Source: Sulfobacillus acidophilus DSM 10332
Lineage (GTDB): Bacteria > Bacillota > Sulfobacillia > Sulfobacillales > Sulfobacillaceae
Assembly (NCBI GenBank): GCA_000237975.1
Contig: CP003179.1
Span: 1,984,001-2,048,000 of the forward strand
Length of the DNA stretch: 64,000 nucleotides
Direction: 5' to 3'
In this document: one piece after another, positions 1-64,000 of the stretch
Position numbering within the stretch: the first letter of the stretch is position 1
Layout of the letters: each line of letters begins with the position of its first letter
The notes under the pieces: generated by a model
Told to the model about the DNA's origin: nothing
Database searches by the model: none
Seen by the model: the letters and a program-made list of their open reading frames with translations, nothing else
Made by a program: the position numbers and the translations under genes

Positions 1-493
1 AGTTCGCGCCCACCGGGCCGAAAGTCCAGAGCCCAAACCCCAGAGCCCGTCCCACACGGGGGGTAAAGTCCCGCACCAGCCCTGTGGTGGCCGGCAGCAC
101 AAGCCCGAGAATAACCGCCATAATAAGGCGCACCATGATAAAATCCAACGTGTTATGCACCAAAACCATCGAAAAGACCGCGATCGACGTGACAAAGGTG
201 CCCAGCGCGACAAAGAAGGTACGCCCATATCGGTCAAAGCGCGCTCCTACCAGTAACGACACAATCCCCGAAACCATCGTGGTGAGCCCGACGATAAGGC
301 CGTAACCCAATAACGTCAGTTTCAGGTAAGGCAGCAGCACCGGCGCCACCGGCGCCAGCTCGCCCTCATAGTTGGCCACGATGTTGGCAATGATGACCAT
401 CACCAAGAGTCCGACTTGAATCCATCCCCGCGGGTAGATATCGATGTCGCGCCGTGAAAACCAGCGTGCCATGCGCGGAGCTTCAACAGCCAT
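1..493 (-). CDS. MFS transporter, N-terminal part (runs off window)
   Basis: The first 164 residues of a major facilitator protein are read on the minus strand; the rest lies outside the window. The ATG at 493 follows a GGGAGG ribosome site at good spacing. A short cytoplasmic N-terminus (residues 1-20) is followed by hydrophobic segments, and the loop with DRYGRTFF (about residues 92-99) is the family signature between helices 2 and 3 (G-x3-D-R-x-G-R). It is the last visible gene of the fatty-acid gene set that starts at 4838, so uptake or export of an organic acid is plausible, but the substrate cannot be told from sequence. Confidence 0.8.
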   Translation of the reverse strand, partial: MAVEAPRMARWFSRRDIDIYPRGWIQVGLLVMVIIANIVANYEGELAPVAPVLLPYLKLTLLGYGLIVGLTTMVSGIVSLLVGARFDRYGRTFFVALGTFVTSIAVFSMVLVHNTLDFIMVRLIMAVILGLVLPATTGLVRDFTPRVGRALGFGLWTFGPVGAN

Positions 494-628
494 TGGATTC
501 CCTCCCGTTTCAATGCATGGCCTCCTCGTTGTGCCGCCTGAAGGGAAAAGACCGGAGGCGTCGTCGCGTTATAATCGGGCACCCGTGCCGTGTGGGAGGA
601 CCGCGTCCTGACCAACCCCGATCGGCCG

Positions 629-2134
629 TCATGGGGACGCCCACTCCTTCAGCGTTCTTTTCAAAACCTTGCCGACCGCGTTTCTCGGCAACGCCTCGAC
701 GACCTTAAGGGCTTTGGGCACTTTGTAATGAGCCAATATCTGCCCGACGTAACTTAACACCTCATTTTCGTCGATTACCGTGCCGGGTTTAGCGGTCACA
801 AATGCCACCGCCTCTTCGCCGAGCCGTTCCGAAGGCACGCCGACAACAGCCGCCTCGGCCACGGACGGGTGCTGCACTAACACGTCCTCCACGTCCCGGG
901 GGTAGATGTTAAATCCGCCCCGAATGATGACGTCCTTTTTGCGGTCGACAATCGTTAAATAGCCGTCCTCGTCCATGCGCGCCATGTCGCCGGTATGAAG
1001 CCAACCGTCGCCATCCAATGCTTCCCGGGACGCCTCCGGTCGCCGGAAGTAGCCTGGACTGACGTTGTCCCCCCGCACCCACAGTTCCCCGACCTCGCCG
1101 GACGGTAAGTCCCGGCCGTCCATATCCACGATGCGCGCCTCGACCCCGGCGACGAGAACTCCCACCGTGCCCGGTTTAATCGGCATATCGCGCCGATGGC
1201 CGCTCACCACCGGCGCCGCCTCCGACAGTCCGTAGCCCTCGAGGACATCCGCATGAAATTTGGCCTGAAAGGCTTCTATGAGCGGAACCGGGCAGGGCGC
1301 CGATCCGGATGAAACCGTCTCCAAGCTGGACAGATCGTAACGGTTCGCCTCAGGGCTGTTGACCATCGCATAGAGCATCGCCGGTACGGCGGAAAATCCC
1401 CGCACCCGGTGGCGTTGAATCGCTTCGAAGACTTCCACGACGTCAAATTTCCGAAATATGACGATGGACCCGCCTAGCATGGCCGTCACCGTAGTCACCG
1501 TAAATCCGAAAATATGTGCCAGCGGCAGCACGCCGAGCGTCACCCCACGATCTCGGTCCGGACTGCTGGCGATGACCTGCTGTGCATTGGCATAGAGGTT
1601 TTTGTGGGTCAACATGACGCCTTTGGGAGAGCCGGTGGTACCGGAGGTATAAAGAATGACGGCCAAATCCTCTTCCCCCGGGTCGGGTCGTACCGCTTGA
1701 GGGACCTCCACGTTATCCCAAAGGCACGACACCCGATCCGACGGGTCCGCCGACCAAATCCGGGGGGCAACGCCGGCGTCTTGGACCGCCCCAAGCACTT
1801 TGTCGAGCGAACTCCGGTCGGTGAATATCCCGACAGGCTCGGCGTCTTGCAGAATATGCGCGATTTCCGGGCGCCCCAAAAGATACATAACCGGCACGAC
1901 CACCGCACCGGCCATCATCGCCCCTTGATAGACGAAGAAAACTTCGGCCCGATTGGGCATGGAAACCAGGATGCGATCGCCCGGTTGAACTCCTGTGGCT
2001 ACCAACAAATCCCGAATTCGCTCCGCCTGAACGAGACCGTCGACATTGCTGAAGACCGTGTCCCCGTCATACAAAAAGGGATACTCGCCGAACTCTTTCA
2101 CATTATCGCGGAGTACCCGCGTTAAAACCTGCAT
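629..2134 (-). CDS. Long-chain fatty-acid--CoA ligase (AMP-forming)
   Basis: A 501-residue ANL-superfamily adenylating enzyme that would activate a carboxylic acid to its CoA thioester for beta-oxidation. Visible motifs are the phosphate-binding loop ILYTSGTTGSPKGVMLTH (160-177), the adenine-region GYGLSEAAP, the hinge-side GWLHTGD, RKKDVIIRGGFN, and the C-terminal catalytic Lys in NAVGKVLKR. I start it at the ATG at 2134 because GAGGAGGTGAGG sits directly upstream; the open frame extends 20 codons further without a ribosome site. The 165-bp gap to the thiolase gene carries its own promoter and a palindromic operator, so it can be expressed separately from the upstream genes. The exact chain length accepted is unknown. 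Confidence 0.9.
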   Translation of the reverse strand: MQVLTRVLRDNVKEFGEYPFLYDGDTVFSNVDGLVQAERIRDLLVATGVQPGDRILVSMPNRAEVFFVYQGAMMAGAVVVPVMYLLGRPEIAHILQDAEPVGIFTDRSSLDKVLGAVQDAGVAPRIWSADPSDRVSCLWDNVEVPQAVRPDPGEEDLAVILYTSGTTGSPKGVMLTHKNLYANAQQVIASSPDRDRGVTLGVLPLAHIFGFTVTTVTAMLGGSIVIFRKFDVVEVFEAIQRHRVRGFSAVPAMLYAMVNSPEANRYDLSSLETVSSGSAPCPVPLIEAFQAKFHADVLEGYGLSEAAPVVSGHRRDMPIKPGTVGVLVAGVEARIVDMDGRDLPSGEVGELWVRGDNVSPGYFRRPEASREALDGDGWLHTGDMARMDEDGYLTIVDRKKDVIIRGGFNIYPRDVEDVLVQHPSVAEAAVVGVPSERLGEEAVAFVTAKPGTVIDENEVLSYVGQILAHYKVPKALKVVEALPRNAVGKVLKRTLKEWASP

Positions 2135-2146
2135 GGCCTCACCTCC

Positions 2147-2198
2147 TCGACCGCCTGGTCGGTAGATCCATAGTAAAATGCACGCGTTTCGCAATCAA
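2147..2198 (-). promoter_or_regulatory. Promoter with TetR-type palindromic operator upstream of the acyl-CoA ligase
   Basis: On the minus strand TTGATT (2193-2198) and TACTAT (2170-2175) are separated by 17 bp and form a plausible -35/-10 pair. Just downstream lies the inverted repeat CGACC-gcct-GGTCG (2148-2161). The same palindrome with nearly identical flanks occurs in front of the TetR gene at 4865-4878, so this is probably the operator for that repressor. The site lies between the -10 box and the ribosome site, a typical repressor position. From memory, the Thermus PfmR fatty-acid repressor uses a similar ACCGACC-centred site. Confidence 0.6.
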
Positions 2199-2299
2199 CC
2201 CACTTTTGCGACGTTTTGCGGTAAAAATTAAAAGCCCTTCCGCGACAAATTCCGGCACACGAAGAATAAGCCCTCGTCGGAATCCGACTGTGCCGCCCC

Positions 2300-3442
2300 T
2301 TAATTTAACCGTTCCACAATCATGGCCATACCCTGACCGCCGCCGACGCAAAGGGTTTCGAGTCCCAGCGTCTGGTCGAGGGTGTCAAGCCCGTTCAGTA
2401 AGGTCGCGCACAGGCGGGCTCCGGTCATGCCGTAAGGATGACCGACGGCAATACTGCCGCCGAAAGGGTTCAACTTCTCCATGGGAATGTCCAGCTCGCG
2501 CTGGACCGCCAGCACCTGGGCGGCAAACGCTTCATTCAATTCGACAATGTCTATGTCGTGTAGCGTCATTCCAGCGCGCTTCAGCACCTGTTTGACCGCT
2601 TTGACCGGCCCCATCCCCATAATGGCCGGGTCCAGCGCACTGACTGAAGTCGCCACAATTCGTGCGCGGGGCCTTAATCCCAAGGCCCGTGCCCGCCTGG
2701 CCGACATCACCAATACCGCGGCCGCCCCGTCATTCAGCGGGCAAGAATTGCCGGCGGTGACGGTCCCGCCTTCCCGAAAGGCAGGCGTTAGTTGCGCCAA
2801 GCCTTCCAACGTGGTGTCGGGACGAGGGCTGTCGTCCTCACGCATCACCGTGCCGTCCGACAACGGCACCGGTACAATCTCCCGGGCCCAAAAGCCGCTT
2901 TCGCGGCTTTGTCGGGTCAGATCCTGGGACCGTTTGGCATAAGCGTCTTGATCGTGTCGCGACACCCCATAGCGAACCGCCACATTTTCGGCCGTCAAAC
3001 CCATGGAAATATAAATCGGCGGAGCATCCTCCGACAGAAAGCGGAGGTTGCGATGATCTTCCCGTCTCCCATAGCGACTGACAAATTCGACCCCTGCGGC
3101 TACAAACACGTCGCCCTCGCCGGCCCATATGGCATGGGCGGCCATCCGCAGGGCTTGCAGGCTGGAGGCGCAATAGCGGCTGACGGTAGTCCCGGGGACC
3201 GTTGTGCCCATACCGGCAATCAGTGCCATTACCCGGGCTATATTGTAGCCCTGCTCACCTTCGGGGACACCGCAACCCACCACCAAATCCTCCACCTCGG
3301 CCGGACTTACGACCGGCACCCGTTTCATGAGGGCATCGACAACGAATCCCCCCACCTCGTCAGGCCGCTCATGGATCAAACTCCCTCTGTGGGCTCTACC
3401 GATGGGCGAACGCACCACATCGACGATGACCGCATCCTCCAT
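2300..3442 (-). CDS. Thiolase (acetyl-CoA acyltransferase)
   Basis: A 380-residue thiolase that would cleave 3-ketoacyl-CoA in beta-oxidation or condense two acetyl-CoA units. The nucleophilic Cys is in SRYCASSLQA (Cys91), the conserved GGSIAVGHPYGMTGAR near residue 330 carries the active-site His, and CVGGGQGMA near the C-terminus carries the second catalytic Cys. The length is normal for the family. It lies 30 bp downstream of an SDR reductase and 165 bp upstream of an acyl-CoA ligase in a regulator-led gene set, which favours a degradative role. Substrate chain length cannot be read from the sequence. Confidence 0.92.
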   Translation of the reverse strand: MEDAVIVDVVRSPIGRAHRGSLIHERPDEVGGFVVDALMKRVPVVSPAEVEDLVVGCGVPEGEQGYNIARVMALIAGMGTTVPGTTVSRYCASSLQALRMAAHAIWAGEGDVFVAAGVEFVSRYGRREDHRNLRFLSEDAPPIYISMGLTAENVAVRYGVSRHDQDAYAKRSQDLTRQSRESGFWAREIVPVPLSDGTVMREDDSPRPDTTLEGLAQLTPAFREGGTVTAGNSCPLNDGAAAVLVMSARRARALGLRPRARIVATSVSALDPAIMGMGPVKAVKQVLKRAGMTLHDIDIVELNEAFAAQVLAVQRELDIPMEKLNPFGGSIAVGHPYGMTGARLCATLLNGLDTLDQTLGLETLCVGGGQGMAMIVERLN

Positions 3443-3472
3443 GCCAACCGCCCCCTTTTACCGGGTTTCAGG

Positions 3473-4237
3473 TTATTCGGCCGGCCCGCCGCGGACATAA
3501 ATCACCTGACCGGAGATATAGGACGACTGGTCCGAACACAAAAACGCCACCACGTTGGCAATATCATCCGGGACCCCCACGCGCCGAAGCGGGATTCGGG
3601 CGGCCGCCCCCGCCTTGAATTGTTCCGCATCGAGCCCGAGCCGCCGGGCCGTATCTCGGGTCATGTCGGTGTCGATGAACCCGGGTGCCACCGCGTTGAC
3701 GTTAATGTTAAAAGGGCCCAGCTCAATGGCCAGCGTGCGCGTAAGCCCTTGCAATCCCGCCTTGGCCGCGGAATAATTGGCCTGCCCCCGGTTGCCCAAG
3801 GCCGAGGTGGACGAGGTGTTGACAATCTTACCCCACTTTTGCTCCACCATATAACGCTGCGCCTCACGGGCACAGAGAAAGCTACCTTTCAGATGGGTGT
3901 CGAGGACAGCGTCCCAATCCTCCACGCTCATTTTGAAGAGCAGGTTATCTCGGGTAATGCCGGCATTGTTGACCAATATCGCAATCGGCCCCAAGCGTCG
4001 GGCGGCGTCTTCCATCATCGCCCGAACGGCATCGGCGTCGACCACATCGACGCCATAGGCTTCTGCCCGTCCACCACCCGAACGAATCTCGTTGACCGTG
4101 TTCTCGGCGTCTTCCTGCCGTAAATCCACCACGGCCAACCGAGCCCCCTCACTGGCCAACCGTAGCGCTTCCGCCCGTCCGATGCCGCGTCCCGCGCCGG
4201 TAACCACGGCGGTACGATCGGTTAATTCGGGATACAT
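3473..4237 (-). CDS. SDR-family 3-oxoacyl reductase / 3-hydroxyacyl-CoA dehydrogenase (FabG-like)
   Basis: A 254-residue classical short-chain dehydrogenase. TGAGRGIGRAEAL near residue 13 is the NAD(P)-binding loop, NNAG follows at about 88, and the catalytic Ser and Tyr-Lys are in STSALG and YSAAK. I use the ATG at 4237 because AGGATC/GGGAGG lies just upstream; the frame stays open for 23 more codons. FabG-like enzymes reduce 3-oxoacyl-ACP in synthesis, but between a TetR gene and a thiolase gene this copy more likely works on acyl-CoA esters. It is 19 bp after the TetR gene and 30 bp before thiolase, so co-transcription is likely. Confidence 0.88.
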   Translation of the reverse strand: MYPELTDRTAVVTGAGRGIGRAEALRLASEGARLAVVDLRQEDAENTVNEIRSGGGRAEAYGVDVVDADAVRAMMEDAARRLGPIAILVNNAGITRDNLLFKMSVEDWDAVLDTHLKGSFLCAREAQRYMVEQKWGKIVNTSSTSALGNRGQANYSAAKAGLQGLTRTLAIELGPFNINVNAVAPGFIDTDMTRDTARRLGLDAEQFKAGAAARIPLRRVGVPDDIANVVAFLCSDQSSYISGQVIYVRGGPAE

Positions 4238-4256
4238 ACGAGATCCTCCCTCCGGA

Positions 4257-4838
4257 TTATGATTGCGACAACGACTGTAACAAAGTTTGGCTGTAAAACT
4301 CGGCAATCTCAGGAATCGACCGCGGCCCTTCCTCGCGGTACCACCGATGCACGAAATTGACGGCGCCTAACACAAAGAGGGCCGCCATAGACGGATCCGC
4401 CGGACGAAACCGACCGGCTTCGATGCCTTGGCGGATGATGTCCTGCAGAAGCTCACGATATCGCTTCAACGCCTGGCGGATTTCAAGCCGGTAGCCCCGA
4501 TCCAACTCCCCCACGTCCCGAAACAGGGTGACCGTGCCGGGATGCTCCAACTGGAGGTGAATATGCTGACGGATGGCACGGTCCAGCTTATCCCGAGGAT
4601 TGAGCGGACTGGCGACAACCGCCTCGAGCGCTTGATTGTACGATTCGGCGGTGTTCTTCAACACCAAAAACAAGAGTTCGTTTTTATTTTTGACATAGTG
4701 GTATAATGTGGGCTTTTGAAGATTCACCGCCTCCGCGATGTCATTCAGCGTAGTGGCTACGTACCCTTTGTCCTGAAAACAACGGGTGGCCGCCTCAATA
4801 ATCTGGGGAAGCTTGGTCAGCGTTTCGCCGGATTGCAT
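4257..4838 (-). CDS. TetR/AcrR-family regulator, probably of fatty-acid genes
   Basis: A 193-residue regulator. The N-terminal helix-turn-helix (about residues 10-55) has the family pattern with TLNDIAEAV and KPTLYHYVKNKNELL; the C-terminal domain is an all-helical ligand-binding domain. I chose the ATG at 4838, with ACGGAG upstream, over the longer open frame. It is the first gene of the minus-strand fatty-acid set and has a palindrome in its own promoter that is repeated before the acyl-CoA ligase, so autoregulation and derepression by an acyl-CoA are likely. The ligand is inferred from context only. Confidence 0.88.
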   Translation of the reverse strand: MQSGETLTKLPQIIEAATRCFQDKGYVATTLNDIAEAVNLQKPTLYHYVKNKNELLFLVLKNTAESYNQALEAVVASPLNPRDKLDRAIRQHIHLQLEHPGTVTLFRDVGELDRGYRLEIRQALKRYRELLQDIIRQGIEAGRFRPADPSMAALFVLGAVNFVHRWYREEGPRSIPEIAEFYSQTLLQSLSQS

Positions 4839-4863
4839 GGCATAACTCCGTTTCGCTAAGGTG

Positions 4864-4916
4864 TCGACCGTATGGTCGGTTGGTTTCACCCTACGCCAAT
4901 TGCCGGAAATTTGCAA
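4864..4916 (-). promoter_or_regulatory. Promoter and palindromic operator of the TetR-led gene set
   Basis: On the minus strand TTGCAA (4911-4916) and TAGGGT (4888-4893) are 17 bp apart. Just downstream is CGACC-gtat-GGTCG (4865-4878). Extended to tCGACCg..tGGTCGGT it matches the element at 2147-2163, including the flanking T and GT and the outer spacer bases. Two matching copies in front of the regulator gene and of a ligase gene in the same set make this a credible operator. Confidence 0.6.
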
Positions 4917-5030
4917 TACCGTAATCGGGTCATCGGCCGATTGACCCTTCTCAATCGCTCGCGCCTAAACCCGGGGCCAAATGGCCGCACAGGATCCCGC
5001 GCGCACCCGGCGGGACACCCCGAAGAACGC

Positions 5031-5061
5031 CAAAAAATAAACCGGGCCGTGGATGCCCGGT
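5031..5061 (-). terminator. Rho-independent terminator
   Basis: ACCGGGC (5041-5047) and GCCCGGT (5055-5061) form a 7-bp stem with a 7-nt loop. On the minus strand the stem is followed by TTATTTTTTG, so it ends transcription of the membrane-protein gene at 5108-6193 and insulates the TetR promoter. Confidence 0.85.
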
Positions 5062-5107
5062 TTCGAATCGTCATCAATCAGATATGCGGTCGTCTACCCT
5101 AGACCCA

Positions 5108-6193
5108 TTAAGAAGACGTTTCCGGAAGCGAATGTGGCTGGGACACTTTATGAAACACCGGCAGGCGAATCAATCCCACCCGGTCACCGTAGGCCATGAG
5201 ACCTAGGATCAAGATGGCACCACTATTGGGGTCCGTGCCCATTCCGCCTAAGACACCAAAATCTTGGCCGAGCCACCATGCCGCAAACACCCACGCCACG
5301 GTCAGCCACCAAACACCCCGGTGTCGCGGCCGGACCGCCCAAAGCACCGTCAATACGACGAGACCGCCGACCAAAATCGCGTTCCAAAGCGCCGGATGAC
5401 GGCCGAGCGTGTGTGCCCAGGCATAAAGGGGAGCAGAAACGAAAGTTGGTTGGGGCATTTCCGCCATCGAGAGAACAAACCCTTGAATTCCCGAAGCGGT
5501 CCACCACCCCGCTGGCGGCCAGGCCTGCAAAAACGCTTCAAATGCGAACAAGATGGCGACTCCCCACTCGATGGCCCGTGTGACCCGGGGATTTCGCCAC
5601 CAGTCGCGGGACGGTAACAATAGGAGCGCCGCCACCATGTAAAAGAATACGGACCCCGGTGCCCCGGTTAACCATCCGCCGCCGGAAAATATGCCGCCTA
5701 ATGCCTCCCCGGCAACCCACACAACCACCCCCCAGGCCAAGGACACCCACAGCGCGATCCGTTGGCCGCGATCGGGATGGCCCCAAATCAGTCCGAGCCC
5801 GATGCCGATCTGAATAAAGGTTGCAAAAACATTCCACAAAACCGGATTGACGGACCAAAGCTTGACCCCTACATCAATCCAAAAGGCCAAAAACGCGGGC
5901 TGCCCACTTAAAAGGGGCGCCAAAAATCCGCCAATAAAGCGGGTTACCATTAACGGCTGAGCTTGCAGAAGACCGTCTAACAGCCATAATGCTCCCAGGC
6001 CTTGCATCAGCCAATGGCGCGACCGGTCATACGGGTCACGTAAATCGCCGTCTACCGGTTCAGGAAATCTTCGGGACTGCCAATAACCGTACAACACAAA
6101 AAGCACCGTCACCAGCGCCAACACAATGGATACTTCGTAGAATAATTGCAAGGCAATCCGCGGAGGTAAACTGGTCATCGACATGCCGGGCAT
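5108..6193 (-). CDS. Polytopic membrane protein of unknown function
   Basis: A 361-residue protein that is mostly hydrophobic, with roughly nine or ten likely transmembrane segments rich in Trp and Gly. The ATG at 6193 follows AGGAGG with 7-nt spacing and matches a promoter just upstream. I recognise no catalytic motif; the general look (paired helices, PDRGQR loop, aromatic-rich segments) recalls DoxX/DoxD-type quinone-linked membrane proteins, but I cannot support that assignment. It is a single-gene unit with its own promoter and terminator. Confidence 0.8.
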   Translation of the reverse strand: MPGMSMTSLPPRIALQLFYEVSIVLALVTVLFVLYGYWQSRRFPEPVDGDLRDPYDRSRHWLMQGLGALWLLDGLLQAQPLMVTRFIGGFLAPLLSGQPAFLAFWIDVGVKLWSVNPVLWNVFATFIQIGIGLGLIWGHPDRGQRIALWVSLAWGVVVWVAGEALGGIFSGGGWLTGAPGSVFFYMVAALLLLPSRDWWRNPRVTRAIEWGVAILFAFEAFLQAWPPAGWWTASGIQGFVLSMAEMPQPTFVSAPLYAWAHTLGRHPALWNAILVGGLVVLTVLWAVRPRHRGVWWLTVAWVFAAWWLGQDFGVLGGMGTDPNSGAILILGLMAYGDRVGLIRLPVFHKVSQPHSLPETSS

Positions 6194-6232
6194 CTTTTAT
6201 CCTCCTAACAATTTGCATGATCCGACCAGGCT

Positions 6233-6261
6233 AGTATAATCCGATTTAAAAAACATGTCTT
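6233..6261 (-). promoter_or_regulatory. Promoter of the membrane-protein gene
   Basis: On the minus strand AAGACA (6256-6261) and TATACT (6233-6238) are separated by exactly 17 bp. The adjacent plus-strand sequence CCGACCAGGC (6222-6231) equals one half plus spacer of the TetR operator at 2147-2163, but the second half is absent, so regulation by that repressor is doubtful. Confidence 0.55.
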
Positions 6262-6289
6262 GATTAAAAGGTTAGGAACTCATAGAAAG

Positions 6290-6850
6290 TTAAACCGGAT
6301 TTGACCGGCTTTCTCCGACGTTCGCCTCTTCGAGAGTGATGGCGTAAAGTTGGTGATCACGCCACTCCCCGCCAATCGCCAAATAGTAAGGAGCCGTACC
6401 AATCAGCCGGAATCCCACTTTCTCCAATACGCGCATCGACGCCCGGTTATCCATCAAAACCGCCGCATCCACCCGGTGTAACCGGATCACGGTAAACGCA
6501 AAATCCACCACCCGGCGGGTCGCCTGGGTCGCCAAGCCTCGACCTTGGTAGGCCACATCCACCGCATAGCCTAAATGGGCGTTTTGGAAAAATCCGCGTT
6601 CCACCCCGGTGAGCGCAATCCGTCCGACCAGTTGCGCCCCGTACCATATGCCGAATGCATATCCGTTCCCTTGATCACGGGCAGTTTCTTCCGCCCGGAG
6701 TCGCTCGCGCTGGCCGTGGCGGGTGAACAGCGACGGATTATGCGGCAGCCAAGGTCCCCAAGCCGACCGGTTGCGCAAATAGAGCTCGTAAAACGCCTCG
6801 GTGTGATCCACCCGGCTCGGGACAAGCTCAAACGGCAAAGAATTCATCAT
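6290..6850 (-). CDS. GNAT acetyltransferase, RimJ/RimL type
   Basis: A 186-residue acetyltransferase that would move an acetyl group from acetyl-CoA to an N-terminal amine or small molecule. LGYAVDVAYQGRGLATQATR (about 93-112) is the acetyl-CoA pyrophosphate-binding motif A, and NRASMRVLEKVGFRLIG is the conserved motif B of the RimJ/RimL group. The start has two adjacent ATG codons after GAGGAA. RimJ-like proteins often modify ribosomal protein N-termini, but many act on other targets, so no substrate is claimed. It lies between two unrelated minus-strand units. Confidence 0.85.
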   Translation of the reverse strand: MMNSLPFELVPSRVDHTEAFYELYLRNRSAWGPWLPHNPSLFTRHGQRERLRAEETARDQGNGYAFGIWYGAQLVGRIALTGVERGFFQNAHLGYAVDVAYQGRGLATQATRRVVDFAFTVIRLHRVDAAVLMDNRASMRVLEKVGFRLIGTAPYYLAIGGEWRDHQLYAITLEEANVGESRSNPV

Positions 6851-6930
6851 TGTTTCCTCGTCACGCTCCTCGTTAGGAGAGTGGGGGGAGACGCCGTGAG
6901 GCGGACATCGGTAGAACCTCCGTGATGGTT

Positions 6931-7450
6931 TTATTCACCATACCATACCGCTAGGCATAAGCCCACATAAAGATCGGCCATAACCGATCGCATCGGCCGC
7001 GCGGGTGAGACGGCCCCCAGCGGCGCAGCCGCAATCGCCATTTTTACTGTCCTTAAACAGCTCCTCAATTTGAAGCCGGGCGCATACGCTCGAATGATTT
7101 GATGCGCCGTCAAATGGCCACAATTCGTGACAAGAAACCCCGGTTCTTTTGGCCCTTCGGCCCACGTCGCCACCAACCGCCGGACTTGCCGGCCCATCAG
7201 GGCGGCGATCAACGGTTGATCGCCATTATGGCAATCGGTCCCATCGAGGATCAAGGCCAGGAACGGGAGCGCATCCGCTCCCTACTAAGCCGAGCATTGC
7301 CCCGAAAACAATCGATCCTCTTAGTGCGGTATTTGGAGGCGACGCGTCCGACAGCCCCTGTTTAATATTGGGGACCCCGAGCCGCTCGGCCCAACGAAAT
7401 CGACCAAGGTTTTGGCTTACGATCGACGTGTGAGAAACCATGCTTTCCAA
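6931..7450 (-). pseudogene. IS4-like transposase remnant
   Basis: Fragments of a DDE transposase lie in different minus-strand frames. One frame reads MVSHTSIVSQNLGRF and WAERLGVPNIKQGLSD (7226-7450, N-terminal region); a second reads LVTNCGHLTAHQIIRAYA (6931-7254); a third picks up as LQIEELFKDSKNGDCG (6935-7165), the usual Y-x-x-R-x-x-IE-E-x-F-x-D-x-K block of IS4 transposases. At least two frameshifts separate them and the first catalytic Asp region is very short, so the gene is dead. No intact terminal repeats were found. It sits between two complete host genes. Confidence 0.7.
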
Positions 7451-7483
7451 TGTCTTGCCGATGCCGAAAACGGTCTTGCGTAG

Positions 7484-7514
7484 AAAAAAGCCTTCCCCGC
7501 GGGAGGAAGGCTTT
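7484..7514 (-). terminator. Rho-independent terminator after cydB
   Basis: AAAGCCTTCC (7487-7496) and GGAAGGCTTT (7505-7514) form a 10-bp stem with an 8-nt loop, and the minus strand continues with TTTTTT. It lies 14 bp beyond the cydB stop codon. Confidence 0.9.
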
Positions 7515-7528
7515 CTTTGTATCGGTGC

Positions 7529-8542
7529 CTAGTATTCCATATGGGTTTTGGGGGTAATCCGCTTGCGGAAAATCCAATAGGTCCAGATCTGGTACGCCAA
7601 GACAATCGGCACCAATGTCAGGGCGACGATGGTCATGACATGTAGCGAGTAAGGATTCGACGCCGCATTGTAAATGGTCAGACTCCACGACGGATTCAAG
7701 CTGGAGACCATCACGTGCGGGAACAAGGCGAGAAATCCCGAGGCGGTTAAGAGCGCAATCCCCAATCCTTGGGAGAAGAAGGCCGTCCGCGCCTTTTGCC
7801 GACCATGCATGCCGACGGCGACCAGCGTGCCGACGAGGGACAAAACCCCCGCCAGTTCCGCCCAACCGGACGGGTGCAAATGGGGCAGGCGGCTACTCCA
7901 AGCCAAGAAAAAGGCCTCGATGACGACGGCGGTGATGCCTAAGCGGCCCCCTATCCGACTCGCCCGCTCGCGGATGGTGCCGTCGGTTTTCATGTTCAAG
8001 AAGTACGCCCCATGCGCCAAGAAAATAGCCAACATCGTCAGTCCGGACCAAATCGCGTAAGGGTTCAACAGCGTCAAGAGATTACCGGTGTAGTTCATGT
8101 GGGCATTGATGGGCACCCCGCGGGCCAAGTTGGCGACCGCGACACCCCACAAAAAGGCAGGGATGAAGCTACCCACGGTGAGCGCCCAATCCCACATTTT
8201 ACGCCACTTGCGGCTATCATGGTTACTCCGATATTCCAGCGCCACGCCGCGGGCGATGAGACCTAACAGCATCAGCACCAGGGCAAGATAAAAGCCGCTG
8301 AAAAGCGTGGCGTACCACTCCGGAAACGCGGCAAAGAGTGCGCCGCCCGCCGTAATCAGCCACACCTCATTCGCTCCCCAGGTGGGGCCGATGGCATTTA
8401 AGGCAACTCGTCGATCGGTATCATTGGGGCTCAAAAATTGATAGAGCATGCCAACCCCGTAATCGAACCCTTCGAGAAAGAAGTAGCCCACGAAGAGAAT
8501 GCCGATAATCGCGAACCAAAAGACATTGAGACTCATCGTCAA
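7529..8542 (-). CDS. cydB: Cytochrome bd ubiquinol oxidase subunit II
   Basis: A 337-residue polytopic membrane subunit of the cytochrome bd terminal oxidase, which reduces oxygen to water with electrons from quinol. The N-terminus has the family pattern FFLEGFDYGVGMLYQFL followed by NAIGPTWGANEVWLITAGGA, and GGRLGI and the C-terminal helices match CydB. Length is normal for Firmicutes. It follows cydA by 12 bp and ends at a strong terminator, so cydAB is one transcript. High oxygen affinity of bd oxidases suits microaerobic growth. Confidence 0.95.
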   Translation of the reverse strand: MTMSLNVFWFAIIGILFVGYFFLEGFDYGVGMLYQFLSPNDTDRRVALNAIGPTWGANEVWLITAGGALFAAFPEWYATLFSGFYLALVLMLLGLIARGVALEYRSNHDSRKWRKMWDWALTVGSFIPAFLWGVAVANLARGVPINAHMNYTGNLLTLLNPYAIWSGLTMLAIFLAHGAYFLNMKTDGTIRERASRIGGRLGITAVVIEAFFLAWSSRLPHLHPSGWAELAGVLSLVGTLVAVGMHGRQKARTAFFSQGLGIALLTASGFLALFPHVMVSSLNPSWSLTIYNAASNPYSLHVMTIVALTLVPIVLAYQIWTYWIFRKRITPKTHMEY

Positions 8543-8554
8543 GTCCCTCCTGAC

Positions 8555-9946
8555 CTATACCACGTGCAAGTAGCTGTCGGTGTTGCTCGGCACGTCACTT
8601 TTATCGGGCGTGGCGCCTAAGTCGATATACTTCTTGAACAGGAAAATCGCCGCGATGGCCATCGCCGTGTAGATGGCGGCAAATGCCGTCAGGGAGGTGA
8701 TGATTTCCGCCGCCGGCACCGTTTGGGCCGGCGACACACCGTGAGCGGTTCCTAAAAGCCCATAGACCACCCAAGGTTGTCGGCCGACTTCGGTCATGAT
8801 CCATCCCGCGCTGTTGGCGATGTACGGTAACGGCAACATCCACACCATGAGTTTTAGCAGCCGGCGATTCTGTAAGAACCGGTTGCCCTTAATCCGCCAG
8901 GTGGCCCATAGTCCGCCTAAAATCATCAGCGTGCCGGCAAAAATCATTACCCGGAAGGAATAAAACGTCGGTGCGACCGGCGGTACGTAGTTTCCGGGCC
9001 CAAATTGTTTGACCGACGCCGCCTGGAGCGCATTAATGCCTTCCAGCGAACCCGAGAGCCGCTTATAGGCTAACATGGTAAGCATATCGGGGATTTGAAT
9101 GGCATCCTTTAATTGATGATCCTTCGCATCCACAATCCCAATCACGGTCCATGGGGCGTGATTCCCGGTGTTTTGCCAAATGGCCTCGGCCGCCGCAATC
9201 TTCATCGGTTGCGCTTGAACGAGGTGCGACGCCTGGGCGTCTCCAATGACGGCAACACTTATCCCAAATACCAAGGTTCCGACCGCAGCCAGTTTAAACG
9301 ACTTCTCGAAGAGCTCCGGCGTCCGGTGCTTCAGAATTTGATAGGCGGAGATGGCCAACATGAAGACCGACGCCGTCAAATAAGCCGCCACAATCGTATG
9401 CGGAAATTCGACCCACAGTTGCGGATTGGTTAGTAAGGCACCAAAGCTTTTCATTTCCGCCTTGCCATGAACCAACACATAACCGACGGGTTCTTGCATA
9501 AAAGAATTCGCCGTTAAAATCCAAAAACCGGACAGGGTGGTCCCCAAGGCTACCATCCAAATCGCCAGCAAGTGCACTTTTTTCGAAACTTGCTCCCACC
9601 CGAACTGCCAAATACCGATAAAGGTCGATTCCAAAAAGAAGGCCGCCAGCGCTTCAATCGCCAACGGAGCTCCGAAAATATCGCCGACAAACCGGGAATA
9701 ATCGGCCCAGTCGAGGCCAAATTGAAATTCTTGCAAGATCCCGGTCACGACACCCACCGCAAAATTAATCAAAAAGAGCTTACCCCAGAATTTGACCAGC
9801 GTCTTGTAATCTTCATTGCCGGTGGCTACATAAATCGACTCCATAATGGCCAATAATAGGGCCATGCCGATGGTCACCGGCACGAAAAAGAAATGATAAA
9901 TCGTGGTGACACCGAATTGGAGCCGTGCCCAACCCAATTGACTCAT
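8555..9946 (-). CDS. cydA: Cytochrome bd ubiquinol oxidase subunit I
   Basis: A 463-residue membrane subunit that carries the haems and the quinol site. RLQFGVTTIYHFFFVPVTIG near residue 9 contains the conserved His ligand of the high-spin haem, EFQFGLDWADYSRFVGDIFG and GRQPWVVYGLLGT are CydA hallmarks, and the periplasmic Q-loop is short as in most Firmicutes. The ATG at 9946 follows GGAGGGGAGACAGC. It is divergent from cydDC, whose products are needed for its assembly, and is followed directly by cydB. Confidence 0.95.
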   Translation of the reverse strand: MSQLGWARLQFGVTTIYHFFFVPVTIGMALLLAIMESIYVATGNEDYKTLVKFWGKLFLINFAVGVVTGILQEFQFGLDWADYSRFVGDIFGAPLAIEALAAFFLESTFIGIWQFGWEQVSKKVHLLAIWMVALGTTLSGFWILTANSFMQEPVGYVLVHGKAEMKSFGALLTNPQLWVEFPHTIVAAYLTASVFMLAISAYQILKHRTPELFEKSFKLAAVGTLVFGISVAVIGDAQASHLVQAQPMKIAAAEAIWQNTGNHAPWTVIGIVDAKDHQLKDAIQIPDMLTMLAYKRLSGSLEGINALQAASVKQFGPGNYVPPVAPTFYSFRVMIFAGTLMILGGLWATWRIKGNRFLQNRRLLKLMVWMLPLPYIANSAGWIMTEVGRQPWVVYGLLGTAHGVSPAQTVPAAEIITSLTAFAAIYTAMAIAAIFLFKKYIDLGATPDKSDVPSNTDSYLHVV

Positions 9947-10322
9947 GCTGTCTCCCCTCCAACCTCTTCAGACTGGCCTGGCGTCCTTACCCCCTCACAC
10001 TGGTTGTCGATATACCGAGGGTTCCTAAACGCTAATTTCATGGTGGATCTTCCCCATGAATTCAGCATCCCCCTAGGGTATGAGATCCGGATGACCGGCC
10101 GGCTCATTTTTGCTTGGACTTTGGATCCCTCCAGATATGGGTCGGGTGAGCTATTTTGCGATAGTTCGTTGGGAGGATTGGCGAATTCGTACGATTGATC
10201 ACAACCTGGTGACAATTAACGGAAGGACTTCGCCGCTTGCATCGTCGACACGTGACGACTAGCATGAAGGGCGTGAGGATTGACCGACGAACGGCAAAAT
10301 TGCGGCGGAAGGAGGGATAGCG
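9947..10322. promoter_or_regulatory. Divergent control region between cydAB and cydDC
   Basis: This 376-bp gap separates cydA (minus) from cydD (plus) and must hold both promoters. The only structure I can point to is an imperfect inverted repeat around TCAC-AACCTG-GTGA (10199-10212), with flanks ATTGA and CAATTA. This is weakly like sites of redox regulators such as Rex, but it does not match the Rex consensus well. No convincing small gene or hairpin was found. Confidence 0.4.
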
Positions 10323-12068
10323 GTGTTCCAGCGGTTAATACGGGAATTACGGACCATGCGGCGGCTCATGGTATGGGTCGCGGTTTTAGGCGGGGTGACG
10401 GGCGGTCTCATTATCGCCGAGGCCTCCGCCATCGCCCACATCGTGGCTGGCATATACCTCGGCCATTGGGGCTATAGGACATTAATTCGCGGTCTAGGGC
10501 TGCTACTCCTCATTGTGTTGGCTCGGGGCCTGGTGGCGGGATTTTTGGAAACCGGTTCCCTAAATCTATCGGCCCGCATCCAGTCCGAACTTCGGCAACG
10601 TTTGCTGAGCCGTTTATTTGAAGCCGGTCCGTTGGCCTGGAACCGTGAACACGGAGGGGAGTTAGTCAACACCGTCATCACCGGAATTGATAATTTGGAG
10701 ACCTTTTTGGCCCGGTATGTGCCGCAAATCGCGATCACCGCGTTAGTCCCGTTGGTCATCGGGATACGGGTCCTCTTGAGCGATTGGATTAGTGCCGCCA
10801 TTTTGCTGATTACCGTTCCTTTGATTCCCTTTTTCATGGCCCTGATTGGCCGCCGGGCGCAAGTGGAAACCGACAAACGGTGGGCGCACTTAGGCCGCTT
10901 GGGGGCTCATTTCCTCGATTTGGTGCAGGGACTGGAAACCTTGAAACTCTTTGGCCAAAGTCGCCGCCAAACCGACGCGCTCAGCCAATCGGCCGAGCAG
11001 TTTCGGAAGAGTACCATGGCGAGTCTTCGGCTGGCGTTTATGTCCGGGATGGTGCTCGAACTGCTAGCCTCCCTGAGTATGGCCATGATTGCGGTGGCAG
11101 TGGGCATTCGACTGGTCGGTGGACACATTTCGTTTGAACGGGCGATCTTTCTTTTGATTTTGATTCCTGACTTTTACGCCCCTTGGCGCGCCCTGGGCGC
11201 GAAATTCCATGATGGCCTAAACGGCTTGGCGGCTGCCCGTTCCCTCTACGAGTGGCTCGATCGTCCCCCGCTGGCGCAGGGCGTCGGCACCGTAAAAATC
11301 GGGCAGGGCGGTCCCTGGCCGATTCAACTCCAGCACGTCGGCTTTCGTTATTCGGACCGGTCCCCGCTCGTTTTACGGGACGTCACCGCCATGATCGAAC
11401 CGGGAGAAGCGCTGGCCGTTATCGGCCCGTCGGGAAGCGGCAAATCCACCCTCTTGTCACTTCTTTTGGGCTTTGCCGACCCGACCGAGGGAGAGATCCT
11501 GGTCAATCGGGTTCCGTTTCGTGACCTCGATCGCGCCTGGTGGCGAACTCAGGTCGCCTATATTAACCAGTCGCCTTATCTCTTTGACGGCACGATCGAG
11601 GACAATTTGCGGCTAGCCCGTCCAGACGCTGACGACCGGGCCGTCGCCGATGCGATTCGGGCCGCCCACCTGGACGAAGCCTTGGCCCGCTTTCCGGAGG
11701 GGGTTTTGACAAAAGTGGGGGAAAACGGCATGCGGCTGTCGGGCGGCGAGCGTCAACGGGTCGCGTTGGCCCGTGCGTTTTTACAGGCGAAACCGTTTAT
11801 TGTTTTAGACGAACCGGCGGCGCATCTGGATGCCCGAACCGAAGCGGTCCTCACTGAGGCGATTCACCGGTTGAAAACCGCCAGTACGGTGATTCTGGTC
11901 ACCCATCGATGGAAGACGCTCGAGGCGGCCGATCGCATTTTGCTCCTTATTGAGGGTCAGGTGGCCGAAATCGGGCGTCCAGCGGCATTGAGTCACCCGT
12001 TTTTCCGTCAGGCCCAACGGTTGGCCGCTCAAGGAGAGGAGGCGATGGTCGATGCGCTCTTGGGTTGA
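10323..12068 (+). CDS. cydD: Thiol exporter ABC half-transporter CydD
   Basis: A 581-residue ABC protein with an N-terminal six-helix membrane domain and a C-terminal ATPase. Walker A is IGPSGSGKSTLL (about 364-375), the signature is LSGGERQRVALARA, and Walker B is IVLDEPAAHLD. CydDC exports cysteine and glutathione and is needed for cytochrome bd assembly. The GTG at 10323 follows GGAGGGATAGCG. It overlaps cydC by 17 bp and is divergent from cydAB, which supports the CydD assignment over other export ABC proteins. Confidence 0.93.
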   Translation: MFQRLIRELRTMRRLMVWVAVLGGVTGGLIIAEASAIAHIVAGIYLGHWGYRTLIRGLGLLLLIVLARGLVAGFLETGSLNLSARIQSELRQRLLSRLFEAGPLAWNREHGGELVNTVITGIDNLETFLARYVPQIAITALVPLVIGIRVLLSDWISAAILLITVPLIPFFMALIGRRAQVETDKRWAHLGRLGAHFLDLVQGLETLKLFGQSRRQTDALSQSAEQFRKSTMASLRLAFMSGMVLELLASLSMAMIAVAVGIRLVGGHISFERAIFLLILIPDFYAPWRALGAKFHDGLNGLAAARSLYEWLDRPPLAQGVGTVKIGQGGPWPIQLQHVGFRYSDRSPLVLRDVTAMIEPGEALAVIGPSGSGKSTLLSLLLGFADPTEGEILVNRVPFRDLDRAWWRTQVAYINQSPYLFDGTIEDNLRLARPDADDRAVADAIRAAHLDEALARFPEGVLTKVGENGMRLSGGERQRVALARAFLQAKPFIVLDEPAAHLDARTEAVLTEAIHRLKTASTVILVTHRWKTLEAADRILLLIEGQVAEIGRPAALSHPFFRQAQRLAAQGEEAMVDALLG

Positions 12069-13740
12069 ACGTTTAGCACCGTATACGTGGTGGGCCGTCT
12101 TGGCGCTATCTTTCGGCGTACTGACGGTCGCTGCCAACCTCGGCTTATCCAGCACCGCGGCTTATCTGATTGCCAAGGCGGCACAACATCCCTCGACGAT
12201 TTTATTGCTTTGGGTGCCGATTGTCGGCGTTCGCGCGTTCGGTACTTCCCGCGGTGTATTTCGCTACGGCGATCGATACTTTTCCCATGATGTGACCTTT
12301 CGGTTGTTGAAAGATTTGCGCGTGCGCCTCTATCAAGCGTTAGAACCGCTCTCTTTGGTGCGCTGGCGGCAATATCTGAGCGGGGACTTGTTGACCCGAT
12401 TTAGCGCCGACGTCGAGACGTTACAAAATGCCTATCTGGGGCTTTTGTCGCCCACATTGATTGCCGTCGGCGGCATTCTGATTGCGGCCGGCATTGGCTG
12501 GGTCGTCGCGCCCGCGATCGGCCTGAGCCTACTCATTTTGTTGACGCTGGTGGGTTTTTGGGTCCCTTGGATCATGTATCGGGTTACCGACCAGAACGCG
12601 CGGGAGCTGGTCACCAGACGAGCCGTCTTGGCCAGTCGCTGGGTCGACTGGATCTACGGATTGGCCGACCTTTTGATGTTAAATCAAGACGGCGCGGCCC
12701 TTCAGTGGCACGACCACTACCAAAAAGAATGGCAAGCGCTAGTCCGCCGGATTAATCGCTTGAAGGGCTGGGTGGCGGGCCTCAACGAAGGCCTCAATCA
12801 TCTTATCGCCTGGGCTATTTTAGCGCTGGCCGCCGACTTGGCTCTTCATCACCGCATTTCCGGCGTCGAGGTCTCGGTCGCGGTGTTTTTGGCCTTAGCG
12901 AGTTTCGAAGCCATTCGCCCGCTCCCGGGAGCCTTTCAAATGAGCGGCCAAGTTCTGAGCGCCAATCAGCGCATCGAAGAGATTACCCGCCAGCCGGTCC
13001 CCGCGCGCCGAATCACCTGGCAACCCGATAACCGTCCCCCGGCCGTGGATCTGCTCCACGTGTCCTATCGATATCGAGAACAAGATCCGTGGATATTCAA
13101 CGAGGCCGACCTCTCGCTGGCTCCCGCCGGTGTGACCGTCCTCATCGGGGAAAGCGGCGCCGGAAAGTCCTCATTGGTCCAGTTGCTCACCGGGCAAGTC
13201 TCCCCTTCGGCCGGCCAAATCGTGGTCAATGGCCATCCGCTGGAAAATGCGGATCCGGACGCCTGGTTGAAGCGCTTGGCGGTCGTGAACCAACATCCCC
13301 ACATTTTCGACACCACGTTACGGCAGAACCTGCTTTTAGCCCGCCCGGACGCGTCGGAGGCGGACCTCTGGCAGGCCTTGGCCCAAGTCGAGTTGGCCGA
13401 ATGGGCCCGGCAGCTGCCGGAAGGACTGGATAGTCCGGTCGGAGACCACGGCCAAAGTTTGTCCGGCGGCCAGCGCAAGCGACTGGCTTTGGCCCGGGTT
13501 CTGTTGAAACGGGACACCACGCTATGGATCCTGGACGAACCGACCGAAGGGTTGGATTTACCCTTGGCCCAACAGGTGATGCGGCTAGTCTTGACGGCCG
13601 GCGAAGGTAAAACCGTTCTCTGGATTAGCCATGACATGAGCTATGCCGAGTTGGTTGATCGCGTGGTTGAGCTGGCAGAAGGGCGGTTCCGGGAAATCCG
13701 CACCGCACGGCCCCCACAATCGGTGTCGGTCCATGGATAA
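12052..13740 (+). CDS. cydC: Thiol exporter ABC half-transporter CydC
   Basis: A 562-residue partner of CydD with the same layout: membrane domain to about residue 330, then ATPase with IGESGAGKSSLVQL (Walker A), LSGGQRKRLALARVLL (signature) and LWILDEPTEGLD (Walker B). The ATG at 12052 lies inside the end of cydD behind AGGAGG, so translation is coupled. The last 8 bp overlap the start of a glutaredoxin-like gene, which suggests that a third, thiol-related function is co-translated with the exporter. Confidence 0.93.
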   Translation: MRSWVERLAPYTWWAVLALSFGVLTVAANLGLSSTAAYLIAKAAQHPSTILLLWVPIVGVRAFGTSRGVFRYGDRYFSHDVTFRLLKDLRVRLYQALEPLSLVRWRQYLSGDLLTRFSADVETLQNAYLGLLSPTLIAVGGILIAAGIGWVVAPAIGLSLLILLTLVGFWVPWIMYRVTDQNARELVTRRAVLASRWVDWIYGLADLLMLNQDGAALQWHDHYQKEWQALVRRINRLKGWVAGLNEGLNHLIAWAILALAADLALHHRISGVEVSVAVFLALASFEAIRPLPGAFQMSGQVLSANQRIEEITRQPVPARRITWQPDNRPPAVDLLHVSYRYREQDPWIFNEADLSLAPAGVTVLIGESGAGKSSLVQLLTGQVSPSAGQIVVNGHPLENADPDAWLKRLAVVNQHPHIFDTTLRQNLLLARPDASEADLWQALAQVELAEWARQLPEGLDSPVGDHGQSLSGGQRKRLALARVLLKRDTTLWILDEPTEGLDLPLAQQVMRLVLTAGEGKTVLWISHDMSYAELVDRVVELAEGRFREIRTARPPQSVSVHG

Positions 13741-14038
13741 GGGGCGGCAACGGGTGGTGGTTTACGTCCAACCGGGTTGACACGCCTGTGAGCAAGCGAC
13801 AGCGTGGCTGGCGCATCACCGCATCAACTATGAAGTACGCGACGTATTAGAGAATCTCGAATGGCTTGACGAGGTGATGGCGTGGGGGTCGACGTCGACC
13901 CCCACCATTGTCATTGAGGACGAGGCCGTTATCGGCTTTCAGCCGGAACTTCTCGCTCGTCGCTTGGGGATAGGGGCCGCCGCCAGCGAAGCCAGCTCGG
14001 CCGCGGAGCCGCCGAGCGGCCAATCACCCACGGACTAA
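13733..14038 (+). CDS. Glutaredoxin-like protein with in-frame TGA in the CxxC motif (candidate selenoprotein)
   Basis: Starting at the ATG at 13733, which overlaps the cydC stop, the frame reads VVVYVQPG, then TGA (13778-13780, codon 16), then HACEQATAWLAHHRINYEV, and stays open to the TAA at 14036-14038 (101 codons). The fold is glutaredoxin/NrdH-like: beta strand, active-site turn, helix, RDV, then STSTPTIVIEDEAVIGF with the cis-Pro and the GF of the family. TGA stands exactly where the first Cys of CxxC is expected, giving UxxC if read as selenocysteine. It could instead be a nonsense mutation of TGC/TGT. The last 110 bp overlap the convergent acyltransferase gene. No own ribosome site is seen; coupling to cydC is likely. 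Confidence 0.6.
13778..13814 (+). other. Candidate SECIS-like hairpin after the in-frame TGA
   Basis: After TGA (13778-13780) the bases 13796-13814 can fold as GCG-A-CAGC / GCTG-G-CGC around a GTG apical loop (13804-13806): four upper base pairs, one A-G mismatch, three lower pairs. The loop begins 23 nt after the TGA and its first base is G. These values fit the usual bacterial SECIS rules (loop 16-37 nt away, G in the first two loop positions). A competing hairpin directly after TGA (CACG/CGTG plus CTGT/ACAG) is also possible. Confidence 0.4.
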
Positions 14039-15086
14039 AGGGAAACCAGGACAACACCCGCACCGTGAGGGTCGCCCCGGCCGTCACCACGACCACCGTC
14101 AGCGCGTCCAAGGGATAGCCGGTGACAAACCCATGTACGGCATTTAGCCCGTTAGTCCACCATTGGAGGAGCATCGGGTGAAAAAGATAGATGCCGAAAC
14201 TCAAATCGGCTATTAGCGCGACGAGTGGCCAGCGGCCGGGCCGACGGATGCGGGCTTCCTCGTATTGCACCCCAAGCCATCCCAACCCCACAATTATCGC
14301 CACTGACCAAGGCACCATGGCGGGTTGCAAAACGGCATCGGCGAGGGTCAGGTTATGCGTCAATTGCCATTGGAGCCCAAACCCCGACAGCATGATACCC
14401 GCCCCGCTCACGACGATCCAACCCACCAGCCGCCCGTGCGCGGCAAGCCATTCCCGAATGTGCGGCCAGTGGAGCGCCGCTAACCCTCCCATGACAAAAT
14501 ACAGCGCATAGCTCCACACTTCGTCGCCGGTGTAGGCATTCAAGCCGCCAGGGTGGGCCGACAAGCCATATTGGTCGTAAGCCATCAAGAGCACCTGAAA
14601 TGCGGCGGTTCCCCAAAACACGGTCCAGGGCCGTTTTTGGCCCCAGCGCATCAGGAATAAAAACAAGGGTAAGACCAGATAGAATTGCATCGTGATCAAG
14701 AGATAGTACAGATGAAACCATGCCCCGCCATTTAACAAATCTCGTCCATAAGTGGCCCAAAATCCCAGAAACGTCGGCTGCGGCTTGAAAAGCCACAAGT
14801 AGAGAAAACTCCAGATGAGGTAGGGGAAAAGAACCAGGCGATAGCGTTTGGCCCACACCGTGGGCCAGTCCAGCCGTTTTCCGAACAACGACCAGGTGAG
14901 AACAAAACCGGTCATGGCCATAAACGATTCTCGAGTAAAATGCAACAGCGACAAGAGGGCCCCCGAGGCGACCCATCCGCCGCCATTCGCGGTATACCAG
15001 GTGGAATGCACGGCAATCACGCTGACGATGGTCAAAGCACGGACCAAATCAATTGCTTCCACATACTTTTTGGGACGCTCCGCCAT
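13929..15086 (-). CDS. Acyltransferase family 3 membrane protein
   Basis: A 385-residue protein with about ten membrane segments. It opens with YVEAIDLVRALTIVSVIAVH near residue 7, the typical start of acyltransferase-3 (OatA/NodX-like) proteins including the conserved Arg and His, and later has SFGIYLFHPMLLQWW, the second family hallmark. Such enzymes acylate sugars or peptidoglycan at the membrane. The ATG at 15086 follows GGAGGAGGGGG and overlaps the upstream ligase stop (TGATG), so translation is coupled. The acceptor is unknown. Confidence 0.87.
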   Translation of the reverse strand: MAERPKKYVEAIDLVRALTIVSVIAVHSTWYTANGGGWVASGALLSLLHFTRESFMAMTGFVLTWSLFGKRLDWPTVWAKRYRLVLFPYLIWSFLYLWLFKPQPTFLGFWATYGRDLLNGGAWFHLYYLLITMQFYLVLPLFLFLMRWGQKRPWTVFWGTAAFQVLLMAYDQYGLSAHPGGLNAYTGDEVWSYALYFVMGGLAALHWPHIREWLAAHGRLVGWIVVSGAGIMLSGFGLQWQLTHNLTLADAVLQPAMVPWSVAIIVGLGWLGVQYEEARIRRPGRWPLVALIADLSFGIYLFHPMLLQWWTNGLNAVHGFVTGYPLDALTVVVVTAGATLTVRVLSWFPFSPWVIGRSAAPRPSWLRWRRPLSPSDEREVPAESR

Positions 15087-16507
15087 CAATGACCCCCTCC
15101 TCCCGCTAAAAGCCAATGGCGCAACTCTTGCCGTTGCACTTTGCCGGTATGGCCTTTCGGTAATCGCGTGACTATAAAGTAATCGGCCGGCCGTTTAAAT
15201 CGGTCGAGCCCGTTCTCCGCCCATACCCGGAGACGTTCCGGGAGACGATCGGACTCCCGGGTCTCCCGCGGCACGACAAATGCCACCGGCTCTTCCCCCA
15301 AAACCGGGTGAGGACGGCCCACCACCGCAACGTCCTGCACCCCGGACGCTTGCAACAGCCATTCTTCCACTTCCCGAGGCGATATTTTTTCGCCCCCGCG
15401 GTTAATCAAATCCCGTACGCGCCCTTCTAAGGTCAGATACCCGTCGGCATCCAATCGGCCGATATCGCCCGTGCGATACCAGCCTTGCCGCAATCGAGCC
15501 CAGCGGTTAGGACCCCACTGCGGTCGAATCACCGTGGGTCCGCTAATCTCCACTTCTCCGGACTGGCCCGGGGAAACCGGCAACCCGTCTTGGTCCACGA
15601 CTCGCATCGCAACCCCAAACCCGATGCCGACCGTACCCGGCCGACGCCGGTCAGGCGGCCACGGGTTGGCCGCAATTTGGCTGCCCGCCTCGGTCATGCC
15701 ATAGGTTTCGATAACGGGAATCCCCCACTCCCGCTCGACCCGTTCCCGAATCATAGCCGGCAGCGGCGCGGACGCCGAACGGACCATGCGCAAGGGCGGC
15801 AAAGGCTTTAGCGGGGGCTCGTCCATTAAAATGTGCAAAATACTCGGGGCTAAATTAAGCCAGCTGGGCTTCACCGCTTGCACCTGGTGCCAAAAGACGC
15901 GGCGGTGAAATCCGTCTTCCGGCAGGGTGAGTCGGGAGCCGGTGGCCCAACTGGTCAAAACCCCGACCACCAGCGCGTTCACATGGAAAAGCGGCAAAGG
16001 ACAAAATTCGTGATCGCTCGGCGATAACTGATGGGCCTTTTGGACTTCCCGCGCGACTAACCAAAGTTGTTCGGCGGCAAGCCCCACCGGTTTCGGATGA
16101 CCGGTGCTCCCGGAGGTCAGCAAAATCATCCCCGCCCCGCTATCCCCCTCCCGCGCCGGGGCCGCCGCCAGTCGTACCGGCGTCCCGGGTAAAACCCATA
16201 ACCATTGGGCTTGGGCGATGGTGAGCGTGCGCTGCCAATCATCGGCCGGTGCCGACGGATTCAGCGGAACGACCACCGCCTCCAAGGTCCACAGCGCATA
16301 CCACGCAACAATAAATTGATCCGGCGGACCGGCGGTCACCCCGACCCGGTCCCCGCGCCGAATTCCCTGCCGACGCAGTCGCGCCGCCTCCCCATGCACC
16401 GCCTCGGCCAAGCGGGCAAACGACCAGCGGCTCCGAATTCCAGCGCCGCCTACCACGGTCAGAAAAAGATCCGTGGCTTCTCCTGCCGAAACCTGGCGCA
16501 AATCCAT
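15086..16507 (-). CDS. AMP-dependent acyl-CoA synthetase/ligase
   Basis: A 473-residue ANL-family enzyme. ILLTSGSTGHPKPVGL is the phosphate loop, VIETYGMTEAGSQIAANP the adenine region, GWYRTGDIGRLDADGYL and RDLINRGGEKISPREVEEWL the hinge region, and LPKGHTGKVQRQEL carries the C-terminal Lys. The ATG at 16507 follows GGGGAGGTGCGCTA and overlaps the MFS stop (TAATG); its own stop overlaps the acyltransferase start. The substrate is unknown. An importer, a ligase and an acyltransferase translated as one coupled unit suggest uptake, activation and use of one carboxylic acid, but that is inference. Confidence 0.87.
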   Translation of the reverse strand: MDLRQVSAGEATDLFLTVVGGAGIRSRWSFARLAEAVHGEAARLRRQGIRRGDRVGVTAGPPDQFIVAWYALWTLEAVVVPLNPSAPADDWQRTLTIAQAQWLWVLPGTPVRLAAAPAREGDSGAGMILLTSGSTGHPKPVGLAAEQLWLVAREVQKAHQLSPSDHEFCPLPLFHVNALVVGVLTSWATGSRLTLPEDGFHRRVFWHQVQAVKPSWLNLAPSILHILMDEPPLKPLPPLRMVRSASAPLPAMIRERVEREWGIPVIETYGMTEAGSQIAANPWPPDRRRPGTVGIGFGVAMRVVDQDGLPVSPGQSGEVEISGPTVIRPQWGPNRWARLRQGWYRTGDIGRLDADGYLTLEGRVRDLINRGGEKISPREVEEWLLQASGVQDVAVVGRPHPVLGEEPVAFVVPRETRESDRLPERLRVWAENGLDRFKRPADYFIVTRLPKGHTGKVQRQELRHWLLAGGGGH

Positions 16508-17829
16508 TAGCGCACCTCCCCGGCGAACCTGGGAGCCAGCACCCGTTCTTCCAACGGGCGACGCGCGGTTTCCTGGCCGAGTCCCAGAACGACTAAGGCC
16601 CCGACAAAGGCGACACTTGCGATAAAGAGAAACGTACCCCAAAGCCCGGTGGCCGACAAAAACAACGCCATGATATACGGCGCCAACGCCCCCCCGATGA
16701 GGCGTCCGACGCCTTCGGTCATCCCGACCCCGGTTCCCCGGATGACCGTAGGATATTGTTCCGCGGTAAACACTTTAACCGCCGGATCCACCGAAATGCC
16801 GAAAAAGGCGAGGGCCATTCCCAACCCGACAATCGCGAACGGCTGGCGGGCTAAAGGAAAGGCCAAAGCCAAGACGCCGGCGATGACGGTGAACCCGACG
16901 ATGACCGGCTTACGGCCCCACCTTTCGACCAACCAGGACTCGATCAATTTGCCCGGAATGGAAGCCGCCATGATTAGTGCGGCAAATTCGTAGACCCAGG
17001 CCCCATGGATATGTTCTTTAACTAAAATGCTGGGCATAAAGTTCATGATCGCATAAAAGATGAAGAGGATGCTCGGAAAGGCAATCCACAACATGAGGGT
17101 TCGCCGACGATAAGGCGATTGCCAGAGCGTTCGGGCGGAAACCCGAGGCGGTGCCGAATCAACGGCAGCCAACGGTTCCGTCGCACCACAGGCGGCCCAA
17201 ATCGCTTGAGCTTCCGCCACGCGACCTTTTGACGCCAGCCAGCGCGGCGATTCGGGTAGATAGCGAGCCAACACCCCGGCATAAAGCAAGCCCAAAACGG
17301 CGACCAAAAACAGCACGCGCCAACCGACGCCCAGCGGCAATGCGGTCAGTACGAGACCGCCCGCTAAGGGCGCCAAAAAATATCCCACCGACAAAAACGC
17401 GTCCAAAAGACCGGCCACGGCTCCCCGGGCCGTCGGTGGGCTCAATTCGGTCAATAACGTGTAGGGTAACGGAAACATCGCGCCCAGGCCAATGCCGGCC
17501 AAGAGGCGCAGTCCTAAAACGGCATGCCAGTCCGGGGCCAATGCGGTCAAGGCGGTAATCACCGAATAAAACGCCAACGCCCCGACCATCATCCGCTTTC
17601 GGCCCAGACGATCGGCCAGAAATCCGGCCGGCACCACGCCCAGGACAATCCCGACGGTCGCCGACGCGACCAATAATCCCACGTCCGACGCCGTAAGATG
17701 CCACAGTTTTTTAAACGGAACCAAAACCACGCTCACAAGCCCAATATCATAGGATTCAATGAGCCAGGCAGTGGCCGCCAAGACCAGCCAGAGCCGCTGA
17801 GCTCGGGTCATACTGCGAAATAGCCGCAA
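16507..17829 (-). CDS. MFS transporter, sugar-porter/aromatic-acid type
   Basis: A 12-helix major facilitator protein of about 440 residues. GFLADRLGRKRMM (helix 2-3 loop), RLLAGIGLGAMFPL (motif in helix 4), YLPESPRWLASKGR at the domain junction, and RWGRKPVIVG in the second half are hallmarks of the large MHS/aromatic-acid and sugar-porter group. The start is uncertain: a TTG at 17829 is best spaced from GAGAGGTGG; a GTG at 17841 overlaps that site and an ATG at 17811 has none. It is first of three overlapping genes. Confidence 0.85.
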   Translation of the reverse strand: MRLFRSMTRAQRLWLVLAATAWLIESYDIGLVSVVLVPFKKLWHLTASDVGLLVASATVGIVLGVVPAGFLADRLGRKRMMVGALAFYSVITALTALAPDWHAVLGLRLLAGIGLGAMFPLPYTLLTELSPPTARGAVAGLLDAFLSVGYFLAPLAGGLVLTALPLGVGWRVLFLVAVLGLLYAGVLARYLPESPRWLASKGRVAEAQAIWAACGATEPLAAVDSAPPRVSARTLWQSPYRRRTLMLWIAFPSILFIFYAIMNFMPSILVKEHIHGAWVYEFAALIMAASIPGKLIESWLVERWGRKPVIVGFTVIAGVLALAFPLARQPFAIVGLGMALAFFGISVDPAVKVFTAEQYPTVIRGTGVGMTEGVGRLIGGALAPYIMALFLSATGLWGTFLFIASVAFVGALVVLGLGQETARRPLEERVLAPRFAGEVR

Positions 17830-17917
17830 CGCTTTTCCCACCTCTCGGATAGTGGTTTAAGCGTATCCGAGCGGGCTAAAGATAGGCTGAACCCCCCCTA
17901 AAGATTTCCTGAAACGC

Positions 17918-18652
17918 TCAGAGGCCCATTTGACCGAGTCCCAGTCCAATCAAGGCACCCACACCAGCCGAAAGGGTGACCAAAAACCCGAAAGACAGCG
18001 CGCTCCGGATGGGTGAACTCTCCGTAATCCGACCCTTGACTCCGCCCGACACCAAAGCAAACGCTAACGAAAAGGCCCAACTCAAATCCCGAGCCCAAAT
18101 CGACGGCAGGGTCAACAAATAGGGCAGGACGGGCGGGGTTGACCCGATCGTCACCGCGATCCCCATCGTCACCGCATTTTGCCAAGGATTTTCTTGATGT
18201 CGGGCATGAATACCGAGGTTTTCGCGCACCATAAAGCGCACCCAACGAGGTCGGCTGGAGACGATATGCCGCTCCACCGGCGGTTTAACGGGTTTCGGCA
18301 CGCCGATTTCGTCCAAAAGCCGTCGCACGTGTCGCCGCTCCCGCTCCGGGTGGCGCCAAATCGCCCGTTTTTGATCCCGAATTTCTTTCTTCAAAAAGTC
18401 ATTGGCGGAAACCGTGGCTAAATACGACCCCACCGCCATCGACACCACGGCCGCACCCACCGCCGACATCGCGGCAATCAGAACGGCCTGATGGCTTTGA
18501 TGGGAGAGGGCTTCGCCCGATACTAAACCAATGGTGGCCACCAGCCCGTCGTTGATGCCGAAAATCGCTTCCCGCACCAAACCCGAATGGGTACGGCGGC
18601 CCGTATCCGATTCGGATGGTGACGTCGCATTCGCTGCCGATGTTTTCGCCAT
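17918..18652 (-). CDS. VIT1/CCC1-family iron or manganese transporter
   Basis: A 244-residue membrane protein. REAIFGINDGLVATIGLVSG near residue 28 is the first-helix signature, followed by AAVVSMAVGSYLATVSANDF with the conserved Met and Ser-x-x-x-Tyr pattern; a central charged stretch (about 92-115) with RRHVRRLLDEIG is the cytoplasmic metal-binding bundle, and three more helices follow. Family members move Fe2+ or Mn2+, which fits an acidophile facing high iron. GAGG lies close before the ATG. It is 50 bp after the Nudix gene on the same strand. Confidence 0.85.
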   Translation of the reverse strand: MAKTSAANATSPSESDTGRRTHSGLVREAIFGINDGLVATIGLVSGEALSHQSHQAVLIAAMSAVGAAVVSMAVGSYLATVSANDFLKKEIRDQKRAIWRHPERERRHVRRLLDEIGVPKPVKPPVERHIVSSRPRWVRFMVRENLGIHARHQENPWQNAVTMGIAVTIGSTPPVLPYLLTLPSIWARDLSWAFSLAFALVSGGVKGRITESSPIRSALSFGFLVTLSAGVGALIGLGLGQMGL

Positions 18653-18702
18653 AACCTCATCCCCCCCTTGGACAGCCTCTCCGCCGGGGGATCGGTTTAT
18701 GA

Positions 18703-19191
18703 CTAGAAAATCTTTAACCGTTTAGCGCTTTGTGCCAACGCTTCCCGATCTTCCGGATTCATGGCTTGCCAAGGAATCGCCGCCTGATCCCACCACTTGA
18801 GGTCCTCGAGCTCATCGACGGCCCGGGTCCATTCTTGCGGCATGCCGGTGACCAAATAATAAAATCGCAAGGAGTGAAACGGGCGACCGAAAAAGGCGAT
18901 AAAACTCTCGGCGGTATGGATTAATTCCCCTACCGTAACAAGGGCGCCGGTTTCTTCCTGGAACTCTCGTTGGAGCCCGTCCGGCATCCACTCGAACGGC
19001 TCCACCCCGCCCCCGGGAAAATCCCACAAATGCGTAAAGCGCGATCGGCTCAGGAGCACACGCCCCTCGTGCCACCAGATGCCGTAGGCCGCCGGGCGAA
19101 ACTTGACCTCGGCGGCCGGATATTGCCGGACATGGCCGCCCAGGTCGGGACACGTGACCCAGCGACCGGCCGGGGAAGGCGGCTTAGCCAT
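18703..19191 (-). CDS. Nudix hydrolase
   Basis: A 162-residue protein with an exact Nudix box: G-x5-E-x7-REFQEETGA (about residues 60-82), which binds Mg2+ and cleaves nucleoside-diphosphate-linked substrates. The N-terminus has PDLGGHVRQYP, a short element often seen in ADP-ribose/NADH-type Nudix proteins, but without a full zinc ribbon. The ATG at 19191 overlaps the end of the GlcF-like gene (ATGGCTAA), so translation is coupled. The substrate is not known. Confidence 0.85.
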   Translation of the reverse strand: MAKPPSPAGRWVTCPDLGGHVRQYPAAEVKFRPAAYGIWWHEGRVLLSRSRFTHLWDFPGGGVEPFEWMPDGLQREFQEETGALVTVGELIHTAESFIAFFGRPFHSLRFYYLVTGMPQEWTRAVDELEDLKWWDQAAIPWQAMNPEDREALAQSAKRLKIF

Positions 19192-20440
19192 GACCATCAC
19201 CGCCCGCCTGACGTGCCCGCTGGTGCGCCCGATAAAGATACCGGGCCAAATGCTCGACCGCCTGCCGACTGTCATGCCGCGCCACGCCCCACTGCATTTG
19301 CAATTGACACCCGGGGTTCACCGCCACAATCCGGTCCACTTCCAGCCCCTCGACTTCTTCCATTTTGCGGTCTAAAATGGCCACCGACCAATCCGGATGT
19401 TCCAAGTTATAGATGCCGGCCGACCCGCAACACCGATCTTGTCCGGGCATTGGCCGAAAGTCGTCGCCGGTGACCTGCTGCAAAAGCCAAACCGGATCCG
19501 CGCCGGCCTTTTCCACATTCACCAGATGACACGAGTTTTGCAAGGTCACCCGTTCCCCGGCTCCGCGGAAGGTTAACGGGCGGGGAGATTGCCGTAAAAG
19601 CGTCGTCCAGTCGCGCACCCGGCCGGAAAAGGCGGCAGCCCGGGCCGACCAGGCCGCATCGTCGGCGAAAATCTTCCCGTATTCACTGAGCATGGCACCA
19701 CATCCGCCCGCCGTATTAACGATCCAGGCATCCGGCGTGCGTTCAAACGCCACAATATTTTGCTTGGCCAGTTCGAGCGCCTGGGACTCCTCCCCGTTAT
19801 GCCAATGCAGCGCACCGCAACAGGTTTGCCCGACGGGCGTGACGACCTGATAGCCGGCCCACCGTAAAAGGGCCACCGCCGCCTGGTTGGCGTCGGGAAA
19901 AACCGCCGATTGCACGCAGCCGCCAAAAAATAATACGGTTACGGCGGCATCCGGCGGGTTGGCCGGCACGCTAACGGACTCCGTTCGATAGCCTAACATG
20001 CCCCGATAGGGACGAAATGCCGTCGGCCAGGGAAGATTCTTCAACCGCTCCGCCAATCGCGCCATACGGGCCAAGCGCCGGGGGTGTTTGACCAACGTGA
20101 GCATTTGCTGCGCCAACCACATCGGCCGTGGTTTTCGCACGGCCCGCAGGGCACGGACGCCGGCTTCGTAAATCCGAATGTACTCGACCCCGGACGGGCA
20201 AGCCGTTTCGCACGCCCGGCAGCCTAAACAATAGTCCAACGATTTCGCCAAGGCCTCGCCGATCGGCATTTCCCCCCGAGCGACCGCCTCGACCATGGCA
20301 ATCCGGCCTCGGGGAGAATCGACCTCGTTACCGGTCAAGCGATAGGTCGGACACGCCGGTAAACAGAACCCGCACTTGTTACAATGATTGATTTCCGACA
20401 GCACGTCCTGCCAAACCGAATTGGCGGGCTGTACAGCCAC
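19184..20440 (-). CDS. glcF: Glycolate oxidase iron-sulfur subunit-like protein
   Basis: A 418-residue protein with two 4Fe-4S motifs, CNKCGFCLPACPTYRLTG (near 15) and CLGCRACETACPSGVEY (near 66), followed by two CCG domains (FFGGCVQ...TCCGALHWHNGE and NSCH...RCCGSAGIYN) that bind further cofactors. This is the layout of GlcF and of heterodisulfide-reductase-like electron carriers. The GTG at 20440 follows GGGAGGGAG. No glcD or glcE flavoprotein is next to it in this window, so the partner dehydrogenase must be elsewhere. Upstream is peptide deformylase with a 20-bp gap. Confidence 0.82.
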   Translation of the reverse strand: MAVQPANSVWQDVLSEINHCNKCGFCLPACPTYRLTGNEVDSPRGRIAMVEAVARGEMPIGEALAKSLDYCLGCRACETACPSGVEYIRIYEAGVRALRAVRKPRPMWLAQQMLTLVKHPRRLARMARLAERLKNLPWPTAFRPYRGMLGYRTESVSVPANPPDAAVTVLFFGGCVQSAVFPDANQAAVALLRWAGYQVVTPVGQTCCGALHWHNGEESQALELAKQNIVAFERTPDAWIVNTAGGCGAMLSEYGKIFADDAAWSARAAAFSGRVRDWTTLLRQSPRPLTFRGAGERVTLQNSCHLVNVEKAGADPVWLLQQVTGDDFRPMPGQDRCCGSAGIYNLEHPDWSVAILDRKMEEVEGLEVDRIVAVNPGCQLQMQWGVARHDSRQAVEHLARYLYRAHQRARQAGGDGHG

Positions 20441-20460
20441 GGCTACTCCCTCCCTTCCGC

Positions 20461-21051
20461 CTACCACACTAACGCGTAACCGGGTAACGGCCGCCGAAAC
20501 CGTTCGACCCACGCTTTGATCTCCTCGTCGTCCGGCACCTGAATATAGGTGACATCGCCCTCTTCGTCTTCCGGACCTTCTTTCAGGGTATAAGCTTCCG
20601 ATAAGTCATCGATTCGGTCGATGAAGAGGACGCCGTCCAGATGATCGACCTCGTGTTGAATGATCCGGGCATCGAAGCCTTCGTATTTTCGCCGAATCGG
20701 ACGGCCTTCGGCGTCCAGTCCGGTTAATTCCACCACCTCGGCCCGGCGGGTCGGACAGTACACGCCTGGGACGGACAAGCAACCGTCGTAATCCTTCAAT
20801 TCACCGTAGGCCCGGATGATTTTCGGATTATAAATCACTTCCGGCGCCTCCATGTCCTTCCCTTTCCAAATAAACGACCGGAGACTGGATCCGATTTGGG
20901 GTGCCGCAATGCCATAGGCGGCCACGGTATCCCATGTGTCAAAAAAGTCCTCCGCCAATTGCCTGGCTTGGGATCCGATCGTTTTCAGCTTGGTGGTACG
21001 CTGCCGCAAAAAATCGCTTTTGTCCGGTAACATCCAAATTTTCTGCTTCAC
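20461..21051 (-). CDS. def: Peptide deformylase
   Basis: A 196-residue metalloenzyme that removes the formyl group from new proteins. All three motifs are present: YGIAAPQIG (motif 1, GxGxAAxQ), DGCLSVPG (motif 2, usually EGCLS; the Cys binds metal) and QHEVDHLDG (motif 3, HExxH). The start is a GTG at 21051 behind AAGGATGAG. The C-terminus is longer than in the shortest type, with an acidic stretch (EGPEDEEGD). It lies between a Toprim protein gene and glcF with gaps of about 20 bp. Confidence 0.93.
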   Translation of the reverse strand: MKQKIWMLPDKSDFLRQRTTKLKTIGSQARQLAEDFFDTWDTVAAYGIAAPQIGSSLRSFIWKGKDMEAPEVIYNPKIIRAYGELKDYDGCLSVPGVYCPTRRAEVVELTGLDAEGRPIRRKYEGFDARIIQHEVDHLDGVLFIDRIDDLSEAYTLKEGPEDEEGDVTYIQVPDDEEIKAWVERFRRPLPGYALVW

Positions 21052-21073
21052 GGTCTCATCCTTCGTTCGAAAT

Positions 21074-21493
21074 TCACCAATGTTCCGGCACCGGGGGCAA
21101 AATGCCCACTCGCCGCAGCCGGTCGGCCATATAATCTAACGGCGTATGCTCCACCCCGTTATAGCCCGGCTTGGTGTAGATATCTAAAGCATCGGGGAAA
21201 ACCTCTTTCAGCATTCGCCGGATTCGACGACCCGCCGCATCCGCATCGGTCATGAGGACGACGGTGCGATGGCGAGCCATTTTTTTGAGCGCCTCGATCC
21301 GCTCGGATCCGGGAATGCCGTACGTCATGGCGATTGGAATGGTGTCGGGTACGACCGAGCGCAGTCGCCGCACATCATTTTTACCCTCGACGATGATAAG
21401 AAAGTCATCCACGAAAATTCCCCCCATCGGTGGCGTCGGCCCCGAGAATCCTTCACCTCGCGGCACCACCTCCCTGGCGGGTCTTTTTCTCAT
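21074..21493 (-). CDS. Small Toprim-domain protein (RNase M5/primase-like)
   Basis: A 139-residue protein made almost only of a Toprim fold. FLIIVEGKNDVRRL (31-44) has the catalytic Glu and VVLMTDADAAGRRIRRML (78-95) the DxD pair; these are the metal-binding residues of RNase M5, primases and topoisomerases. It is shorter than RNase M5 (about 180) and lacks its C-terminal domain. The start is uncertain: I chose the ATG at 21493. It is first of a likely operon with def, glcF and nudix and diverges from an aldo-keto reductase. Confidence 0.8.
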   Translation of the reverse strand: MRKRPAREVVPRGEGFSGPTPPMGGIFVDDFLIIVEGKNDVRRLRSVVPDTIPIAMTYGIPGSERIEALKKMARHRTVVLMTDADAAGRRIRRMLKEVFPDALDIYTKPGYNGVEHTPLDYMADRLRRVGILPPVPEHW

Positions 21494-21590
21494 GCTAACA
21501 TGCCCCGAGCCGGATTTGAATATTGAACCGCGAAATCCGGCACCAAATCCCGCCCCCTGTGCGATACTGGAAACGAGGAGGCGATGACCC

Positions 21591-22430
21591 ATGACGAAGG
21601 TCCTTATTGAAGGCGAAGAGGTCCCGGCCATCGGCCAGGGCACCTGGCGGTTAGGACACGACCCGAAAACCCGTAGCGCCGAAGTCGACGCCTTGCGGTA
21701 CGGCATCGCGCAAGGCCTGACACTCATCGACACGGCGGAAATGTACGCCGACGGCGGCGCCGAACAGGTCGTGGGGGAGGCCGTCCGAGACGTGTCCGAA
21801 ACGGTGTTTATCGTCAGTAAAGTTTGGCCCAACCACGCCAGTTATGACGGCGTGCTGCACGCGTTACAGCAAAGCTTAAACCGCCTCGGGCGGCCGTATG
21901 TCGACCTCTATCTGCTCCATTGGCCGTCCCGCCACTATCCCTTGGTCGATACCCTAAACGCCCTCGTGACCGCCAAGCGCCAAGGTTTGGCCCGGCATAT
22001 CGGAGTCAGCAATTTTCCCGCGGATCTGTTGGAGCAGGCGCTGGCCATCACCGAAGGAGCCATTTCCGTCAATCAAGTCGAATACCACTTGTTAAACCGG
22101 CGGGCCGAACACCGGCTGCTCGGTTACTATCCGCGAGTCGCTACGATGGCCTATTCCCCGGTCAAAGGGCTCACGGCTCTCGAATCCGACCACCCCGGCC
22201 GGCAGGTGTTGCAGCGGTTAGCCGAAACCTATCAGGCGACTCCCGAAACCGTCGCGTTAGCCTGGCTGATTGCCCATCCCGGAGTCGTGGCGATTCCGAA
22301 AGCCGTTCACCGTGAACATATTGACGCCAACCGCCGAGCCCTCGAGCTGACGCTGACATCGGCCGACCGGGCGGCGCTCGATGCGGCCTTTCCGGCGGTC
22401 AAAGAGGATATTCCTCTACAAGCGCTGTAA
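21591..22430 (+). CDS. Aldo/keto reductase
   Basis: A 279-residue NADPH-dependent reductase with a TIM-barrel fold. GQGTWRLG, DTAEMYADGGAEQVVGEAV (catalytic Asp and Tyr), IVSKVWPNHAS (catalytic Lys), LYLLHWPSR (His) and IGVSNFPADLLEQA give a complete active-site set and the family order. The ATG follows GAGGAGGCGATGACCC. It is convergent with the ligase gene at 22446 and divergent from the Toprim gene. The carbonyl substrate is unknown. Confidence 0.92.
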   Translation: MTKVLIEGEEVPAIGQGTWRLGHDPKTRSAEVDALRYGIAQGLTLIDTAEMYADGGAEQVVGEAVRDVSETVFIVSKVWPNHASYDGVLHALQQSLNRLGRPYVDLYLLHWPSRHYPLVDTLNALVTAKRQGLARHIGVSNFPADLLEQALAITEGAISVNQVEYHLLNRRAEHRLLGYYPRVATMAYSPVKGLTALESDHPGRQVLQRLAETYQATPETVALAWLIAHPGVVAIPKAVHREHIDANRRALELTLTSADRAALDAAFPAVKEDIPLQAL

Positions 22431-22445
22431 AAGCCCGTCGACCGG

Positions 22446-24140
22446 TTACGTGCGGGATTCGCGGGCTAAAATCTCGTGAATCCGCTCCCGTAACCGGGCC
22501 TTTTGAATTTTACCGCCCGGTCCCAGCGGCATGGCCTCCACCAACTCCACCCGTTCCGGCCATTTAAATTTGGCTACCCCTCGCTCAGCCAAATACGCTT
22601 GGAAATCGGCCACCGTCGGTTGCGTGCCCGGCGTCGGGACAACAAACGCGCAGACGCGCTCCCCGAGCACCGGATCCGGCATTCCCACCACGGCAATATC
22701 CCGTACCATGGGGTGCGGACTCAACCAGTCTTCAATTTCTTTGGGAAAGATATTTTGACTGCCCCGTAATATCATGTCTTTCTTGCGTCCGACCACCCGG
22801 AGATAGCCGGAGTCGTCGTAGACACCCAAATCACCGGTGTGTTGATAGCCATACCAGGGATCATCGGGGTCGGTTTCATGATACGTGGCCCGACTTTCGT
22901 CGGGAGCGTCCCAGTAGCCGTGGTGCACGTTCCATATGAGGATTTCCCCCACCTCACCGGGGGGAAGGCGCCGGCCGGCCGCGTCGATCACCGGCACGTC
23001 AAACCCCTCAAACGGTACTCCGGCGGCAGAAAGCAAGTGTTCCCGGCTAATCCCGGGCAAAATCGGCGACATACAGCCCCCCACCTCGGACGTGCCGTAA
23101 ACGTTAAAGGCGGGAACTCCCCGATCCCAAAGGGTTTCCAAAATATCCCGGCTAAAGGGAGCGCCGGAATAACTGACCAAACGCAAAGTCTCCAACGTGG
23201 CATCGGCAAAAGCGGGGTGCGTGACCACCCGGGTGATCAAGGCCGGATTCCAAACCCATAGCGTGATGCGTTCCTCTTCGGTTAACCGGAGCACGGTCGG
23301 TTCGTCAAATTCGGTCAAGTAGACGCTTCGGCCCCCGGTATAAAGCGGTGTATGGACCCCCCAAAGCCGACCGGATCCGCCGCTTAACGGCCCAATTAAC
23401 AAACGGGCGTCGTACGCGGTATGACCGGCTCGTTCGGCAATCGCCACACTGTGCACATGAAACCAGTCGAGCGTCGTTCGTTGAGACAATTTCGGTACAC
23501 CGGTGGTGCCCGCCGTGGGCAACAGTTCGTGCACATTTAAGGGATCGGTTTTGAGGTAGGCCAAATCGGTCAGTTGATACCGCGACCAGATACCCGGATC
23601 CAGCAACTGATCAAAAGCTTCCACGTCTTCGGGAACTCTCTCACCTGGCCGCCGGACGATAAATATTTTGAGATGGGGCAAGAGCTCACGGGCTTCCCGG
23701 TACCATTCCAAGAGTTCCCGGCCGTGCCATTCGGCCACGATCACCGCGACATCCGGCTTGAGTTTTTGTAAAGCGGCCAATGTCTCCGCCTTGCCCAAAT
23801 CCACGTTCAGCCCGGCATGAATCCACGACAATTTGGACGTTACCTGGTCCAAATAGACGCTTTCGAGACAATTCGGCAAATGGGACACCACCAGAGAGCG
23901 CCGGGGCAGACCGCGATCTAACAGGTGAAAAATAATCGTGTTCACCTCGTAAAACGCTTCTGCCCAAGTTTTCCGCCGCCGATGGGCCGGTTCAACGCCC
24001 CAAAACGTGTCGACAAACGCTTCCCGTGCCCCATAAAGGGCGGCGTTTCGCTGCAATAAGTCCCATTGCACCCAGTCAAAGTGTCGACCCCCGAGTTCTC
24101 GCGAGCGCAGCACCTGCCGAAAATTAAACAAGGATTCCAC
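22446..24140 (-). CDS. Adenylating enzyme, EntE/DhbE-like acyl-CoA or aryl-acid ligase
   Basis: A 564-residue ANL-family enzyme. The phosphate loop is LLPTAGTTGVPKLSQRT, whose L-x-R-T ending is like aryl-acid ligases (EntE type) and unlike classic acyl-CoA synthetases. Other motifs are VYGTSEVGGCM, YQHTGDLGVYDDSGYL, GRKKDMILRGSQNIFPKEI and GPGGKIQKARL with the catalytic Lys. The GTG at 24140 follows AGGAGGGGG at 5 nt. No siderophore or carrier-protein gene is nearby, so an aromatic or short acyl-CoA ligase is as likely as siderophore synthesis. Confidence 0.83.
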   Translation of the reverse strand: MESLFNFRQVLRSRELGGRHFDWVQWDLLQRNAALYGAREAFVDTFWGVEPAHRRRKTWAEAFYEVNTIIFHLLDRGLPRRSLVVSHLPNCLESVYLDQVTSKLSWIHAGLNVDLGKAETLAALQKLKPDVAVIVAEWHGRELLEWYREARELLPHLKIFIVRRPGERVPEDVEAFDQLLDPGIWSRYQLTDLAYLKTDPLNVHELLPTAGTTGVPKLSQRTTLDWFHVHSVAIAERAGHTAYDARLLIGPLSGGSGRLWGVHTPLYTGGRSVYLTEFDEPTVLRLTEEERITLWVWNPALITRVVTHPAFADATLETLRLVSYSGAPFSRDILETLWDRGVPAFNVYGTSEVGGCMSPILPGISREHLLSAAGVPFEGFDVPVIDAAGRRLPPGEVGEILIWNVHHGYWDAPDESRATYHETDPDDPWYGYQHTGDLGVYDDSGYLRVVGRKKDMILRGSQNIFPKEIEDWLSPHPMVRDIAVVGMPDPVLGERVCAFVVPTPGTQPTVADFQAYLAERGVAKFKWPERVELVEAMPLGPGGKIQKARLRERIHEILARESRT

Positions 24141-24265
24141 GCGTCCCCCTCCTATTTGGACAAATTCCCCAGCTTGGTTCTTTTTCGCGTCGCGGCGGGA
24201 GAAATCCTGCCGACGGTATAGGGGGCGCACGGAAAAGCCATACCAGCGGAAGGAGGGGTGACCGA

Positions 24266-24886
24266 GTGGCCCAACGGTATTTTTCCAATATCTACTGGCA
24301 TTTTGTCGGTCGCCCGGCCAATGTCCCGGCCGACGTGGACGAACCGATTGACTATACGGCCGACGGCCGGACGCTTAAGTCTGATCGCATCACCACCGAT
24401 ATCGTCGAAGACATTCTCGAAAGCGGTCGATTGGCCGCCACCGCCCGGGACGTGGTGGAAACTCCGGAAAACCGCCTCGTCATCGGCCCGTTTTGCTCGG
24501 TGACGGATATCCCCTGGAAAGACCTCGAAATTCACGCCACCTATTATGGTCATACGGCCATCGGCTTTCGTCCGGAGGTTATCTACCGGCAAGGTTGGAA
24601 TCCGGTCTGGTATGTCCACCCCCAATTGGTGCGCACCTTGTCGCCGCATGCGGGGGCGCGCTGGCTTCCCTGGGTGAAAGTCACAGATTTTTCTCCGCAC
24701 GCCGGCCATTCGTTTTATCATGAGCGGGAGTGGCGTCACTTGGGGGACTTTCGATTTGACCCGGCGACGGCGGTGGCGGCGATTTTAGTGCCCCAAAGCC
24801 GGCTCGAGTGGGCACAGAAACTCGTGGCCGCCCATCGCTGGACGGCCATCAGTGTCGTGGCGTGGGACCTCATACGGTGGGGTTAG
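24266..24886 (+). CDS. AbiGi-like protein (abortive-infection antitoxin family)
   Basis: A 206-residue protein read from a GTG at 24266 behind AGGAGG. Its order of motifs recalls AbiGi: RYFSNIYWHFVGRP at the start, GPFCSVTDIPWKDL near 77 (the 'CFTD' element), YYGHTAIGFRPEVIYRQGWNPVWYV near 94, then YHEREWRHLGDFRF near 152 and AAILVPQ. AbiGi is the antitoxin half of the AbiG phage-abortive system, but related domains occur alone. No AbiGii-like toxin is adjacent. Similarity is judged by eye, so the assignment is tentative. It overlaps the convergent dehydrogenase gene by 4 bp. Confidence 0.6.
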   Translation: MAQRYFSNIYWHFVGRPANVPADVDEPIDYTADGRTLKSDRITTDIVEDILESGRLAATARDVVETPENRLVIGPFCSVTDIPWKDLEIHATYYGHTAIGFRPEVIYRQGWNPVWYVHPQLVRTLSPHAGARWLPWVKVTDFSPHAGHSFYHEREWRHLGDFRFDPATAVAAILVPQSRLEWAQKLVAAHRWTAISVVAWDLIRWG

Positions 24887-26058
24887 AATGCGTTTTCTCC
24901 CACCAGGTCACGCCCCAATATCAAGGTATGCACTTCATACGTGCCCTCGTAGGTATCGACGGTCTCAAGATTGGCCAAATGCCGCATGGGAGGATAGTCC
25001 ACGCTAATCCCGTTACCGCCTAAAAGCTCACGCGCCATACGGGCCACCGTTAACGCCCCGCGCGCATTGTCCCGCTTGGCCAAGGACACTTGGGGATAGC
25101 GCAAGCGACCGGTCTCATATAACCGGGCCAATTGCCGCGCCCTTAACTGCATCGCCACCACCTCCGACAACATGTCGGCCAACCTCTCCTGCACCAATTG
25201 GGTCGCCGCGATGGGTCGGCCAAAGGCGATACGGGATTTTGTGTATGTGACCGACGTGTCCAGACAGTCCAACGCCGCACCCACCGTCCCCCAGGCAATT
25301 CCGTAGCGGGCTTGCGTCAAGCAACCAAGCGGAGCGCCTAGCCCTTCGGCTGCCGGTAATATCGCATCCGGAGAGACTTCTACCTGATCCATATAGAGTT
25401 CGGCGGTCACAGACATCCGCATAGAGGCTTTCGTATGAATTTCACGCGCGGTAAAACCTGGGGTATCCGTCGGCACAATAAATCCCCGGACGATGCCGGC
25501 CTCGTCTTTGGCCCAAATCACGGCCACATCGGCCAGCGTCCCGTTGGTAATCCAGCGCTTGGCCCCCTGCAGAATAAAGCCCCGATCCGAACGACGCGCC
25601 GTGGTCCGCATGGCCCCGGGGTCGGACCCGGCATCCGGTTCGGTCAGACCGAAACATCCAATCACCTGACCGGCCGCCATGCGGGGTAAATACGTCTGTT
25701 TTTGCTCCTCCGAACCGTAACGATAAATGGCATACATGGCCAGCCCGCTTTGCACCGACGCAAACGACCTGAGCCCCGAATCGCCTCGCTCTAATTCCTG
25801 CATCATTAACCCATAGGTGAGTGCCGACGCTTCGGACCCCCCATAGACTTCCGGCAAGGTCGGCCCAAACACGCCCAACCGAGCCATCTCTTCGATTAAA
25901 TGGGTCGGAAACCGCCCTTCCAGCCACCAACTGCCGGCCTGGGGACGAATGTGGTCGGTCACCCATTGCCGGACCATGTCACGTGCTTGCACCGATTCCG
26001 GAGGATAATCGGCCTCTAGGCCGTAAAAATCTTCCCGGCGTGCCTCGAATGCTGTCAC
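24883..26058 (-). CDS. gcdH: Acyl-CoA dehydrogenase, glutaryl-CoA dehydrogenase type
   Basis: A 391-residue FAD enzyme. CFGLTEPDAGSDPGAM and KRWITNGTLADVAVIWAK are acyl-CoA dehydrogenase motifs, and the C-terminal LLGGNGISVDYPPMRHLANL then VDTYEGTYEVHTLILGR matches glutaryl-CoA dehydrogenase, with the catalytic Glu in TYEGT. This enzyme converts glutaryl-CoA to crotonyl-CoA and CO2. The ATG overlaps the CoA-transferase stop by 4 bp. With the upstream aminotransferase and ALDH it completes a 5-aminovalerate to crotonyl-CoA route. Confidence 0.85.
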   Translation of the reverse strand: MTAFEARREDFYGLEADYPPESVQARDMVRQWVTDHIRPQAGSWWLEGRFPTHLIEEMARLGVFGPTLPEVYGGSEASALTYGLMMQELERGDSGLRSFASVQSGLAMYAIYRYGSEEQKQTYLPRMAAGQVIGCFGLTEPDAGSDPGAMRTTARRSDRGFILQGAKRWITNGTLADVAVIWAKDEAGIVRGFIVPTDTPGFTAREIHTKASMRMSVTAELYMDQVEVSPDAILPAAEGLGAPLGCLTQARYGIAWGTVGAALDCLDTSVTYTKSRIAFGRPIAATQLVQERLADMLSEVVAMQLRARQLARLYETGRLRYPQVSLAKRDNARGALTVARMARELLGGNGISVDYPPMRHLANLETVDTYEGTYEVHTLILGRDLVGENAF

Positions 26059-27188
26059 TCGTGATCTCCTTTCTGCTCAGGATAAGTCGGCGGCGCCCGA
26101 TGCACCGCGCTCGGTGTCATAGAAAAATGCCAGGGCAATCGAATCACCGGCAATGAACCGACCGTCGGATGATGAACGGACACCACGGAGCCGTACCCGC
26201 GATCCCTATCAAACGCCAACGCCTCGGGCACCGTGCGAACCGGACCGGCCGGCACCCCGGCCGCCTCGAAAAGGGCCAGCCAGCTCTCGCGTGACCGGGT
26301 CAGCAACACGGATTCCAACAAATCGATTAACTCCCGGCGATGGCGAACCCGCTCCGGGTTCGTCTGAAATCGCGCATCGGCGGCCCATTCGGGATGTCCC
26401 ATCGCCGCCACCAGCGCTTGAAACTGACGGTCGTTGCCCACGGCCAAGGCGATTTGCCCGTCCGCCACCCGAACGGTTTGGTACGGCGCCAATTGCGGGT
26501 GGGCGTTGCCGAGCCGGGCAGGCGGTTGACCGGTGGCCAGCGTGCTCTGAGCCACGTTGGACAAAATCGCCAAACCGGCTTCCCATAAGGAAACACTGAC
26601 ATGCTGCCCCTGACCGGTCTGGCTCCGCGCCCATAACGCCGCTTCAATTCCACTCAGTAAAAACAACCCCGCCACCAAATCGACGATCGGTACCCCGACC
26701 TTGCTGGGTTCCCCCGCCACCGGACCGGTGATCGCCATGAGTCCGCTGCCGGCTTGCATGACAAAGTCATACCCCGGCCGATCGTCACCGGGCGGATAAC
26801 CCCGCACAGAGGCGGTGATTAACCGCGGATTAGCCTCCCGCAACGCATCGAGCCCGAGCCCCCATTTTTCCAATGTGCCGGGCCGGAAATTTTCCACTAC
26901 CACATCCGCCCAGGTGAGCGCCCGTTCACGCACATAAGCCCGATGCCGAGGATTTTCCAAGTCCAACACAATCGATTCTTTATTGCGGTTAGCCGATAAA
27001 AAATAGGTGGATTCTCCCGCAACAAACGGCGGTCCCCATTGACGGGTGTCGTCGCCGCCGCCCGGCCGTTCCACCTTGAGAACCTCCGCCCCGAGTTCCC
27101 CTAAAGCCATCGTCGCATAGGGCCCCGCCATTACCCGGGACAGGTCCAGTACCTTAATCCCGGCCAAAGGTCCTTTCGGTTGCGTCAT
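26055..27188 (-). CDS. CaiB/BaiF family CoA-transferase (probably glutarate)
   Basis: A 377-residue class III CoA-transferase. LAGIKVLDLSRVMAGPYATM at the N-terminus, WGPPFVAGESTYFLSANRNK, VVVENFRPGTLEKWGLG and GYDFVMQAGSGLMAITG (with the conserved Asp nucleophile) are all present. Directly followed by a glutaryl-CoA dehydrogenase (ATGA overlap), it most likely makes glutaryl-CoA using succinyl-CoA or acetyl-CoA, like human SUGCT. There is no ribosome site before its ATG; a terminator-like hairpin overlaps the end of the preceding aminotransferase gene. Confidence 0.85.
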   Translation of the reverse strand: MTQPKGPLAGIKVLDLSRVMAGPYATMALGELGAEVLKVERPGGGDDTRQWGPPFVAGESTYFLSANRNKESIVLDLENPRHRAYVRERALTWADVVVENFRPGTLEKWGLGLDALREANPRLITASVRGYPPGDDRPGYDFVMQAGSGLMAITGPVAGEPSKVGVPIVDLVAGLFLLSGIEAALWARSQTGQGQHVSVSLWEAGLAILSNVAQSTLATGQPPARLGNAHPQLAPYQTVRVADGQIALAVGNDRQFQALVAAMGHPEWAADARFQTNPERVRHRRELIDLLESVLLTRSRESWLALFEAAGVPAGPVRTVPEALAFDRDRGYGSVVSVHHPTVGSLPVIRLPWHFSMTPSAVHRAPPTYPEQKGDHE

Positions 27189-27191
27189 GGG

Positions 27192-27212
27192 AAAAAGAGG
27201 GCCTAACGGCCC
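27192..27212 (-). terminator. Terminator-like hairpin between aminotransferase and CoA-transferase genes
   Basis: On the minus strand GGGCC-gtta-GGCCC (27212-27199) is followed by TCTTTTTC. The stem overlaps the TAG stop of the aminotransferase gene and ends 4 bp before the CoA-transferase ATG. With only five G-C pairs it may be a partial terminator or attenuator within the operon. Confidence 0.5.
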
Positions 27213-28558
27213 CCTTCCTCCATAATGGTGGCTTCTAACAAGTCGAGCGCTTCATCGAGCATATCCAACGGGGTGGTGAGAGGCGCCAGGAACCGAATCA
27301 CGTTCCCGTAAATCCCGGCCTTTAACACCAATACCCCACGGTCCATCATCCGGTGCAAAATCCGACTGGTCAGCTCGCCTGCCGGCTCCTTGGTCTTTTT
27401 GTCTTGGACCAGTTCCACCCCGACCATGGCGCCCAAACCGCGTACTTCGCCAATGACCGGTGACTTTTCTTGTATCGCCTTCAGCCGACTCATCAAATGT
27501 TCGCCCTGTTTCACCGCCATCCCGAGCAGATCTTCCGATTCGAAGACATCCAACACCGCGTTACCGGCGGCGGTAGCCAACGGGTTACCCACGTAGGTGC
27601 CCCCGATCTGCGAATCGTCGGGCCCATTCATGATCTCCGGTTTGCCAATCACCCCCGACAATGGCACCCCGTCGGCAATCGATTTGGCCATGGTTAATAA
27701 GTCGGGTTGAATCCCGGCATGCTCCGTCGCAAAAAACTTGCCGGTACGGCCAAATCCGGTTTGGACTTCATCGACAATCAACAAAATCCCGTGCTTTTGG
27801 GTGAATTCCCGCAACCAGGGCAAAAACGTCGGCGGCGGCACCACAAAACCGCCTTCGCCTTGCACCGGCTCGACAATCACGGCCGCCAAATCTTCCGGCG
27901 CCACTTGCAATAAGAGCGCTTTTTCAATTGCGCTGTAGCAACGCTCGTCGCAGACGTGATGCTCCTCCCCGGCGCCGTATTCGCACCGATAGGGATATGG
28001 GTACGGCGCGCGATAGACTTCGGGCGCAAACGGACCCATTTTGGCTTTGTAGGGATGGACTTTGCTGGTCAACGACATGGCCATCAGGGTACGGCCGTGA
28101 AAGGCCCGCTCAAAGGACAAGATACCGGCTCGTCCCGTGTAGGCGCGGGCGATTTTCACCGCATTTTCCACCGCTTCGGCCCCGGAGTTGAAAAACACCG
28201 TCGTCGCCGGACCGCCCCCGGGAAAGCGGGCGTTAAGCCGTTCGGCCAAACGTACATAACTTTCGTACGGGACTACGGTGAAGTCGGTGTGTAAAAACCG
28301 GTCGACCTGTTCATGAAGCGCCGCCTTGACCCGATCGTTGGTGTGACCGACATTGAGCACTCCCACACCACCCGTCAAGTCGATAAAGGTGTTCCCGTCG
28401 ATATCGGTCAAAAGGCTGCCGTGCGCCCGGTCAATCACAACCGGGGCGAATACGGACACCGCCCGCGGAGCCGCCTTCTCCAATCGGCTCAACACCGCTT
28501 GGCTCTTGGGCCCCGGAATGGCGGTTTTCAACGAAATATATTTGGTTTGAGTTGCCAT
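27203..28558 (-). CDS. gabT: 4-aminobutyrate / 5-aminovalerate aminotransferase
   Basis: A 451-residue class III PLP aminotransferase. The pyridoxal Lys is in LLTMAKSIADGVPLSG, LIVDEVQTGFGRTGKFFA carries the Asp that contacts the PLP ring, and NSGAEAVENAVKIARAYTGR binds the phosphate; these match GabT/DavT. CDERCYSAIEKALL is also usual in Firmicute GabT. It removes the amino group of 4-aminobutyrate or 5-aminovalerate to a semialdehyde, which the ALDH encoded 56 bp upstream would oxidise. Neighbouring glutaryl-CoA genes favour the C5 substrate. Confidence 0.88.
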   Translation of the reverse strand: MATQTKYISLKTAIPGPKSQAVLSRLEKAAPRAVSVFAPVVIDRAHGSLLTDIDGNTFIDLTGGVGVLNVGHTNDRVKAALHEQVDRFLHTDFTVVPYESYVRLAERLNARFPGGGPATTVFFNSGAEAVENAVKIARAYTGRAGILSFERAFHGRTLMAMSLTSKVHPYKAKMGPFAPEVYRAPYPYPYRCEYGAGEEHHVCDERCYSAIEKALLLQVAPEDLAAVIVEPVQGEGGFVVPPPTFLPWLREFTQKHGILLIVDEVQTGFGRTGKFFATEHAGIQPDLLTMAKSIADGVPLSGVIGKPEIMNGPDDSQIGGTYVGNPLATAAGNAVLDVFESEDLLGMAVKQGEHLMSRLKAIQEKSPVIGEVRGLGAMVGVELVQDKKTKEPAGELTSRILHRMMDRGVLVLKAGIYGNVIRFLAPLTTPLDMLDEALDLLEATIMEEGGR

Positions 28559-28614
28559 AGTGTCCTCCCGTCAATGAGTCTGGTGGAGCGTCGGGGCTCT
28601 CGACACAAATGCCT

Positions 28615-30090
28615 CTAGGTGTCGATTTGCGCCCGCTGCAAGCGTCCGCTGTAATCCACATAGACCGCCTTCCACTCCGTGAAAAAGTCAATCGCCGCTT
28701 CCCCGGATTCCCGGTGGCCATTGCCTGTGCCTTTGGTGCCGCCGAAGGGCAAATGAATTTCTGCCCCGGTGGTTCCCGCATTAATATAGACAATACCGGT
28801 CGCTAAATCACGGATCGCTTGAAAGGCCCGGTTGACATCCTGCGTGAAAATCGACGAGGAAAGGCCGTAACTCACCCGGTTGTTGACCTCGATCGCCTCG
28901 TCGAGAGATTTCACGCGAATCATGGATAATACCGGGCCGAAAATCTCTTCGTTAGCGATCCGCATCTCCGGCGTCACATCGGTAAACAGGGTGGGGAGAT
29001 AGAAATGGCCGTGCGCCAAAGTCGGATCGTCCGGAATCCCCCCGCCGATCTCCAGGTGGGCGCCTTCTTGTTGCCCCAACTCGACATAATGCTGAACTTT
29101 TTCCACCGCCGCTTGATTCACCAAAGGGCCGACATCGGTCTCGGCGGAAAGCCCGTGGCCTAACCGAAGGCCGCGAATGCGCTCTTTCAAGCGGTCTCGC
29201 AAGCGGTCATAAATCCCCTCGTGCACAATAATGCGCGAACAGGCCGTACAACGTTGGCCGGTGGTACCGTAAGCACTCCAGATGATGCCGTCGACCGCCA
29301 GGTCGAGATTCGCATCATCCATGACAATGACCGCGTTTTTACCCCCCAGTTCCAGGGAGACGCGCTTTAAAAGCCCGCCGGCCACCTGCGCCACATGACG
29401 ACCGGTTTCGTTGGATCCGGTAAAGGAAATTAACTGCACCCGCGGATCGGTCAATAACGTCTCGCCGACTTCACGACCGGAACCGAATACCAAGTTGACG
29501 ACGCCCGGCGGAATTCCCGCTTCCTCTAAAATTTTGACCAATTCGTACGCCAAATAGGGTGATTCGGTAGCCGGCTTAAAGACGACCGTATTGCCCGAAA
29601 CCAAGGCCGGGAAAATCTTCCAGGTCGGTATGGCCATCGGAAAGTTCCATGGTGTGATAATACCGGCGACCCCAATGGAATCGCGTAGAGCCATCGCAAA
29701 TTTGTCCGGTAATTCCGACGGGGTGGTGAAACCGAAGCTGCGCCGGCCCTCCCCGGCCATATAAAAGGCCATGTCGATGCCTTCTTGTACGTCGCCCTCG
29801 GCTTCCAAACGCACCTTGCCCATTTCCCGGGTCATTTTTTCCGCCAGTTCCCGCTTGCGGGCTTGTAAAATCTGTCCCACTCGAAACAGGATTTCCCCCC
29901 GCTTGGGTCCCGGCACCTTACGCCAACGTGGATAGGCGTCCGCGGCGGCCGCAATGGCCCGTTCGGTGTCCTGACGGCTGGATAACGGAACTTCTGCTAT
30001 TACCTCTCCATTGGCCGGGTCAATGTCGGGCCGGTATTGCCCGGTTTCCGGCGCTACCCATTGCCCGCCAATAAAGTTGTTCAGTCGCAC
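28615..30090 (-). CDS. Aldehyde dehydrogenase (succinate/glutarate semialdehyde type)
   Basis: A 491-residue NAD(P)-dependent dehydrogenase. [18 protein letters not shown] carries the general-base Glu, [19 protein letters not shown] the catalytic Cys, and [20 protein letters not shown] and [17 protein letters not shown] the cofactor and C-terminal motifs. The start is the GTG at 30090 behind GGGGAGGGAATAGG. It is the first gene of the likely operon ALDH, aminotransferase, CoA-transferase, glutaryl-CoA dehydrogenase. A TATACT box (30150-30155, minus strand) may be its -10. Confidence 0.88.
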
Positions 30091-30189
30091 CCTATTCCCT
30101 CCCCATTCCCTGCCCCCGGCATCTATCACCCCAGGTCAGGTACACGTCTAGTATACCGAGGGCTAGGAGAAAATGCCATGAAGGCCGAT

Positions 30190-31188
30190 TTACGGCAACG
30201 CCGCCAAAACGCTTTGAATGTCTTTCGCCGCCAAGGGATCCGACGAGACTCGGGAAATCCCGGCCCCGCTGAGTAAAAATTCGACCGAATAAGCGGGAAT
30301 TTCCGCGCGCCCATTGTCATAAGGGTAAAACGTTCCGTCAATCGTCACCCCGCCGCCAAAGCCATAGGCGCCATATCCGGCCATCATGAGAATTTCCGTT
30401 TCTTCAATGGCCGTCCGAATCGTCACCCCGACTAACCCGTCCACCCGCTGACCACTATCGCGGGCATCTCTCAGCATTTGTTGCACGGCGTAGCGGCGCA
30501 CCTCCGACAATCGCTCGGTCACGCCGGTCACTTCTTGATTCCAGAAATTCCAGCCGGAGGTAATGGACCGGGTGCGGTACCCCACCGGCATCACATGGCG
30601 GTAATAACCCACCGCCCAGGTCACCGGCATATAGCCCCGGCTCCATAAGCGATAAAAATCCTCGCCTGTGAGGGGACTCACCAACGGAGTGCGAGGCGGC
30701 CGGAGGGTCGGACCGAACGATACCGCGGTCCCCACTAAACTACAGGTGACCACGGTCCCCTCCCGGGTAAACTGAATTCGGGTGTCGATCACCGCATGGG
30801 CGCCGGCCAGTCGCGCCTCCTCCACCAAGCGCCCCAAGGCATCCGATTTCGCGCGATAATGGGCCCGGATCAGGTTGGCGGCATCAAAATGATCGTCCAA
30901 AAAAATCCGCTGACTCTGGTCGGTCGCCGCATGAAAATAACTGCTCCCGGTCACTTGGGCAATCGGTGTCAGGTGTAGGAGGTCGGCCAGAGCCGTTTCC
31001 GGTACACTAAAGGTACTCATCCAGGGCAATTGGCCTTCCCGCGTGGCCACCACCCGATTCACCGCCTTGGCCGGCAACTGGCCTTTTTCCAAAAGCTCCC
31101 GGTCGCGCGCTTGTTCCGCCTCCGACAATCCTTGAAACCGCCCGTCCGGCGTGGGGCCGGGAGGTTTGGGGCGATTAAACCACGGCAT
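30190..31188 (-). CDS. Tandem YbjQ-like (UPF0145) domain protein
   Basis: A 332-residue cytoplasmic protein with two diverged copies of the YbjQ/heavy-metal-binding-like domain. Copy 1 (about 60-165) has VTGSSYFHAATDQ, RLVEEARLAGAHAVIDTRIQF and VTCSLVGTAVSF; copy 2 (about 175-325) has PVTWAVGYYRHV, QMLRDARDSGQRVDGLVGVTI and YSVEFLLSGAGISRV. These pair a 'G-x-x-x-x-x' strand, an AR..A helix and a valine-rich strand as in UPF0145. The ATG at 31188 follows AGGAGGTGTCAT. It is directly downstream of a sister gene; the function is unknown. Confidence 0.75.
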   Translation of the reverse strand: MPWFNRPKPPGPTPDGRFQGLSEAEQARDRELLEKGQLPAKAVNRVVATREGQLPWMSTFSVPETALADLLHLTPIAQVTGSSYFHAATDQSQRIFLDDHFDAANLIRAHYRAKSDALGRLVEEARLAGAHAVIDTRIQFTREGTVVTCSLVGTAVSFGPTLRPPRTPLVSPLTGEDFYRLWSRGYMPVTWAVGYYRHVMPVGYRTRSITSGWNFWNQEVTGVTERLSEVRRYAVQQMLRDARDSGQRVDGLVGVTIRTAIEETEILMMAGYGAYGFGGGVTIDGTFYPYDNGRAEIPAYSVEFLLSGAGISRVSSDPLAAKDIQSVLAALP

Positions 31189-31198
31189 ATGACACCTC

Positions 31199-32020
31199 CT
31201 ATAAGCCGGTCGCGGAGTCGTTCATCGGCAGCACGAGCTGAGGAGCGGGCATTTCCGACGGCTTCGCCCGTTTCACGGCGGTGCCGACGGCAAAAAATTC
31301 GATCACATGGGCCCCCCATTCATGGTGGTTTTCATGTAATTGCACCCCGACAATGCCTTCCCCGCCCAAATCGGCGGCTTCCGTCTGCATGCGTTCCATG
31401 GCCAGCTCGCGGGCGTCATATAGTCCCTGGGTATAGATTGTGAGCTCTTGATTTTGGCCGACTTGCCGGAGCGATTGCAGGACCCCCTGATGGGCGATGT
31501 GGTACACACACGTCCCCATCACGAGACTAATCGGGCGAAATCCGGTTTTCATCAGCGTCCAAAAATCCTGTCCGGACAAGTCGGATGTAAAGGGTTTGCC
31601 GGCCGGAGTGCGATAAGACGTTCCGTCTTTGGCGCGGATGGCGGTCCCAATGGCGATAAACTCGGCCAAATGTTGACCCCATTCGGCCAGTTTAACCTCT
31701 AACCGCACCCCGATGACGCCATCCGCCTTCAGTTCTTCCGCTTCTTCTTCCATGCGGGACATGGCCAATTCCCGCGCTTGATACATCGCTTGCGAGAGCA
31801 CGGTCATCTCCTGATTTTTGGACCACGCCGCCTGTTGATACCCGATATGATAGATGGACGAGCCCATCACCAGCCCTAACGGCTCAAAACCGGCCTCATC
31901 CACCAAAACAAATTCATTCACGCTTAAATCACTGGTGAACACGTAGCGCGGCGACTCGCGGTTTAACCGCTCTAGCGCATCCGGGGGTAAATCTGCCGGC
32001 GTCGAAGGATTCATGGGCAT
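31199..32020 (-). CDS. Tandem YbjQ-like (UPF0145) domain protein
   Basis: A 273-residue protein with two clear copies of the YbjQ-like domain. LGLVMGSSIYHIGYQ / YQARELAMSRMEEEAEELKADGVIGVRL / HLAEFIAIGTAI in copy 1 repeats as ISLVMGTCVYHIAHQ / YDARELAMERMQTEAADLGGEGIVGVQL / HVIEFFAVGTAV in copy 2. A start at the ATG at 32020 behind AAGGAGGCGGTA is better than the longer frame. It is 10 bp upstream of a similar gene and divergent from hemQ. UPF0145 proteins have been linked to metal binding, but no function is established. Confidence 0.78.
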   Translation of the reverse strand: MPMNPSTPADLPPDALERLNRESPRYVFTSDLSVNEFVLVDEAGFEPLGLVMGSSIYHIGYQQAAWSKNQEMTVLSQAMYQARELAMSRMEEEAEELKADGVIGVRLEVKLAEWGQHLAEFIAIGTAIRAKDGTSYRTPAGKPFTSDLSGQDFWTLMKTGFRPISLVMGTCVYHIAHQGVLQSLRQVGQNQELTIYTQGLYDARELAMERMQTEAADLGGEGIVGVQLHENHHEWGAHVIEFFAVGTAVKRAKPSEMPAPQLVLPMNDSATGL

Positions 32021-32142
32021 TACCGCCTCCTTGAGTGACAAACGACTCTGACCACAGGGCTCCTACCGGATTCGGGAGCCAATTTCAGGATATCACGGCG
32101 AAGAGAGGGTTCATGACATCTTCCCGCGGTTTTTTGCGGTTA

Positions 32143-32151
32143 TGCTATACT
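32143..32151 (+). promoter_or_regulatory. hemQ: Extended -10 promoter of hemQ
   Basis: TGC-TATACT (32143-32151) is an extended -10 box, 50 bp before the hemQ start. The 12-mer TTATGCTATACT is repeated at 36622-36633 in front of the thioesterase gene. No good -35 box is seen, as is usual with extended -10 promoters. Confidence 0.55.
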
Positions 32152-32200
32152 TCCCCCAGAAAGACAGGGACGAATTTCGACCCGCATAGGAGGTGGCGTG

Positions 32201-32962
32201 ATGCCCGAAGCGGTAGAAACAATTGAAGGTTGGTATGCGCTCCATGATTTCCGCCACATCAACTGGGAGAAGATCCGCCAGTTGTCCCCGGCATCCCGCC
32301 AGGAGGCCATCCAAGAACTGGCCCGCGAGATCGAAAAATATCGGTCCGTAGCCGCCGACCAAGGCAGTTTCGGCCTCTTTCAGGTGATTGGCCATAAGGC
32401 GGACGTCCTCTTTTTGCATTTTCGTCCGTCGGTGGACGCTCTCTTGACCCTGGAGACCGACTTCAACCAATTGCGGTTAGGCTCGGCCTTCCCCCAAAGT
32501 TATTCCTATTTTTCGGTGGTTGAGCTCAGTAAATACCTGGCGCGCGGGTTAACCGGCGAAGCGATGCGAACGGCATTACGACCGCGACTGGAACCCCAAA
32601 TCCCGGATCGCGACTACGTATGTTTTTATCCGATGAACAAAAAACGCGAGGGACAGGACAATTGGTACATGCTGAGCCAGGACGAGCGTCGGGAACTCAT
32701 GAAGGGTCACGGCATGATTGGCCATAAGTATCATGAAGAGGTCATCCAAATCATTACCGGCTCACAGGGATTAGACGACTGGGAATGGGGAGTGACCCTG
32801 TTTTCCAACGATGTCTTAGGCTTTAAGAAGTTAATCTACGAGATGCGTTTTGATGAAGCCAGTGCCCGATTTGCCGAATTTGGACCGTTTTTGATCGGTA
32901 AACGCATCGCCCCCGAGGCCTTTATCCAGGGGCTTGAAGCGGGTGCCATGGACGCACCGTAG
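32201..32962 (+). CDS. hemQ: Coproheme decarboxylase HemQ (chlorite-dismutase-like)
   Basis: A 253-residue haem enzyme that converts coproheme III to haem b in the Firmicute/Actinobacterial pathway. YVCFYPMNKKREGQDNWYML contains the catalytic Tyr, LMKGHGMIGHKYHEEVIQII the proximal His region, and GSQGLDDWEWGVTLFSND and EMRFDEASARFAEFGPFLIG are HemQ signatures. The ATG at 32201 follows AGGAGGTGGCGTG. The last 41 bp overlap the end of the convergent lipoprotein gene. No other haem gene is nearby. Confidence 0.92.
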   Translation: MPEAVETIEGWYALHDFRHINWEKIRQLSPASRQEAIQELAREIEKYRSVAADQGSFGLFQVIGHKADVLFLHFRPSVDALLTLETDFNQLRLGSAFPQSYSYFSVVELSKYLARGLTGEAMRTALRPRLEPQIPDRDYVCFYPMNKKREGQDNWYMLSQDERRELMKGHGMIGHKYHEEVIQIITGSQGLDDWEWGVTLFSNDVLGFKKLIYEMRFDEASARFAEFGPFLIGKRIAPEAFIQGLEAGAMDAP

Positions 32963-33683
32963 AAACCATGCGCAAGACGTCCGCCGGCGTGGCCATCCCG
33001 CCGGCCAAGGTCACCAGTTCCCGGCCGGCCAGCCAATCGGCTTCGGCTGCGCCGGGAGCCACCACCAGCAATCCGGGATCCGCCGGTAATCGGCGGAAAA
33101 GCCCGGGATGCGCCAACGAGCGGGCCAATGCGATCGCTTGAGGCGTCGTCGGAGCTTCCACCACCACGAGCCAGCGCTTGACATGCCAGATCACCAGCCC
33201 CGGTTTAGGGTTATAGGCCGTGATCCCCCCCATTTCGAGGCGCCGCCCTTCTATCGGCGGGACGCCATGGGGCCCCAACAGACTATAGGAGGCCAGCCAG
33301 GATAAGACCGACCGCGGAGGAATGGATCCGACTTGAATGCCCCCGAGCGACAACACGGGTTGCCCCATATTCCCCGCCAATAACGGGGACGCATTAAACG
33401 GTTCGGGTTTCGGCACCCGCAAAAGGGTGATGCCGTACCCGCCACGCGAAAAAAATCCGATGCCGGCGGTGGCCGGCTTCCAGGCCGCCGCGGGCGCCAC
33501 AAGGCGGGTCGGCGCCCAGATGGTCAAACCGGTCCGTTGATGCACCCAGGCCAGCGCCCGAGAGAGCGTGGAAAGCCCAGGCGCGGGCTCCTTAACCGGA
33601 TGGGGCCGATCGCTGGCCCCCACCCCACAACCATAGAGTAACCCGCTCAGGAATACGATCAAGACGAGGCGCAACCACCGCAC
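32922..33683 (-). CDS. Predicted lipoprotein of unknown function
   Basis: A 253-residue secreted protein. From the GTG at 33683 (preceded by TGGAGTGG) the N-terminus is RWLRLVLIVFLSGLLYGCGV, a lipoprotein signal peptide with lipobox LLYGC; a longer open frame upstream lacks a ribosome site. The mature part is rich in Pro, Gly and Leu and has no motif I recognise. Its last 41 bp overlap the convergent hemQ gene. It may be attached to the outer face of the membrane; function is unknown. Confidence 0.7.
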   Translation of the reverse strand: MRWLRLVLIVFLSGLLYGCGVGASDRPHPVKEPAPGLSTLSRALAWVHQRTGLTIWAPTRLVAPAAAWKPATAGIGFFSRGGYGITLLRVPKPEPFNASPLLAGNMGQPVLSLGGIQVGSIPPRSVLSWLASYSLLGPHGVPPIEGRRLEMGGITAYNPKPGLVIWHVKRWLVVVEAPTTPQAIALARSLAHPGLFRRLPADPGLLVVAPGAAEADWLAGRELVTLAGGMATPADVLRMVSTVRPWHPLQAPG

Positions 33684-33765
33684 GCATACCACTCCACACC
33701 GACTATATTTTTCCATATCTTTTACTAATACCAACGCATCAAATCGCTTCGGGTTACCACGCATC

Positions 33766-33814
33766 CAAAAAATAATCCGAGGCCCTAGCCATTGTAGTAC
33801 GGGCAGGGCCTCGG
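33766..33814 (-). terminator. Rho-independent terminator
   Basis: CCGAGGCCCT (33777-33786) and AGGGCCTCGG (33805-33814) form a perfect 10-bp stem with an 18-nt loop. On the minus strand it is followed by ATTATTTTTTGG. It lies 45 bp beyond the spore-coat gene stop and ends that transcript. Confidence 0.85.
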
Positions 33815-33858
33815 GACGAGAGAAAACCGTTTCCAGCCGCCGGTGCGTCGGTGATCCG

Positions 33859-34452
33859 TTAGGAGGGCATACCCGGGCTCCGGTTCCAGTCGCTCTCCGT
33901 TTGGATAAACGCGGTCATTTGCTCGTGATTACGCCGAAACCAGTCATTGGGATTATCTTGGGATTCTAGGGGCACATACCAGCCTTGTTGCTCCATGAAT
34001 TTGTAGAATTCGTACGCCGCGTCGAGATAATAGCGGCTCATTTCCGAAAAGGCGCGCCGAAGCCCAACGTGGGAGGCTTCCGTCGCAAACCAAAGAGCTC
34101 GGACGGCCATGTTCTTGTTACAGGACAAGCAATCGCTGGCGATCGTGCGAGCCGAAAAACCCGACTCGACCCGTGGACGCACCGGGGTCGGCGATTGGCT
34201 CGGCATGCCCTTGGGTCGGCCGCTCAATCCGCCGTCAAGATTTTCAAAGCGGCGGTTTAACGCGTCGCCGTTGGCCAAATCAATTAATTCATGGTAGTGG
34301 GTCTCCGCTTTTTGACGCGCGTGACGCAGCATCGCCTCTAAATGGCTATCGTCTACAAAGCTCAGGTAAGCCGTCAGCTTATTGATGTCGGTGGCCAAGG
34401 TCGACGCCATTTCATGAATCGCCAGCAATTCGGCCGGGTTTAATTGTGCCAT
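33859..34452 (-). CDS. Spore coat protein, CotF family
   Basis: A 197-residue protein. LNPAELLAIHEMASTLATDI at the N-terminus (ferritin-like helix with E and H residues) and SDCLSCNKNMAVRAL then FSEMSRYYLDAAYEFYKFME and QQGWYVPL in the second half match the two-helix-pair CotF family, whose C-terminal W-Y-x-P motif is seen here as GWYVPL. The ATG at 34452 follows GAGGAGGTTTGACG. It supports an endospore-forming host. A 60-residue middle segment (SPTPVRPRV) links the halves. Confidence 0.83.
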   Translation of the reverse strand: MAQLNPAELLAIHEMASTLATDINKLTAYLSFVDDSHLEAMLRHARQKAETHYHELIDLANGDALNRRFENLDGGLSGRPKGMPSQSPTPVRPRVESGFSARTIASDCLSCNKNMAVRALWFATEASHVGLRRAFSEMSRYYLDAAYEFYKFMEQQGWYVPLESQDNPNDWFRRNHEQMTAFIQTESDWNRSPGMPS

Positions 34453-34511
34453 CGTCAAACCTCCTCTAAGGGATGGGAATCCGTCAACAGCGTGGCCGGA
34501 ATCCCTACGGC

Positions 34512-35522
34512 TTATACGTCGGCCAAAAATCCGCATAACTGGTGATACGCGGCGTCCCCCCAGACTTGAACCGATTGAAAGCCGGCTGCGGCCTTGCGGC
34601 GATAAATTCCCGAATCGGCGCATTGCTGCAATGCCGCTAGCCACTCCCCGACCGTGTCGCCCACCACGAACACCGCTTCCCGTTGTGGCCGGGAGAGCCC
34701 GATGGCCCCGGAAGCGCGACAAATCACCGGACGGCCATAGCCCATCGCTTCCAGAATTTTATTCTGGGCACCCGATCCGGTCCCCACCGGACTGATGGCC
34801 ACACCATGGGTACGATAGACGGTGAGCAAATCCTCCACAAATCCGCGGCCGTCCACACCGGGAGCGCGATAGGCCTCACTGCCGCGGCCGACCAGGGTTA
34901 ACCGATAACCCCGAGATGCCAACGACGGCCAAATTCGTTCGAGAAACCAAGTTATGCCCAACCGGTTAGGGAGATAGCGGAAATTGCCGACCATGACCAA
35001 AGCCTTGGGGTCGGCCGGATCCAACCAGACTTTTTCGTTCACTCCGTTCGGCACGACGGCGGTCTCGAGGCCGTACTGGCGTAGCCATAGCCGATCCGGT
35101 TCGGCACTGACCCACACTTGGTCAAATTGCCGACCGTACGCCACTTCCCGGCGACCGATACCCGCTAACGTCAGGCGTTTAGACCAGGTGATCCGGGAAA
35201 ACCCTAATCGGCGGCGATACCAATCGAGAGAATCCGTCAAATCCAGCACGCGCCGGGGGGCCGGCAGGGATAACGCGAGAGGGGCTGCCGCCAATTGAAA
35301 GGCAATGACGATGTCAGTGGCGGGCGCACTGCCTGGCCCTCGGCTGTGCCAAAAGTAAGGCGGCCAGAAGTGGGCCGGCAGGCCGACGGGAGGACGGCGG
35401 GCATCCACCCACTGAAGGTCGTCGGCCAGCCTATTCACAGCCTCGACAAGCCCTTTGAGGCGATAGACATCCCCTTGGGGCGGTCCGGCGGGCGACACCC
35501 GTGTCACAAGCGTCACCCTCAT
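34512..35522 (-). CDS. Glycosyltransferase family 4-like protein
   Basis: A 336-residue GT-B fold transferase. The N-terminal half begins MRVTLVTRVSPAGPPQGDVYR and the C-terminal half has VPNGVNEKVW, VGNFRYLPN, YRLTLVGRGS and GSGAQNKILEAMGYGRPVIC, the nucleotide-sugar binding region with the conserved Glu. It overlaps the previous glycosyltransferase gene by 4 bp (ATGA), so both are co-translated. Sugar donor and acceptor are unknown; a polysaccharide or glycoprotein role is likely from context. Confidence 0.85.
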   Translation of the reverse strand: MRVTLVTRVSPAGPPQGDVYRLKGLVEAVNRLADDLQWVDARRPPVGLPAHFWPPYFWHSRGPGSAPATDIVIAFQLAAAPLALSLPAPRRVLDLTDSLDWYRRRLGFSRITWSKRLTLAGIGRREVAYGRQFDQVWVSAEPDRLWLRQYGLETAVVPNGVNEKVWLDPADPKALVMVGNFRYLPNRLGITWFLERIWPSLASRGYRLTLVGRGSEAYRAPGVDGRGFVEDLLTVYRTHGVAISPVGTGSGAQNKILEAMGYGRPVICRASGAIGLSRPQREAVFVVGDTVGEWLAALQQCADSGIYRRKAAAGFQSVQVWGDAAYHQLCGFLADV

Positions 35523-36580
35523 CGTTGCGCCGCCTGTCGGAGCACCGTCAGGGTGCGGTTCCAGCCGTCTTCGGCATTAAAGTTTTTTTGGACCACCCGA
35601 CGGGCCGCCCGACTTAAGGGCTCATAGTGGGCCAGTCCATACTCCATCGCCGTCACCAACTCTTTCGGACGCCCGGGTTCCACCACCAAAGCCGGATCGA
35701 TGGGCTCGACCATCGCGGGTTGCGCGCCGACCCGTGTCACCACCGGTACAACGCCCAGCGCCATGGCATCCAAGACGGTATAGGGTGCCCCTTCTTTCCA
35801 AGACGGATGGACCAAAAGGTCAATGGTTTCCAAAAACGATGCGGGGTTTTCTTGCCATCCCGCCCACCTCACGTGCGGCAAGGAGGCCGCCCCTTTCTCT
35901 ACCGTATCCCGCAAAGGCCCGTCGCCCGCAATCCGCCAATGCCATTCGGGGCGCATGCGGGCGGCTTCTAATAACACGTCCAAGCCCTTTTCCGGCGAGA
36001 GTCGCCCCAAAAAGCCGACCCGGGGCGGATTCGAAAGATATCGCGCGTTGTCGGATGACGGTGCCGGCACCCCGTTCGGGATGAAATGCGCCCGTCGGTT
36101 GCCCACGCGGGCGACCGCCCATGCGTAATCCGCCGGGGTCATGGTAATAATGGCGGCACTCCGGCGGGCCGCCCACTGTTCCAGTTGATGAAACAGCCGA
36201 CGTCGCCAACCGGGCCACGTAGGGTCCTGAAAAACCAAGCCATGAGCGGTATAAACCACCGGCACGCCCACTCGCGCCCCGACCCAGCGGGCGAGAATAC
36301 CGGCTTTGGAGCTATGCGCGTGGACCACATCATACCCTTGACGCATCAGGCGTCCTAAGGCGCGGGCCGCCCGACTGTCGGAGCCTAAGTCAATCTCCCG
36401 GGTCAATTCCGGTATCGTGACAATCGTGGCATATCCGTCCACCAAGGCATCAATCCAATGGCCACCACCATGCGCCACCGTCACCATGATACCGTGGTCG
36501 GCCAAAAATCGGGTCAATTCGGCCACATGGCGTTGGGCGCCGCCGGCTTCACCACCGGTAATGACCTCCAACACCCGCAC
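35519..36580 (-). CDS. Glycosyltransferase family 4
   Basis: A 353-residue transferase. GGEAGGAQRHVAELTRFL near the N-terminus, DVVHAHSSKAGILARWVG, PNGVPAPSS, VGFLGRLSPEKGLDVLLEA and HPSWKEGAPYTVLDAMALG (Glu...Asp version of the EX7E motif) place it with the GT4 family (PimB/WaaG type). The GTG at 36580 follows GGGAGGAG; the frame extends 6 codons further through that site. First of a two-gene unit with the overlapping glycosyltransferase. Confidence 0.88.
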   Translation of the reverse strand: MRVLEVITGGEAGGAQRHVAELTRFLADHGIMVTVAHGGGHWIDALVDGYATIVTIPELTREIDLGSDSRAARALGRLMRQGYDVVHAHSSKAGILARWVGARVGVPVVYTAHGLVFQDPTWPGWRRRLFHQLEQWAARRSAAIITMTPADYAWAVARVGNRRAHFIPNGVPAPSSDNARYLSNPPRVGFLGRLSPEKGLDVLLEAARMRPEWHWRIAGDGPLRDTVEKGAASLPHVRWAGWQENPASFLETIDLLVHPSWKEGAPYTVLDAMALGVVPVVTRVGAQPAMVEPIDPALVVEPGRPKELVTAMEYGLAHYEPLSRAARRVVQKNFNAEDGWNRTLTVLRQAAQR

Positions 36581-36621
36581 TGCTTGTCTCCTCCCCAATC
36601 CCGACCGCCCATGATTTCCTC

Positions 36622-36633
36622 TTATGCTATACT
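36622..36633 (+). promoter_or_regulatory. Extended -10 promoter of the thioesterase gene
   Basis: TTATGCTATACT (36622-36633) contains TGC-TATACT, an extended -10 box about 70 bp before the ATG at 36703. The same 12-mer is found before hemQ. Confidence 0.5.
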
Positions 36634-36702
36634 AACGCAATATCAAGGATTCTTATAGCGTTTGGATCCGAATGACATGATGACAGAAAGGCAGGAAATG
36701 GT

Positions 36703-37122
36703 ATGTTTCATGAAACCCGGCTACGGGTGAGGTTTGGCGAAACGGACTTGGCCGGCCACGTCAACAATGCCGTCTACCTCAGCTATTTGGAAGAAGCCCG
36801 GGTCGATTTCTTTCGATCAGTGTTCGAAACCGAAAGAGTGCCCCTCATTTTGGCCTCCGCCAAACTCGACTTTATGCGACAAGTCTTTTTCCCCGATATC
36901 CTGCGGATTGAAACCGGCATCCTTCGTCTCGGCCGCACCAGTTTTGACATGCTCCATCGTTTGTTCCGGGAGGAAACCGGGGAAATCGCCTTGATGGGAG
37001 TCGCCACGCTTGTTCGCTTCAACTATGATCAGCAAGCGCCCGAACCGTTAGACGTGTTTTGGCGCGACCGACTGAACCGGTATCTAGTCGAACCGCACGT
37101 ATCCGGCCGGGACCCGTCTTAA
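36703..37122 (+). CDS. Acyl-CoA thioesterase, 4HBT/YbgC family
   Basis: A 139-residue hot-dog-fold thioesterase. RVRFGETDLAGHVNNAVYL at the N-terminus contains the catalytic Asp (D in ETDLAGHVN), followed by YLEEARVDFF and LRIETGILRLGRTSFDM, as in 4-hydroxybenzoyl-CoA thioesterase and YbgC. It would hydrolyse short or medium acyl-CoA esters. The ATG follows AGGAAATGGT. The end overlaps the convergent membrane-protein gene by 4 bp. Confidence 0.88.
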   Translation: MFHETRLRVRFGETDLAGHVNNAVYLSYLEEARVDFFRSVFETERVPLILASAKLDFMRQVFFPDILRIETGILRLGRTSFDMLHRLFREETGEIALMGVATLVRFNYDQQAPEPLDVFWRDRLNRYLVEPHVSGRDPS

Positions 37123-37376
37123 CGCGGGTCTCGCCGGCTTAGACTCCGATCGATATAGGTTAAAATGCCTCCGCCGAGCGCCCAAAGCCAAACGGCACCC
37201 GTGACGGGCCAGAGAACCATATCCAAAAAGCCGAAAGACACCAGGCGCAGTAGCCACACCATAAACAAGAGGCCCAATTGCACAAGGCCACTGAGCCATT
37301 TCCCCATTATTAAGGTCCCGACCCCCGGGACAAATAAATTAATCACGATGCCGACTCCTGCTAAGGTTCGCCCCAT
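37119..37376 (-). CDS. Small membrane protein
   Basis: An 85-residue protein with two or three hydrophobic segments (AGVGIVINLFVPGVGTLIMG, VQLGLLFMVWLLRLVSFGFL, VLWPVTGAVWLWALGGGILT). The start is the ATG at 37376, with GGCGAGGTGATCCG upstream; a longer frame adds nine residues. The pattern PGVGTLIMGKW recalls TM2-domain proteins, but the resemblance is weak. It overlaps the convergent thioesterase gene by 4 bp. No function is known. Confidence 0.65.
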   Translation of the reverse strand: MGRTLAGVGIVINLFVPGVGTLIMGKWLSGLVQLGLLFMVWLLRLVSFGFLDMVLWPVTGAVWLWALGGGILTYIDRSLSRRDPR

Positions 37377-37538
37377 TCGGATCACCTCGCCTATTTCCAT
37401 CATACGCCTTTCTATCGCATCGGGCGGCTATCCACGCCGGAGAAAATTTCTCCAGTAAGCGCCCCCTGCTTGCGACTAATAGAACGGCAGGATAATATAA
37501 GAGAACATTCGTTTGTAATTGCGGAGGAGGGAAGGCCG

Positions 37539-38444
37539 ATGCCGACGCGCCAAATTCGGGAATGGCAAGCCGGTCAGGCATTAAACCGGGCGCCCAACGG
37601 CATTCATTTCGGATTTCACTATTCGCTAAACCCCTATCGCGGCTGCGCGCACGCCTGTCGCTATTGTTATGCCCGCGAATCCCATCGCTACCTGGATCTG
37701 AACCTGGCCGAGGATTTCGAGACGCGGCTCTTTGCTAAAGAGAACTTGCCTAGACGGCTTGGCGCGGAATTGAAGAAAATCCCGGTGGCCCGTCAAATTG
37801 CCATCGGCACGGTAACCGATCCCTATCAACCGTTGGAAAGCCGACACCGTCTCACAGAAGAAGCCTTAAAAGTCCTGACCGAAAGCGGCCACCCGTTTAC
37901 CGTCACGACCAAATCCCCGTTAATTTTGCGGGATCTGGAGTTGTTGGCCGTGCTCGGGCGCCGCCGACAAGTCGCCGTCAATATCAGTCTCATCACCCTG
38001 GACAAAGCGCTCCTCCGGATCCTCGAACCCGCGACCGCCCCGCCGGCCCGTCGCCTCGAGACCATTCGCCGATTGCGTGCCGCCGATATTCCGGTGGGGC
38101 TTTTTCTGGCGCCTATCATTCCCGGTTTGACGGACCGGCCGGGAGAAATCGAGGAGTTGGCCACGGCCGCCATCGAGGCCGGCGCAGCCTGGGTGATGGC
38201 GGCCCCGGCCCGGTTAAGTCCGCCCCTGAAGGCCTATTTTTTGAACCGGCTGAGGGAGACCCATCCCGAATCCGCCCGGATGCTGGCGTCCCTTTATGAA
38301 GACCGTCAAACTCCGCCGAGCGCGTATTACGACCGCCTCCGACGACGAATCGATCCCGTGTTGGCGCGGCACGGAGTCAGCCCAAAGCCCCTAATGCCGG
38401 TGGCCTATGAAATCGTCCGACAAACCCGCTTTGTTTTTGACTAA
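37539..38444 (+). CDS. Radical SAM protein, SplB-like (Rv2578c family)
   Basis: A 301-residue radical SAM enzyme. NPYRGCAHACRYCYARESH near residue 30 holds the CxxxCxxC cluster ligands, and IGTVTDPYQPLESRH and FTVTTKSPLILRDLELL follow in the order seen in SplB-like and Rv2578c-like proteins. LAPIIPGLTDRPGEIEELA is also typical. Family members include spore photoproduct lyase, but the sequence is shorter and lacks its C-terminal Cys-containing region, so a DNA-repair role is only possible. The ATG at 37539 follows GGAGGAGGGAAGG. Confidence 0.85.
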   Translation: MPTRQIREWQAGQALNRAPNGIHFGFHYSLNPYRGCAHACRYCYARESHRYLDLNLAEDFETRLFAKENLPRRLGAELKKIPVARQIAIGTVTDPYQPLESRHRLTEEALKVLTESGHPFTVTTKSPLILRDLELLAVLGRRRQVAVNISLITLDKALLRILEPATAPPARRLETIRRLRAADIPVGLFLAPIIPGLTDRPGEIEELATAAIEAGAAWVMAAPARLSPPLKAYFLNRLRETHPESARMLASLYEDRQTPPSAYYDRLRRRIDPVLARHGVSPKPLMPVAYEIVRQTRFVFD

Positions 38445-38474
38445 TCCCCAGGTTCTCAGGGGCAAATCGCGGCC

Positions 38475-39431
38475 CTACAGGTTGTAACGGACGTGGGCCG
38501 TCTTGACAATGCCGTTAGAAAAGGTTTGAAACTGCTGGTACTTTTGATTTTGGGTCAACTGCTGTTCAATCTGACTTTCAACCGAACTAAACGGCTCTAA
38601 CGTCGCCGGCTTTTCGGCTTCCACCTCAATCACATGATACCCGAACTGCGAATGGGCAATACCGAATTGACCGGGCTTCAGTTTGTCCATTTCTTCGTAA
38701 AACGGCTGAACAAAACCCGAAGCGGCACCTGTATCGACCCATCCGAGCGATCCGCCTTTATCTTTGGTGCCGGTATCAATGGAATACTTCTTGGCTAACG
38801 CGGCAAAATTCGCCCCGTGGTCCGCCTCCACCTGCGCCAGAATCGATTCCGCCAAACTTTTTTGTTTGACCAAAATGTGGCGAACCAAGACTTGGGCCGG
38901 GGTTTGAAATTGCGACGGATGGGCATCATAATAGGCTTTTGCCGTACTGGCCGACACCGCCGGCACTTTCGCCGTTTCTTGGGCGAACGCGGCCTGCAAA
39001 ACCATTTGCTGGGTTAAAAAGTTGGTTAGGGTCGCCGTCGTCAAATGATAATGTTTGAGCGTCGATTGCATGGCGGTGGTGCCCCCCAGCGCCAATGCGA
39101 CGTTCTCGTCGAGAAACTGGGTGGCTTCCTGGTGCGCCTTGGTTTCCGTAATCAAATGATGCTTCAAGGCCCACTGTTCGACCGCGATTTCCGACGCCAA
39201 CTCTTTGACTTGCTGTTTTTTCGCACTGGCACCGGTCGGTAGGGTAACACCTTGGAGAAGATTGGTCGCCGCCACCGCCACCTGCCAGTCCGATTCGGTG
39301 ATCGCCTGGCCATTGACCACCGCCAACGGCTTGGGGGCAGCCGTCGGACTGGACGTGGTTCCGCACCCCGCGATCATGAGGGCTGTGGCCGCCACCACTC
39401 CTATCCCGACGAGTCGTGTTTGCTTGATCAT
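38475..39431 (-). CDS. Foldase lipoprotein, PrsA/parvulin-like peptidyl-prolyl isomerase
   Basis: A 318-residue exported protein with a lipoprotein signal (IGVVAATALMIAGCGTT, lipobox IAGC). The C-terminal parvulin domain (about 180-280) has VLVRHILVKQKSLAES, LAKKYSIDTGTKDKGGSLGWV, FYEEMDKLKPGQFG and FGYHVIEVE, the rotamase family order. It likely folds secreted proteins at the membrane, which fits a genome that exports many surface proteins. The ATG follows GAAAGGGGATAGACGC. Confidence 0.92.
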   Translation of the reverse strand: MIKQTRLVGIGVVAATALMIAGCGTTSSPTAAPKPLAVVNGQAITESDWQVAVAATNLLQGVTLPTGASAKKQQVKELASEIAVEQWALKHHLITETKAHQEATQFLDENVALALGGTTAMQSTLKHYHLTTATLTNFLTQQMVLQAAFAQETAKVPAVSASTAKAYYDAHPSQFQTPAQVLVRHILVKQKSLAESILAQVEADHGANFAALAKKYSIDTGTKDKGGSLGWVDTGAASGFVQPFYEEMDKLKPGQFGIAHSQFGYHVIEVEAEKPATLEPFSSVESQIEQQLTQNQKYQQFQTFSNGIVKTAHVRYNL

Positions 39432-39660
39432 GCGTCTATCCCCTTTCGTCCATGCCGTTTATTGTAACATAGCCCTGCCGCCCGTCCATGATAGCAAATC
39501 CTCTCAACCGTCCGGGCACTTAATTTGTGGCAGGGCTGCCAGTCCGGCTCGCCGAGCGGCTTAGCAAACGAATCCATTATCGCCAAACATTGACCTCGGG
39601 TTTCAAATCGCATTCAATAAAAGAGGAACCGCAAGAGACAATGCCGAGACTTCGAGGGGG

Positions 39661-40962
39661 TTGACCGACACGTTCCGTTCGTTGCGGCGTCCGCTACAAG
39701 CCGCTTTTGTCGGGGTGATGGACGTGGCCTTGCTCAATTTGGCCAACGTTCTCGCCTTTTGGCTTCGGTTCGGCGGCCGACCAGCTTATAACTGGAATGC
39801 CTATTTACACCTCATGCCGTGGGAAACGGCTATTTATCTCATCGTCTTTTATTTTTATGGTCTCTATCATTACGCCCATAAAACCTCGAATGAAATGAAA
39901 AGCGCCATTGTCACCGCAATACTGCTCGCCGGTTTTTTGACCATGGCCGTCGCCTATTTAATCGTCAACATCGGATTTCCCCGTTCCGTTTTCCTCTTGT
40001 CGATGACGCTCCAATTTCCTTTATTTGGAATCTGGCACATGGCGCATCGGTCCTATATGTTACGCACGGCGCCGGCGCGACAGGTTTTAGCGGTTGGCTC
40101 GCCCGCCGAATGGGATATGTTGAGGGTTCGAGCCGGCCAATTTTTACCCCGCATTACCCTCCGTTATTTGACCCCCGACGAGGCCGTCGAACCTGCCGTC
40201 TTTCACGGTATCGACGCGGTCATTCTCGGGCGGGTCAAGAAAGACTTGCGGGAAAAAATTTTCTTGGCCGCGATGGCCCGCAATATCCCCTGTCTTTGGT
40301 CCCCCGATACCTATGACGTGCTGGTCGCCGGCGCCCAATTAACCAGTCTTGACGATGCCCCGATGTTTTCCCTGCCGTCGGTGCGGGTGAAAGGCGGATC
40401 GCGAGCGTTTAAGCGACTGGCGGATATCGTGGTGGCGGCCCTCGGGCTGGTTCTCGCCTCCCCCGTCATGGGTCTCATTGCCGCCGCGATTTGGTTCGAC
40501 AGCGGTCGGCCCGTGCTCTATCGCCAAGACCGTGTGACCAGCGGCGGGCGCATTTTTTCCTTGATTAAATTTCGGACGATGATTCCGGATGCCGAGCGCC
40601 ACACCGGGCCGGTGCTGGCCCAAACCGAAGACCCCCGCGTGACCCCGATCGGGCGATTTTTGCGTGCCAGTCATTTGGACGAGCTGCCCCAGCTCTGGAA
40701 TATTCTCGTGGGCGATATGTCACTAGTCGGCCCCCGTCCCGAACGGCCGATATTCGTCGATCAATTTAAAGAAGAGGTGCCCCATTACGCATTACGTCAT
40801 TTGACCCCGCCGGGACTGACCGGGTTGGCCCAAGTGCTGGGCGATTATGATTCCCCGCCGGAAGAGAAAGCGACCTATGATTGGCATTACGCTAAAACCT
40901 GGTCGTGGCTCAAAGATGTGTCGATTATGATTCAAACCGTCATTCAATTATGGAGACGCTAA
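39661..40962 (+). CDS. Polyprenyl-phosphate sugar-1-phosphate transferase (WbaP/WcaJ-like)
   Basis: A 433-residue membrane enzyme that starts polysaccharide assembly by moving a sugar-phosphate onto undecaprenyl phosphate. Four N-terminal helices (about 15-130) and a Rossmann-like region are followed by the catalytic domain: RLADIVVAALGLVLASPV (membrane helix), YRQDRVTSGGRIFSLIKFRT, and SHLDELPQLWNILVGDMSLV then GPRPERP. The start is uncertain; TTG at 39661 gives the expected N-terminus but its spacing to GAGGGGG is poor. It is followed after 3 bp by a GNAT gene. Confidence 0.88.
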   Translation: MTDTFRSLRRPLQAAFVGVMDVALLNLANVLAFWLRFGGRPAYNWNAYLHLMPWETAIYLIVFYFYGLYHYAHKTSNEMKSAIVTAILLAGFLTMAVAYLIVNIGFPRSVFLLSMTLQFPLFGIWHMAHRSYMLRTAPARQVLAVGSPAEWDMLRVRAGQFLPRITLRYLTPDEAVEPAVFHGIDAVILGRVKKDLREKIFLAAMARNIPCLWSPDTYDVLVAGAQLTSLDDAPMFSLPSVRVKGGSRAFKRLADIVVAALGLVLASPVMGLIAAAIWFDSGRPVLYRQDRVTSGGRIFSLIKFRTMIPDAERHTGPVLAQTEDPRVTPIGRFLRASHLDELPQLWNILVGDMSLVGPRPERPIFVDQFKEEVPHYALRHLTPPGLTGLAQVLGDYDSPPEEKATYDWHYAKTWSWLKDVSIMIQTVIQLWRR

Positions 40963-40965
40963 CGG

Positions 40966-41451
40966 ATGAGCTGGTGCATCACCCCGATTCAAGCGTCGGA
41001 TCGGCCGTGGCTCCGCACCCTCTGGGAACGGGAATGGGGCGGACTTACCATGGTTTCTCGCGGTCGGGTTCATTTCGTTGACCGCTTGCCCGGCTGGATT
41101 GCCCGCGATAGGGACCATCGACCCGTCGGGGCCGTCACGGTCGCACAGGACGAGAAAAGCACCGAAATTGTGAGCTTAAACGCCTTAATTCCTCGTCAAG
41201 GGATTGGACGTCAGCTGCTTCTCGCGGTCGAAACCGACCCCGAAGTGCGGCGGCGCGGCCGTCTCTGGCTGATTACCTCGAACGACAATCTGGACGCGCT
41301 CGCCTTCTATCTCCGCCTGGGATATCGTCTCACCGCCATCCATCGGGATGCGATAACACGCGCCCGTGCTCAGAAGCCCTCGATTCCGTTGCGCGGGCAT
41401 TACGGCATCCCGTTATGGGATGAATGGGAGTTGGAAAAAGAACTGGACTAA
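40966..41451 (+). CDS. GNAT-family acetyltransferase
   Basis: A 161-residue acetyltransferase, three bases after the sugar transferase gene. LNALIPRQGIGRQLLLAVE (about 69-87) is the acetyl-CoA loop (Q/R-x-x-G-x-G/A) and LITSNDNLDALAFYLRLGYR the following strand-helix with the conserved Asn. The tight spacing suggests that it acts with the transferase, perhaps on a sugar nucleotide, but most GNAT proteins cannot be assigned from sequence alone. Confidence 0.8.
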   Translation: MSWCITPIQASDRPWLRTLWEREWGGLTMVSRGRVHFVDRLPGWIARDRDHRPVGAVTVAQDEKSTEIVSLNALIPRQGIGRQLLLAVETDPEVRRRGRLWLITSNDNLDALAFYLRLGYRLTAIHRDAITRARAQKPSIPLRGHYGIPLWDEWELEKELD

Positions 41452-41805
41452 GCGGCCGGGGTGCCCCGCCCTTTCGCCCTCGATGCGGCGATTTTGGGTG
41501 AGGAGACGGGAAATGTTTCAAAATATGGGGACATGACCGAACCTGGAATTATTGCAAACAGGGCAACGGATGTAACGTAAACGTAAAATAGTCCCCACCT
41601 TGGCAGGGGGGATCGTTTGTGATGGAGGGATTAGGGGGCTGATGGGATGGGCTGCGCTTTCACGTGAACCGGTAACGTGGCCGACCAGGGTAAGCAATCA
41701 GCCCAGCTCGCGGCATCTGAAAGGTCGCGTTGTGGCAATTGCTCAAACAGATATTGGAGATAGGCACGCGGTTATCTGACCGGCACGCCGGGACTCTTAG
41801 CCCAC
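41452..41805. other. Non-coding stretch at the left edge of a mobile-DNA remnant region
   Basis: No gene is supported in these 354 bp. An inverted pair TGGGGAC (41526-41532) and GTCCCCA (41591-41597) lies 58 bp apart, next to the A-rich run ACGTAAACGTAAAATA. The pair may mark the end of a transposed element, but no matching copy was found on the right side. Confidence 0.4.
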
Positions 41806-42513
41806 GTGACGGAGCGATTTGAACACTGGGCCGCGGAGGCAGCCGTCCCGGAGGCGCGAAATGATGATGAACCGCTTCCCGCCCTGGTGCAAGGATTCTT
41901 CTTGGAGCGCTTGATGACACAACGCAACGCCTCACCGGCGACGGTGAGCGCGTATCGCGATACATTCCGGCTATTGTTGCGGTATCTGGCCGACCAGCAG
42001 CAATGTCCCGCGACGACGGTCACGATGGACATGCTCCATGCAGACACCATCTTGGCCTTTTTGAATGACTTGGAAGTCCGTCGGTAGAACACCATCAAGA
42101 CCCGCAACCATCGCCTGGCCGCGATCCATTCGTTTATGGACTACATCAGCTTTCAAGCTCCGGAGTGTCTCGGACTCGTGCAACGGGTCCAGCAGATTCC
42201 GTTCAAGAAGGCCGCCACCCATGTTGTGTCCTACCTAGAACCGACCGAAATGGACGCCCTCCTAGGAGCTTGTGCTGTGGCAAAAATGCTGTATACAGAG
42301 GGTGTCCAAAAAGTCGAGACACCCCGTTATGGGCCCGAACCGTTTACGGCAGTCATGCAGGACATGATGGCACATCGTTTGTTCAACGGAATGCCCACTT
42401 ACCAAGTCCAGCCCGATGCCACTGCAAGTCGCCTTCTGGGTTCCGACTTCTTAAAGCTCGTGACCGTGTTGGCCAGAGAGCACCCGACTGATCCACACCC
42501 AGGTAAAATTTAG
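41806..42513 (+). pseudogene. Tyrosine recombinase (XerC/XerD-like) remnant
   Basis: From a GTG at 41806 the frame reads the N-terminal SAM-like domain of a tyrosine recombinase (FFLERLMTQRNASPATVSAY RDTFRLLLRYLADQQ... ILAFLNDLEVRR), then an in-frame TAG (42085-42087), then KTRNHRLAAIHSFMDYISF and VVSYLEPTEMDALLGA, the linker to the catalytic domain. After about 42270 the family similarity stops and the frame runs on as unrelated residues to 42513. The catalytic R..H-x-x-R..Y part is missing, so the gene is dead. The type recalls recombinase-in-trio elements. Confidence 0.65.
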
Positions 42514-42583
42514 CACGTCAATGTACCATACCTAGATCCACACGAAAATCCGGATACCCTGATTTTATTGCACAAACCCCTTA

Positions 42584-43438
42584 TTACTCCGTTCTGGGGT
42601 TACCCGTTTTCCGCGCGGTGAGGTGCAGGAGGGCATGGATCGTTGCAAGGTAATAGTAAAACGCCCAGCTTAGCCAAATATTCTGGTCGTAGTCTGTTTT
42701 TTGCTTCTGATTGTGATGGCGGATTCCGAAACGGTTTGCCAGTTCAAATAGATCCGATTCGTCCTTCTTGGTAATGACGGCTTGAGCCTGCGGACGCAAG
42801 TACTCTAGAACCGCTGCAAGATCCCTTACCGCATCCCTGCGATCCTCTATCGAGGAGTGGTGTCTCCGGAACTTACGAATTGCGGCATCAACTCGACCAT
42901 TGACATTCTCTTCATCAGACAAGGGTAAGCTGGCGTTAAAAAGATAATGCAATCCAGGTTGTCCCTTGGATAGGATTTCTCCGTTTGACGAGAGTTCCCA
43001 ACCATCTTGGTAGTCCGTCAGAAATTCGTTGACGGCTTCTCGAAATTCTTCTTGGCCAGCCTTCTTGTCAAAAGTTGAGTAGTGCCAACCGCAATTACAA
43101 TAATTATGGAAATAGCCGTCAATAGGCTTCGATATATAATCGTAGAGAAACTCTATTAGGTCGAAAATGTCGTTTTCGCTATATGAAAAGTCAGGTTTTA
43201 TTGGGAACAAACCGTGCTTTCTCAATTTAACCATCGCGTACGTTTCCGGATCGGTACCCATTAAACCAGGAACCTTCCCTGCATCAACACAGTCGTAACC
43301 TAAGGCTTCCTGAAAATATTCCTTTGAGTCGAACATCATATAAGTGCCATAAAACAGCTTTCTCAACAATTCCAGAGTAAGGATTACCTTGCCTTGGTCT
43401 TTGCCAGTTCGTATAGAATAGTAGCGTCGAGCGGTCAT
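42584..43438 (-). CDS. HEPN-like protein of unknown function on an A+T-rich segment
   Basis: A 284-residue protein with base composition clearly lower in G+C than its neighbours, so probably acquired. The C-terminal 45 residues read LFELANRFGIRHHNQKQKTD then YDQNIWLSWAFYYYLATIHA, a helical pair in which R-FGIR-H fits the Rx4H RNase motif of HEPN domains. Earlier are IFDLIEFLYDYIS and CNCGWHYSTF. The ATG at 43438 is 12 nt from AGGAGG. The family occurs as lone genes near mobile DNA; a defence RNase is possible, not shown. No cognate antitoxin was seen. Confidence 0.6.
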   Translation of the reverse strand: MTARRYYSIRTGKDQGKVILTLELLRKLFYGTYMMFDSKEYFQEALGYDCVDAGKVPGLMGTDPETYAMVKLRKHGLFPIKPDFSYSENDIFDLIEFLYDYISKPIDGYFHNYCNCGWHYSTFDKKAGQEEFREAVNEFLTDYQDGWELSSNGEILSKGQPGLHYLFNASLPLSDEENVNGRVDAAIRKFRRHHSSIEDRRDAVRDLAAVLEYLRPQAQAVITKKDESDLFELANRFGIRHHNQKQKTDYDQNIWLSWAFYYYLATIHALLHLTARKTGNPRTE

Positions 43439-43628
43439 GTGAGTGGCTAACCTCCTAAAACACGATTTTGTGGCGCGTTTTGGTTTGTAGAACATTGTCA
43501 CCGTACACGATGTGATAAGGGCCTAAGATCCGCTCTACCACATAGTTGTTGTCGTTCCTTCACACCTATCCCTTATTTTAAATCAAGGATGTCGTATCGG
43601 CGTGGGGTCGACGAAGGGGGAACGCCGA

Positions 43629-44240
43629 ATGTTTGAGCGGTTTTTCCACATCACGGTAACCCCATTCACCCGGGATGTGCCGCCGGAGACCTGTTACCAG
43701 GCCCCCGCTGGACCGAAAGTCTTGGGGCGTCTGGTCTATGCGGCGCAAAAGCAATGGTTTACGGTCGTGACCGGGGACTGTGGGGTCGGCAAGAGCACCA
43801 CGATCCGTCGCCTCACGGCGACGCTCGACCGTGCGATGTACAAAGTGTTAGACGTCGCCGATTCCAAGCTAACGCCTCGCCATTTTTATAAGGGATTACT
43901 GGAGCAACTGGGATATGAAGCCAAGTTCTATCGGGAGATGCCAAGCGCCAACTCCATGGGGAAACCGAAATTCTCCGCAGCGTCCATGGCCGGCATCCCG
44001 TAGTGGTCGTCGATGAAGCGCATTTATTAAACCGCGAGATCTTGGAGAGGTACGCTTCTTACTCAACGTGCCGATGGATTCGCAGAGTCCGCTGGCGCTC
44101 ATCCTGGTGGGCCAAACATCGCCTCAGCCTCCAAGCCAAAGCGGCCATCCGCCAACGCATCGATTTGCCGTGTTGGGACCGTTCCGAGGTCGCCGGCTAC
44201 ATTGATGCGCACCTACACGATGCCGGCGTACGATGCGAAC
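43629..44240 (+). pseudogene. ExeA/TniB-like transposition ATPase remnant
   Basis: The first frame (43629-44003) begins MFERFFHITVTPFTRDVPPE and has Walker A VVTGDCGVGKSTTIRR. The gene then shifts frame: +1 gives RQLHGETEILRSVHGRHPV and VVVDEAHLLNREILE (Walker B), a second shift gives EVRFLLNVPMDSQSPLALIL then VGQT, and a third shows IDLPCWDRSEVAGYIDAHL. These are consecutive parts of an AAA ATPase that accompanies DDE transposases (ExeA/TniB type). At least three frameshifts make it non-functional, and the partner transposase is absent. Confidence 0.7.
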
Positions 44241-44640
44241 GACCCGCTTGGGGGATCCGCCACGTCAATAAGAGAGCCACGGCGTTCAGCGCTCCGCTCA
44301 CCCCAAATCCGACGCCAATCCCGGCTCGGGCCGCCACCAGGCCGGCCGAAGCCAACCCGATCATGGCTCCCGCTTTGGTGGCACTGGTAAAGAGCCCCAA
44401 GTGGCGTGCGGAGTCGCCGGGTTGCCGACCCACCAACGCTTGCCCGGCGGTCCAAAAAAGCCCTCGAGCCAAACCAATCGCCAGTTGCCCGCCGATAAGG
44501 CCGCCCAAAAGGGAGGGGATTGTCAAAACCAATAGACTGGCCAGGAGACCCGCACCAAACGTGATGCGGAGCACCGCCACTTCTCGTGAGGCGGGTTGGC
44601 GATTCGATCAAGCCGGCTGCCACACATCCACTCAAAACCC
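44230..44640 (-). pseudogene. MFS transporter fragment
   Basis: On the minus strand the frame 44197-44605 reads REVAVLRITFGAGLLASLLV, GLIGGQLAIGLARGLFWTAG, ATKAGAMIGLASAGLVAARA and GFGVSGALNAVALLLTW, four to five helices of a major facilitator with an opening loop that matches the D-R-x-G-R region. It is cut at both ends and a stop codon lies at its left border. The ATPase remnant joins it near 44240, so the mobile element probably inserted into this gene. Confidence 0.6.
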
Positions 44641-44641
44641 C

Positions 44642-45226
44642 TCAGCTTTCGCGGTTATTTCCAAGATCCAAACGCGAATGCCGATATTGAAACCAGTCCG
44701 GAGCCAGCATGCCGTACACCGCGTGGTCCACGAAACGGTCAAGCAGCCGCTCCGCTTGCCGAATGACGCCTTCTTGGGTAAACCCCAGCCTTTCCGGAAT
44801 GGCCCGACTTTTCCGATTCGTTACCGCCGCTTGAATTTCGACCCGATGTAAATGGTATTCGTTAAACGCGATATCGACCATCGCTTGCACCGCCGCGGTC
44901 ATAATCCCCCGACCTTGATAGGAGGCCCCGAGCCAATAGCCAAGAGCCGTATTCCGGTTATGCCAATCGATTTGATGAAAACCCACCACTCCCGCGAGCT
45001 GTCCTTGATAAAGAATACCGGCTTGAAACCCGTTACTGGCGGCAAATTGACCTAAGGCGGTTTGAATAAACCGCGCGGTATCTTCCACCTGCCGCGTCTG
45101 ATCCACCCAGGGCAGCCACTCCCGTAAATACTCCCGCCCGGAATCAATCAAGTCATAGAGGGCGGGAGCGTCTTGTAATTCGAGCAGTTTGAGCGCAATG
45201 TGATCGTTGACGGGATGCCGAAACAC
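44642..45226 (-). CDS. GNAT acetyltransferase, RimJ/RimL type
   Basis: A 194-residue acetyltransferase read from a GTG at 45226 with GGGAGGGG upstream. LGYWLGASYQGRGIMTAAVQ (acetyl-CoA motif) and NRKSRAIPERLGFTQEGVIR (second motif, NxxSxxxxExLGF) are both complete. It is similar to the protein at 6290-6850 but is not an obvious duplicate. It stands alone next to the MFS fragment. Substrate unknown. Confidence 0.85.
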   Translation of the reverse strand: MFRHPVNDHIALKLLELQDAPALYDLIDSGREYLREWLPWVDQTRQVEDTARFIQTALGQFAASNGFQAGILYQGQLAGVVGFHQIDWHNRNTALGYWLGASYQGRGIMTAAVQAMVDIAFNEYHLHRVEIQAAVTNRKSRAIPERLGFTQEGVIRQAERLLDRFVDHAVYGMLAPDWFQYRHSRLDLGNNRES

Positions 45227-45320
45227 CCAAGACCCCTCCCTTCAAACGAACCGAATCCCTGCCGAAAGTCGCTTGCTGCAATCATACCGAATTTCTTTTC
45301 GTAACGTGCGGGGTGATGCG

Positions 45321-45351
45321 AAAAAAAGCCAGCTCCTTGAGGGGAGCTGGC
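45321..45351 (-). terminator. Rho-independent terminator
   Basis: GCCAGCTCC (45328-45336) and GGAGCTGGC (45343-45351) form a 9-bp stem with a 6-nt loop. The minus strand continues with TTTTTTT (45327-45321). It lies 21 bp after the stop of the repeat protein gene. Confidence 0.9.
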
Positions 45352-45372
45352 GTTGAGGCGATAGACGAGCTA

Positions 45373-46800
45373 TCAGGTGCCCATCATGGGTGATGCACCG
45401 GTGGGACTTTGGGTCACCCAGTGACTGACCATTTGGCTCACATGCGACTCGAGCAGACTCGCCTGGCTGCTGGTCATCTGGTTCGCACTGACGGCCTGTT
45501 GAATTTTTTGGGTCATGGCCGTCGTCAAAGCATTTTCGAGCCCGGTCAAAGACAAACTGGAATTGGTCTTGGCCTGATTGGCGGTGATGGTCGCCAACGA
45601 CTCGCCGGCGGCTAAATCACTTTGTAAGGTGCTCGCGGGCAGTCCGAGATAACTGGCGGCGGCTGACTGGAGTGTTCCCATCATACCGCCTCCCCAGCCC
45701 AACGGATGAATTGAAGGCCCCCCGGTCGGCGGTGTCATCGTCACCAAATGCTGAACCCATCCGGATAAGCCTTGGCGGAGATGTTGAGCCTCCGACGCGG
45801 TTAACAGATGTCGCTGTTCCGCGGCGCCGATTTGTTGGGTCAACGCTTGGGTAATGGCCGTTTCCAGTCCGGCCACACTGACCTCCGGGTTGGTTTTGGC
45901 CACCGATTGCGCCACCGCGGCTAAGGACATCCCGGCGGCCCGGTCTTGCCGCAACACGCCGGCACTAATCCCCAAATAGCTCATGACCGCGTGATCGACC
46001 GACTTCATGGCCCCTCGTAGGGCAGGACCCATTCCCGGTTTGGGCGTCATGGTGACCACCATATTAACCACATCCGGCAAGTGCTGCGTCAACCGGTCGG
46101 CTTCGGTAGCGGTTAACCGACCGTCCGCCACGGCTTTTTGGATCGCCTGGTTCAACGCGTTTTGAATCGCCGATTTCAGCCCGTCCACCGTTAATTGGGG
46201 ATTTTTGGCTGCCAAAGTTTCCGTCAGTGCCGCCAACGATTGCCCCTGTTGGCGGTCTTGATGAATGGTACCGACACTCACTCCCAAATATTTGGCAGCC
46301 GCCTGATCGACCGTCTGCATAAAGGGCCGGAGAAGCCCAAAATGTCCCCGGTGAGGACGCCGGTTCACCAGCGATTGGACCCGGGCAGGGAGTTTTTGTA
46401 ACCGATCTTGGGCTTCTGTGGCCGTGATTTTCCCGTTCGCCTGCGCTTTTTGAATCGCCTGGGTTAACGCCGCTTGAATCGCCGATTCCAATCCGCTCAC
46501 GGTCAGATTGGGATGCGTCTTGGCCAGCTCCGTGGTGATGGCGGCCAACGACATCCCTTTGGCCTGCTCTTGATGTAGCGTAGCCACGCTGATCCCTAAA
46601 TATTGAGCGGCAGCCTTCTCCACCACCGCCGAATGGTGCCACCCGCTCTTGGGCGTCAGGTCATTGGCCGCGACGATCTGGGACACCGGACGGGTCGACG
46701 CTTGGGCCACCGGACTCCCATTGGCCAAAAAGAGCCCGCCGCTCAAAAGCGCCAACGCTCCGCTGCCGCCAATCACGGCTCGTCGGATATTTCGCAACAT
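45373..46800 (-). CDS. Secreted protein with four tandem repeats
   Basis: A 475-residue exported protein. A signal peptide (about 1-35, IGGSGALALLSGGLFLANG, cleavage near VAQAS) precedes four repeats of about 105 residues. Each starts A-x-x-YLG-[IV/L]-S..L-x-x-[DE] with YLGISVATLHQEQAKGMSLA, YLGVSVGTIHQDRQQGQSLA, YLGISAGVLRQDRAAGMSLA and YLGLPASTLQSDLAAGESLA, then has T..GLE..I..AL and ends with a T-x-x-[EQ]A segment. The ATG follows GGAGGAGGG. Repeats of this kind occur in secreted proteins of Actinobacteria and Firmicutes; function is unknown. Confidence 0.85.
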   Translation of the reverse strand: MLRNIRRAVIGGSGALALLSGGLFLANGSPVAQASTRPVSQIVAANDLTPKSGWHHSAVVEKAAAQYLGISVATLHQEQAKGMSLAAITTELAKTHPNLTVSGLESAIQAALTQAIQKAQANGKITATEAQDRLQKLPARVQSLVNRRPHRGHFGLLRPFMQTVDQAAAKYLGVSVGTIHQDRQQGQSLAALTETLAAKNPQLTVDGLKSAIQNALNQAIQKAVADGRLTATEADRLTQHLPDVVNMVVTMTPKPGMGPALRGAMKSVDHAVMSYLGISAGVLRQDRAAGMSLAAVAQSVAKTNPEVSVAGLETAITQALTQQIGAAEQRHLLTASEAQHLRQGLSGWVQHLVTMTPPTGGPSIHPLGWGGGMMGTLQSAAASYLGLPASTLQSDLAAGESLATITANQAKTNSSLSLTGLENALTTAMTQKIQQAVSANQMTSSQASLLESHVSQMVSHWVTQSPTGASPMMGT

Positions 46801-46923
46801 CCCGATTCCCTCCTCCGTGGGAGTTAGTAGGGGCTCGCCGGGTCGACAGGCGGCCTCCCAGGACCAGTGTGCCCCACAATTGTTACCAAAGTGTTGCCGA
46901 CGACTGAGTGAAAGCTGAATCTC

Positions 46924-47850
46924 TTAGGCCCATTCGCGTCGGATCAGCGTCAGATCATTCCAGTCACGCCAGATGCGCCGGAATAGCTCTTGTGTCTCTT
47001 GCCACATCTGAGGGCGTCGGCGAAGACCGGATATCCCATGAACGCCCAGATGGAGCAAATTAGTGACCACCCGCGACCAAGGAAAGTATTTCACTAAAAG
47101 ACGCAGACGGGCTTCTTCCGCCATCCAGTGTTTGGCATAGGCATCGGCCGGGTTGGCGTGCCCCCAGCGATGCCGTACGCGGGCGGCAGGCCAAAATATC
47201 GTCCGATAGCCCAGTCGGCGAATGCGCAGTCCCAACTCCGTGTCATCATGCCACTTGGGTAGCGTCTCGTCTAAGGGCCACACGCGTTCCAACCCGGGCA
47301 ACCGAACAACCATGCCACAACCCATCGGATAGTCACAAACGGTGCCCGCCAAAGAAGCCCATTTTGCCGCATGCTCCGCTTCCGGCTCCCCGAAAAACCG
47401 ATCATACCCATGACCGTCGACGTCCAGAAAAGAGCCGGCTCCGTTAATGGTCTCTCCGTCATCCAGCAAAACCAGCGGAGCCACCGCGCCCGCCAACGGA
47501 TCTTGGTTGAGCGCCTTTAAAGACTCCGTCAACCAAGTCGCTTCGGCAATCCCGTCGCTGTCCAAAAAGGCCAGCACGCGACCTTCGGCATAGGCCGCCG
47601 CTAAATTGCGGCCACCGGCCACCCCGAGGTTTTCCCCGGCCAAAATCGGGCGCACTCGGCTGTCCTTTTCCGCCCAACGCGTAATTAAAAGAGGACTCTG
47701 GTCGGTCGAGCCGTTGTCGACCACGACCAATTCGCCCGGTGGGGGATCCAACCGTAGCACCGACGCTATCGCATCGGGCAAAACGTGTTCTCCATTATAA
47801 TTTACGATAATGACAGAAATATCCGAGACCGAAAACGGTTCACTTTTCAT
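46924..47850 (-). CDS. Glycosyltransferase family 2 (rhamnosyltransferase-like)
   Basis: A 308-residue GT-A transferase. SVIIVNYNGEHVLPDAIASV, ELVVVDNGSTDQSP and VLAFLDSDGIAEATWL give the nucleotide-sugar and metal sites; GCGMVVRLPGLERVWPLDE and KWHDDTELGLRIRRLGYRTI (with the catalytic DDTE) complete the family order. The C-terminal part (about 230-300) has a likely amphipathic helix. It overlaps the upstream GT4 gene by 11 bp, so both are co-translated. Acceptor unknown; probably a surface polysaccharide. Confidence 0.88.
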   Translation of the reverse strand: MKSEPFSVSDISVIIVNYNGEHVLPDAIASVLRLDPPPGELVVVDNGSTDQSPLLITRWAEKDSRVRPILAGENLGVAGGRNLAAAYAEGRVLAFLDSDGIAEATWLTESLKALNQDPLAGAVAPLVLLDDGETINGAGSFLDVDGHGYDRFFGEPEAEHAAKWASLAGTVCDYPMGCGMVVRLPGLERVWPLDETLPKWHDDTELGLRIRRLGYRTIFWPAARVRHRWGHANPADAYAKHWMAEEARLRLLVKYFPWSRVVTNLLHLGVHGISGLRRRPQMWQETQELFRRIWRDWNDLTLIRREWA

Positions 47851-48892
47851 AGATCACCTCAGAATATAACGCCGCGTGCTGCCGAAAACTGTCGCGCCAA
47901 GTCGGAACGGGCGAAGCGTCTCTCGCCCGAGTGCTGATGGCCGTGAGCATGGCCGAAGCCAAGGCTTCCGGGTCACTGGACTCGCTGACCGTCAATAAAG
48001 GATGGCGCAAATCGCGGGCGATCCCGGTCGGTGTAGCAACCACCGAAGTCCCTTGATGTAAGGCTTCAACCACCGGCAGCCCAAACCCTTCATAAAACGA
48101 CGGCTCCACTAAAAAGACCGCATGACGGAGATAAGTGGCTAATTCCCGGTCGTCCAGATATCCTCGATAGACGATATCCTCCCGCCGTTTCACCTGATCC
48201 CATAGTGCCTCGGTTTTCCATCCCCGTCCCCCCACTAAAATTAACTGCCATTCCGCATGGGATTGCCGTTGGAAAAGCTCCCAGGCCCGTAAAAGGCCGG
48301 AAAGGTTTTTCCGGGGCTCCATCGTACCGACGAACAATACATAGGGATTTTGAAAGGGCGGCGTGTCGGCTCCGGGCGGCAACCGATCCCCTCCTAAAGG
48401 AATCACCCGGATCCGTTCCGGCGAAAGACGCGGATAGAATTCCAACAAATCCTGCCGCACTTGACTCGACGGCACGATCACCCGAGCGGCGCGTTGAATC
48501 GCCAACGGGACCACACGTTTCAGATAGGCGCGGGTATCATCGGTCACCGACTCGGGATAGCGCCAAAACGCCAGATCGTGAATCGTAACCACCCGCGGCA
48601 TGGATAAACCGGGAGGCACGGTAAAAGCCGGTCCATGAAAAACATCATACGGCTGACGCCGGAGGGCCCAGGGGACCAGTACGGTTTGCCACGGAAGCGG
48701 TCGACGGGCCGGGATAATCACCGGCCTTTCGGGTAAATCGTCGAGTCCCCGAGCATCCATACTCAACGGAATATATGTCATATCCTGCGGTCGGTGGGCT
48801 TGATATCCCCGAAACAGGCCGACGACATATTGCGCAATACCCGCCCGCTGGCTTTGGGTGGCTAATACCCGTACATCTATGGCGACGTTCAC
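47840..48892 (-). CDS. Glycosyltransferase family 4
   Basis: A 350-residue GT-B transferase. The N-terminus is NVAIDVRVLATQSQRAGIAQ with the Gly-rich loop, and the C-terminal half has VLFVGTMEPRKNLSGLLRAW, WQLILVGGRGWKTEALW and VEPSFYEGFGLPVVEALHQG (EX7E motif with both Glu). This is the mannosyl/rhamnosyltransferase type. The GTG at 48892 follows AGGAGG. A second glycosyltransferase gene overlaps its end by 11 bp. Confidence 0.9.
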   Translation of the reverse strand: MNVAIDVRVLATQSQRAGIAQYVVGLFRGYQAHRPQDMTYIPLSMDARGLDDLPERPVIIPARRPLPWQTVLVPWALRRQPYDVFHGPAFTVPPGLSMPRVVTIHDLAFWRYPESVTDDTRAYLKRVVPLAIQRAARVIVPSSQVRQDLLEFYPRLSPERIRVIPLGGDRLPPGADTPPFQNPYVLFVGTMEPRKNLSGLLRAWELFQRQSHAEWQLILVGGRGWKTEALWDQVKRREDIVYRGYLDDRELATYLRHAVFLVEPSFYEGFGLPVVEALHQGTSVVATPTGIARDLRHPLLTVSESSDPEALASAMLTAISTRARDASPVPTWRDSFRQHAALYSEVIYEK

Positions 48893-48980
48893 CGACCATT
48901 CCTCCTGCGTTAGGCCTGGTCAAAAGTGTAACATATCCCCGATATTTGACCGGTGTGGACGAATGGTCGGGATAGCTGAC

Positions 48981-49014
48981 GCAAAAAGCCCCCGAACGTC
49001 ACGAGGGCTTTTTG
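48981..49014. terminator. Bidirectional terminator
   Basis: GCAAAAAGCCCCCG and its complement around the loop AACGTCAC form a long stem (48981-49014) with an A run on one arm and a T run on the other, so it can end transcription in both directions. It lies 18 bp beyond the stop of the sorting-signal protein gene at 49033. Confidence 0.85.
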
Positions 49015-49032
49015 CATAATCGACAAAATATC

Positions 49033-49674
49033 TCACGCTAACCGGTGTCGTAAGCCGTACACCCCCGCCAAAAGAAGACCTGCCACGAGGGGTAAACCCG
49101 CCGCATAGGGTACTTCCGGCGTGTCTCCGATGGGAGTGGTGGCATAGATCACCATCATCTCAAAATACTCCGGAGAAGTGGTGGTGCCGTAAAAATCCGT
49201 GGCCGGAAAGTTTACCACCGCCGTACCGGCCGTTTGGACCGTACCCAGCGCGATGGTTTCCGGTGTCGTCGTAACATTCGGGGTTGGCGTATTATAACCT
49301 AACAACATCACCGTGGCCCCGGGGGCCAAAATGGTAGGGCTCGAAGTCCAGGTGGCGGTATATGTCCCATTGGTCGGCCCGGAAATCGTCATCGACCCAT
49401 TCGTATTCTGAACTAATCCACTGGCTGACGGATCCAAGTTTTGCGGATAGATATCCATGTGGGAGCCGTGACCCGTAATGAAACCCGTGGTTAATAGCTC
49501 CTCACTTATGGCATTCCATGTCCCTGAATTGACGTAAGGTTCTACCTTCTTGACCATCCATTTCGGCAGAGTATTCATTTTGGCAAATGCGGAACCTGCC
49601 CACAGCAATGACAATCCGGTCAATATCAACGGGAGCGCCAGGCGTCCCGATTTTTGGGACCTCATAAAAGCCAT
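49033..49674 (-). CDS. Secreted protein with exosortase-type C-terminal sorting signal (TPEVPYAA)
   Basis: A 213-residue exported protein. Residues 1-30 are a signal peptide (LALPLILTGLSLLWAGSAFA), and the C-terminus has the tripartite layout of exosortase substrates: GDTPEVPYAA (183-192), a hydrophobic helix (193-207) and Arg-His-Arg. The middle domain is a beta-type domain with TATWTSSP, GATVMLLGYNT and PEYFEMMVIY, which is paralogous to the protein at 50459-50965. The start is the ATG at 49674, behind GTGAGGG; the frame extends further without a ribosome site. It is on the opposite strand to the exosortase gene, about 1.3 kb away. Confidence 0.85.
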   Translation of the reverse strand: MAFMRSQKSGRLALPLILTGLSLLWAGSAFAKMNTLPKWMVKKVEPYVNSGTWNAISEELLTTGFITGHGSHMDIYPQNLDPSASGLVQNTNGSMTISGPTNGTYTATWTSSPTILAPGATVMLLGYNTPTPNVTTTPETIALGTVQTAGTAVVNFPATDFYGTTTSPEYFEMMVIYATTPIGDTPEVPYAAGLPLVAGLLLAGVYGLRHRLA

Positions 49675-49796
49675 CCGCCAATCCCTCACATTCTTCGTGA
49701 TTTGAGAACAGGAGTCCCGATTTGGGCCTTCCCTCCCCAAACACTACCCGCGTCCCGCCAGGGTGACAGTACCATCTTCCGTATCACGACGAGGTC

Positions 49797-50264
49797 TTAC
49801 AGCGTCAATCGGGGAGATCGGATGACCCATATTTTCCCTCTAGCACCCTTCAGGCGCATCTCGACGTAGCCGGTCCGATTCCGCCAAAAAGGCGCATACA
49901 CCAAGACGATATATTGCCCGGATACCTCGAATGTCGTCCGGCCATCCGGATTACCGCTCCGACCGACCAACTCCGCCTGGGAGGCCAATTGCCGTATCGA
50001 GGGGGATCCGGACCAGGTTAGCGACAGCAAGTGATGACGTAATTCCACGCCATTAACCGACAAGACCAGGAAATCTCCGATGGCGTTGGGCCGAACCACG
50101 AGTGAAAGAGTCGGCTTCGGCACCGCGGTTTCGACGGGACGGCTAGTGAGGTGCTGTCGCAGCCATATTCCGCAGACGAGCAGCAAAATGATGAGAATAA
50201 ATGCCACCACCCTCCGTCTCCCCGGTTCCCGGAGGACCGGTATATCCGCATTGAGTTTCATCAT
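49797..50264 (-). CDS. Single-pass membrane protein
   Basis: A 155-residue protein with a short cytoplasmic N-terminus, one transmembrane helix (about 20-37, VVAFILIILLLVCGIWL) and an exported beta-rich domain with GDFLVLSVNGVELRHHLLSL, TFEVSGQYIVLVYAPFW and YVEMRLKGARGKIWVI. The ATG follows AAAGGAATTTT. It lies 122 bp upstream of the sorting-signal gene on the same strand and diverges from the second one. It may serve the same pathway, but I recognise no family. Confidence 0.75.
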   Translation of the reverse strand: MMKLNADIPVLREPGRRRVVAFILIILLLVCGIWLRQHLTSRPVETAVPKPTLSLVVRPNAIGDFLVLSVNGVELRHHLLSLTWSGSPSIRQLASQAELVGRSGNPDGRTTFEVSGQYIVLVYAPFWRNRTGYVEMRLKGARGKIWVIRSPRLTL

Positions 50265-50335
50265 AAAATTCCTTTCCGTTCAAACGATTTGATGCCAATA
50301 TATCCTAAACCCGGAGCATCCGTAGTCTCAGCTTT

Positions 50336-50365
50336 ATCTCATAAATGAGACGTCAAATGAGATGC
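50336..50365 (+). repeat. Inverted/direct repeats with ATGAGATG motif in a divergent promoter region
   Basis: ATCTCAT (50336-50342), AA, ATGAGA (50345-50350) form an inverted repeat, followed by ATGAGATGC (50357-50365). The 9-mer ATGAGATGC is repeated at 58302-58310 in the 58.3-kb intergenic region before the riboswitch-controlled gene. It lies between the divergent genes at 50264 and 50459. Confidence 0.45.
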
Positions 50366-50458
50366 TTTAAGGGACTGCGCCTTCCCCAGCCCACTCCTAC
50401 CCTAAAAGAGACGTAATGAAATCCTCTTTAAAAGTTCTTGGGAAGCGAGGCGAAATAA

Positions 50459-50965
50459 ATGAAATGGCTATCACTTGTTGGCATCCTGTCGGTGGTTACA
50501 GGTGCCTTTATGGCCGTACAACCCGTGATGGCGTCGACGGCCGGTACCGACAGCAGTAATGCCTGCGTGGCCACATCAACCGATCCTGCAGATTGCGGTA
50601 ACCTCACGATTCATGTCACGGCAAACGGAGCCACCGCCATCTGGAATTATTCCCCCTTAGTCCCCGGTGACCAGGTTTTTTTGGTCGGCGTACAGGGTCA
50701 TCATGCGGACGATCCTTCCGCACCAATCCTGACGTTGGCTTCAGGCATAGTAACCACCCCCGGACTGGCCGAGGTGTCCTTTACCCCGCCTAGCTCGGGA
50801 TGGAATGCGACGCACCCGGAAGCCTTTGAAATGCATACCGTGACAGACCTTGAATCTCTTCCTTATGGGGAAACCCCCGAAGTTCCGTATGCCGCGGTAT
50901 TGCCAGCCACTGCACTCCTTGCCGTCTTGGGGATCAGCCGACGGCGCCGCAACCTGGTGAAATAA
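50459..50965 (+). CDS. Secreted protein with exosortase-type C-terminal sorting signal (TPEVPYAA)
   Basis: A 168-residue exported protein. A signal peptide (1-25) precedes a beta domain that is paralogous to that of the protein at 49033-49674 (NGATAIWNYSP, GDQVFLVGVQG, SGIVTTPGLAEVSFTP, PEAFEMHTVTD). The C-terminus is GETPEVPYAA (137-146), a hydrophobic helix (147-160) and RRRR (161-164). The ATG follows GCGAGG. It ends 18 bp before the exosortase gene, so the substrate and its enzyme are co-transcribed. Two Cys (36 and 46) may form a disulfide. Confidence 0.88.
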   Translation: MKWLSLVGILSVVTGAFMAVQPVMASTAGTDSSNACVATSTDPADCGNLTIHVTANGATAIWNYSPLVPGDQVFLVGVQGHHADDPSAPILTLASGIVTTPGLAEVSFTPPSSGWNATHPEAFEMHTVTDLESLPYGETPEVPYAAVLPATALLAVLGISRRRRNLVK

Positions 50966-50983
50966 TCTTCTGCGAGGTGTTTT

Positions 50984-52603
50984 ATGGCGCAGTCTATCGC
51001 GCAGCATAGGGGACTCAAGCTTCCGACCAAAATCGGCTTATGGACTCTGTTAAGCGTTTGGCCCATGCTATTCTACGCCCAACCCCTCTGGCAAAATGCG
51101 TTAGCCGATACACCGATAGCGTACCTCATATGGATTCCGATTCTCTCCATGGCTTGGGCCTGGTGGAACTTGGGCACCATTGATACGGACTATACGGACG
51201 ATATCGAGTTGGATCTTCTGGCCGGCGGTATCGCCACCGTGGTTACCGGATTCCTTTTGGCATTTGGGCCCGTACGTTGGCCTTCGACTTTTGTCTACCA
51301 ACATGCGGGTTTGTTGTTGTGGCCCTTTTGGAGTTTGTCATTAGCTTGGATCATATTGGGGTTGGGATCGACTCGTTACCTGTTGGCTCCCCTGTCCTAT
51401 CTTTTTTTGGCCTGGCCTGCCATTTTTGGATGGATCGCCACGATGACCCAGAATATCCTGGTTACTTGGGCGATTGGCGCACTGAACCTATTGGCCGAAC
51501 GAGTGCCCTGGCTCGTTAAGGGTACACCGGTAGGCACCTTTTATGTGCAGCATGGCACCTCTTGGTCCGGCGTGGTAGTTGCTCAAGCCTGTAGCGGAGC
51601 GGATAGTCTTCTCGGCGCCGCCATTTTGTTACCTTTAATCCTCACGGTCTTAAAAGGCCCGCGCTATCGGCTGATGATCATGGTGGTTTTTACCTTAATA
51701 GGCGCCTTAGTCATTAACTGGCTTCGGTTATTCATCATTGTCGCCTCGGCTCATTGGATCGGTGCGAGTTGGACCTTTCGGTACGTTCATCCGCTGCTCG
51801 GCTTCCTGCTATTTGCCGGACTCTCGGCGAGTTTGGTACTATTGGCCGGAAAACTTCGGTTGTCCGTACCCAATACCTGGAATCGCACGTCGTTGCCCGG
51901 TATAACCCGTTCACGTCTCATCGTCAGCACGCTCTTGGCGGCATTACTATTCGCCGCATTAGTTCCGTTTTTGAACCTGCCGCCAGGATATTTCGGTAAA
52001 CCCCTACGGGTGTCTAGCGACCGCTTGACGACCTTGATGCCCCCTCTTCCCGGTTTTACCAAGATCCCTAAATATTACGCCAACGAAAGTAGCCTTTTAG
52101 GACCGGGTAGTGCCACACAGGCTGATTTATATATCACACCCGACGGGGCGCAAGTATTAGCGGAGGTCTGGAGTACGCCCAGTGCGGGTAACCTCGCAAG
52201 TTATGGCTTCCGTAACTGCCTTCTCTACCATGGTGAGAGCATTGTGGCCCAATGGTCCTTCGGCTTGGCTCCTGGGATTGCGGCAACCGCTTATGCCGTT
52301 ACCCTTCCTCCAGAGTCCTATGGGCAAAAGGGCGCGACATACCTGGACGTCGAATGGACCGACGCCATTCACGGAGTTTTTGGAGTGCGCTATCAGCGCT
52401 GGTCGGTGGCGACCTTCCCACTCGCATCCGCTTTATGGCCGCCGACGATCCGGCAACAATCGTTCCATCCCGCCCTCCTCGGCCTCGACGCCATGGTCGC
52501 ACCGCCGACGGTGGGTCATTGGCCCACAACTCTGCTAACCAATCGGACTGACCTGATTCATTTTGCCGACTCCCTGTTTCGCATGGACAGAAAAAATGCA
52601 TGA
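50984..52603 (+). CDS. Exosortase family transpeptidase-like protein with long C-terminal domain
   Basis: A 539-residue membrane protein. The membrane part (about 15-325) carries the exosortase catalytic triad in order: AQACSGADSLLGAAIL (Cys203), NWLRLFIIVASAHW (Arg248) and FRYVHPLLGFLLF (His269). Exosortases cut C-terminal sorting signals and transfer the protein. Beyond the membrane part lies an exported domain of about 200 residues (340-539, PPLPGFTKIPKYYANE ... YLDVEWTDAIHGVFGVRYQR), in the place of the EpsI-like domains fused to some exosortases. The ATG follows GCGAGGTGTTTT. Downstream genes are glycosyltransferases, the usual partners. Confidence 0.88.
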   Translation: MAQSIAQHRGLKLPTKIGLWTLLSVWPMLFYAQPLWQNALADTPIAYLIWIPILSMAWAWWNLGTIDTDYTDDIELDLLAGGIATVVTGFLLAFGPVRWPSTFVYQHAGLLLWPFWSLSLAWIILGLGSTRYLLAPLSYLFLAWPAIFGWIATMTQNILVTWAIGALNLLAERVPWLVKGTPVGTFYVQHGTSWSGVVVAQACSGADSLLGAAILLPLILTVLKGPRYRLMIMVVFTLIGALVINWLRLFIIVASAHWIGASWTFRYVHPLLGFLLFAGLSASLVLLAGKLRLSVPNTWNRTSLPGITRSRLIVSTLLAALLFAALVPFLNLPPGYFGKPLRVSSDRLTTLMPPLPGFTKIPKYYANESSLLGPGSATQADLYITPDGAQVLAEVWSTPSAGNLASYGFRNCLLYHGESIVAQWSFGLAPGIAATAYAVTLPPESYGQKGATYLDVEWTDAIHGVFGVRYQRWSVATFPLASALWPPTIRQQSFHPALLGLDAMVAPPTVGHWPTTLLTNRTDLIHFADSLFRMDRKNA

Positions 52604-52704
52604 GACGCGAATTAGGACCTTTTCCGGTACTGATGTCAAGGGCTATCGGCATTACGGTTAAGACGACGACATGAATCGTTATCTCTCCTTAGGAGGGTCA
52701 AACA

Positions 52705-53895
52705 TTGTCAAATACCGCTCCGCAAAATTCGCACCCTGAAAATCTATCCCTCACCGTGGTGATTCCCGCCAAGAACGAGGCCAAGATGATTCAAGACACG
52801 TTGTTGACAATCAATGACATTTTGTGTCGAAACCATCTGGCGGCAGAAATTATCGTCGTGGATGACGGATCCACCGACAATACGAGTGCTGAGGTTATCC
52901 GTACCGGTACCCTTCTTCAATTCCCGCTTAAAATCGTTCGTCAGACCCGCTCGCAAGGTAAAGGGGCTGCCCTGATGACCGGATTTGCACTGTCTCGGGC
53001 TGATTACGTCGCATTTATCGACGCCGATTTGGAATACCCGGCGGAAGAAATCCCTCGGATGTTGGTCCGCTTGCAAGCCCATCCGCTCGAGGCCTGTGCC
53101 ATCGCCGTACGACAAACCGATACGCGACCAGTCTGGGAACGGATTACGTCCCTCATTGCCCATAAGATCGCCTCGTTATGTTTGCAGGTTCCGGTCCGGG
53201 ATACGCAAGCGGGACTAAAAATGTTCCCGGGCTGGTTTGCCCGACAGGTGCTTTCCACTGCAGAGGAAACAGGGTGGCTTTTTGATTTGGAAGCATTATC
53301 CAAGGCAACGCTTTATCAATTACCGATTATCCAATTCCCGGTCCAACAAACGGCGCGCCGACCACGCCGGGCCCGAGTCTCCGCGATGATTGGTTGCCTG
53401 CCCTCCCTTTGGCGCTTAACCAAAAATCATTGGACCGCCGGTAACCGGGGCCGGCTCTTACGGTTTATCGGCGTCGGCAGTTTCAATACGGTCGTCGATT
53501 TGACCTTGTATTTTTTACTCATATCGCTCTTCCCCCCTCATCATCAGTGGTGGCTCGCCGCCTTCGAATCCTTCGCCTCGTGGAGCATGACCACTCTATT
53601 GAGCCGCCGTCTCCATTCCCGGATTACCTTTGGACGTAATCTGCAACCTACCGGTTTCTATGCGATCACCCTAATCGGTATTCTGGTACAAGTCGGCATG
53701 AGCGCTCTCTTGAGTCATTTGGCGGGAAGTGTGGGGGCCTTTATGGGCAAATTGGGCGGAATTATAATCGCCGCCGGGATAACCTACACCGGGTATTTAT
53801 GGTTGGCCCAGCGATCGGCTCCAGTCGACGACAAACATAACCTGCCCTTTTCACCCGCCCTGCCAATTGATACCCGGATTGAGACTGATATTTAA
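52705..53895 (+). CDS. Glycosyltransferase 2 (DPM1-like) with GtrA domain
   Basis: A 396-residue protein that joins a GT2 domain and a GtrA-like membrane domain. SLTVVIPAKNEAKMIQDTLL, IVVDDGSTDNTS (52-62), YVAFIDADLEYPAEEIP (DXD) and VPVRDTQAGLKMFPGWFARQ match polyprenyl-phosphate sugar transferases; RFIGVGSFNTVVDLTLYFLL begins a four-helix GtrA domain (about 254-375). It probably makes a lipid-linked sugar and helps to flip it. The start is a TTG at 52705 behind AGGAGGGTCAAACA. Confidence 0.88.
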   Translation: MSNTAPQNSHPENLSLTVVIPAKNEAKMIQDTLLTINDILCRNHLAAEIIVVDDGSTDNTSAEVIRTGTLLQFPLKIVRQTRSQGKGAALMTGFALSRADYVAFIDADLEYPAEEIPRMLVRLQAHPLEACAIAVRQTDTRPVWERITSLIAHKIASLCLQVPVRDTQAGLKMFPGWFARQVLSTAEETGWLFDLEALSKATLYQLPIIQFPVQQTARRPRRARVSAMIGCLPSLWRLTKNHWTAGNRGRLLRFIGVGSFNTVVDLTLYFLLISLFPPHHQWWLAAFESFASWSMTTLLSRRLHSRITFGRNLQPTGFYAITLIGILVQVGMSALLSHLAGSVGAFMGKLGGIIIAAGITYTGYLWLAQRSAPVDDKHNLPFSPALPIDTRIETDI

Positions 53896-53951
53896 TCGCG
53901 TCTCGCTTATTCTCACACTATCCCGAACAACGCTACGGGGAGGAACGCCGC

Positions 53952-54398
53952 GTGTTTTCTCGAGAATTATTGGGATACCGTCGAACCGAGGTTAAAAAAC
54001 GTTTGCGGACGATTGAACTCGAACTGACACAGACGCGATTGGCTTTATCGGAAGCCGAAGACCGAATTGCTGAGCTGGAAGATGCCCTGGCAACCGTGAA
54101 TACAACCTCATGGGCTTTGCCGAAAGAGCGGGACACAACCGACGGTGAGGCTATCGAGATCCTCGTCGGCCCGATCGACAGGTTGGGTACTATCGGTGCA
54201 CTTATAGATAGTTTGGAACGATTACCGTTGCTTCGTATCCGTTATCGTCTCTATCAAGACGGGTTTTACCGCGTAAAAGCCACCACCACCAGTCTCAATA
54301 CGGTTTTAGACGGGTTAAGAAATCATGCAGCCGTACATGATATCCAACTTCACGCCGACAGGCTTTATGTGACACCGAAAGGACAAAAACCTGCATGA
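53952..54398 (+). CDS. Small coiled-coil protein
   Basis: A 148-residue soluble protein. The first 47 residues (GYRRTEVKKRLRTIELELTQ, then TRLALSEAEDRIAELEDAL) form a coiled coil like the start of DivIVA-type proteins. The C-terminal part (65-148) has GPIDRLGTIGALIDSLERLP, IRYRLYQDGFYRVKATT and LNTVLDGLRNHAAVHDIQLH, a beta-alpha-beta pattern of unknown function. The GTG at 53952 follows GGGGAGGAACGCCGC. The end overlaps the MshEN-glycosyltransferase gene by 4 bp (ATGA), so it may act as its partner. Confidence 0.72.
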   Translation: MFSRELLGYRRTEVKKRLRTIELELTQTRLALSEAEDRIAELEDALATVNTTSWALPKERDTTDGEAIEILVGPIDRLGTIGALIDSLERLPLLRIRYRLYQDGFYRVKATTTSLNTVLDGLRNHAAVHDIQLHADRLYVTPKGQKPA

Positions 54399-56623
54399 GC
54401 ATCAGAGCTTTTATCCCCGATTTATCGATTCCCTTCGTCAGCCTCAAACCTTATTTGAATACCGAGACCAGCCGTTGGCAGGATCCTGTCGACCCTACCG
54501 TAAGCCGCATTTTCGATTCCGAGTTATCCCGCCAATGGCATATGATCCCCTTCCAATATGCTGAAGGGCGTTATTTTGTTGCCACTTCGCAGCCTGATAC
54601 GTCCCGGCTCAATGCCATTGAACAGATGCTACCGGGGCCGGTAACCTTCTTTCTCTGTTCGGACGACGATCTCCAGGCAACATACGACCGCGTTTTCGGC
54701 TCCCCGATGCTATCGGCTGAGCAACAACTGGAGACCGTTATCCGGAATCAGGGGTCGGTAGACGCTCGGGCCCTCGAAAAAATTAAACGGCAACAAGCCG
54801 AAACCGGCGCCGATCTAGGCCCCTTGTTGACCAGCCACAACCTCATAAACCCGTGGGAACTCGCCGAGGCGTTAGCGGAACAATATCAATTGCCGTTAAT
54901 CAATTTATTGCACTCGACTTCTCCGTTGGCGGATCCGACAACCTGGCAAGCCATGCCGGAATCCTTTTGGCGGGACCATCTCATTGTCCCGCTTGAATTG
55001 ACCTTCCAAGAACTACTGATTGCCACTGCGAAGCCCGAAGACGCGGCTGGCCTAAAAATGTTGGAAACCCATTTTAGGCGCCCGGTGCGGGTATTCGTCA
55101 CCGGTTATCGAGACGTGTTTCACGCCTTTACGCAGCAATTTGGTACGGATCATCTGATGCAGAGCCGCACCGCTTTGCTGACCAGCCAACCTCAGAATAG
55201 CGCTTATCGTCAAGTCTCTACCGGCCAAACCGCCGTTTTGCTCGGTATCCTGCTTTGTCTGGGTCTCGGTCTCGCATTCAACGCGGTCGTCACGGGGATT
55301 GTCATCAGTCTCCTGATACAGATTTTTTACACGGGTTATAACGCATTTCGGCTATGGATGATGTACGAGGCAGCTACCAACCCCCCGGAGGTCAACGTAT
55401 CCACCGGTGAACTGGCCGCGCTCGATCCCAAAACCCTGCCCATTTACACTATTTTAGTGCCGTTATATCGTGAGGCTAACGTATTACCGACGTTGGTCGA
55501 CGCGCTCAAACGCCTCGAATATCCGCCGGACCGTCTCGATGTCAAATTATTATTGGAAGAGGATGACGAGGATACGATTCGTGCGGCGAAGTCGGCCGCG
55601 TTGCCCAATTATATCGAACTGGTGCTTGTGCCGGCTTCCCAACCGCGCACCAAACCCAAGGCCTGCAATTATGGATTGGCGCGTGCCCGCGGTGAATATG
55701 TGGTCATCTACGATGCCGAAGACATTCCGGAACCCGACCAATTATTGAAGGCGGTAGCGGTACTCCGTTCCAGCCCAGCGGAGGTGGTCTGCGTACAGGC
55801 CAAATTATCTTATTATAATGCCTTTCAAAATGTGTTAACCAAATGGTTTACGGTGGAATATGCCACGTGGTTTGATTTGATGTTACCCGGACTTTTTGCC
55901 GCACGCATGCCCATTCCGCTCGGCGGCACCTCCAATCACTTCAAAACAGCGGTATTGCAATCGATGGGCGCTTGGGATCCCTTTAACGTCACGGAAGATG
56001 CAGACTTGGGCATCCGTTTATATAAGGCCGGATATCGCACAGTGATCATGAATTCCACCACATATGAAGAAGCCAATGCGGACTTGGTCAATTGGATTCG
56101 CCAACGATCGCGTTGGATCAAGGGCTACATTCAAACGAGTCTCGTTCACCTCCGGTCGCCCCGGGCATTAAAAAAAGCGTTGGGTTGGCGCGGCGTCATG
56201 GGTTTTTGGGGATTGGTGGTCGGCACACCGCTTACGGTTCTGTTAAATCCTCTCCTTTGGGCCTTAACCTTGTCCTGGTACATCCTTGGTCCTAACTTCT
56301 CCGGCAAAATATTTCCCGGGGTCGTCTATTATGTCGCCATTGCCAACCTCTTTATCGGAAACTTTACGTTTGTTTATGTCAATATGATTAGTTTAGCCAA
56401 ACGGGAAGAATGGTCATTGGTGATACCGGCCCTCTTGTCGCCATTTTACTGGCTATTGATGTCTGTAGCGGCTTGGAAGGGTTTATGGCAACTGGTTTCC
56501 CGTCCATTTTACTGGGAAAAAACCATTCACGGATTGGCCAACAACCCCATCCCGCCAACCCGGGTGGAAGACCGGCGAATCCGGCCGGAGTCGGCGCATG
56601 TGAAAAAGCAGGTGACGTTATAA
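54395..56623 (+). CDS. Processive glycosyltransferase with N-terminal MshEN-type domain
   Basis: A 742-residue protein. Residues 111-134 and 140-163 are two 24-residue copies of the MshEN motif with a 5-residue linker between them, the layout of c-di-GMP-binding MshEN domains (LETVIRNQGSV / LGPLLTSHNLI; the conserved first Arg is Gln and Asp). Two helices (280-325) lead to a GT2 domain (350-580) with LVPLYREANVLPT, YDAEDIPEP (D440), TEDADLGIRLY (533-543) and QRSRWIKG (570-577, QxxRW), as in cellulose and PNAG synthases; four helices follow. The start overlaps the coiled-coil gene by 4 bp. It probably polymerises and exports a polysaccharide. Confidence 0.88.
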   Translation: MSIRAFIPDLSIPFVSLKPYLNTETSRWQDPVDPTVSRIFDSELSRQWHMIPFQYAEGRYFVATSQPDTSRLNAIEQMLPGPVTFFLCSDDDLQATYDRVFGSPMLSAEQQLETVIRNQGSVDARALEKIKRQQAETGADLGPLLTSHNLINPWELAEALAEQYQLPLINLLHSTSPLADPTTWQAMPESFWRDHLIVPLELTFQELLIATAKPEDAAGLKMLETHFRRPVRVFVTGYRDVFHAFTQQFGTDHLMQSRTALLTSQPQNSAYRQVSTGQTAVLLGILLCLGLGLAFNAVVTGIVISLLIQIFYTGYNAFRLWMMYEAATNPPEVNVSTGELAALDPKTLPIYTILVPLYREANVLPTLVDALKRLEYPPDRLDVKLLLEEDDEDTIRAAKSAALPNYIELVLVPASQPRTKPKACNYGLARARGEYVVIYDAEDIPEPDQLLKAVAVLRSSPAEVVCVQAKLSYYNAFQNVLTKWFTVEYATWFDLMLPGLFAARMPIPLGGTSNHFKTAVLQSMGAWDPFNVTEDADLGIRLYKAGYRTVIMNSTTYEEANADLVNWIRQRSRWIKGYIQTSLVHLRSPRALKKALGWRGVMGFWGLVVGTPLTVLLNPLLWALTLSWYILGPNFSGKIFPGVVYYVAIANLFIGNFTFVYVNMISLAKREEWSLVIPALLSPFYWLLMSVAAWKGLWQLVSRPFYWEKTIHGLANNPIPPTRVEDRRIRPESAHVKKQVTL

Positions 56624-58284
56624 TGAGCACAACCAGACACTATTCGTCCATCTCCCGGTCATACCCTGTCGTAACCCGAGTCCCCCGGCCCTACGACCGT
56701 AACGAACAGCGGGAAGCGCTGGGCGCGGGCTTGTTCACCTTTATCCTTTCGTTGGTGGCGGCCGCCGTTTTGGTCTTTAAATACCATACCATGCAAAACG
56801 ACGCGTTAGGGCGGGTGATGGATGCCTACTATGTTATCTATCATCAATTTCATTTGGCCGCAATCGGGTTTGTCTGGAACCCCCTACCAAGCCTTTTGGA
56901 ATTACCCCTCGTAGCTTTTGAACGGTGGTGGCATCCGTTGGTTACCGATGCCTTTGCCGGCAGCATAGTTAGCTCCCTTTTTGCCGGGATCGGCGCATAT
57001 TACCTGATACGCATTATGCAGCACTGGCACATTTCCCGCTGGTTTCGAGGACTTTGGGCACTGATTTATGTCTTAAATCCGATGATATTTTTGTTTGAAC
57101 CCAATGGCATGTCGGACATCATGATGGTCACCACCTTTCTGGCTGCGTTGGACGGGCTCTTACGTTATATTGCTACGGAAAATATCGGGCAACTGGTATC
57201 CAGTTCCATTTGGCTGGGACTAGCATTTCTGAATCGTTATGAGGCGGTCCCGTTTGCTTTATGCATCGGCGTGGCGTGGGATATCGGGATGATCGTGCAT
57301 GGTGTGCCGTGGAAAAAAATCATTGGCCGTACGGCTATTCTTGCTTTGCCCATCACCTATTTGGGATTTCTGTGGATCTTTTTTAACTGGACGATTATGG
57401 GCGATCCTTTTTATTTCGCGAACTCGGAATACTCCAATGCCGCACAAATGAAAACCGGAATTTATAATTTTTGGGTGACAGCCCTGGCAAAACATAGCAT
57501 CCCGGGTACGGCACATATTTTGATCTTTTTCGCTAACCTGTTTCCCCCGTTTATCCCCGCGTTCATACTGGTTGTAGTGGTCGCACTCGTCAAAAAGCTC
57601 GATACCGAAGCATTAATCCTGCTTGCCGCATCAGTCGCAGTCCCGTTATTGCAAGCCGACCTTCTGTTCAAGGGACTTTCGGCCGCCTGGGACCGTTATT
57701 TTATCATGTATATCCCGATGGGCTTCCTGCTTATTTTTTATCTTGTTCACGTCTTAAAGGGACGCCGCTGGCAAACCTGGGTATTGTCCGGGCTGGCCAC
57801 CATCGCCTTATTGGTCGGCGATGCGCAAACGTTGTCGGCGATTCAAAAGCCAGGCACCGGACACGGTTTGCGACCTTTAGTGGCCTACCTGTTACATCCT
57901 AACCGACCGAATTCCGGTGCATTAGCCCGCGCGACCGTTATCGATACCGGGAATACCGCGATGGCAAAGGAAGAAGCCGATTACATTAACCGGCATCCCC
58001 ATATCCGAGTACTGTTGGATACGTTTAATTTCTTTTTCGTCATTCCATACGTCGACCGTCCGAGCCAGGTCGTGATTACCAACGACGCCGATTTCCGCAG
58101 CGTTTTGCAAAACCCCCGTGGCCGGATTACCGACATTTTGGTACCTCAACCGGTCGGCATCTCCCAACTGAATATGGTCAACGTCGTCTACCCCACGTTA
58201 TGGTCCGGAGGTGTCCCTTGGACGAGATTGGTGGCCAGCTTCGGCTCGGATCGCTTGTATCAGGTCCTATCCAACGCTCCTTAA
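56623..58284 (+). CDS. GT-C-like polytopic membrane glycosyltransferase
   Basis: A 553-residue protein with about ten membrane helices and a C-terminal exported domain (about 420-553). After the first helix comes TMQNDALGRVMDAYYVIYHQ, with a D in the first large external loop as in GT-C enzymes (PMT/ArnT family), and YLIRIMQHWHISRWFRGLWA and ILNPMI-type helices follow. It would move a sugar from polyprenyl phosphate to an extracellular acceptor. The ATG overlaps the stop of the preceding gene (TAATG). Similar proteins accompany exosortases in some Gram-positive bacteria, as I recall. Confidence 0.75.
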   Translation: MSTTRHYSSISRSYPVVTRVPRPYDRNEQREALGAGLFTFILSLVAAAVLVFKYHTMQNDALGRVMDAYYVIYHQFHLAAIGFVWNPLPSLLELPLVAFERWWHPLVTDAFAGSIVSSLFAGIGAYYLIRIMQHWHISRWFRGLWALIYVLNPMIFLFEPNGMSDIMMVTTFLAALDGLLRYIATENIGQLVSSSIWLGLAFLNRYEAVPFALCIGVAWDIGMIVHGVPWKKIIGRTAILALPITYLGFLWIFFNWTIMGDPFYFANSEYSNAAQMKTGIYNFWVTALAKHSIPGTAHILIFFANLFPPFIPAFILVVVVALVKKLDTEALILLAASVAVPLLQADLLFKGLSAAWDRYFIMYIPMGFLLIFYLVHVLKGRRWQTWVLSGLATIALLVGDAQTLSAIQKPGTGHGLRPLVAYLLHPNRPNSGALARATVIDTGNTAMAKEEADYINRHPHIRVLLDTFNFFFVIPYVDRPSQVVITNDADFRSVLQNPRGRITDILVPQPVGISQLNMVNVVYPTLWSGGVPWTRLVASFGSDRLYQVLSNAP

Positions 58285-58306
58285 ATCGGCGTTAAAAAAG
58301 AATGAG

Positions 58307-58355
58307 ATGCGTCGGGCCGTGTTATGATGAGCACAAATCTCATCATTCGACGCAT
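58307..58355 (+). repeat. Nested inverted repeats between the GT-C gene and the riboswitch
   Basis: ATGCGTCG (58307-58314) pairs with CGACGCAT (58348-58355), and inside it ATGATGAG (58324-58331) pairs with CTCATCAT (58339-58346). Both are perfect 8-bp repeats. No T run follows, so it is less likely a terminator than a regulator site or a mRNA hairpin. ATGAGATGC at 58302-58310 is shared with the region at 50357-50365. Confidence 0.5.
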
Positions 58356-58390
58356 AGATAACCCTCAGATGAGATATCAAGAAATGGGTT

Positions 58391-58482
58391 GTGGCAGAAC
58401 GAACGATAAAGGCAAACCATGCGAAAGCATGGGACGCAAAGCTAGAGGGGCTTATCGCATCCGCGATTGCCAGCCAGCTGCC
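58391..58482 (+). ncRNA. Cyclic di-GMP-I (GEMM-I) riboswitch
   Basis: All landmark elements of the GEMM-I aptamer are present in order. GGCAG (58393-58397) and CTGCC (58478-58482) form P1; AAAGGCAAACC (58408-58417) is the first conserved strand; CATGC-GAAA-GCATG is a GNRA-capped hairpin; GGGACGCAAAGC (58430-58442) is the second conserved strand; a variable arm follows (AGGGG...); and TTGCCAGCCAG closes the ring. It lies about 90 nt before the start of the secreted glycosidase-like protein gene, so its expression responds to c-di-GMP. Confidence 0.93.
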
Positions 58483-58538
58483 GAAACGGGAACTGGACAA
58501 ACGGGCGGTTCCCCGGTTTCGGGGGGCCGCCCCGTTTC
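58483..58538 (+). promoter_or_regulatory. Riboswitch expression platform: competing hairpins
   Basis: GAAACGGG (58483-58490), directly after P1, can pair with CCCGTTTC (58531-58538). The competing hairpin uses ACGGGCGG (58501-58508) with CCGCCCCGT (58527-58535) and CCCCG/CGGGG inside. The tail is TTCAACTATTCTC, only moderately U-rich, so the switch may act by termination or by exposing the ribosome site (GGGAGG, 58556-58561). Confidence 0.6.
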
Positions 58539-58571
58539 AACTATTCTCTCAACACGGGAGGATGCGGTTGA

Positions 58572-60863
58572 ATGCCTATTCTCAAATACATTGCCACGGC
58601 TTTGCTCATCCCTCTGGTCGCGGCGGTAAGTGCCCCGGTCGACGTCGGCCAAACCACGGCGTCCGATGCCCCATCATCCAGTATCACCGTACCCGTATCA
58701 CGGTCCGATTATGGTATTAATGTCTTCTCCTATGATAGCCAACTGAATGACCCGTCGACCGCACCTGCCCTGATCGGTCTCGGCATGGGCATGCAGCAAT
58801 TTCCCAATGACGTAGAATGGAGTTGGGTCACGAATCAATATCGTTATGGCGGAGAATCACCCGTCTCCCTTAACGGGTGGGGTAATCTGCTAAAACAAAC
58901 TGAAAATACCGGTCTCTATATTTTCGACTATGATGAAAACCCCACATTTTCCGGGGGCGGCTCACCGGCTGATGCCGTCCAACTCACGCAGTATATCTTG
59001 GCCCACCACTTACCGATTACGGCTATCGTCATTGGCGACGAGGAATATGGCCAATGGGATCATTACGCCAATCTCAACCCCTCGTTTTCCGCTACGTATT
59101 ATGCGACCCAAGCCGCTCGCATCGCACAGGCAATTCACGCCGTCGATCCAGCTATGCAAGTTGGCGTGTCCTTTACGTTGAGTCAAGATCCCGCCGGCCT
59201 TTGGTGGGATCAAACGGTACTACGGATGGATGCCCCTTACATTAACTTTTTAAGTGTCCACGACTACCCGAACGGATCCGCGTTAAGTAACGCGGCCTTG
59301 TTATCCGCGTTACCGGGAGAAATTGCCCAATCGATGGATTTTGCCCAGTCGGAAATTTCGGCCAATGTGCCTCCGACTTTACGAAACCGCCTACAGATCT
59401 GGGTAACCGAATTTAACCCCTATCAAGAACCCGGCATTCAGTCGATCGAACCGGTTTATGGCGCCGCCATGGTCGAAAGCGCCATGTTATGGCGTGCTGA
59501 CGGCGCCGCCAAACTCTTTATCTGGAGTTATGATGGGGAACCGCATCTGACGACTTCGCCCTGGTCTTTGGCCACCAATAGTCGCGTTCCGTTCGGGCTT
59601 TATGCACTGGCCGGCGACGGGCAGTCGCCCGAAATCGGGATTAACACCCTGTACCCGTCGGGTGCAGCGTTATCTACCTACATGAACGCCATTGGCAGCG
59701 GTGGACGATTGACGGTTAACGTGACGCCCGACACCGTAATCGGACAAGTCGTCTCCCCCAAAGGAGTTCATGTATTTGCCGTCAACACTTCGGCCGTCTC
59801 GCGGTCAATCGACCAGACGACGTTGCCGCCCGCCTCGCTGACGGTGTTGACCAACCCGGTCCTCTCGCCGGTACCCCCCTCCAACCTGTCGGGTAACCCG
59901 ACCGGGTTCGCATCCTATCAACCGTCGGTGCCCACGGTCAATGCGTTACCGCCCTTGTACCCGGGGGAATCGGTCACGGTAACAGGATCGGGGTTTGGTT
60001 CCGCCGGTCCCAACGCGCGAGTGATACTCGACCAAAACGGCATCAGCTACGGAGCCTCGGGTGATGCGTATTCCGTGAATATTATACGGTGGTCCAATAC
60101 CGCTATCACCTTTACGGTACCGGACGGCACCTCCGGCCCTCCGTTAGTGCCCGGCAACGCCTCGTTAACGGTTGAAACGGATGCCCAGTTGGTCTCGACT
60201 TCTCTTCCCATCTCGATAACCGCCCCCCCTGTGCTAAATGCCTCCATCGAACCGGGCGCCACAGTCTATCCGGGGGAAATTCTTACGGTTACCGGTAGCG
60301 GATTTGGTACCGAACAAGGATCAGGTTTCGTCATGCTCAGCCAAAATTCCATAAGCTATGGCGCTCCGTTCGACGCCTATAAGCTTCGTATCATCGCTTG
60401 GACACCAACCGCCGTATCGTTCCAAGTACCGAACGGTTGGTCAGGGCCTTCGCTATCGCCGGGTCTGGCGACTCTGGACATCGTGTCCGAAACCGGCCTC
60501 AAATCCGCGCCCATCTCTTTGATGGTTACCACTCCCCCGCAAATCGCAATAACCCTCGAACCTTCCGACCATGTGCTTCCAGGCGAATGGCTGACAATTT
60601 ACGGTTCTAATTTTGGAAGCAGCCAAGGAAGCGGGTACGTCACCATCACGCAAAACGGAGTGAGCTATGGTGCCCCAGGCGATTGGTACGGCCTTACTGT
60701 TGGGGCATGGTCCGATACCGCGGTCACATTTCAAGTGCCTTTACCGGGAATGTCAAATACCGGTCATCTCGAACCGGGGTTACAGTCGGGACCGGCTACC
60801 CTGTCTCTGGTTACCGGCGACGGATTGGTCAGTGTTCCTCTGACCATTACGGTCGGAAATTAG
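58572..60863 (+). CDS. Secreted protein: glycosidase-like barrel plus three IPT/TIG repeats
   Basis: A 763-residue exported protein. A signal peptide (about 1-30, ATALLIPLVAAVSAPVD) is followed by a region to about 400 that resembles TIM-barrel glycoside hydrolases (VSVHDYPNG-type segment, IWVTEFNPYQEPG, KLFIWSYDGEPH). Then come three IPT/TIG immunoglobulin-like repeats that start YPGESVTVTGSGFGS, YPGEILTVTGSGFGT and LPGEWLTIYGSNFGS (near 465, 568 and 660). Translation starts at ATG 58572, 10 nt after GGGAGG. A c-di-GMP riboswitch precedes it. It may bind or trim the polysaccharide made by the neighbouring genes. It lacks the TPEVPYAA tail. Confidence 0.85.
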   Translation: MPILKYIATALLIPLVAAVSAPVDVGQTTASDAPSSSITVPVSRSDYGINVFSYDSQLNDPSTAPALIGLGMGMQQFPNDVEWSWVTNQYRYGGESPVSLNGWGNLLKQTENTGLYIFDYDENPTFSGGGSPADAVQLTQYILAHHLPITAIVIGDEEYGQWDHYANLNPSFSATYYATQAARIAQAIHAVDPAMQVGVSFTLSQDPAGLWWDQTVLRMDAPYINFLSVHDYPNGSALSNAALLSALPGEIAQSMDFAQSEISANVPPTLRNRLQIWVTEFNPYQEPGIQSIEPVYGAAMVESAMLWRADGAAKLFIWSYDGEPHLTTSPWSLATNSRVPFGLYALAGDGQSPEIGINTLYPSGAALSTYMNAIGSGGRLTVNVTPDTVIGQVVSPKGVHVFAVNTSAVSRSIDQTTLPPASLTVLTNPVLSPVPPSNLSGNPTGFASYQPSVPTVNALPPLYPGESVTVTGSGFGSAGPNARVILDQNGISYGASGDAYSVNIIRWSNTAITFTVPDGTSGPPLVPGNASLTVETDAQLVSTSLPISITAPPVLNASIEPGATVYPGEILTVTGSGFGTEQGSGFVMLSQNSISYGAPFDAYKLRIIAWTPTAVSFQVPNGWSGPSLSPGLATLDIVSETGLKSAPISLMVTTPPQIAITLEPSDHVLPGEWLTIYGSNFGSSQGSGYVTITQNGVSYGAPGDWYGLTVGAWSDTAVTFQVPLPGMSNTGHLEPGLQSGPATLSLVTGDGLVSVPLTITVGN

Positions 60864-61596
60864 TCAAGCGACGCTCCTGATTGCATCCGATAACCCTCGG
60901 CTTCGCGGCCGAGGGAGATTTTTCATGATTATGTCGACCAGGTACTTGGCGACTTCGCTTATCCGCATACATTGCCTGATCGGCTCGATGAATCAAGGCC
61001 TCCGGTAATTCGCCGGCATGCCACTCTGCTACCCCGACCGAAAAAGCCAGTTCTAACGCGGTTTCCGCCTTAAGACGTTCCGCGAAGGCTGCCGCCGCCT
61101 CGTACGAAGCACACGGCAACACGATGAGGAATTCATCACCGCCCCACCGGCAAATAAAATCCGAGTCTCGTATCTTCGCGCGCCAAAGGGTTGCCGCTTG
61201 GCGTAACAGGCGGTCACCCGCCGCATGACCGTGCTGATCGTTAACCAACTTAAAGCCGTCAAGGTCCAGAAAGACCACCGACAACGGTTGGTTATAACGT
61301 GTCGCCGATTTGATAGTCTGTTGCAAGCGGATAAAGCCGTAACGCCGCGTCCAGATGCCCGTTACGTCATCGGTCAATATGCCGGATAGCCATCCTTCCC
61401 GTGAGAGATCCTCAAAATAATGATGGGTCAAATGCCCGACCAACTCGCGTAATCGGAAACGGATCATTTCCTCCCCGGCTCCCGTCGAGTGAGCAATATC
61501 CGCTATTGGCGTGCCTAAGAGGAGTAAATCGATAATAACCCGCTCCGAGTGATAATCATGCCACCGATGTGGCCCCTGACCCCCGATGATGATCAT
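60847..61596 (-). CDS. Diguanylate cyclase
   Basis: A 249-residue enzyme that makes c-di-GMP from two GTP. The GGDEF domain (about 105-230) has the intact active site RWGGDEFLIVLP (GGDEF at 152-156), DLDGFKLVNDQHGHAAGD before it, and the inhibitory I-site RDSD (143-146), five residues upstream, so product feedback is expected. The N-terminal 70 residues are helical with a possible helix-turn-helix (TPIADIAHSTGAGEEMIRF). It lies next to a c-di-GMP riboswitch and an MshEN-glycosyltransferase. Its C-terminus overlaps the convergent gene by 17 bp and the terminator after it. Confidence 0.88.
   Translation of the reverse strand: MIIIGGQGPHRWHDYHSERVIIDLLLLGTPIADIAHSTGAGEEMIRFRLRELVGHLTHHYFEDLSREGWLSGILTDDVTGIWTRRYGFIRLQQTIKSATRYNQPLSVVFLDLDGFKLVNDQHGHAAGDRLLRQAATLWRAKIRDSDFICRWGGDEFLIVLPCASYEAAAAFAERLKAETALELAFSVGVAEWHAGELPEALIHRADQAMYADKRSRQVPGRHNHEKSPSAAKPRVIGCNQERRLTNFRP
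60894..60923 (+). terminator. Rho-independent terminator of the riboswitch-controlled gene
   Basis: CCCTCGGC (60894-60901), loop TTCGCG, GCCGAGGG (60908-60915), then AGATTTTT. The perfect 8-bp stem and T run end the secreted-protein transcript 30 bp after its stop. The hairpin lies inside the 3' part of the opposite-strand cyclase gene. Confidence 0.85.
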
Positions 61597-62044
61597 CCCC
61601 CTATCGCCCTATGGATCCCCTTATCCGACGACAGCAACTAATGGCTGCGTTTTTCACGCAAGTTTCCATGATCTATTTACGTGCGGATGAGAGCCGACAT
61701 TTTTCCAATCCAATCGCATAGCCGGGATTTCACGCAATGGTCTAATCGCCTGACCACGGTCCCTAAACCTCCTTGCGAGGTCTACGGGGCCGATTTGACG
61801 CGGACACGCCAATAAGCGATAAGGATCTCCCAAGAAGAAGTGATGGGAGCATAAGCCACATAAGCCATGCCACTGTTAGACCGGAAGTCAACTTAAATCC
61901 TAGCCCTCGACAAGCGTTTCCAAACCCCACAGTGTCTGATGCCGTGCCATCGCGCGCAAAAATCCGGTCACGACAAAATCTCATGTCCCATTAGCGTGAG
62001 CATTCTTAAATTCAGCCATCCCATTCTCCCCGTTTTGATCCACA
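61597..62044. other. Intergenic stretch between the cyclase and STAND genes
   Basis: No gene is supported here. Two overlapping 73-codon open frames on opposite strands (61763-61994) have no ribosome site and no family look. The stretch probably holds the promoter of the diguanylate cyclase gene; a clear -35/-10 pair was not found. ATCTCAT (61978-61984) resembles elements at 50.3 and 58.3 kb. Confidence 0.5.
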
Positions 62045-63922
62045 TCACGATTCCGTTAAAAAGAACAGGGCGTCGGTCAGTCGTTCTATCGCCCTTCGAT
62101 GGTTTCGAAAATAGGTGGCACGGGATACGTGAAATTGTTCGGCTAGGGATTCATGCGATCCCGCCCGTTCCACATAGTACCGATATAAAAGTTCGCGGCC
62201 CTCCGGCCAATCCCCAAGGTCAGCCGAATGAAGAGCATCCAATATCCGCACCTGAAAAATCTCGGCCGAGGTAAGCCCCCATGCCTGGCCCGCTAACTGA
62301 TATAAAGCCGTTTCACTTAAGGAACCGGTATCGCGAATGACGTGGAGTGCTTGCTGCACCCAATCCACCAGCCGGGTTTTGGGCGGCAGGTCGCTAAGAC
62401 GGGGCTTGACGACATCTCGCGCCCAGGCGAGGTACCCGGCCGATAAGTCGAGGTGCCAGACTATGCGCCCCATTTCGATGCGTTCGTCGCGAAATCCCAT
62501 CCGACGCAAATAGGCCGATAGGATTTCCCGGAGTCCGGCCGGCGTGTCGATTGCAATCTCCCACCGAACGAACGCCGTCTGAGAAAATAACGCCACCGCC
62601 ATACGAAAGATATGGGGTAACGCCCACCACTCGGATAGTTCGATATCCCGAATCGTCAGACAACGCGAGGTCAAATTATGCTCCACGGTAATCCGCACCG
62701 CAAAGTCGCCGTCGTTACCGTCGATTACATACTCCCTCGGCCCGGCTTTGCCGTCTTTCGGATGCCACCGACCGACTCGGCAATCCGCCTCATGGACAGG
62801 AAACAGCAGGTCCTGCACCAGCGCCGTGATTTGAGCCTCATAGAGTGCCGCTCGCTCCCCGCCACTTTCCTGGATCAGGAGATTAAGCCATCGCCGACGC
62901 CACCACTCCCGCGACCAAGGCCGACTAAGGCCCAAGCCTTCTTGAATCGGAGCCCGCACTTCCGGTGCGATTTGATAAATCCCCCCCGCATGCTCTATCA
63001 CGAGCGGAAACGTCATCAATTCATCCCAATGTTTTCGCACCCGGTGGGCATCCAACACCCCCGAAAGCAGCCGTCGATCAAACCACGGTACTAAACTGGC
63101 CACCGCAATCAACGTATCGACCGTGTCATGGCCCCACCCGGCGCGCCAACGGAGCCGTCGGGAGCCCCGATGCAACATCTGTTCAATCAGAAATAAAGGC
63201 AGATGCCGACCAATGCGCTTTTGCACCAACGGGTCACTCGTTTTCAACCAAACTAAGCTATGGACCAACGTTTGTAGTACTTTCGGGTTGCCCTGGGACA
63301 GTTTTGTTACGAGCGCGATATCCTCGGATTCCCGAATTCCCGCATTTCGGGCGACTTGCTCGATCTGTGGGCCGTCTAGCGGCTGAATAGTCACCGTCGA
63401 TACCCGAGAAAGCCAGTCCGCATCCCCTACCCAATGTCCGCGGACGCGATCGGATCCGGCCAATACCCAGACAATGCGGGGACTCATCAGGGGAAATACC
63501 TGTTCTCGCAACCAGCGGTCTACCGAATACCATTGGTCATAGTCGTCAAGCGCCCATATCAAGCCGCGACGGTCGGCCACTTGATTCATTTCCCGCACCA
63601 TTTCTAAGACCGTTGCCGTCGATACCGGTTCTTTCCGCAATGTCTCTAAAACCCAGCGGGCCACCCCGGCGGGAGACATCTCAACCGCATGGGCCGGCGT
63701 ATAAAGGAAATCCGCTTCCTCATGCTGCGCCCACTCTAATAACTGGCGCACGTAAAATGTTTTGCCCGATCCGGGCCCACCTGCCAGATAGACGACACGG
63801 GGTAACGCGTGACCGTTTACCGCTTCGGCCGCCCACGGAGTGGGAACCCCCCACGGATCCGCGCTCATTAACCCTGGCCGCGTCCCCGATACCACCAAGC
63901 GCCCCATCTCTAACCGCTCCAT
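62045..63922 (-). CDS. STAND-like P-loop ATPase with C-terminal helix-turn-helix
   Basis: A 625-residue protein. VVYLAGGPGSGKTFYVRQLL (Walker A, 48-55) and GLIWALDDYDQWYSVDRWL (Walker B, about 125) are followed by VWVLAGSDRVRGHW, QPLDGPQIEQVARNAGI and LSQGNPKVLQTLVHSLVWL, the STAND/AAA pattern of signal-transduction ATPases. The C-terminal 45 residues have SLAEQFHVSRATYFRNHRRA, a helix-turn-helix. It may regulate transcription in response to a signal. The ATG at 63922 follows AAGGAGGTACCG. It lies upstream of the diguanylate cyclase gene on the same strand, 448 bp away, and could control the exosortase locus, which is inference. Confidence 0.75.
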   Translation of the reverse strand: MERLEMGRLVVSGTRPGLMSADPWGVPTPWAAEAVNGHALPRVVYLAGGPGSGKTFYVRQLLEWAQHEEADFLYTPAHAVEMSPAGVARWVLETLRKEPVSTATVLEMVREMNQVADRRGLIWALDDYDQWYSVDRWLREQVFPLMSPRIVWVLAGSDRVRGHWVGDADWLSRVSTVTIQPLDGPQIEQVARNAGIRESEDIALVTKLSQGNPKVLQTLVHSLVWLKTSDPLVQKRIGRHLPLFLIEQMLHRGSRRLRWRAGWGHDTVDTLIAVASLVPWFDRRLLSGVLDAHRVRKHWDELMTFPLVIEHAGGIYQIAPEVRAPIQEGLGLSRPWSREWWRRRWLNLLIQESGGERAALYEAQITALVQDLLFPVHEADCRVGRWHPKDGKAGPREYVIDGNDGDFAVRITVEHNLTSRCLTIRDIELSEWWALPHIFRMAVALFSQTAFVRWEIAIDTPAGLREILSAYLRRMGFRDERIEMGRIVWHLDLSAGYLAWARDVVKPRLSDLPPKTRLVDWVQQALHVIRDTGSLSETALYQLAGQAWGLTSAEIFQVRILDALHSADLGDWPEGRELLYRYYVERAGSHESLAEQFHVSRATYFRNHRRAIERLTDALFFLTES

Positions 63923-64000
63923 CGGTACCTCCTTCCAAACCGTCCGTATGTGCGACGACGGCATTGGAACCCGATACATGCCGAATACCCCACAAAGATC

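Follow-up and report, generated by a model that had tools for sequence, protein, structure and literature searches.

Exosortase systems have been described mainly in Gram-negative bacteria. In the PEP-CTERM/EpsH system, the exosortase occurs with tripartite tails, nearby exopolysaccharide genes and a phylogenetic profile common to signal and enzyme (Haft 2006, PMC1569441). The locus analyzed here, part of a 64,000-nucleotide window of the Sulfobacillus acidophilus DSM 10332 genome, is similar in having an EpsH-family enzyme with Cys/Arg/His, tripartite tails on unlike secreted proteins, adjoining exopolysaccharide genes and a shared phylogenetic profile. It differs in that the Sulfobacillus host is Gram-positive, the tail reads LPEVP(W/Y)AA rather than PEP, and the exosortase carries a fused C-terminal domain without a Pfam match. 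XrtG/TIGR03111 also combines an exosortase-family protein with a processive GT2 in Gram-positives, but the XrtG model matched at E=0.016, the Sulfobacillus glycosyltransferase has an MshEN domain, and a sorting signal can be identified.

NfrB/DgcJ of E. coli likewise has a processive GT2 joined to MshEN, an exopolysaccharide and a dedicated diguanylate cyclase (PMC8669469), whereas in Sulfobacillus the MshEN domain is N-terminal, reversing the order, and its motif is degenerate; NfrB/DgcJ is without an exosortase. The Cd1 riboswitch of C. difficile is similar in that a c-di-GMP-I aptamer is followed by a terminator with competition for the P1 strand (PMC9262584), but Cd1 serves flagellar genes, whereas the Sulfobacillus target is a secreted glycosidase-like protein and the direction of switching is predicted. 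Our best reading is of an exosortase/polysaccharide system with a c-di-GMP-gated matrix hydrolase. An earlier note on this DNA was aware of no precedent for the combination. The MshEN-glycosyltransferase with a cyclase is not a new element, because NfrB/DgcJ was already known (PMC8669469).

Gene content and conservation of the locus

All of the parts that the earlier note had listed are present, each where it had been placed. A rightward run of genes encodes a tailed protein, the exosortase, a GT2-GtrA protein, a coiled-coil protein, an MshEN-GT2 protein and a GT-C protein; 3' of this run lie a c-di-GMP-I riboswitch, a secreted TIM-barrel/TIG gene and a convergent GGDEF gene. Ahead of the run, on the minus strand, are the gene for a second secreted tailed protein (substrate A, 49033..49740, tail profile E=6e-12), with the C terminus GDTPEVPYAAGLP...RHR, and a gene from the ORF list for a small single-TM protein (49797..50264), which had no family match in the profile search and no relative in sister loci.

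The gene group is kept across Sulfobacillus relatives, though in rearranged order, and a core of the exosortase, MshEN-GT, GT-C, coiled coil, GT2-GtrA and an ATPase is present in another family of the class. Over 61 genomes, the long exosortase and the MshEN-GT occurred together in 21, each without the other in one, and neither in 38 (Fisher p=4e-14, shared ancestry uncorrected). Conservation of the locus is far beyond chance. Related genomes keep the locus, as the earlier note had required of them, and the reading of it as the exosortase/polysaccharide locus of a Gram-positive lineage is supported. A glycosyltransferase pair at 46924-48892 was considered as a member and rejected, since none of its partners is conserved in the loci of the relatives.

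The exosortase and its sorting signal

The exosortase gene (50984..52603, plus strand) encodes a multi-TM protein with a fused C-terminal beta domain. The protein matched EpsH (PF09721) at 49.1 bits (cut-off 25.7; E=6e-13), its AlphaFold model had a pLDDT of 84, and C203, R248 and H269 were invariant across 25 orthologues, in agreement with the exosortase with Cys/Arg/His reported earlier. None of the named NCBIfam exosortase subfamilies scored over cut-off, the best being XrtA with 39 bits versus 208; XrtG gave 15 versus 103. The fused C terminus was without a Pfam match in 25 members and by Foldseek was weakly LpqN/PsbP-like (best E=0.07). An EpsI/DUF3485 identity, considered for it, gained no support from these searches.

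The gene for substrate B (50459..50965, plus strand, tail profile E=4.5e-12), a secreted protein with the tail GETPEVPYAAVLP...RRRR, ends 18 bp ahead of the exosortase gene, and in relatives an equivalent tail gene lies close to most exosortases. The tail follows the pattern G-Q-[LT]-P-E-V-P-[WY]-A-A-x-L-P, followed by a TM segment and an Arg-rich end. The common tail that had been seen on two secreted proteins is real, and the same signal was found four more times in the genome; of the six secreted proteins that carry it, two are encoded beside the exosortase and four are unlinked to the locus, and their bodies are mostly unlike one another. When nine tailed proteins were searched with the NCBIfam sorting-signal models, none scored over cut-off (best E=0.036).

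Among 154 genomes, 24 of the 28 that were tail-positive had the exosortase, 4 had the tail alone, 11 had the exosortase alone and 115 had neither (p=8e-16, relatedness uncorrected). Family f33 had been held out, and in two of its genomes (G095 and G098) tail profile matches lay no more than 5 kb from the exosortase. Counter-cases were G036 and G037, in which an exosortase but no tail was detected, and three relatives within the family with a tail but no detected exosortase (draft genomes). The tail signal and the exosortase share a phylogenetic profile, and the system is a lineage-specific exosortase with its own signal.

Glycosyltransferases of the locus

The first glycosyltransferase gene of the run (52705..53895, plus strand; PF00535, PF04138) encodes a GT2 domain with a GtrA/DPMS TM domain, of the polyprenyl-phosphate-sugar synthase type. 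The coiled-coil protein noted earlier is present (53952..54398, plus strand), but its profile matches are all sub-threshold; its orthologues adjoin the MshEN-GT in G022, G028, G033 and G041 and also in family f33. The synthase gene (54395..56623, plus strand) joins an MshEN domain with a degenerate c-di-GMP motif (Pfam 74.9 bits, cut-off 23.1; E=5e-21) to a processive GT2 with DAED, TED and QRSRW. The gene for a GT-C-like membrane glycosyltransferase (56623..58284, plus strand) probably starts at about 56623 instead of 56410. Of the glycosyltransferases proposed earlier, the GT2+GtrA and MshEN+GT2 proteins were found, but the GT-C call is weak (PMT_2 E=0.004, under cut-off; LA_3751 family E=2e-5); orthologues of the GT-C protein lie within the relatives' loci at 31-44% identity.

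These genes bear on the fate of the sorted proteins. An exosortase that only cleaves the tailed proteins and releases them to the medium, without envelope attachment, would fit the finding that Pfam and NCBIfam identified no acceptor gene in the window; that the proteins become attached is presumed from what other exosortases do. The exosortase is, however, constantly accompanied by synthases for a lipid-linked sugar and a polymer, which fits glycan transfer or dependence instead, and we consider release alone unlikely.

The riboswitch and the secreted barrel protein

The GEMM-I riboswitch reported earlier is well supported. The aptamer (58402..58486, plus strand) matched c-di-GMP-I (RF01051) at 76.4 bits (E=4e-15, gathering score 35) and c-di-GMP-I-GGC (RF03167), the top Rfam match by E-value, at 68.5 bits, and it has the canonical G20 and A47. 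The variant-ligand family RF03167 was rejected since its consensus G at position 47 is absent, with A instead, and RF01051 is higher in bits. In all 19 of the 19 leaders found, from 18 genomes, the riboswitch lay directly 5' of the barrel gene only. The earlier claim that it controls expression would hold for the barrel gene, which it precedes, but the exosortase/glycosyltransferase run lies upstream; a riboswitch governing the exosortase operon is contradicted by gene order in the window and in relatives.

The expression platform (58487..58571, plus strand) contains a strong hairpin, the upper part of which is complementary to the 3' P1 strand CCGAAACGGGA. Several orthologous leaders have terminators with T5-T7 tracts; the hairpin of the window leader is followed merely by TTT. 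P1/terminator-top complementarity gave a z below -1.9 in 9 of 17 leaders, about half being not significant. Where this complementarity holds, in about half of the leaders, the geometry is that of an OFF switch, and these terminator/antiterminator features suggest that c-di-GMP would turn the barrel gene off. Within the c-di-GMP-I class, Cd1 provides a precedent for a terminator OFF switch (PMC9262584).

The barrel gene (58572..60863, plus strand) encodes a secreted protein with a clan GH-A-type TIM-barrel and three TIG/IPT domains, and the Pfam TIG and Foldseek matches confirm the barrel-IPT protein of the earlier description. Foldseek placed the barrel (model pLDDT 75) with GH51/GH79/GH44 enzymes at E values as low as 1e-11, and E157 and E280 were invariant in 12 sequences; the sequence-only Pfam search of the barrel region gave a sub-threshold match. 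In clan GH-A the acid/base Glu is usually preceded by Asn; the putative acid/base Glu here is preceded by Asp/Ser. We read the protein as a putative clan GH-A-type glycosidase, of predicted activity and substrate.

With the opposite sign, c-di-GMP would raise the barrel protein as a matrix-binding or remodelling factor in biofilm growth. TIG domains and the lack of the canonical Asn would suit a binder, and the riboswitch class has ON members (pilM, cGAMP-binding; PMC9262584), but the OFF geometry in about half of the leaders leads us to regard an ON switch as somewhat unlikely.

Alternatively, the exosortase/EPS module might simply happen to adjoin the c-di-GMP elements, with other polysaccharides being served by the cyclase and by the glycosidase transcript. 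In G016 and G029, some 190 kb separates the synthase and glycosidase genes from the exosortase, and several exosortase genomes (G022, G028 and G041) are without the glycosidase. However, exosortase and glycosidase share one neighbourhood in many genomes, and they occurred together in 19, with 3 having only the exosortase, 2 only the glycosidase and 37 neither (Fisher p=9e-11, relatedness uncorrected), so we judge mere neighbourhood to be quite improbable.

Cyclic di-GMP and control of the locus

The diguanylate cyclase gene seen earlier beside the barrel gene (60847..61596, minus strand; GGDEF Pfam E=3e-35) encodes a helix-turn-helix-like N-terminus and a RWGGDEF signature, with an intact RxxD I-site five residues ahead. 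Of 24 loci, 14 had a GGDEF or GGDEF-EAL gene no more than 6 kb from the exosortase, with about 0.04-0.06 expected per locus; the cyclase of the window, 8 kb away, falls outside this count.

The MshEN motif criterion is two 24-residue RLG...Q motifs with a 5-residue linker (PMC5013675). In S. acidophilus the spacing is intact and the motifs read QLE...Q and DLG...Q, so that both conserved Arg are replaced (by Q and D) and the Gly of the first motif is Glu. The NCBIfam MshEN motif model gave this synthase 19 bits, under the cut-off of 38, whereas distant MshEN-GT orthologues have the c-di-GMP motif, including both Arg. The domain probably conveyed c-di-GMP signals to the synthase in an ancestor and has since decayed in S. 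acidophilus. A change of the same kind as the Gly loss, G491L in NfrB, had the strongest effect among the changes tested (PMC8669469).

In the earlier note, the c-di-GMP produced by the local cyclase was proposed to govern three things together: the synthase through MshEN, expression through the riboswitch, and protein sorting. The recurrent GGDEF genes beside the exosortase, the motif kept in distant orthologues and the canonical aptamer all point that way. Against it, the aptamer lies 3' of the exosortase/glycosyltransferase run and ahead of the barrel gene only, the MshEN changes, with the NfrB precedent, speak against control of synthesis in S. acidophilus, and nothing was found that connects c-di-GMP with the exosortase or with the tailed proteins. 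Joint control is therefore improbable, and its synthesis and sorting arms are not supported.

Proposed mechanism

We put an exosortase/exopolysaccharide system with a c-di-GMP-gated (OFF) secreted glycosidase, taken as a full mechanism, at slightly better than an even chance. The multi-TM exosortase would recognize the dedicated C-terminal signal on about six secreted proteins, cut them at the membrane face and join them to an acceptor in the envelope. A lipid-linked sugar made by the GT2-GtrA protein would be used outside by the GT-C protein, and the processive GT2 would build a polymer, giving a surface polysaccharide. The secreted, TIG-bearing glycosidase of clan GH-A would be encoded by its own transcript, with the c-di-GMP-I riboswitch at its start. 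At high c-di-GMP, P1 would be held, the terminator would form and the glycosidase would be off. When c-di-GMP is low, the 3' P1 strand would pair with the terminator top, the glycosidase would be made, and the matrix would be trimmed or released.

More speculatively, this may be an undescribed Gram-positive exosortase class with an LPEVPxA signal that attaches proteins to the polysaccharide of its own locus, c-di-GMP setting the life-time of the glycan-protein matrix via an OFF riboswitch on a dedicated secreted glycosidase; we hold this only tentatively, and on balance doubt it. A monoderm version with one enzyme, six identifiable substrates and a compact glycan locus would be a simpler place to settle what exosortase substrates are attached to. 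Biomining makes use of Sulfobacillus, and the matrix that forms on minerals is important there; a secreted glycosidase gated by c-di-GMP, if true, would offer a testable way to influence attachment and release.

A neighbouring ATPase gene

Beyond the cyclase gene, the window encodes a STAND-type AAA ATPase with an apparent C-terminal HTH (62045..63979, minus strand; AAA_22 E=9e-9). Its orthologues are present in the exosortase loci of relatives, which makes it part of the conserved neighbourhood and a candidate regulator.

Organization of the exosortase locus

Family scans of the window (G000:C1:1984001-2048000, on a chromosome of 3,472,898 bases) recovered all the locus parts listed in the earlier note. 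The gene for a tailed secreted protein lies 18 bp upstream of the exosortase gene (50984-52603), which is followed in the same direction by genes for a GT2-GtrA protein, a coiled-coil protein, an MshEN-GT2 synthase and a GT-C protein. The gaps are short or the genes overlap, consistent with a putative single transcript. Downstream of the GT-C gene are a 117-base gap, the riboswitch and the gene for a secreted TIM-barrel and TIG/IPT protein (the barrel protein; 58572-60863, forward strand), to which a GGDEF gene is convergent. The same exosortase is present in named Sulfobacillus relatives, including S. thermotolerans Kr1 and S. harzensis, and since it is common to them the description of the host as a monoderm acidophile was borne out. 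Elsewhere in the window, 45373-46800 encodes a secreted-looking 475-aa protein with four imperfect repeats (YLGxSxxTLxxDxAxGxSLAAI...), and two adjoining ORFs at 43602-44851 resemble a broken AAA ATPase of transposition or secretion type.

Conservation in relatives

Gene order was compared in relatives, as had been proposed. Within the family the exosortase, MshEN-GT, GT-C, GT2-GtrA, barrel protein and c-di-GMP enzyme genes were often grouped, though shuffled in order and strand. Among 61 genomes, 21 had both the long exosortase and the MshEN-GT, 38 had neither, and each occurred once without the other. Another family of the class (f33) retains a core of exosortase, MshEN-GT, coiled coil, GT2-GtrA, GT-C and STAND ATPase in varying combinations, and the riboswitch is absent from these core loci. 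The core thus has a wider range than the riboswitch, and the latter looks like a later addition. Of 24 exosortases, 14 had a GGDEF or GGDEF-EAL gene within 6 kb; the number expected from genome density is 0.04-0.06 per locus. The STAND-type ATPase (62045-63979), which has an HTH-like C-terminus and is kept with exosortase loci even in f33, is a candidate regulator of the locus.

The exosortase and its sorting signal

The window exosortase passed the Pfam EpsH cut-off and none of those for the named NCBIfam exosortase subfamilies. C203, R248 and H269 are invariant across 25 orthologues with identity down to 27%. The AlphaFold model (pLDDT 84) divides into an N-terminal multi-TM region and a distinct beta domain; the latter had no Pfam match in any of the 25 members, and its fold matches were all weak.

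Most relatives encode, close to the exosortase, a secreted protein with a common C-terminal tail, a putative sorting signal with the consensus GQLPEVPWAAxLPL...RR. A profile search found six such proteins in the S. acidophilus genome, four of them unlinked to the locus, and no NCBIfam signal model reached its cut-off on nine tailed proteins. Across 154 genomes of the class, 24 had tail and exosortase, 11 the exosortase only, four the tail only and 115 neither (p = 8e-16, a statistic that ignores kinship). This co-occurrence calls for caution, as tails adjoining exosortases went into the profile; matches in two f33 genomes (G095 and G098), which share a contig with the exosortase and lie within 5 kb of it, answer that circularity because no f33 genome contributed to the profile. 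What is lastingly new is the exosortase itself: Gram-positive and lineage-specific, it has a sorting signal of its own and is tied to a defined glycan locus. Among bioleaching acidophiles compared previously, a PEP-CTERM exosortase system was reported in Leptospirillum ferriphilum only (PMC5418355), and our search of the literature, outside most subscription journals, found no published description of the present system.

The riboswitch and its target

By E-value, the top cmscan hit was the variant family c-di-GMP-I-GGC. The bit score was 76.4 for the canonical c-di-GMP-I model vs 68.5 for the variant, and G20 and A47 (Vc2 numbering) are present; for these two reasons c-di-GMP is the likely ligand. 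The aptamer lies directly 5' of the barrel gene in 19 leaders from 18 genomes, and barrel orthologues lacking it are at contig ends or fragmented, except in G036. A strong hairpin follows the aptamer in the leaders, and several relatives have T5-T7 tracts there; the hairpin top shows complementarity to the 3' P1 strand, and z was below -1.9 in 9 of 17 leaders. Terminator OFF switches such as Cd1 (PMC9262584) would be expected to have this layout, and the sign here is likely OFF as well.

The structure model of the barrel (pLDDT 75) matches GH51, GH79 and GH44 enzymes, E157 and E280 are invariant in 12 orthologues and placed as expected for clan GH-A, and TIG domains lie C-terminal to the barrel. 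The best reading is a predicted secreted matrix hydrolase. Other relatives support this theme: in G041 the aptamer precedes a GH42-like protein (family score just over cut-off), and in G004 and G022 (L102, L103) a c-di-GMP-I riboswitch lies upstream of an EAL phosphodiesterase gene, possibly forming a feedback loop.

The earlier note had proposed that locally made c-di-GMP controls synthesis, expression and sorting together, a model that found partial support. What stands, judged from sequence, is that one secreted glycosidase-like protein is very likely gated by c-di-GMP through the aptamer 5' of its gene. The exosortase and GT genes have no aptamer ahead of them, and control of sorting was unsupported.

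Several other aptamers were observed. A second c-di-GMP-I aptamer in S. acidophilus (G000:C1:876266-876353, L092; 69.5 bits) precedes a membrane protein with a LuxR-type HTH, then two ABC transporter genes. Those ahead of divergent barrel homologues in L044 (G015), L032 (G020) and L033 (G026) have A at the G20 position (AGAGCAAA), a change associated with cGAMP-type selectivity, and may reflect a ligand shift within one orthologous group. In L099 and L100 (G034, G040) the riboswitch precedes proteins with a GH18-like LDIEP motif, one of which was scanned against Pfam with no match. In L096 and L097 (G036, G037) a c-di-GMP-I riboswitch precedes, at a distance of about 600 bases, the gene for a large protein that resembles the FapA/DUF342 family.

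The MshEN-GT2 synthase

The GT2 signatures of the synthase are intact and invariant. Its MshEN pair keeps the 24-5-24 spacing, but the motifs are degenerate (QLE...Q and DLG...Q) and do not fit even the relaxed motif of PMC5013675. Both halves retain R-x-G in each of the four f33 orthologues and in several more, and of the MshEN substitutions tested in NfrB, G-to-L had the strongest effect (PMC8669469). Together these suggest that c-di-GMP input to synthesis is probably ancestral and, contrary to the proposed control of this step, doubtful in the window species. A second MshEN-GT2 synthase in S. acidophilus (G000:C1:674738-676555; L159:6639-8570), with a better preserved MshEN motif, lies in a region that contains several transposase-like ORFs.

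Follow-up and report, generated by a model that had tools for sequence, protein, structure and literature searches.

A c-di-GMP-I aptamer with a conserved strand-exchange helix upstream of a putative secreted glycosidase gene in Sulfobacillus acidophilus

Introduction

Riboswitch aptamers of the c-di-GMP-I (GEMM-I) class are collected in Rfam as RF01051, and the Vc2 aptamer contacts c-di-GMP through G20, A47 and C92 (PMC4744006). Closest to the locus described here are two switches. Cd1 of Clostridioides difficile, in the account given where PMC10907184 cites it, is a strand-exchange switch whose P1 3′ strand is claimed either by the aptamer or by a switch helix beside a terminator-like hairpin. 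Bc1 of Bacillus thuringiensis has a c-di-GMP-I aptamer followed by a long platform with two terminators 28 bp apart, and control of both transcription and translation is possible (PMC11218506). For the proteins encoded around our locus, the nearest described counterparts are the NfrB and Psl-type exopolysaccharide systems (PMC8669469).

Here we analyse a c-di-GMP-I aptamer in a stretch of 64,000 nt (the window, G000:C1:1984001-2048000) from a 3.56-Mb genome in two contigs. The class is an ordinary one and the place is interesting: the aptamer stands before a glycosidase gene and is followed by a well-supported switch helix, unlike the helix that a preliminary description of this DNA had proposed.

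Results

The preliminary description had placed a full GEMM-I riboswitch at this position and named RF01051 as a quick check. A whole-genome search bears out the class, with a score above the RF01051 cut-off of 35 bits and an E-value of 4e-15 (Table 1); the aptamer is the sole Rfam match within the window, and it also exceeds the RF03167 cut-off of 59 bits. While the aptamer is full as described, the start at 58391 does not hold, as the model match begins about 10 nt later. Aligning the conserved blocks GGCAAACC, GACGCAAAGC and GCC with Vc2 places the equivalents of G20 at 58411, of A47 at 58438 and of C92 in 58481-58482, where the bases are G, A and C. Judged by its sequence, this is a real, full c-di-GMP-I aptamer. 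The whole-genome RF01051 search found one further c-di-GMP-I aptamer, at 876266-876353. The genome has 11 GGDEF and 9 EAL domain matches, and its host therefore probably both makes and degrades c-di-GMP.

Table 1. Positions of the riboswitch elements and neighbouring genes in the window
Feature	Position	Strand	Evidence
c-di-GMP-I riboswitch aptamer	58401..58486	+	RF01051, 76.4 bits; RF03167, 68.5 bits
AT 5′ strand: P1 3′ strand and extension, CCGAAACGGGAAC	58481..58493	+	13 bp with 58508-58522; conserved, covarying
AT 3′ strand: apical part of hairpin H2, GTTCCCCGGTTTCGG	58508..58522	+	conserved, covarying
H2, terminator-like hairpin	58499..58537	+	-30.5 kcal/mol, z -3.9; U-tract poor in this genome
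H3, hairpin holding the Shine-Dalgarno sequence GGGAGG (58556-58561)	58538..58571	+	-12.4 kcal/mol, z -3.8
Putative secreted clan GH-A-like glycosidase with TIG repeats, 763 aa	58572..60863	+	TIG; GH51 profile; Foldseek GH51, GH79, GH39; invariant glutamates
Polytopic membrane protein beside the glycosidase	56617..58284	+	synteny; no Pfam match
GT2 glycosyltransferase with N-terminal MshEN domains	54395..56623	+	Pfam; synteny; MshEN motif degenerate here
Diguanylate-cyclase-like GGDEF protein, convergent with the glycosidase gene	60847..61596	-	PF00990, 122 bits

The switch recurs in front of orthologous glycosidase genes, and its association with the gene is conserved. The relatives are Sulfobacillus-type acidophiles, and the records with close homologues include Sulfobacillus thermotolerans Kr1 and an S. 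acidophilus MAG. RF01051 matches were found in 29 of 34 family genomes. The aptamer lies upstream of the close glycosidase orthologue in 14 of 14 cases, that is, in all Sulfobacillus-family genomes that have one, with 73-90 nt between the aptamer end and the start codon. In a second glycosidase clade, five members carry it as well (G001:C5, G012:C7, G013:C72, G014:C267 and G016:C106), the gene of the sixth member beginning near a contig edge, and so do five distant loci (L070, L071, L073, L075 and L076) at which the protein identity is 36-40%. No aptamer was found in the DNA examined around the remote paralogues L099, L100, L101, L104 and L107.

The gene downstream of the aptamer is followed by a convergent gene, so the transcription unit is a single gene, in agreement with the preliminary description, which had a single secreted glycosidase-like protein under control. 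The N-terminus of the protein appears signal-like by eye. A profile search returned GH51 first. A model of 419 residues (mean pLDDT 76.7, pTM 0.83) matched GH51 arabinofuranosidases, GH79-type glucuronidases, heparanase and GH39-type proteins including PslG in Foldseek, the best match to GH51 having an E-value of 7e-14. The predicted model combines a barrel fold like that of known clan GH-A members with two conserved glutamate positions, and E157/E158 and E280 are invariant in the domain. We therefore regard the protein as a putative secreted clan GH-A-like glycosidase.

At many loci the membrane protein and the GT2 synthase remain neighbours of the glycosidase, in some cases with the order altered. 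The conserved arginines of the c-di-GMP-binding MshEN motif are lost in the window and seemingly intact in L070 and L076. With these arginines absent, c-di-GMP control of the synthase in this genome appears doubtful, and we dropped the MshEN domains beside the switch as a c-di-GMP sensor. Further upstream of the synthase cassette lies a gene for an exosortase-family protein (PF09721; 50984-52603, + strand), followed by a GT2/GtrA glycosyltransferase gene. On the other side of the glycosidase, 62045-63979 (- strand) encodes an AAA ATPase, homologues of which (27-32% identity) are found near the glycosidase in L064, L069, L072, L077 and L079.

The preliminary description had also proposed a two-state platform, in which the segment directly after P1 pairs with a segment of a terminator-like hairpin. 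The complementarity exists: GAAACGGG (58483-58490) matches CCCGTTTC (58531-58538), which lies in the 3′ arm of H2, and it arises because AAACGGG is duplicated (58484-58490 and 58499-58505). Its role as the switch did not stand. The pairing is worth -10.3 kcal/mol against -8.7 kcal/mol for shuffles, 26% of which are as good, and in 17 leaders the cognate strands had no advantage over swapped ones (P 0.64); a strong match is present in L023 and L026, both close relatives. When the platform is folded on its own, the minimum-energy structure contains the pairing together with the GC core of H2, and the pairing therefore would not act against H2. The shuffles, the 17-leader comparison and the intact H2 core led us to reject it.

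What remains of the two-state platform is carried by a different helix, AT, in which CCGAAACGGGAAC pairs with GTTCCCCGGTTTCGG over 13 bp with a 2-nt bulge (-21.7 kcal/mol when folded alone, z -3.0). The P1 3′ strand, together with the position aligned to C92, forms the start of the AT 5′ strand, and the apical part of H2 serves as the AT 3′ strand. AT is therefore incompatible with P1 as well as with the terminator-like hairpin, as the switch helix of a strand-exchange riboswitch is. AT is also conserved and covarying. Across the 17 leaders, cognate strands averaged -15.1 kcal/mol and strands swapped between species -12.9 kcal/mol, with 0 of 5000 permutations as good, a contrast that shared ancestry inflates. 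In an alignment of 14 distinct leaders, made by hand and with bulges taken out manually, a step that favours the structure, 82% of cells pair; a shift of the strands by one column lowers this to 46-58%. Five pairs are changed on both sides in this alignment, the leaders sharing ancestry. Both sides are altered together in L073 and L075 (GCCGAA/TTCGG to GCCAA/TTGGC), and in L070 and L071 CTGCCGCG/CGCGGCAG stands before a hairpin that has a six-U tract. Sequence identity gives a separate line of evidence: it is 0.70 for the apical motif and 0.78 for the first post-aptamer bases (shuffled 0.42 and 0.41), while the arms of H2 stay near the shuffled level (0.48 and 0.52 against 0.40 and 0.44).

Using secondary-structure energies that contain neither tertiary contacts nor ligand, we compared the competing states along the transcript. 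With the 3′ end at 58522-58528, AT lies 9-12 kcal/mol below the locked-aptamer state at 37°C and 8-11 kcal/mol below it at 47°C. Synthesis of the 3′ arm of H2 tips the balance to H2 and leaves AT and the locked aptamer nearly equal in energy. As AT is favoured only until that arm is made, the choice between AT and the locked aptamer is predicted to be co-transcriptional. For the full-length leader, H2 comes out lowest in energy even in the absence of ligand.

The terminator-like hairpin of the preliminary description is confirmed as a strong hairpin, H2. In the window it is followed by UUUCAACUAUUCUCU, a weak U-tract, which leaves termination in doubt for this species; a terminator scan gave no match on the + strand, and a promoter scan gave no match. 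Clear U-tracts follow the hairpin in L013, L021, L017, L020, L039, L070 and L071. H3-like hairpins are found in many relatives, and H3, which holds the Shine-Dalgarno sequence, may contribute control at the level of translation. In L010, L015, L017, L023, L026, L034 and L073, the post-P1 linker pairs with the start-codon region, and cognate linker/start-codon pairing was better than swapped pairing in 20000 permutations with fixed windows. Such an outer helix is absent from the window, though supported in these relatives.

A second aptamer type was observed at L002:1501-1588 (G000:C1:876266-876353) and at L030, L040, L044, L045, L048 and L051-L056. In this genome's copy and 11 intact relative loci, a membrane-protein frame starts at a conserved GTG in the 3′ part of the aptamer, and an AAGGGGG-like Shine-Dalgarno sequence also lies within it, the aptamer overlapping the coding sequence. 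At several of these loci an in-frame stop lies only 8-12 codons upstream, and at least 27 codons pass without another start codon. The membrane protein has a LuxR-type HTH at its end in this genome. At L042 (G024) and L046 (G025), the Shine-Dalgarno sequence AAAGGAG directly follows the P1 3′ strand of a c-di-GMP-I aptamer, with a secreted-protein-like gene downstream, an arrangement that makes direct occlusion of this sequence possible. The direct-occlusion examples in a 2024 review of riboswitch mechanisms do not include c-di-GMP-I.

Discussion

Taken together, we favour, with moderate confidence, a model in which the c-di-GMP-I riboswitch turns the secreted glycosidase gene OFF by strand exchange. 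Without c-di-GMP, once the polymerase has passed 58522, 58481-58493 would pair with the newly made 58508-58522; AT would then break P1 and block nucleation of H2, and expression would continue. Bound c-di-GMP would lock P1 and the contact base in 58481-58482 and so block AT, whereupon H2 would fold and transcription would stop, or the leader would be left closed with its Shine-Dalgarno sequence in H3. With AT as the read-through state, the ligand would give OFF. The stability of H2 at full length means that the ON state must be kinetic. Counting against this model are the weak U-tract in the window and H3, which would keep the Shine-Dalgarno sequence closed in either state.

Control may also lie in translation. 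H2 may be no terminator here, and the competition between AT and H2 may instead decide whether the Shine-Dalgarno sequence and start codon are held in H3, or, in relatives, in the outer helix with the post-aptamer linker. The weak U-tract, the low z-score of H3 (-3.8) and the linker pairing seen in relatives favour such a translational OFF switch. We nevertheless consider it unlikely, although it is the stronger of the alternatives, since the window lacks the linker-start helix, AT does not directly open H3, and distant relatives have plain U-tract terminators. ON switches exist among c-di-GMP-I riboswitches, and the direction assigned here rests on inference, so the ligand could in principle favour expression, with the role of H2 or AT opposite to the one given above. 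This is improbable: AT uses the P1 3′ strand, so the ligand must oppose AT, and AT is the sole conserved state that blocks H2.

The identity of the ligand is bound up with the Rfam label. The clan filter assigns the aptamer to RF03167, 'c-di-GMP-I-GGC', whose cut-off its overall sequence exceeds, and this could be read as a variant aptamer with a different ligand. We infer that the name 'GGC' gives the bases at the three contact positions and that the A47 position defines the variant. In the RF03167 alignment, the consensus GACGCGAAG has G at this position, but the window, GACGCAAAG, has A. The RF01051 score is also higher than the RF03167 score, and the contact bases of c-di-GMP binders are kept. 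A variant ligand is thus very improbable, and we set it aside on the pocket base. Since the contacts are G, A and C and the A47 position is not G, we file the aptamer as canonical c-di-GMP-I, with c-di-GMP as the likely predicted ligand; the GGC label shows that an Rfam name can mislead on the binding pocket.

If the strand-exchange OFF model is correct, synthesis of the hydrolase would be restrained as long as c-di-GMP promotes matrix polysaccharide and would proceed once c-di-GMP falls. This would tie c-di-GMP in acidophiles of the Sulfobacillus type to a secreted enzyme that cuts polysaccharide and is encoded next to a polysaccharide synthase, and would offer a plausible way of releasing biofilm. 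More tentatively, and with rather less than even confidence, we propose that c-di-GMP-I aptamers in this family may run a matrix-related regulon through several platforms: a dual-level OFF switch on the matrix glycosidase, whose post-aptamer strand would act as antiterminator and, in relatives, as start-codon clamp, and direct occlusion, by the aptamer, of the Shine-Dalgarno sequence and GUG start of the LuxR-type regulator gene. The approximately 19 natural leaders form a family whose conserved switch helix lends itself to testing by swaps.

Compared with the described systems, the locus shares the aptamer and contact bases of RF01051 and, with Cd1, the exchange of the P1 3′ strand beside a terminator-like hairpin. 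As far as Cd1 is set out where PMC10907184 cites it, the window differs in recruiting the hairpin's apical part to its switch helix, in covering the Shine-Dalgarno sequence with a second hairpin, in having a secreted glycosidase gene as the target and in the weakness of the U-tract in this genome. Bc1 is similar in its aptamer, long platform and potential for control at both levels, and has two terminators where the window has one terminator-like hairpin and the Shine-Dalgarno hairpin (PMC11218506). The likeness to NfrB and Psl-type systems lies in the GT2 protein with MshEN domains beside the riboswitch gene and in the match of the glycosidase model to PslG among others (PMC8669469); in the window, by contrast, the MshEN domains are N-terminal and degenerate, and the glycosidase is placed under a riboswitch of its own.
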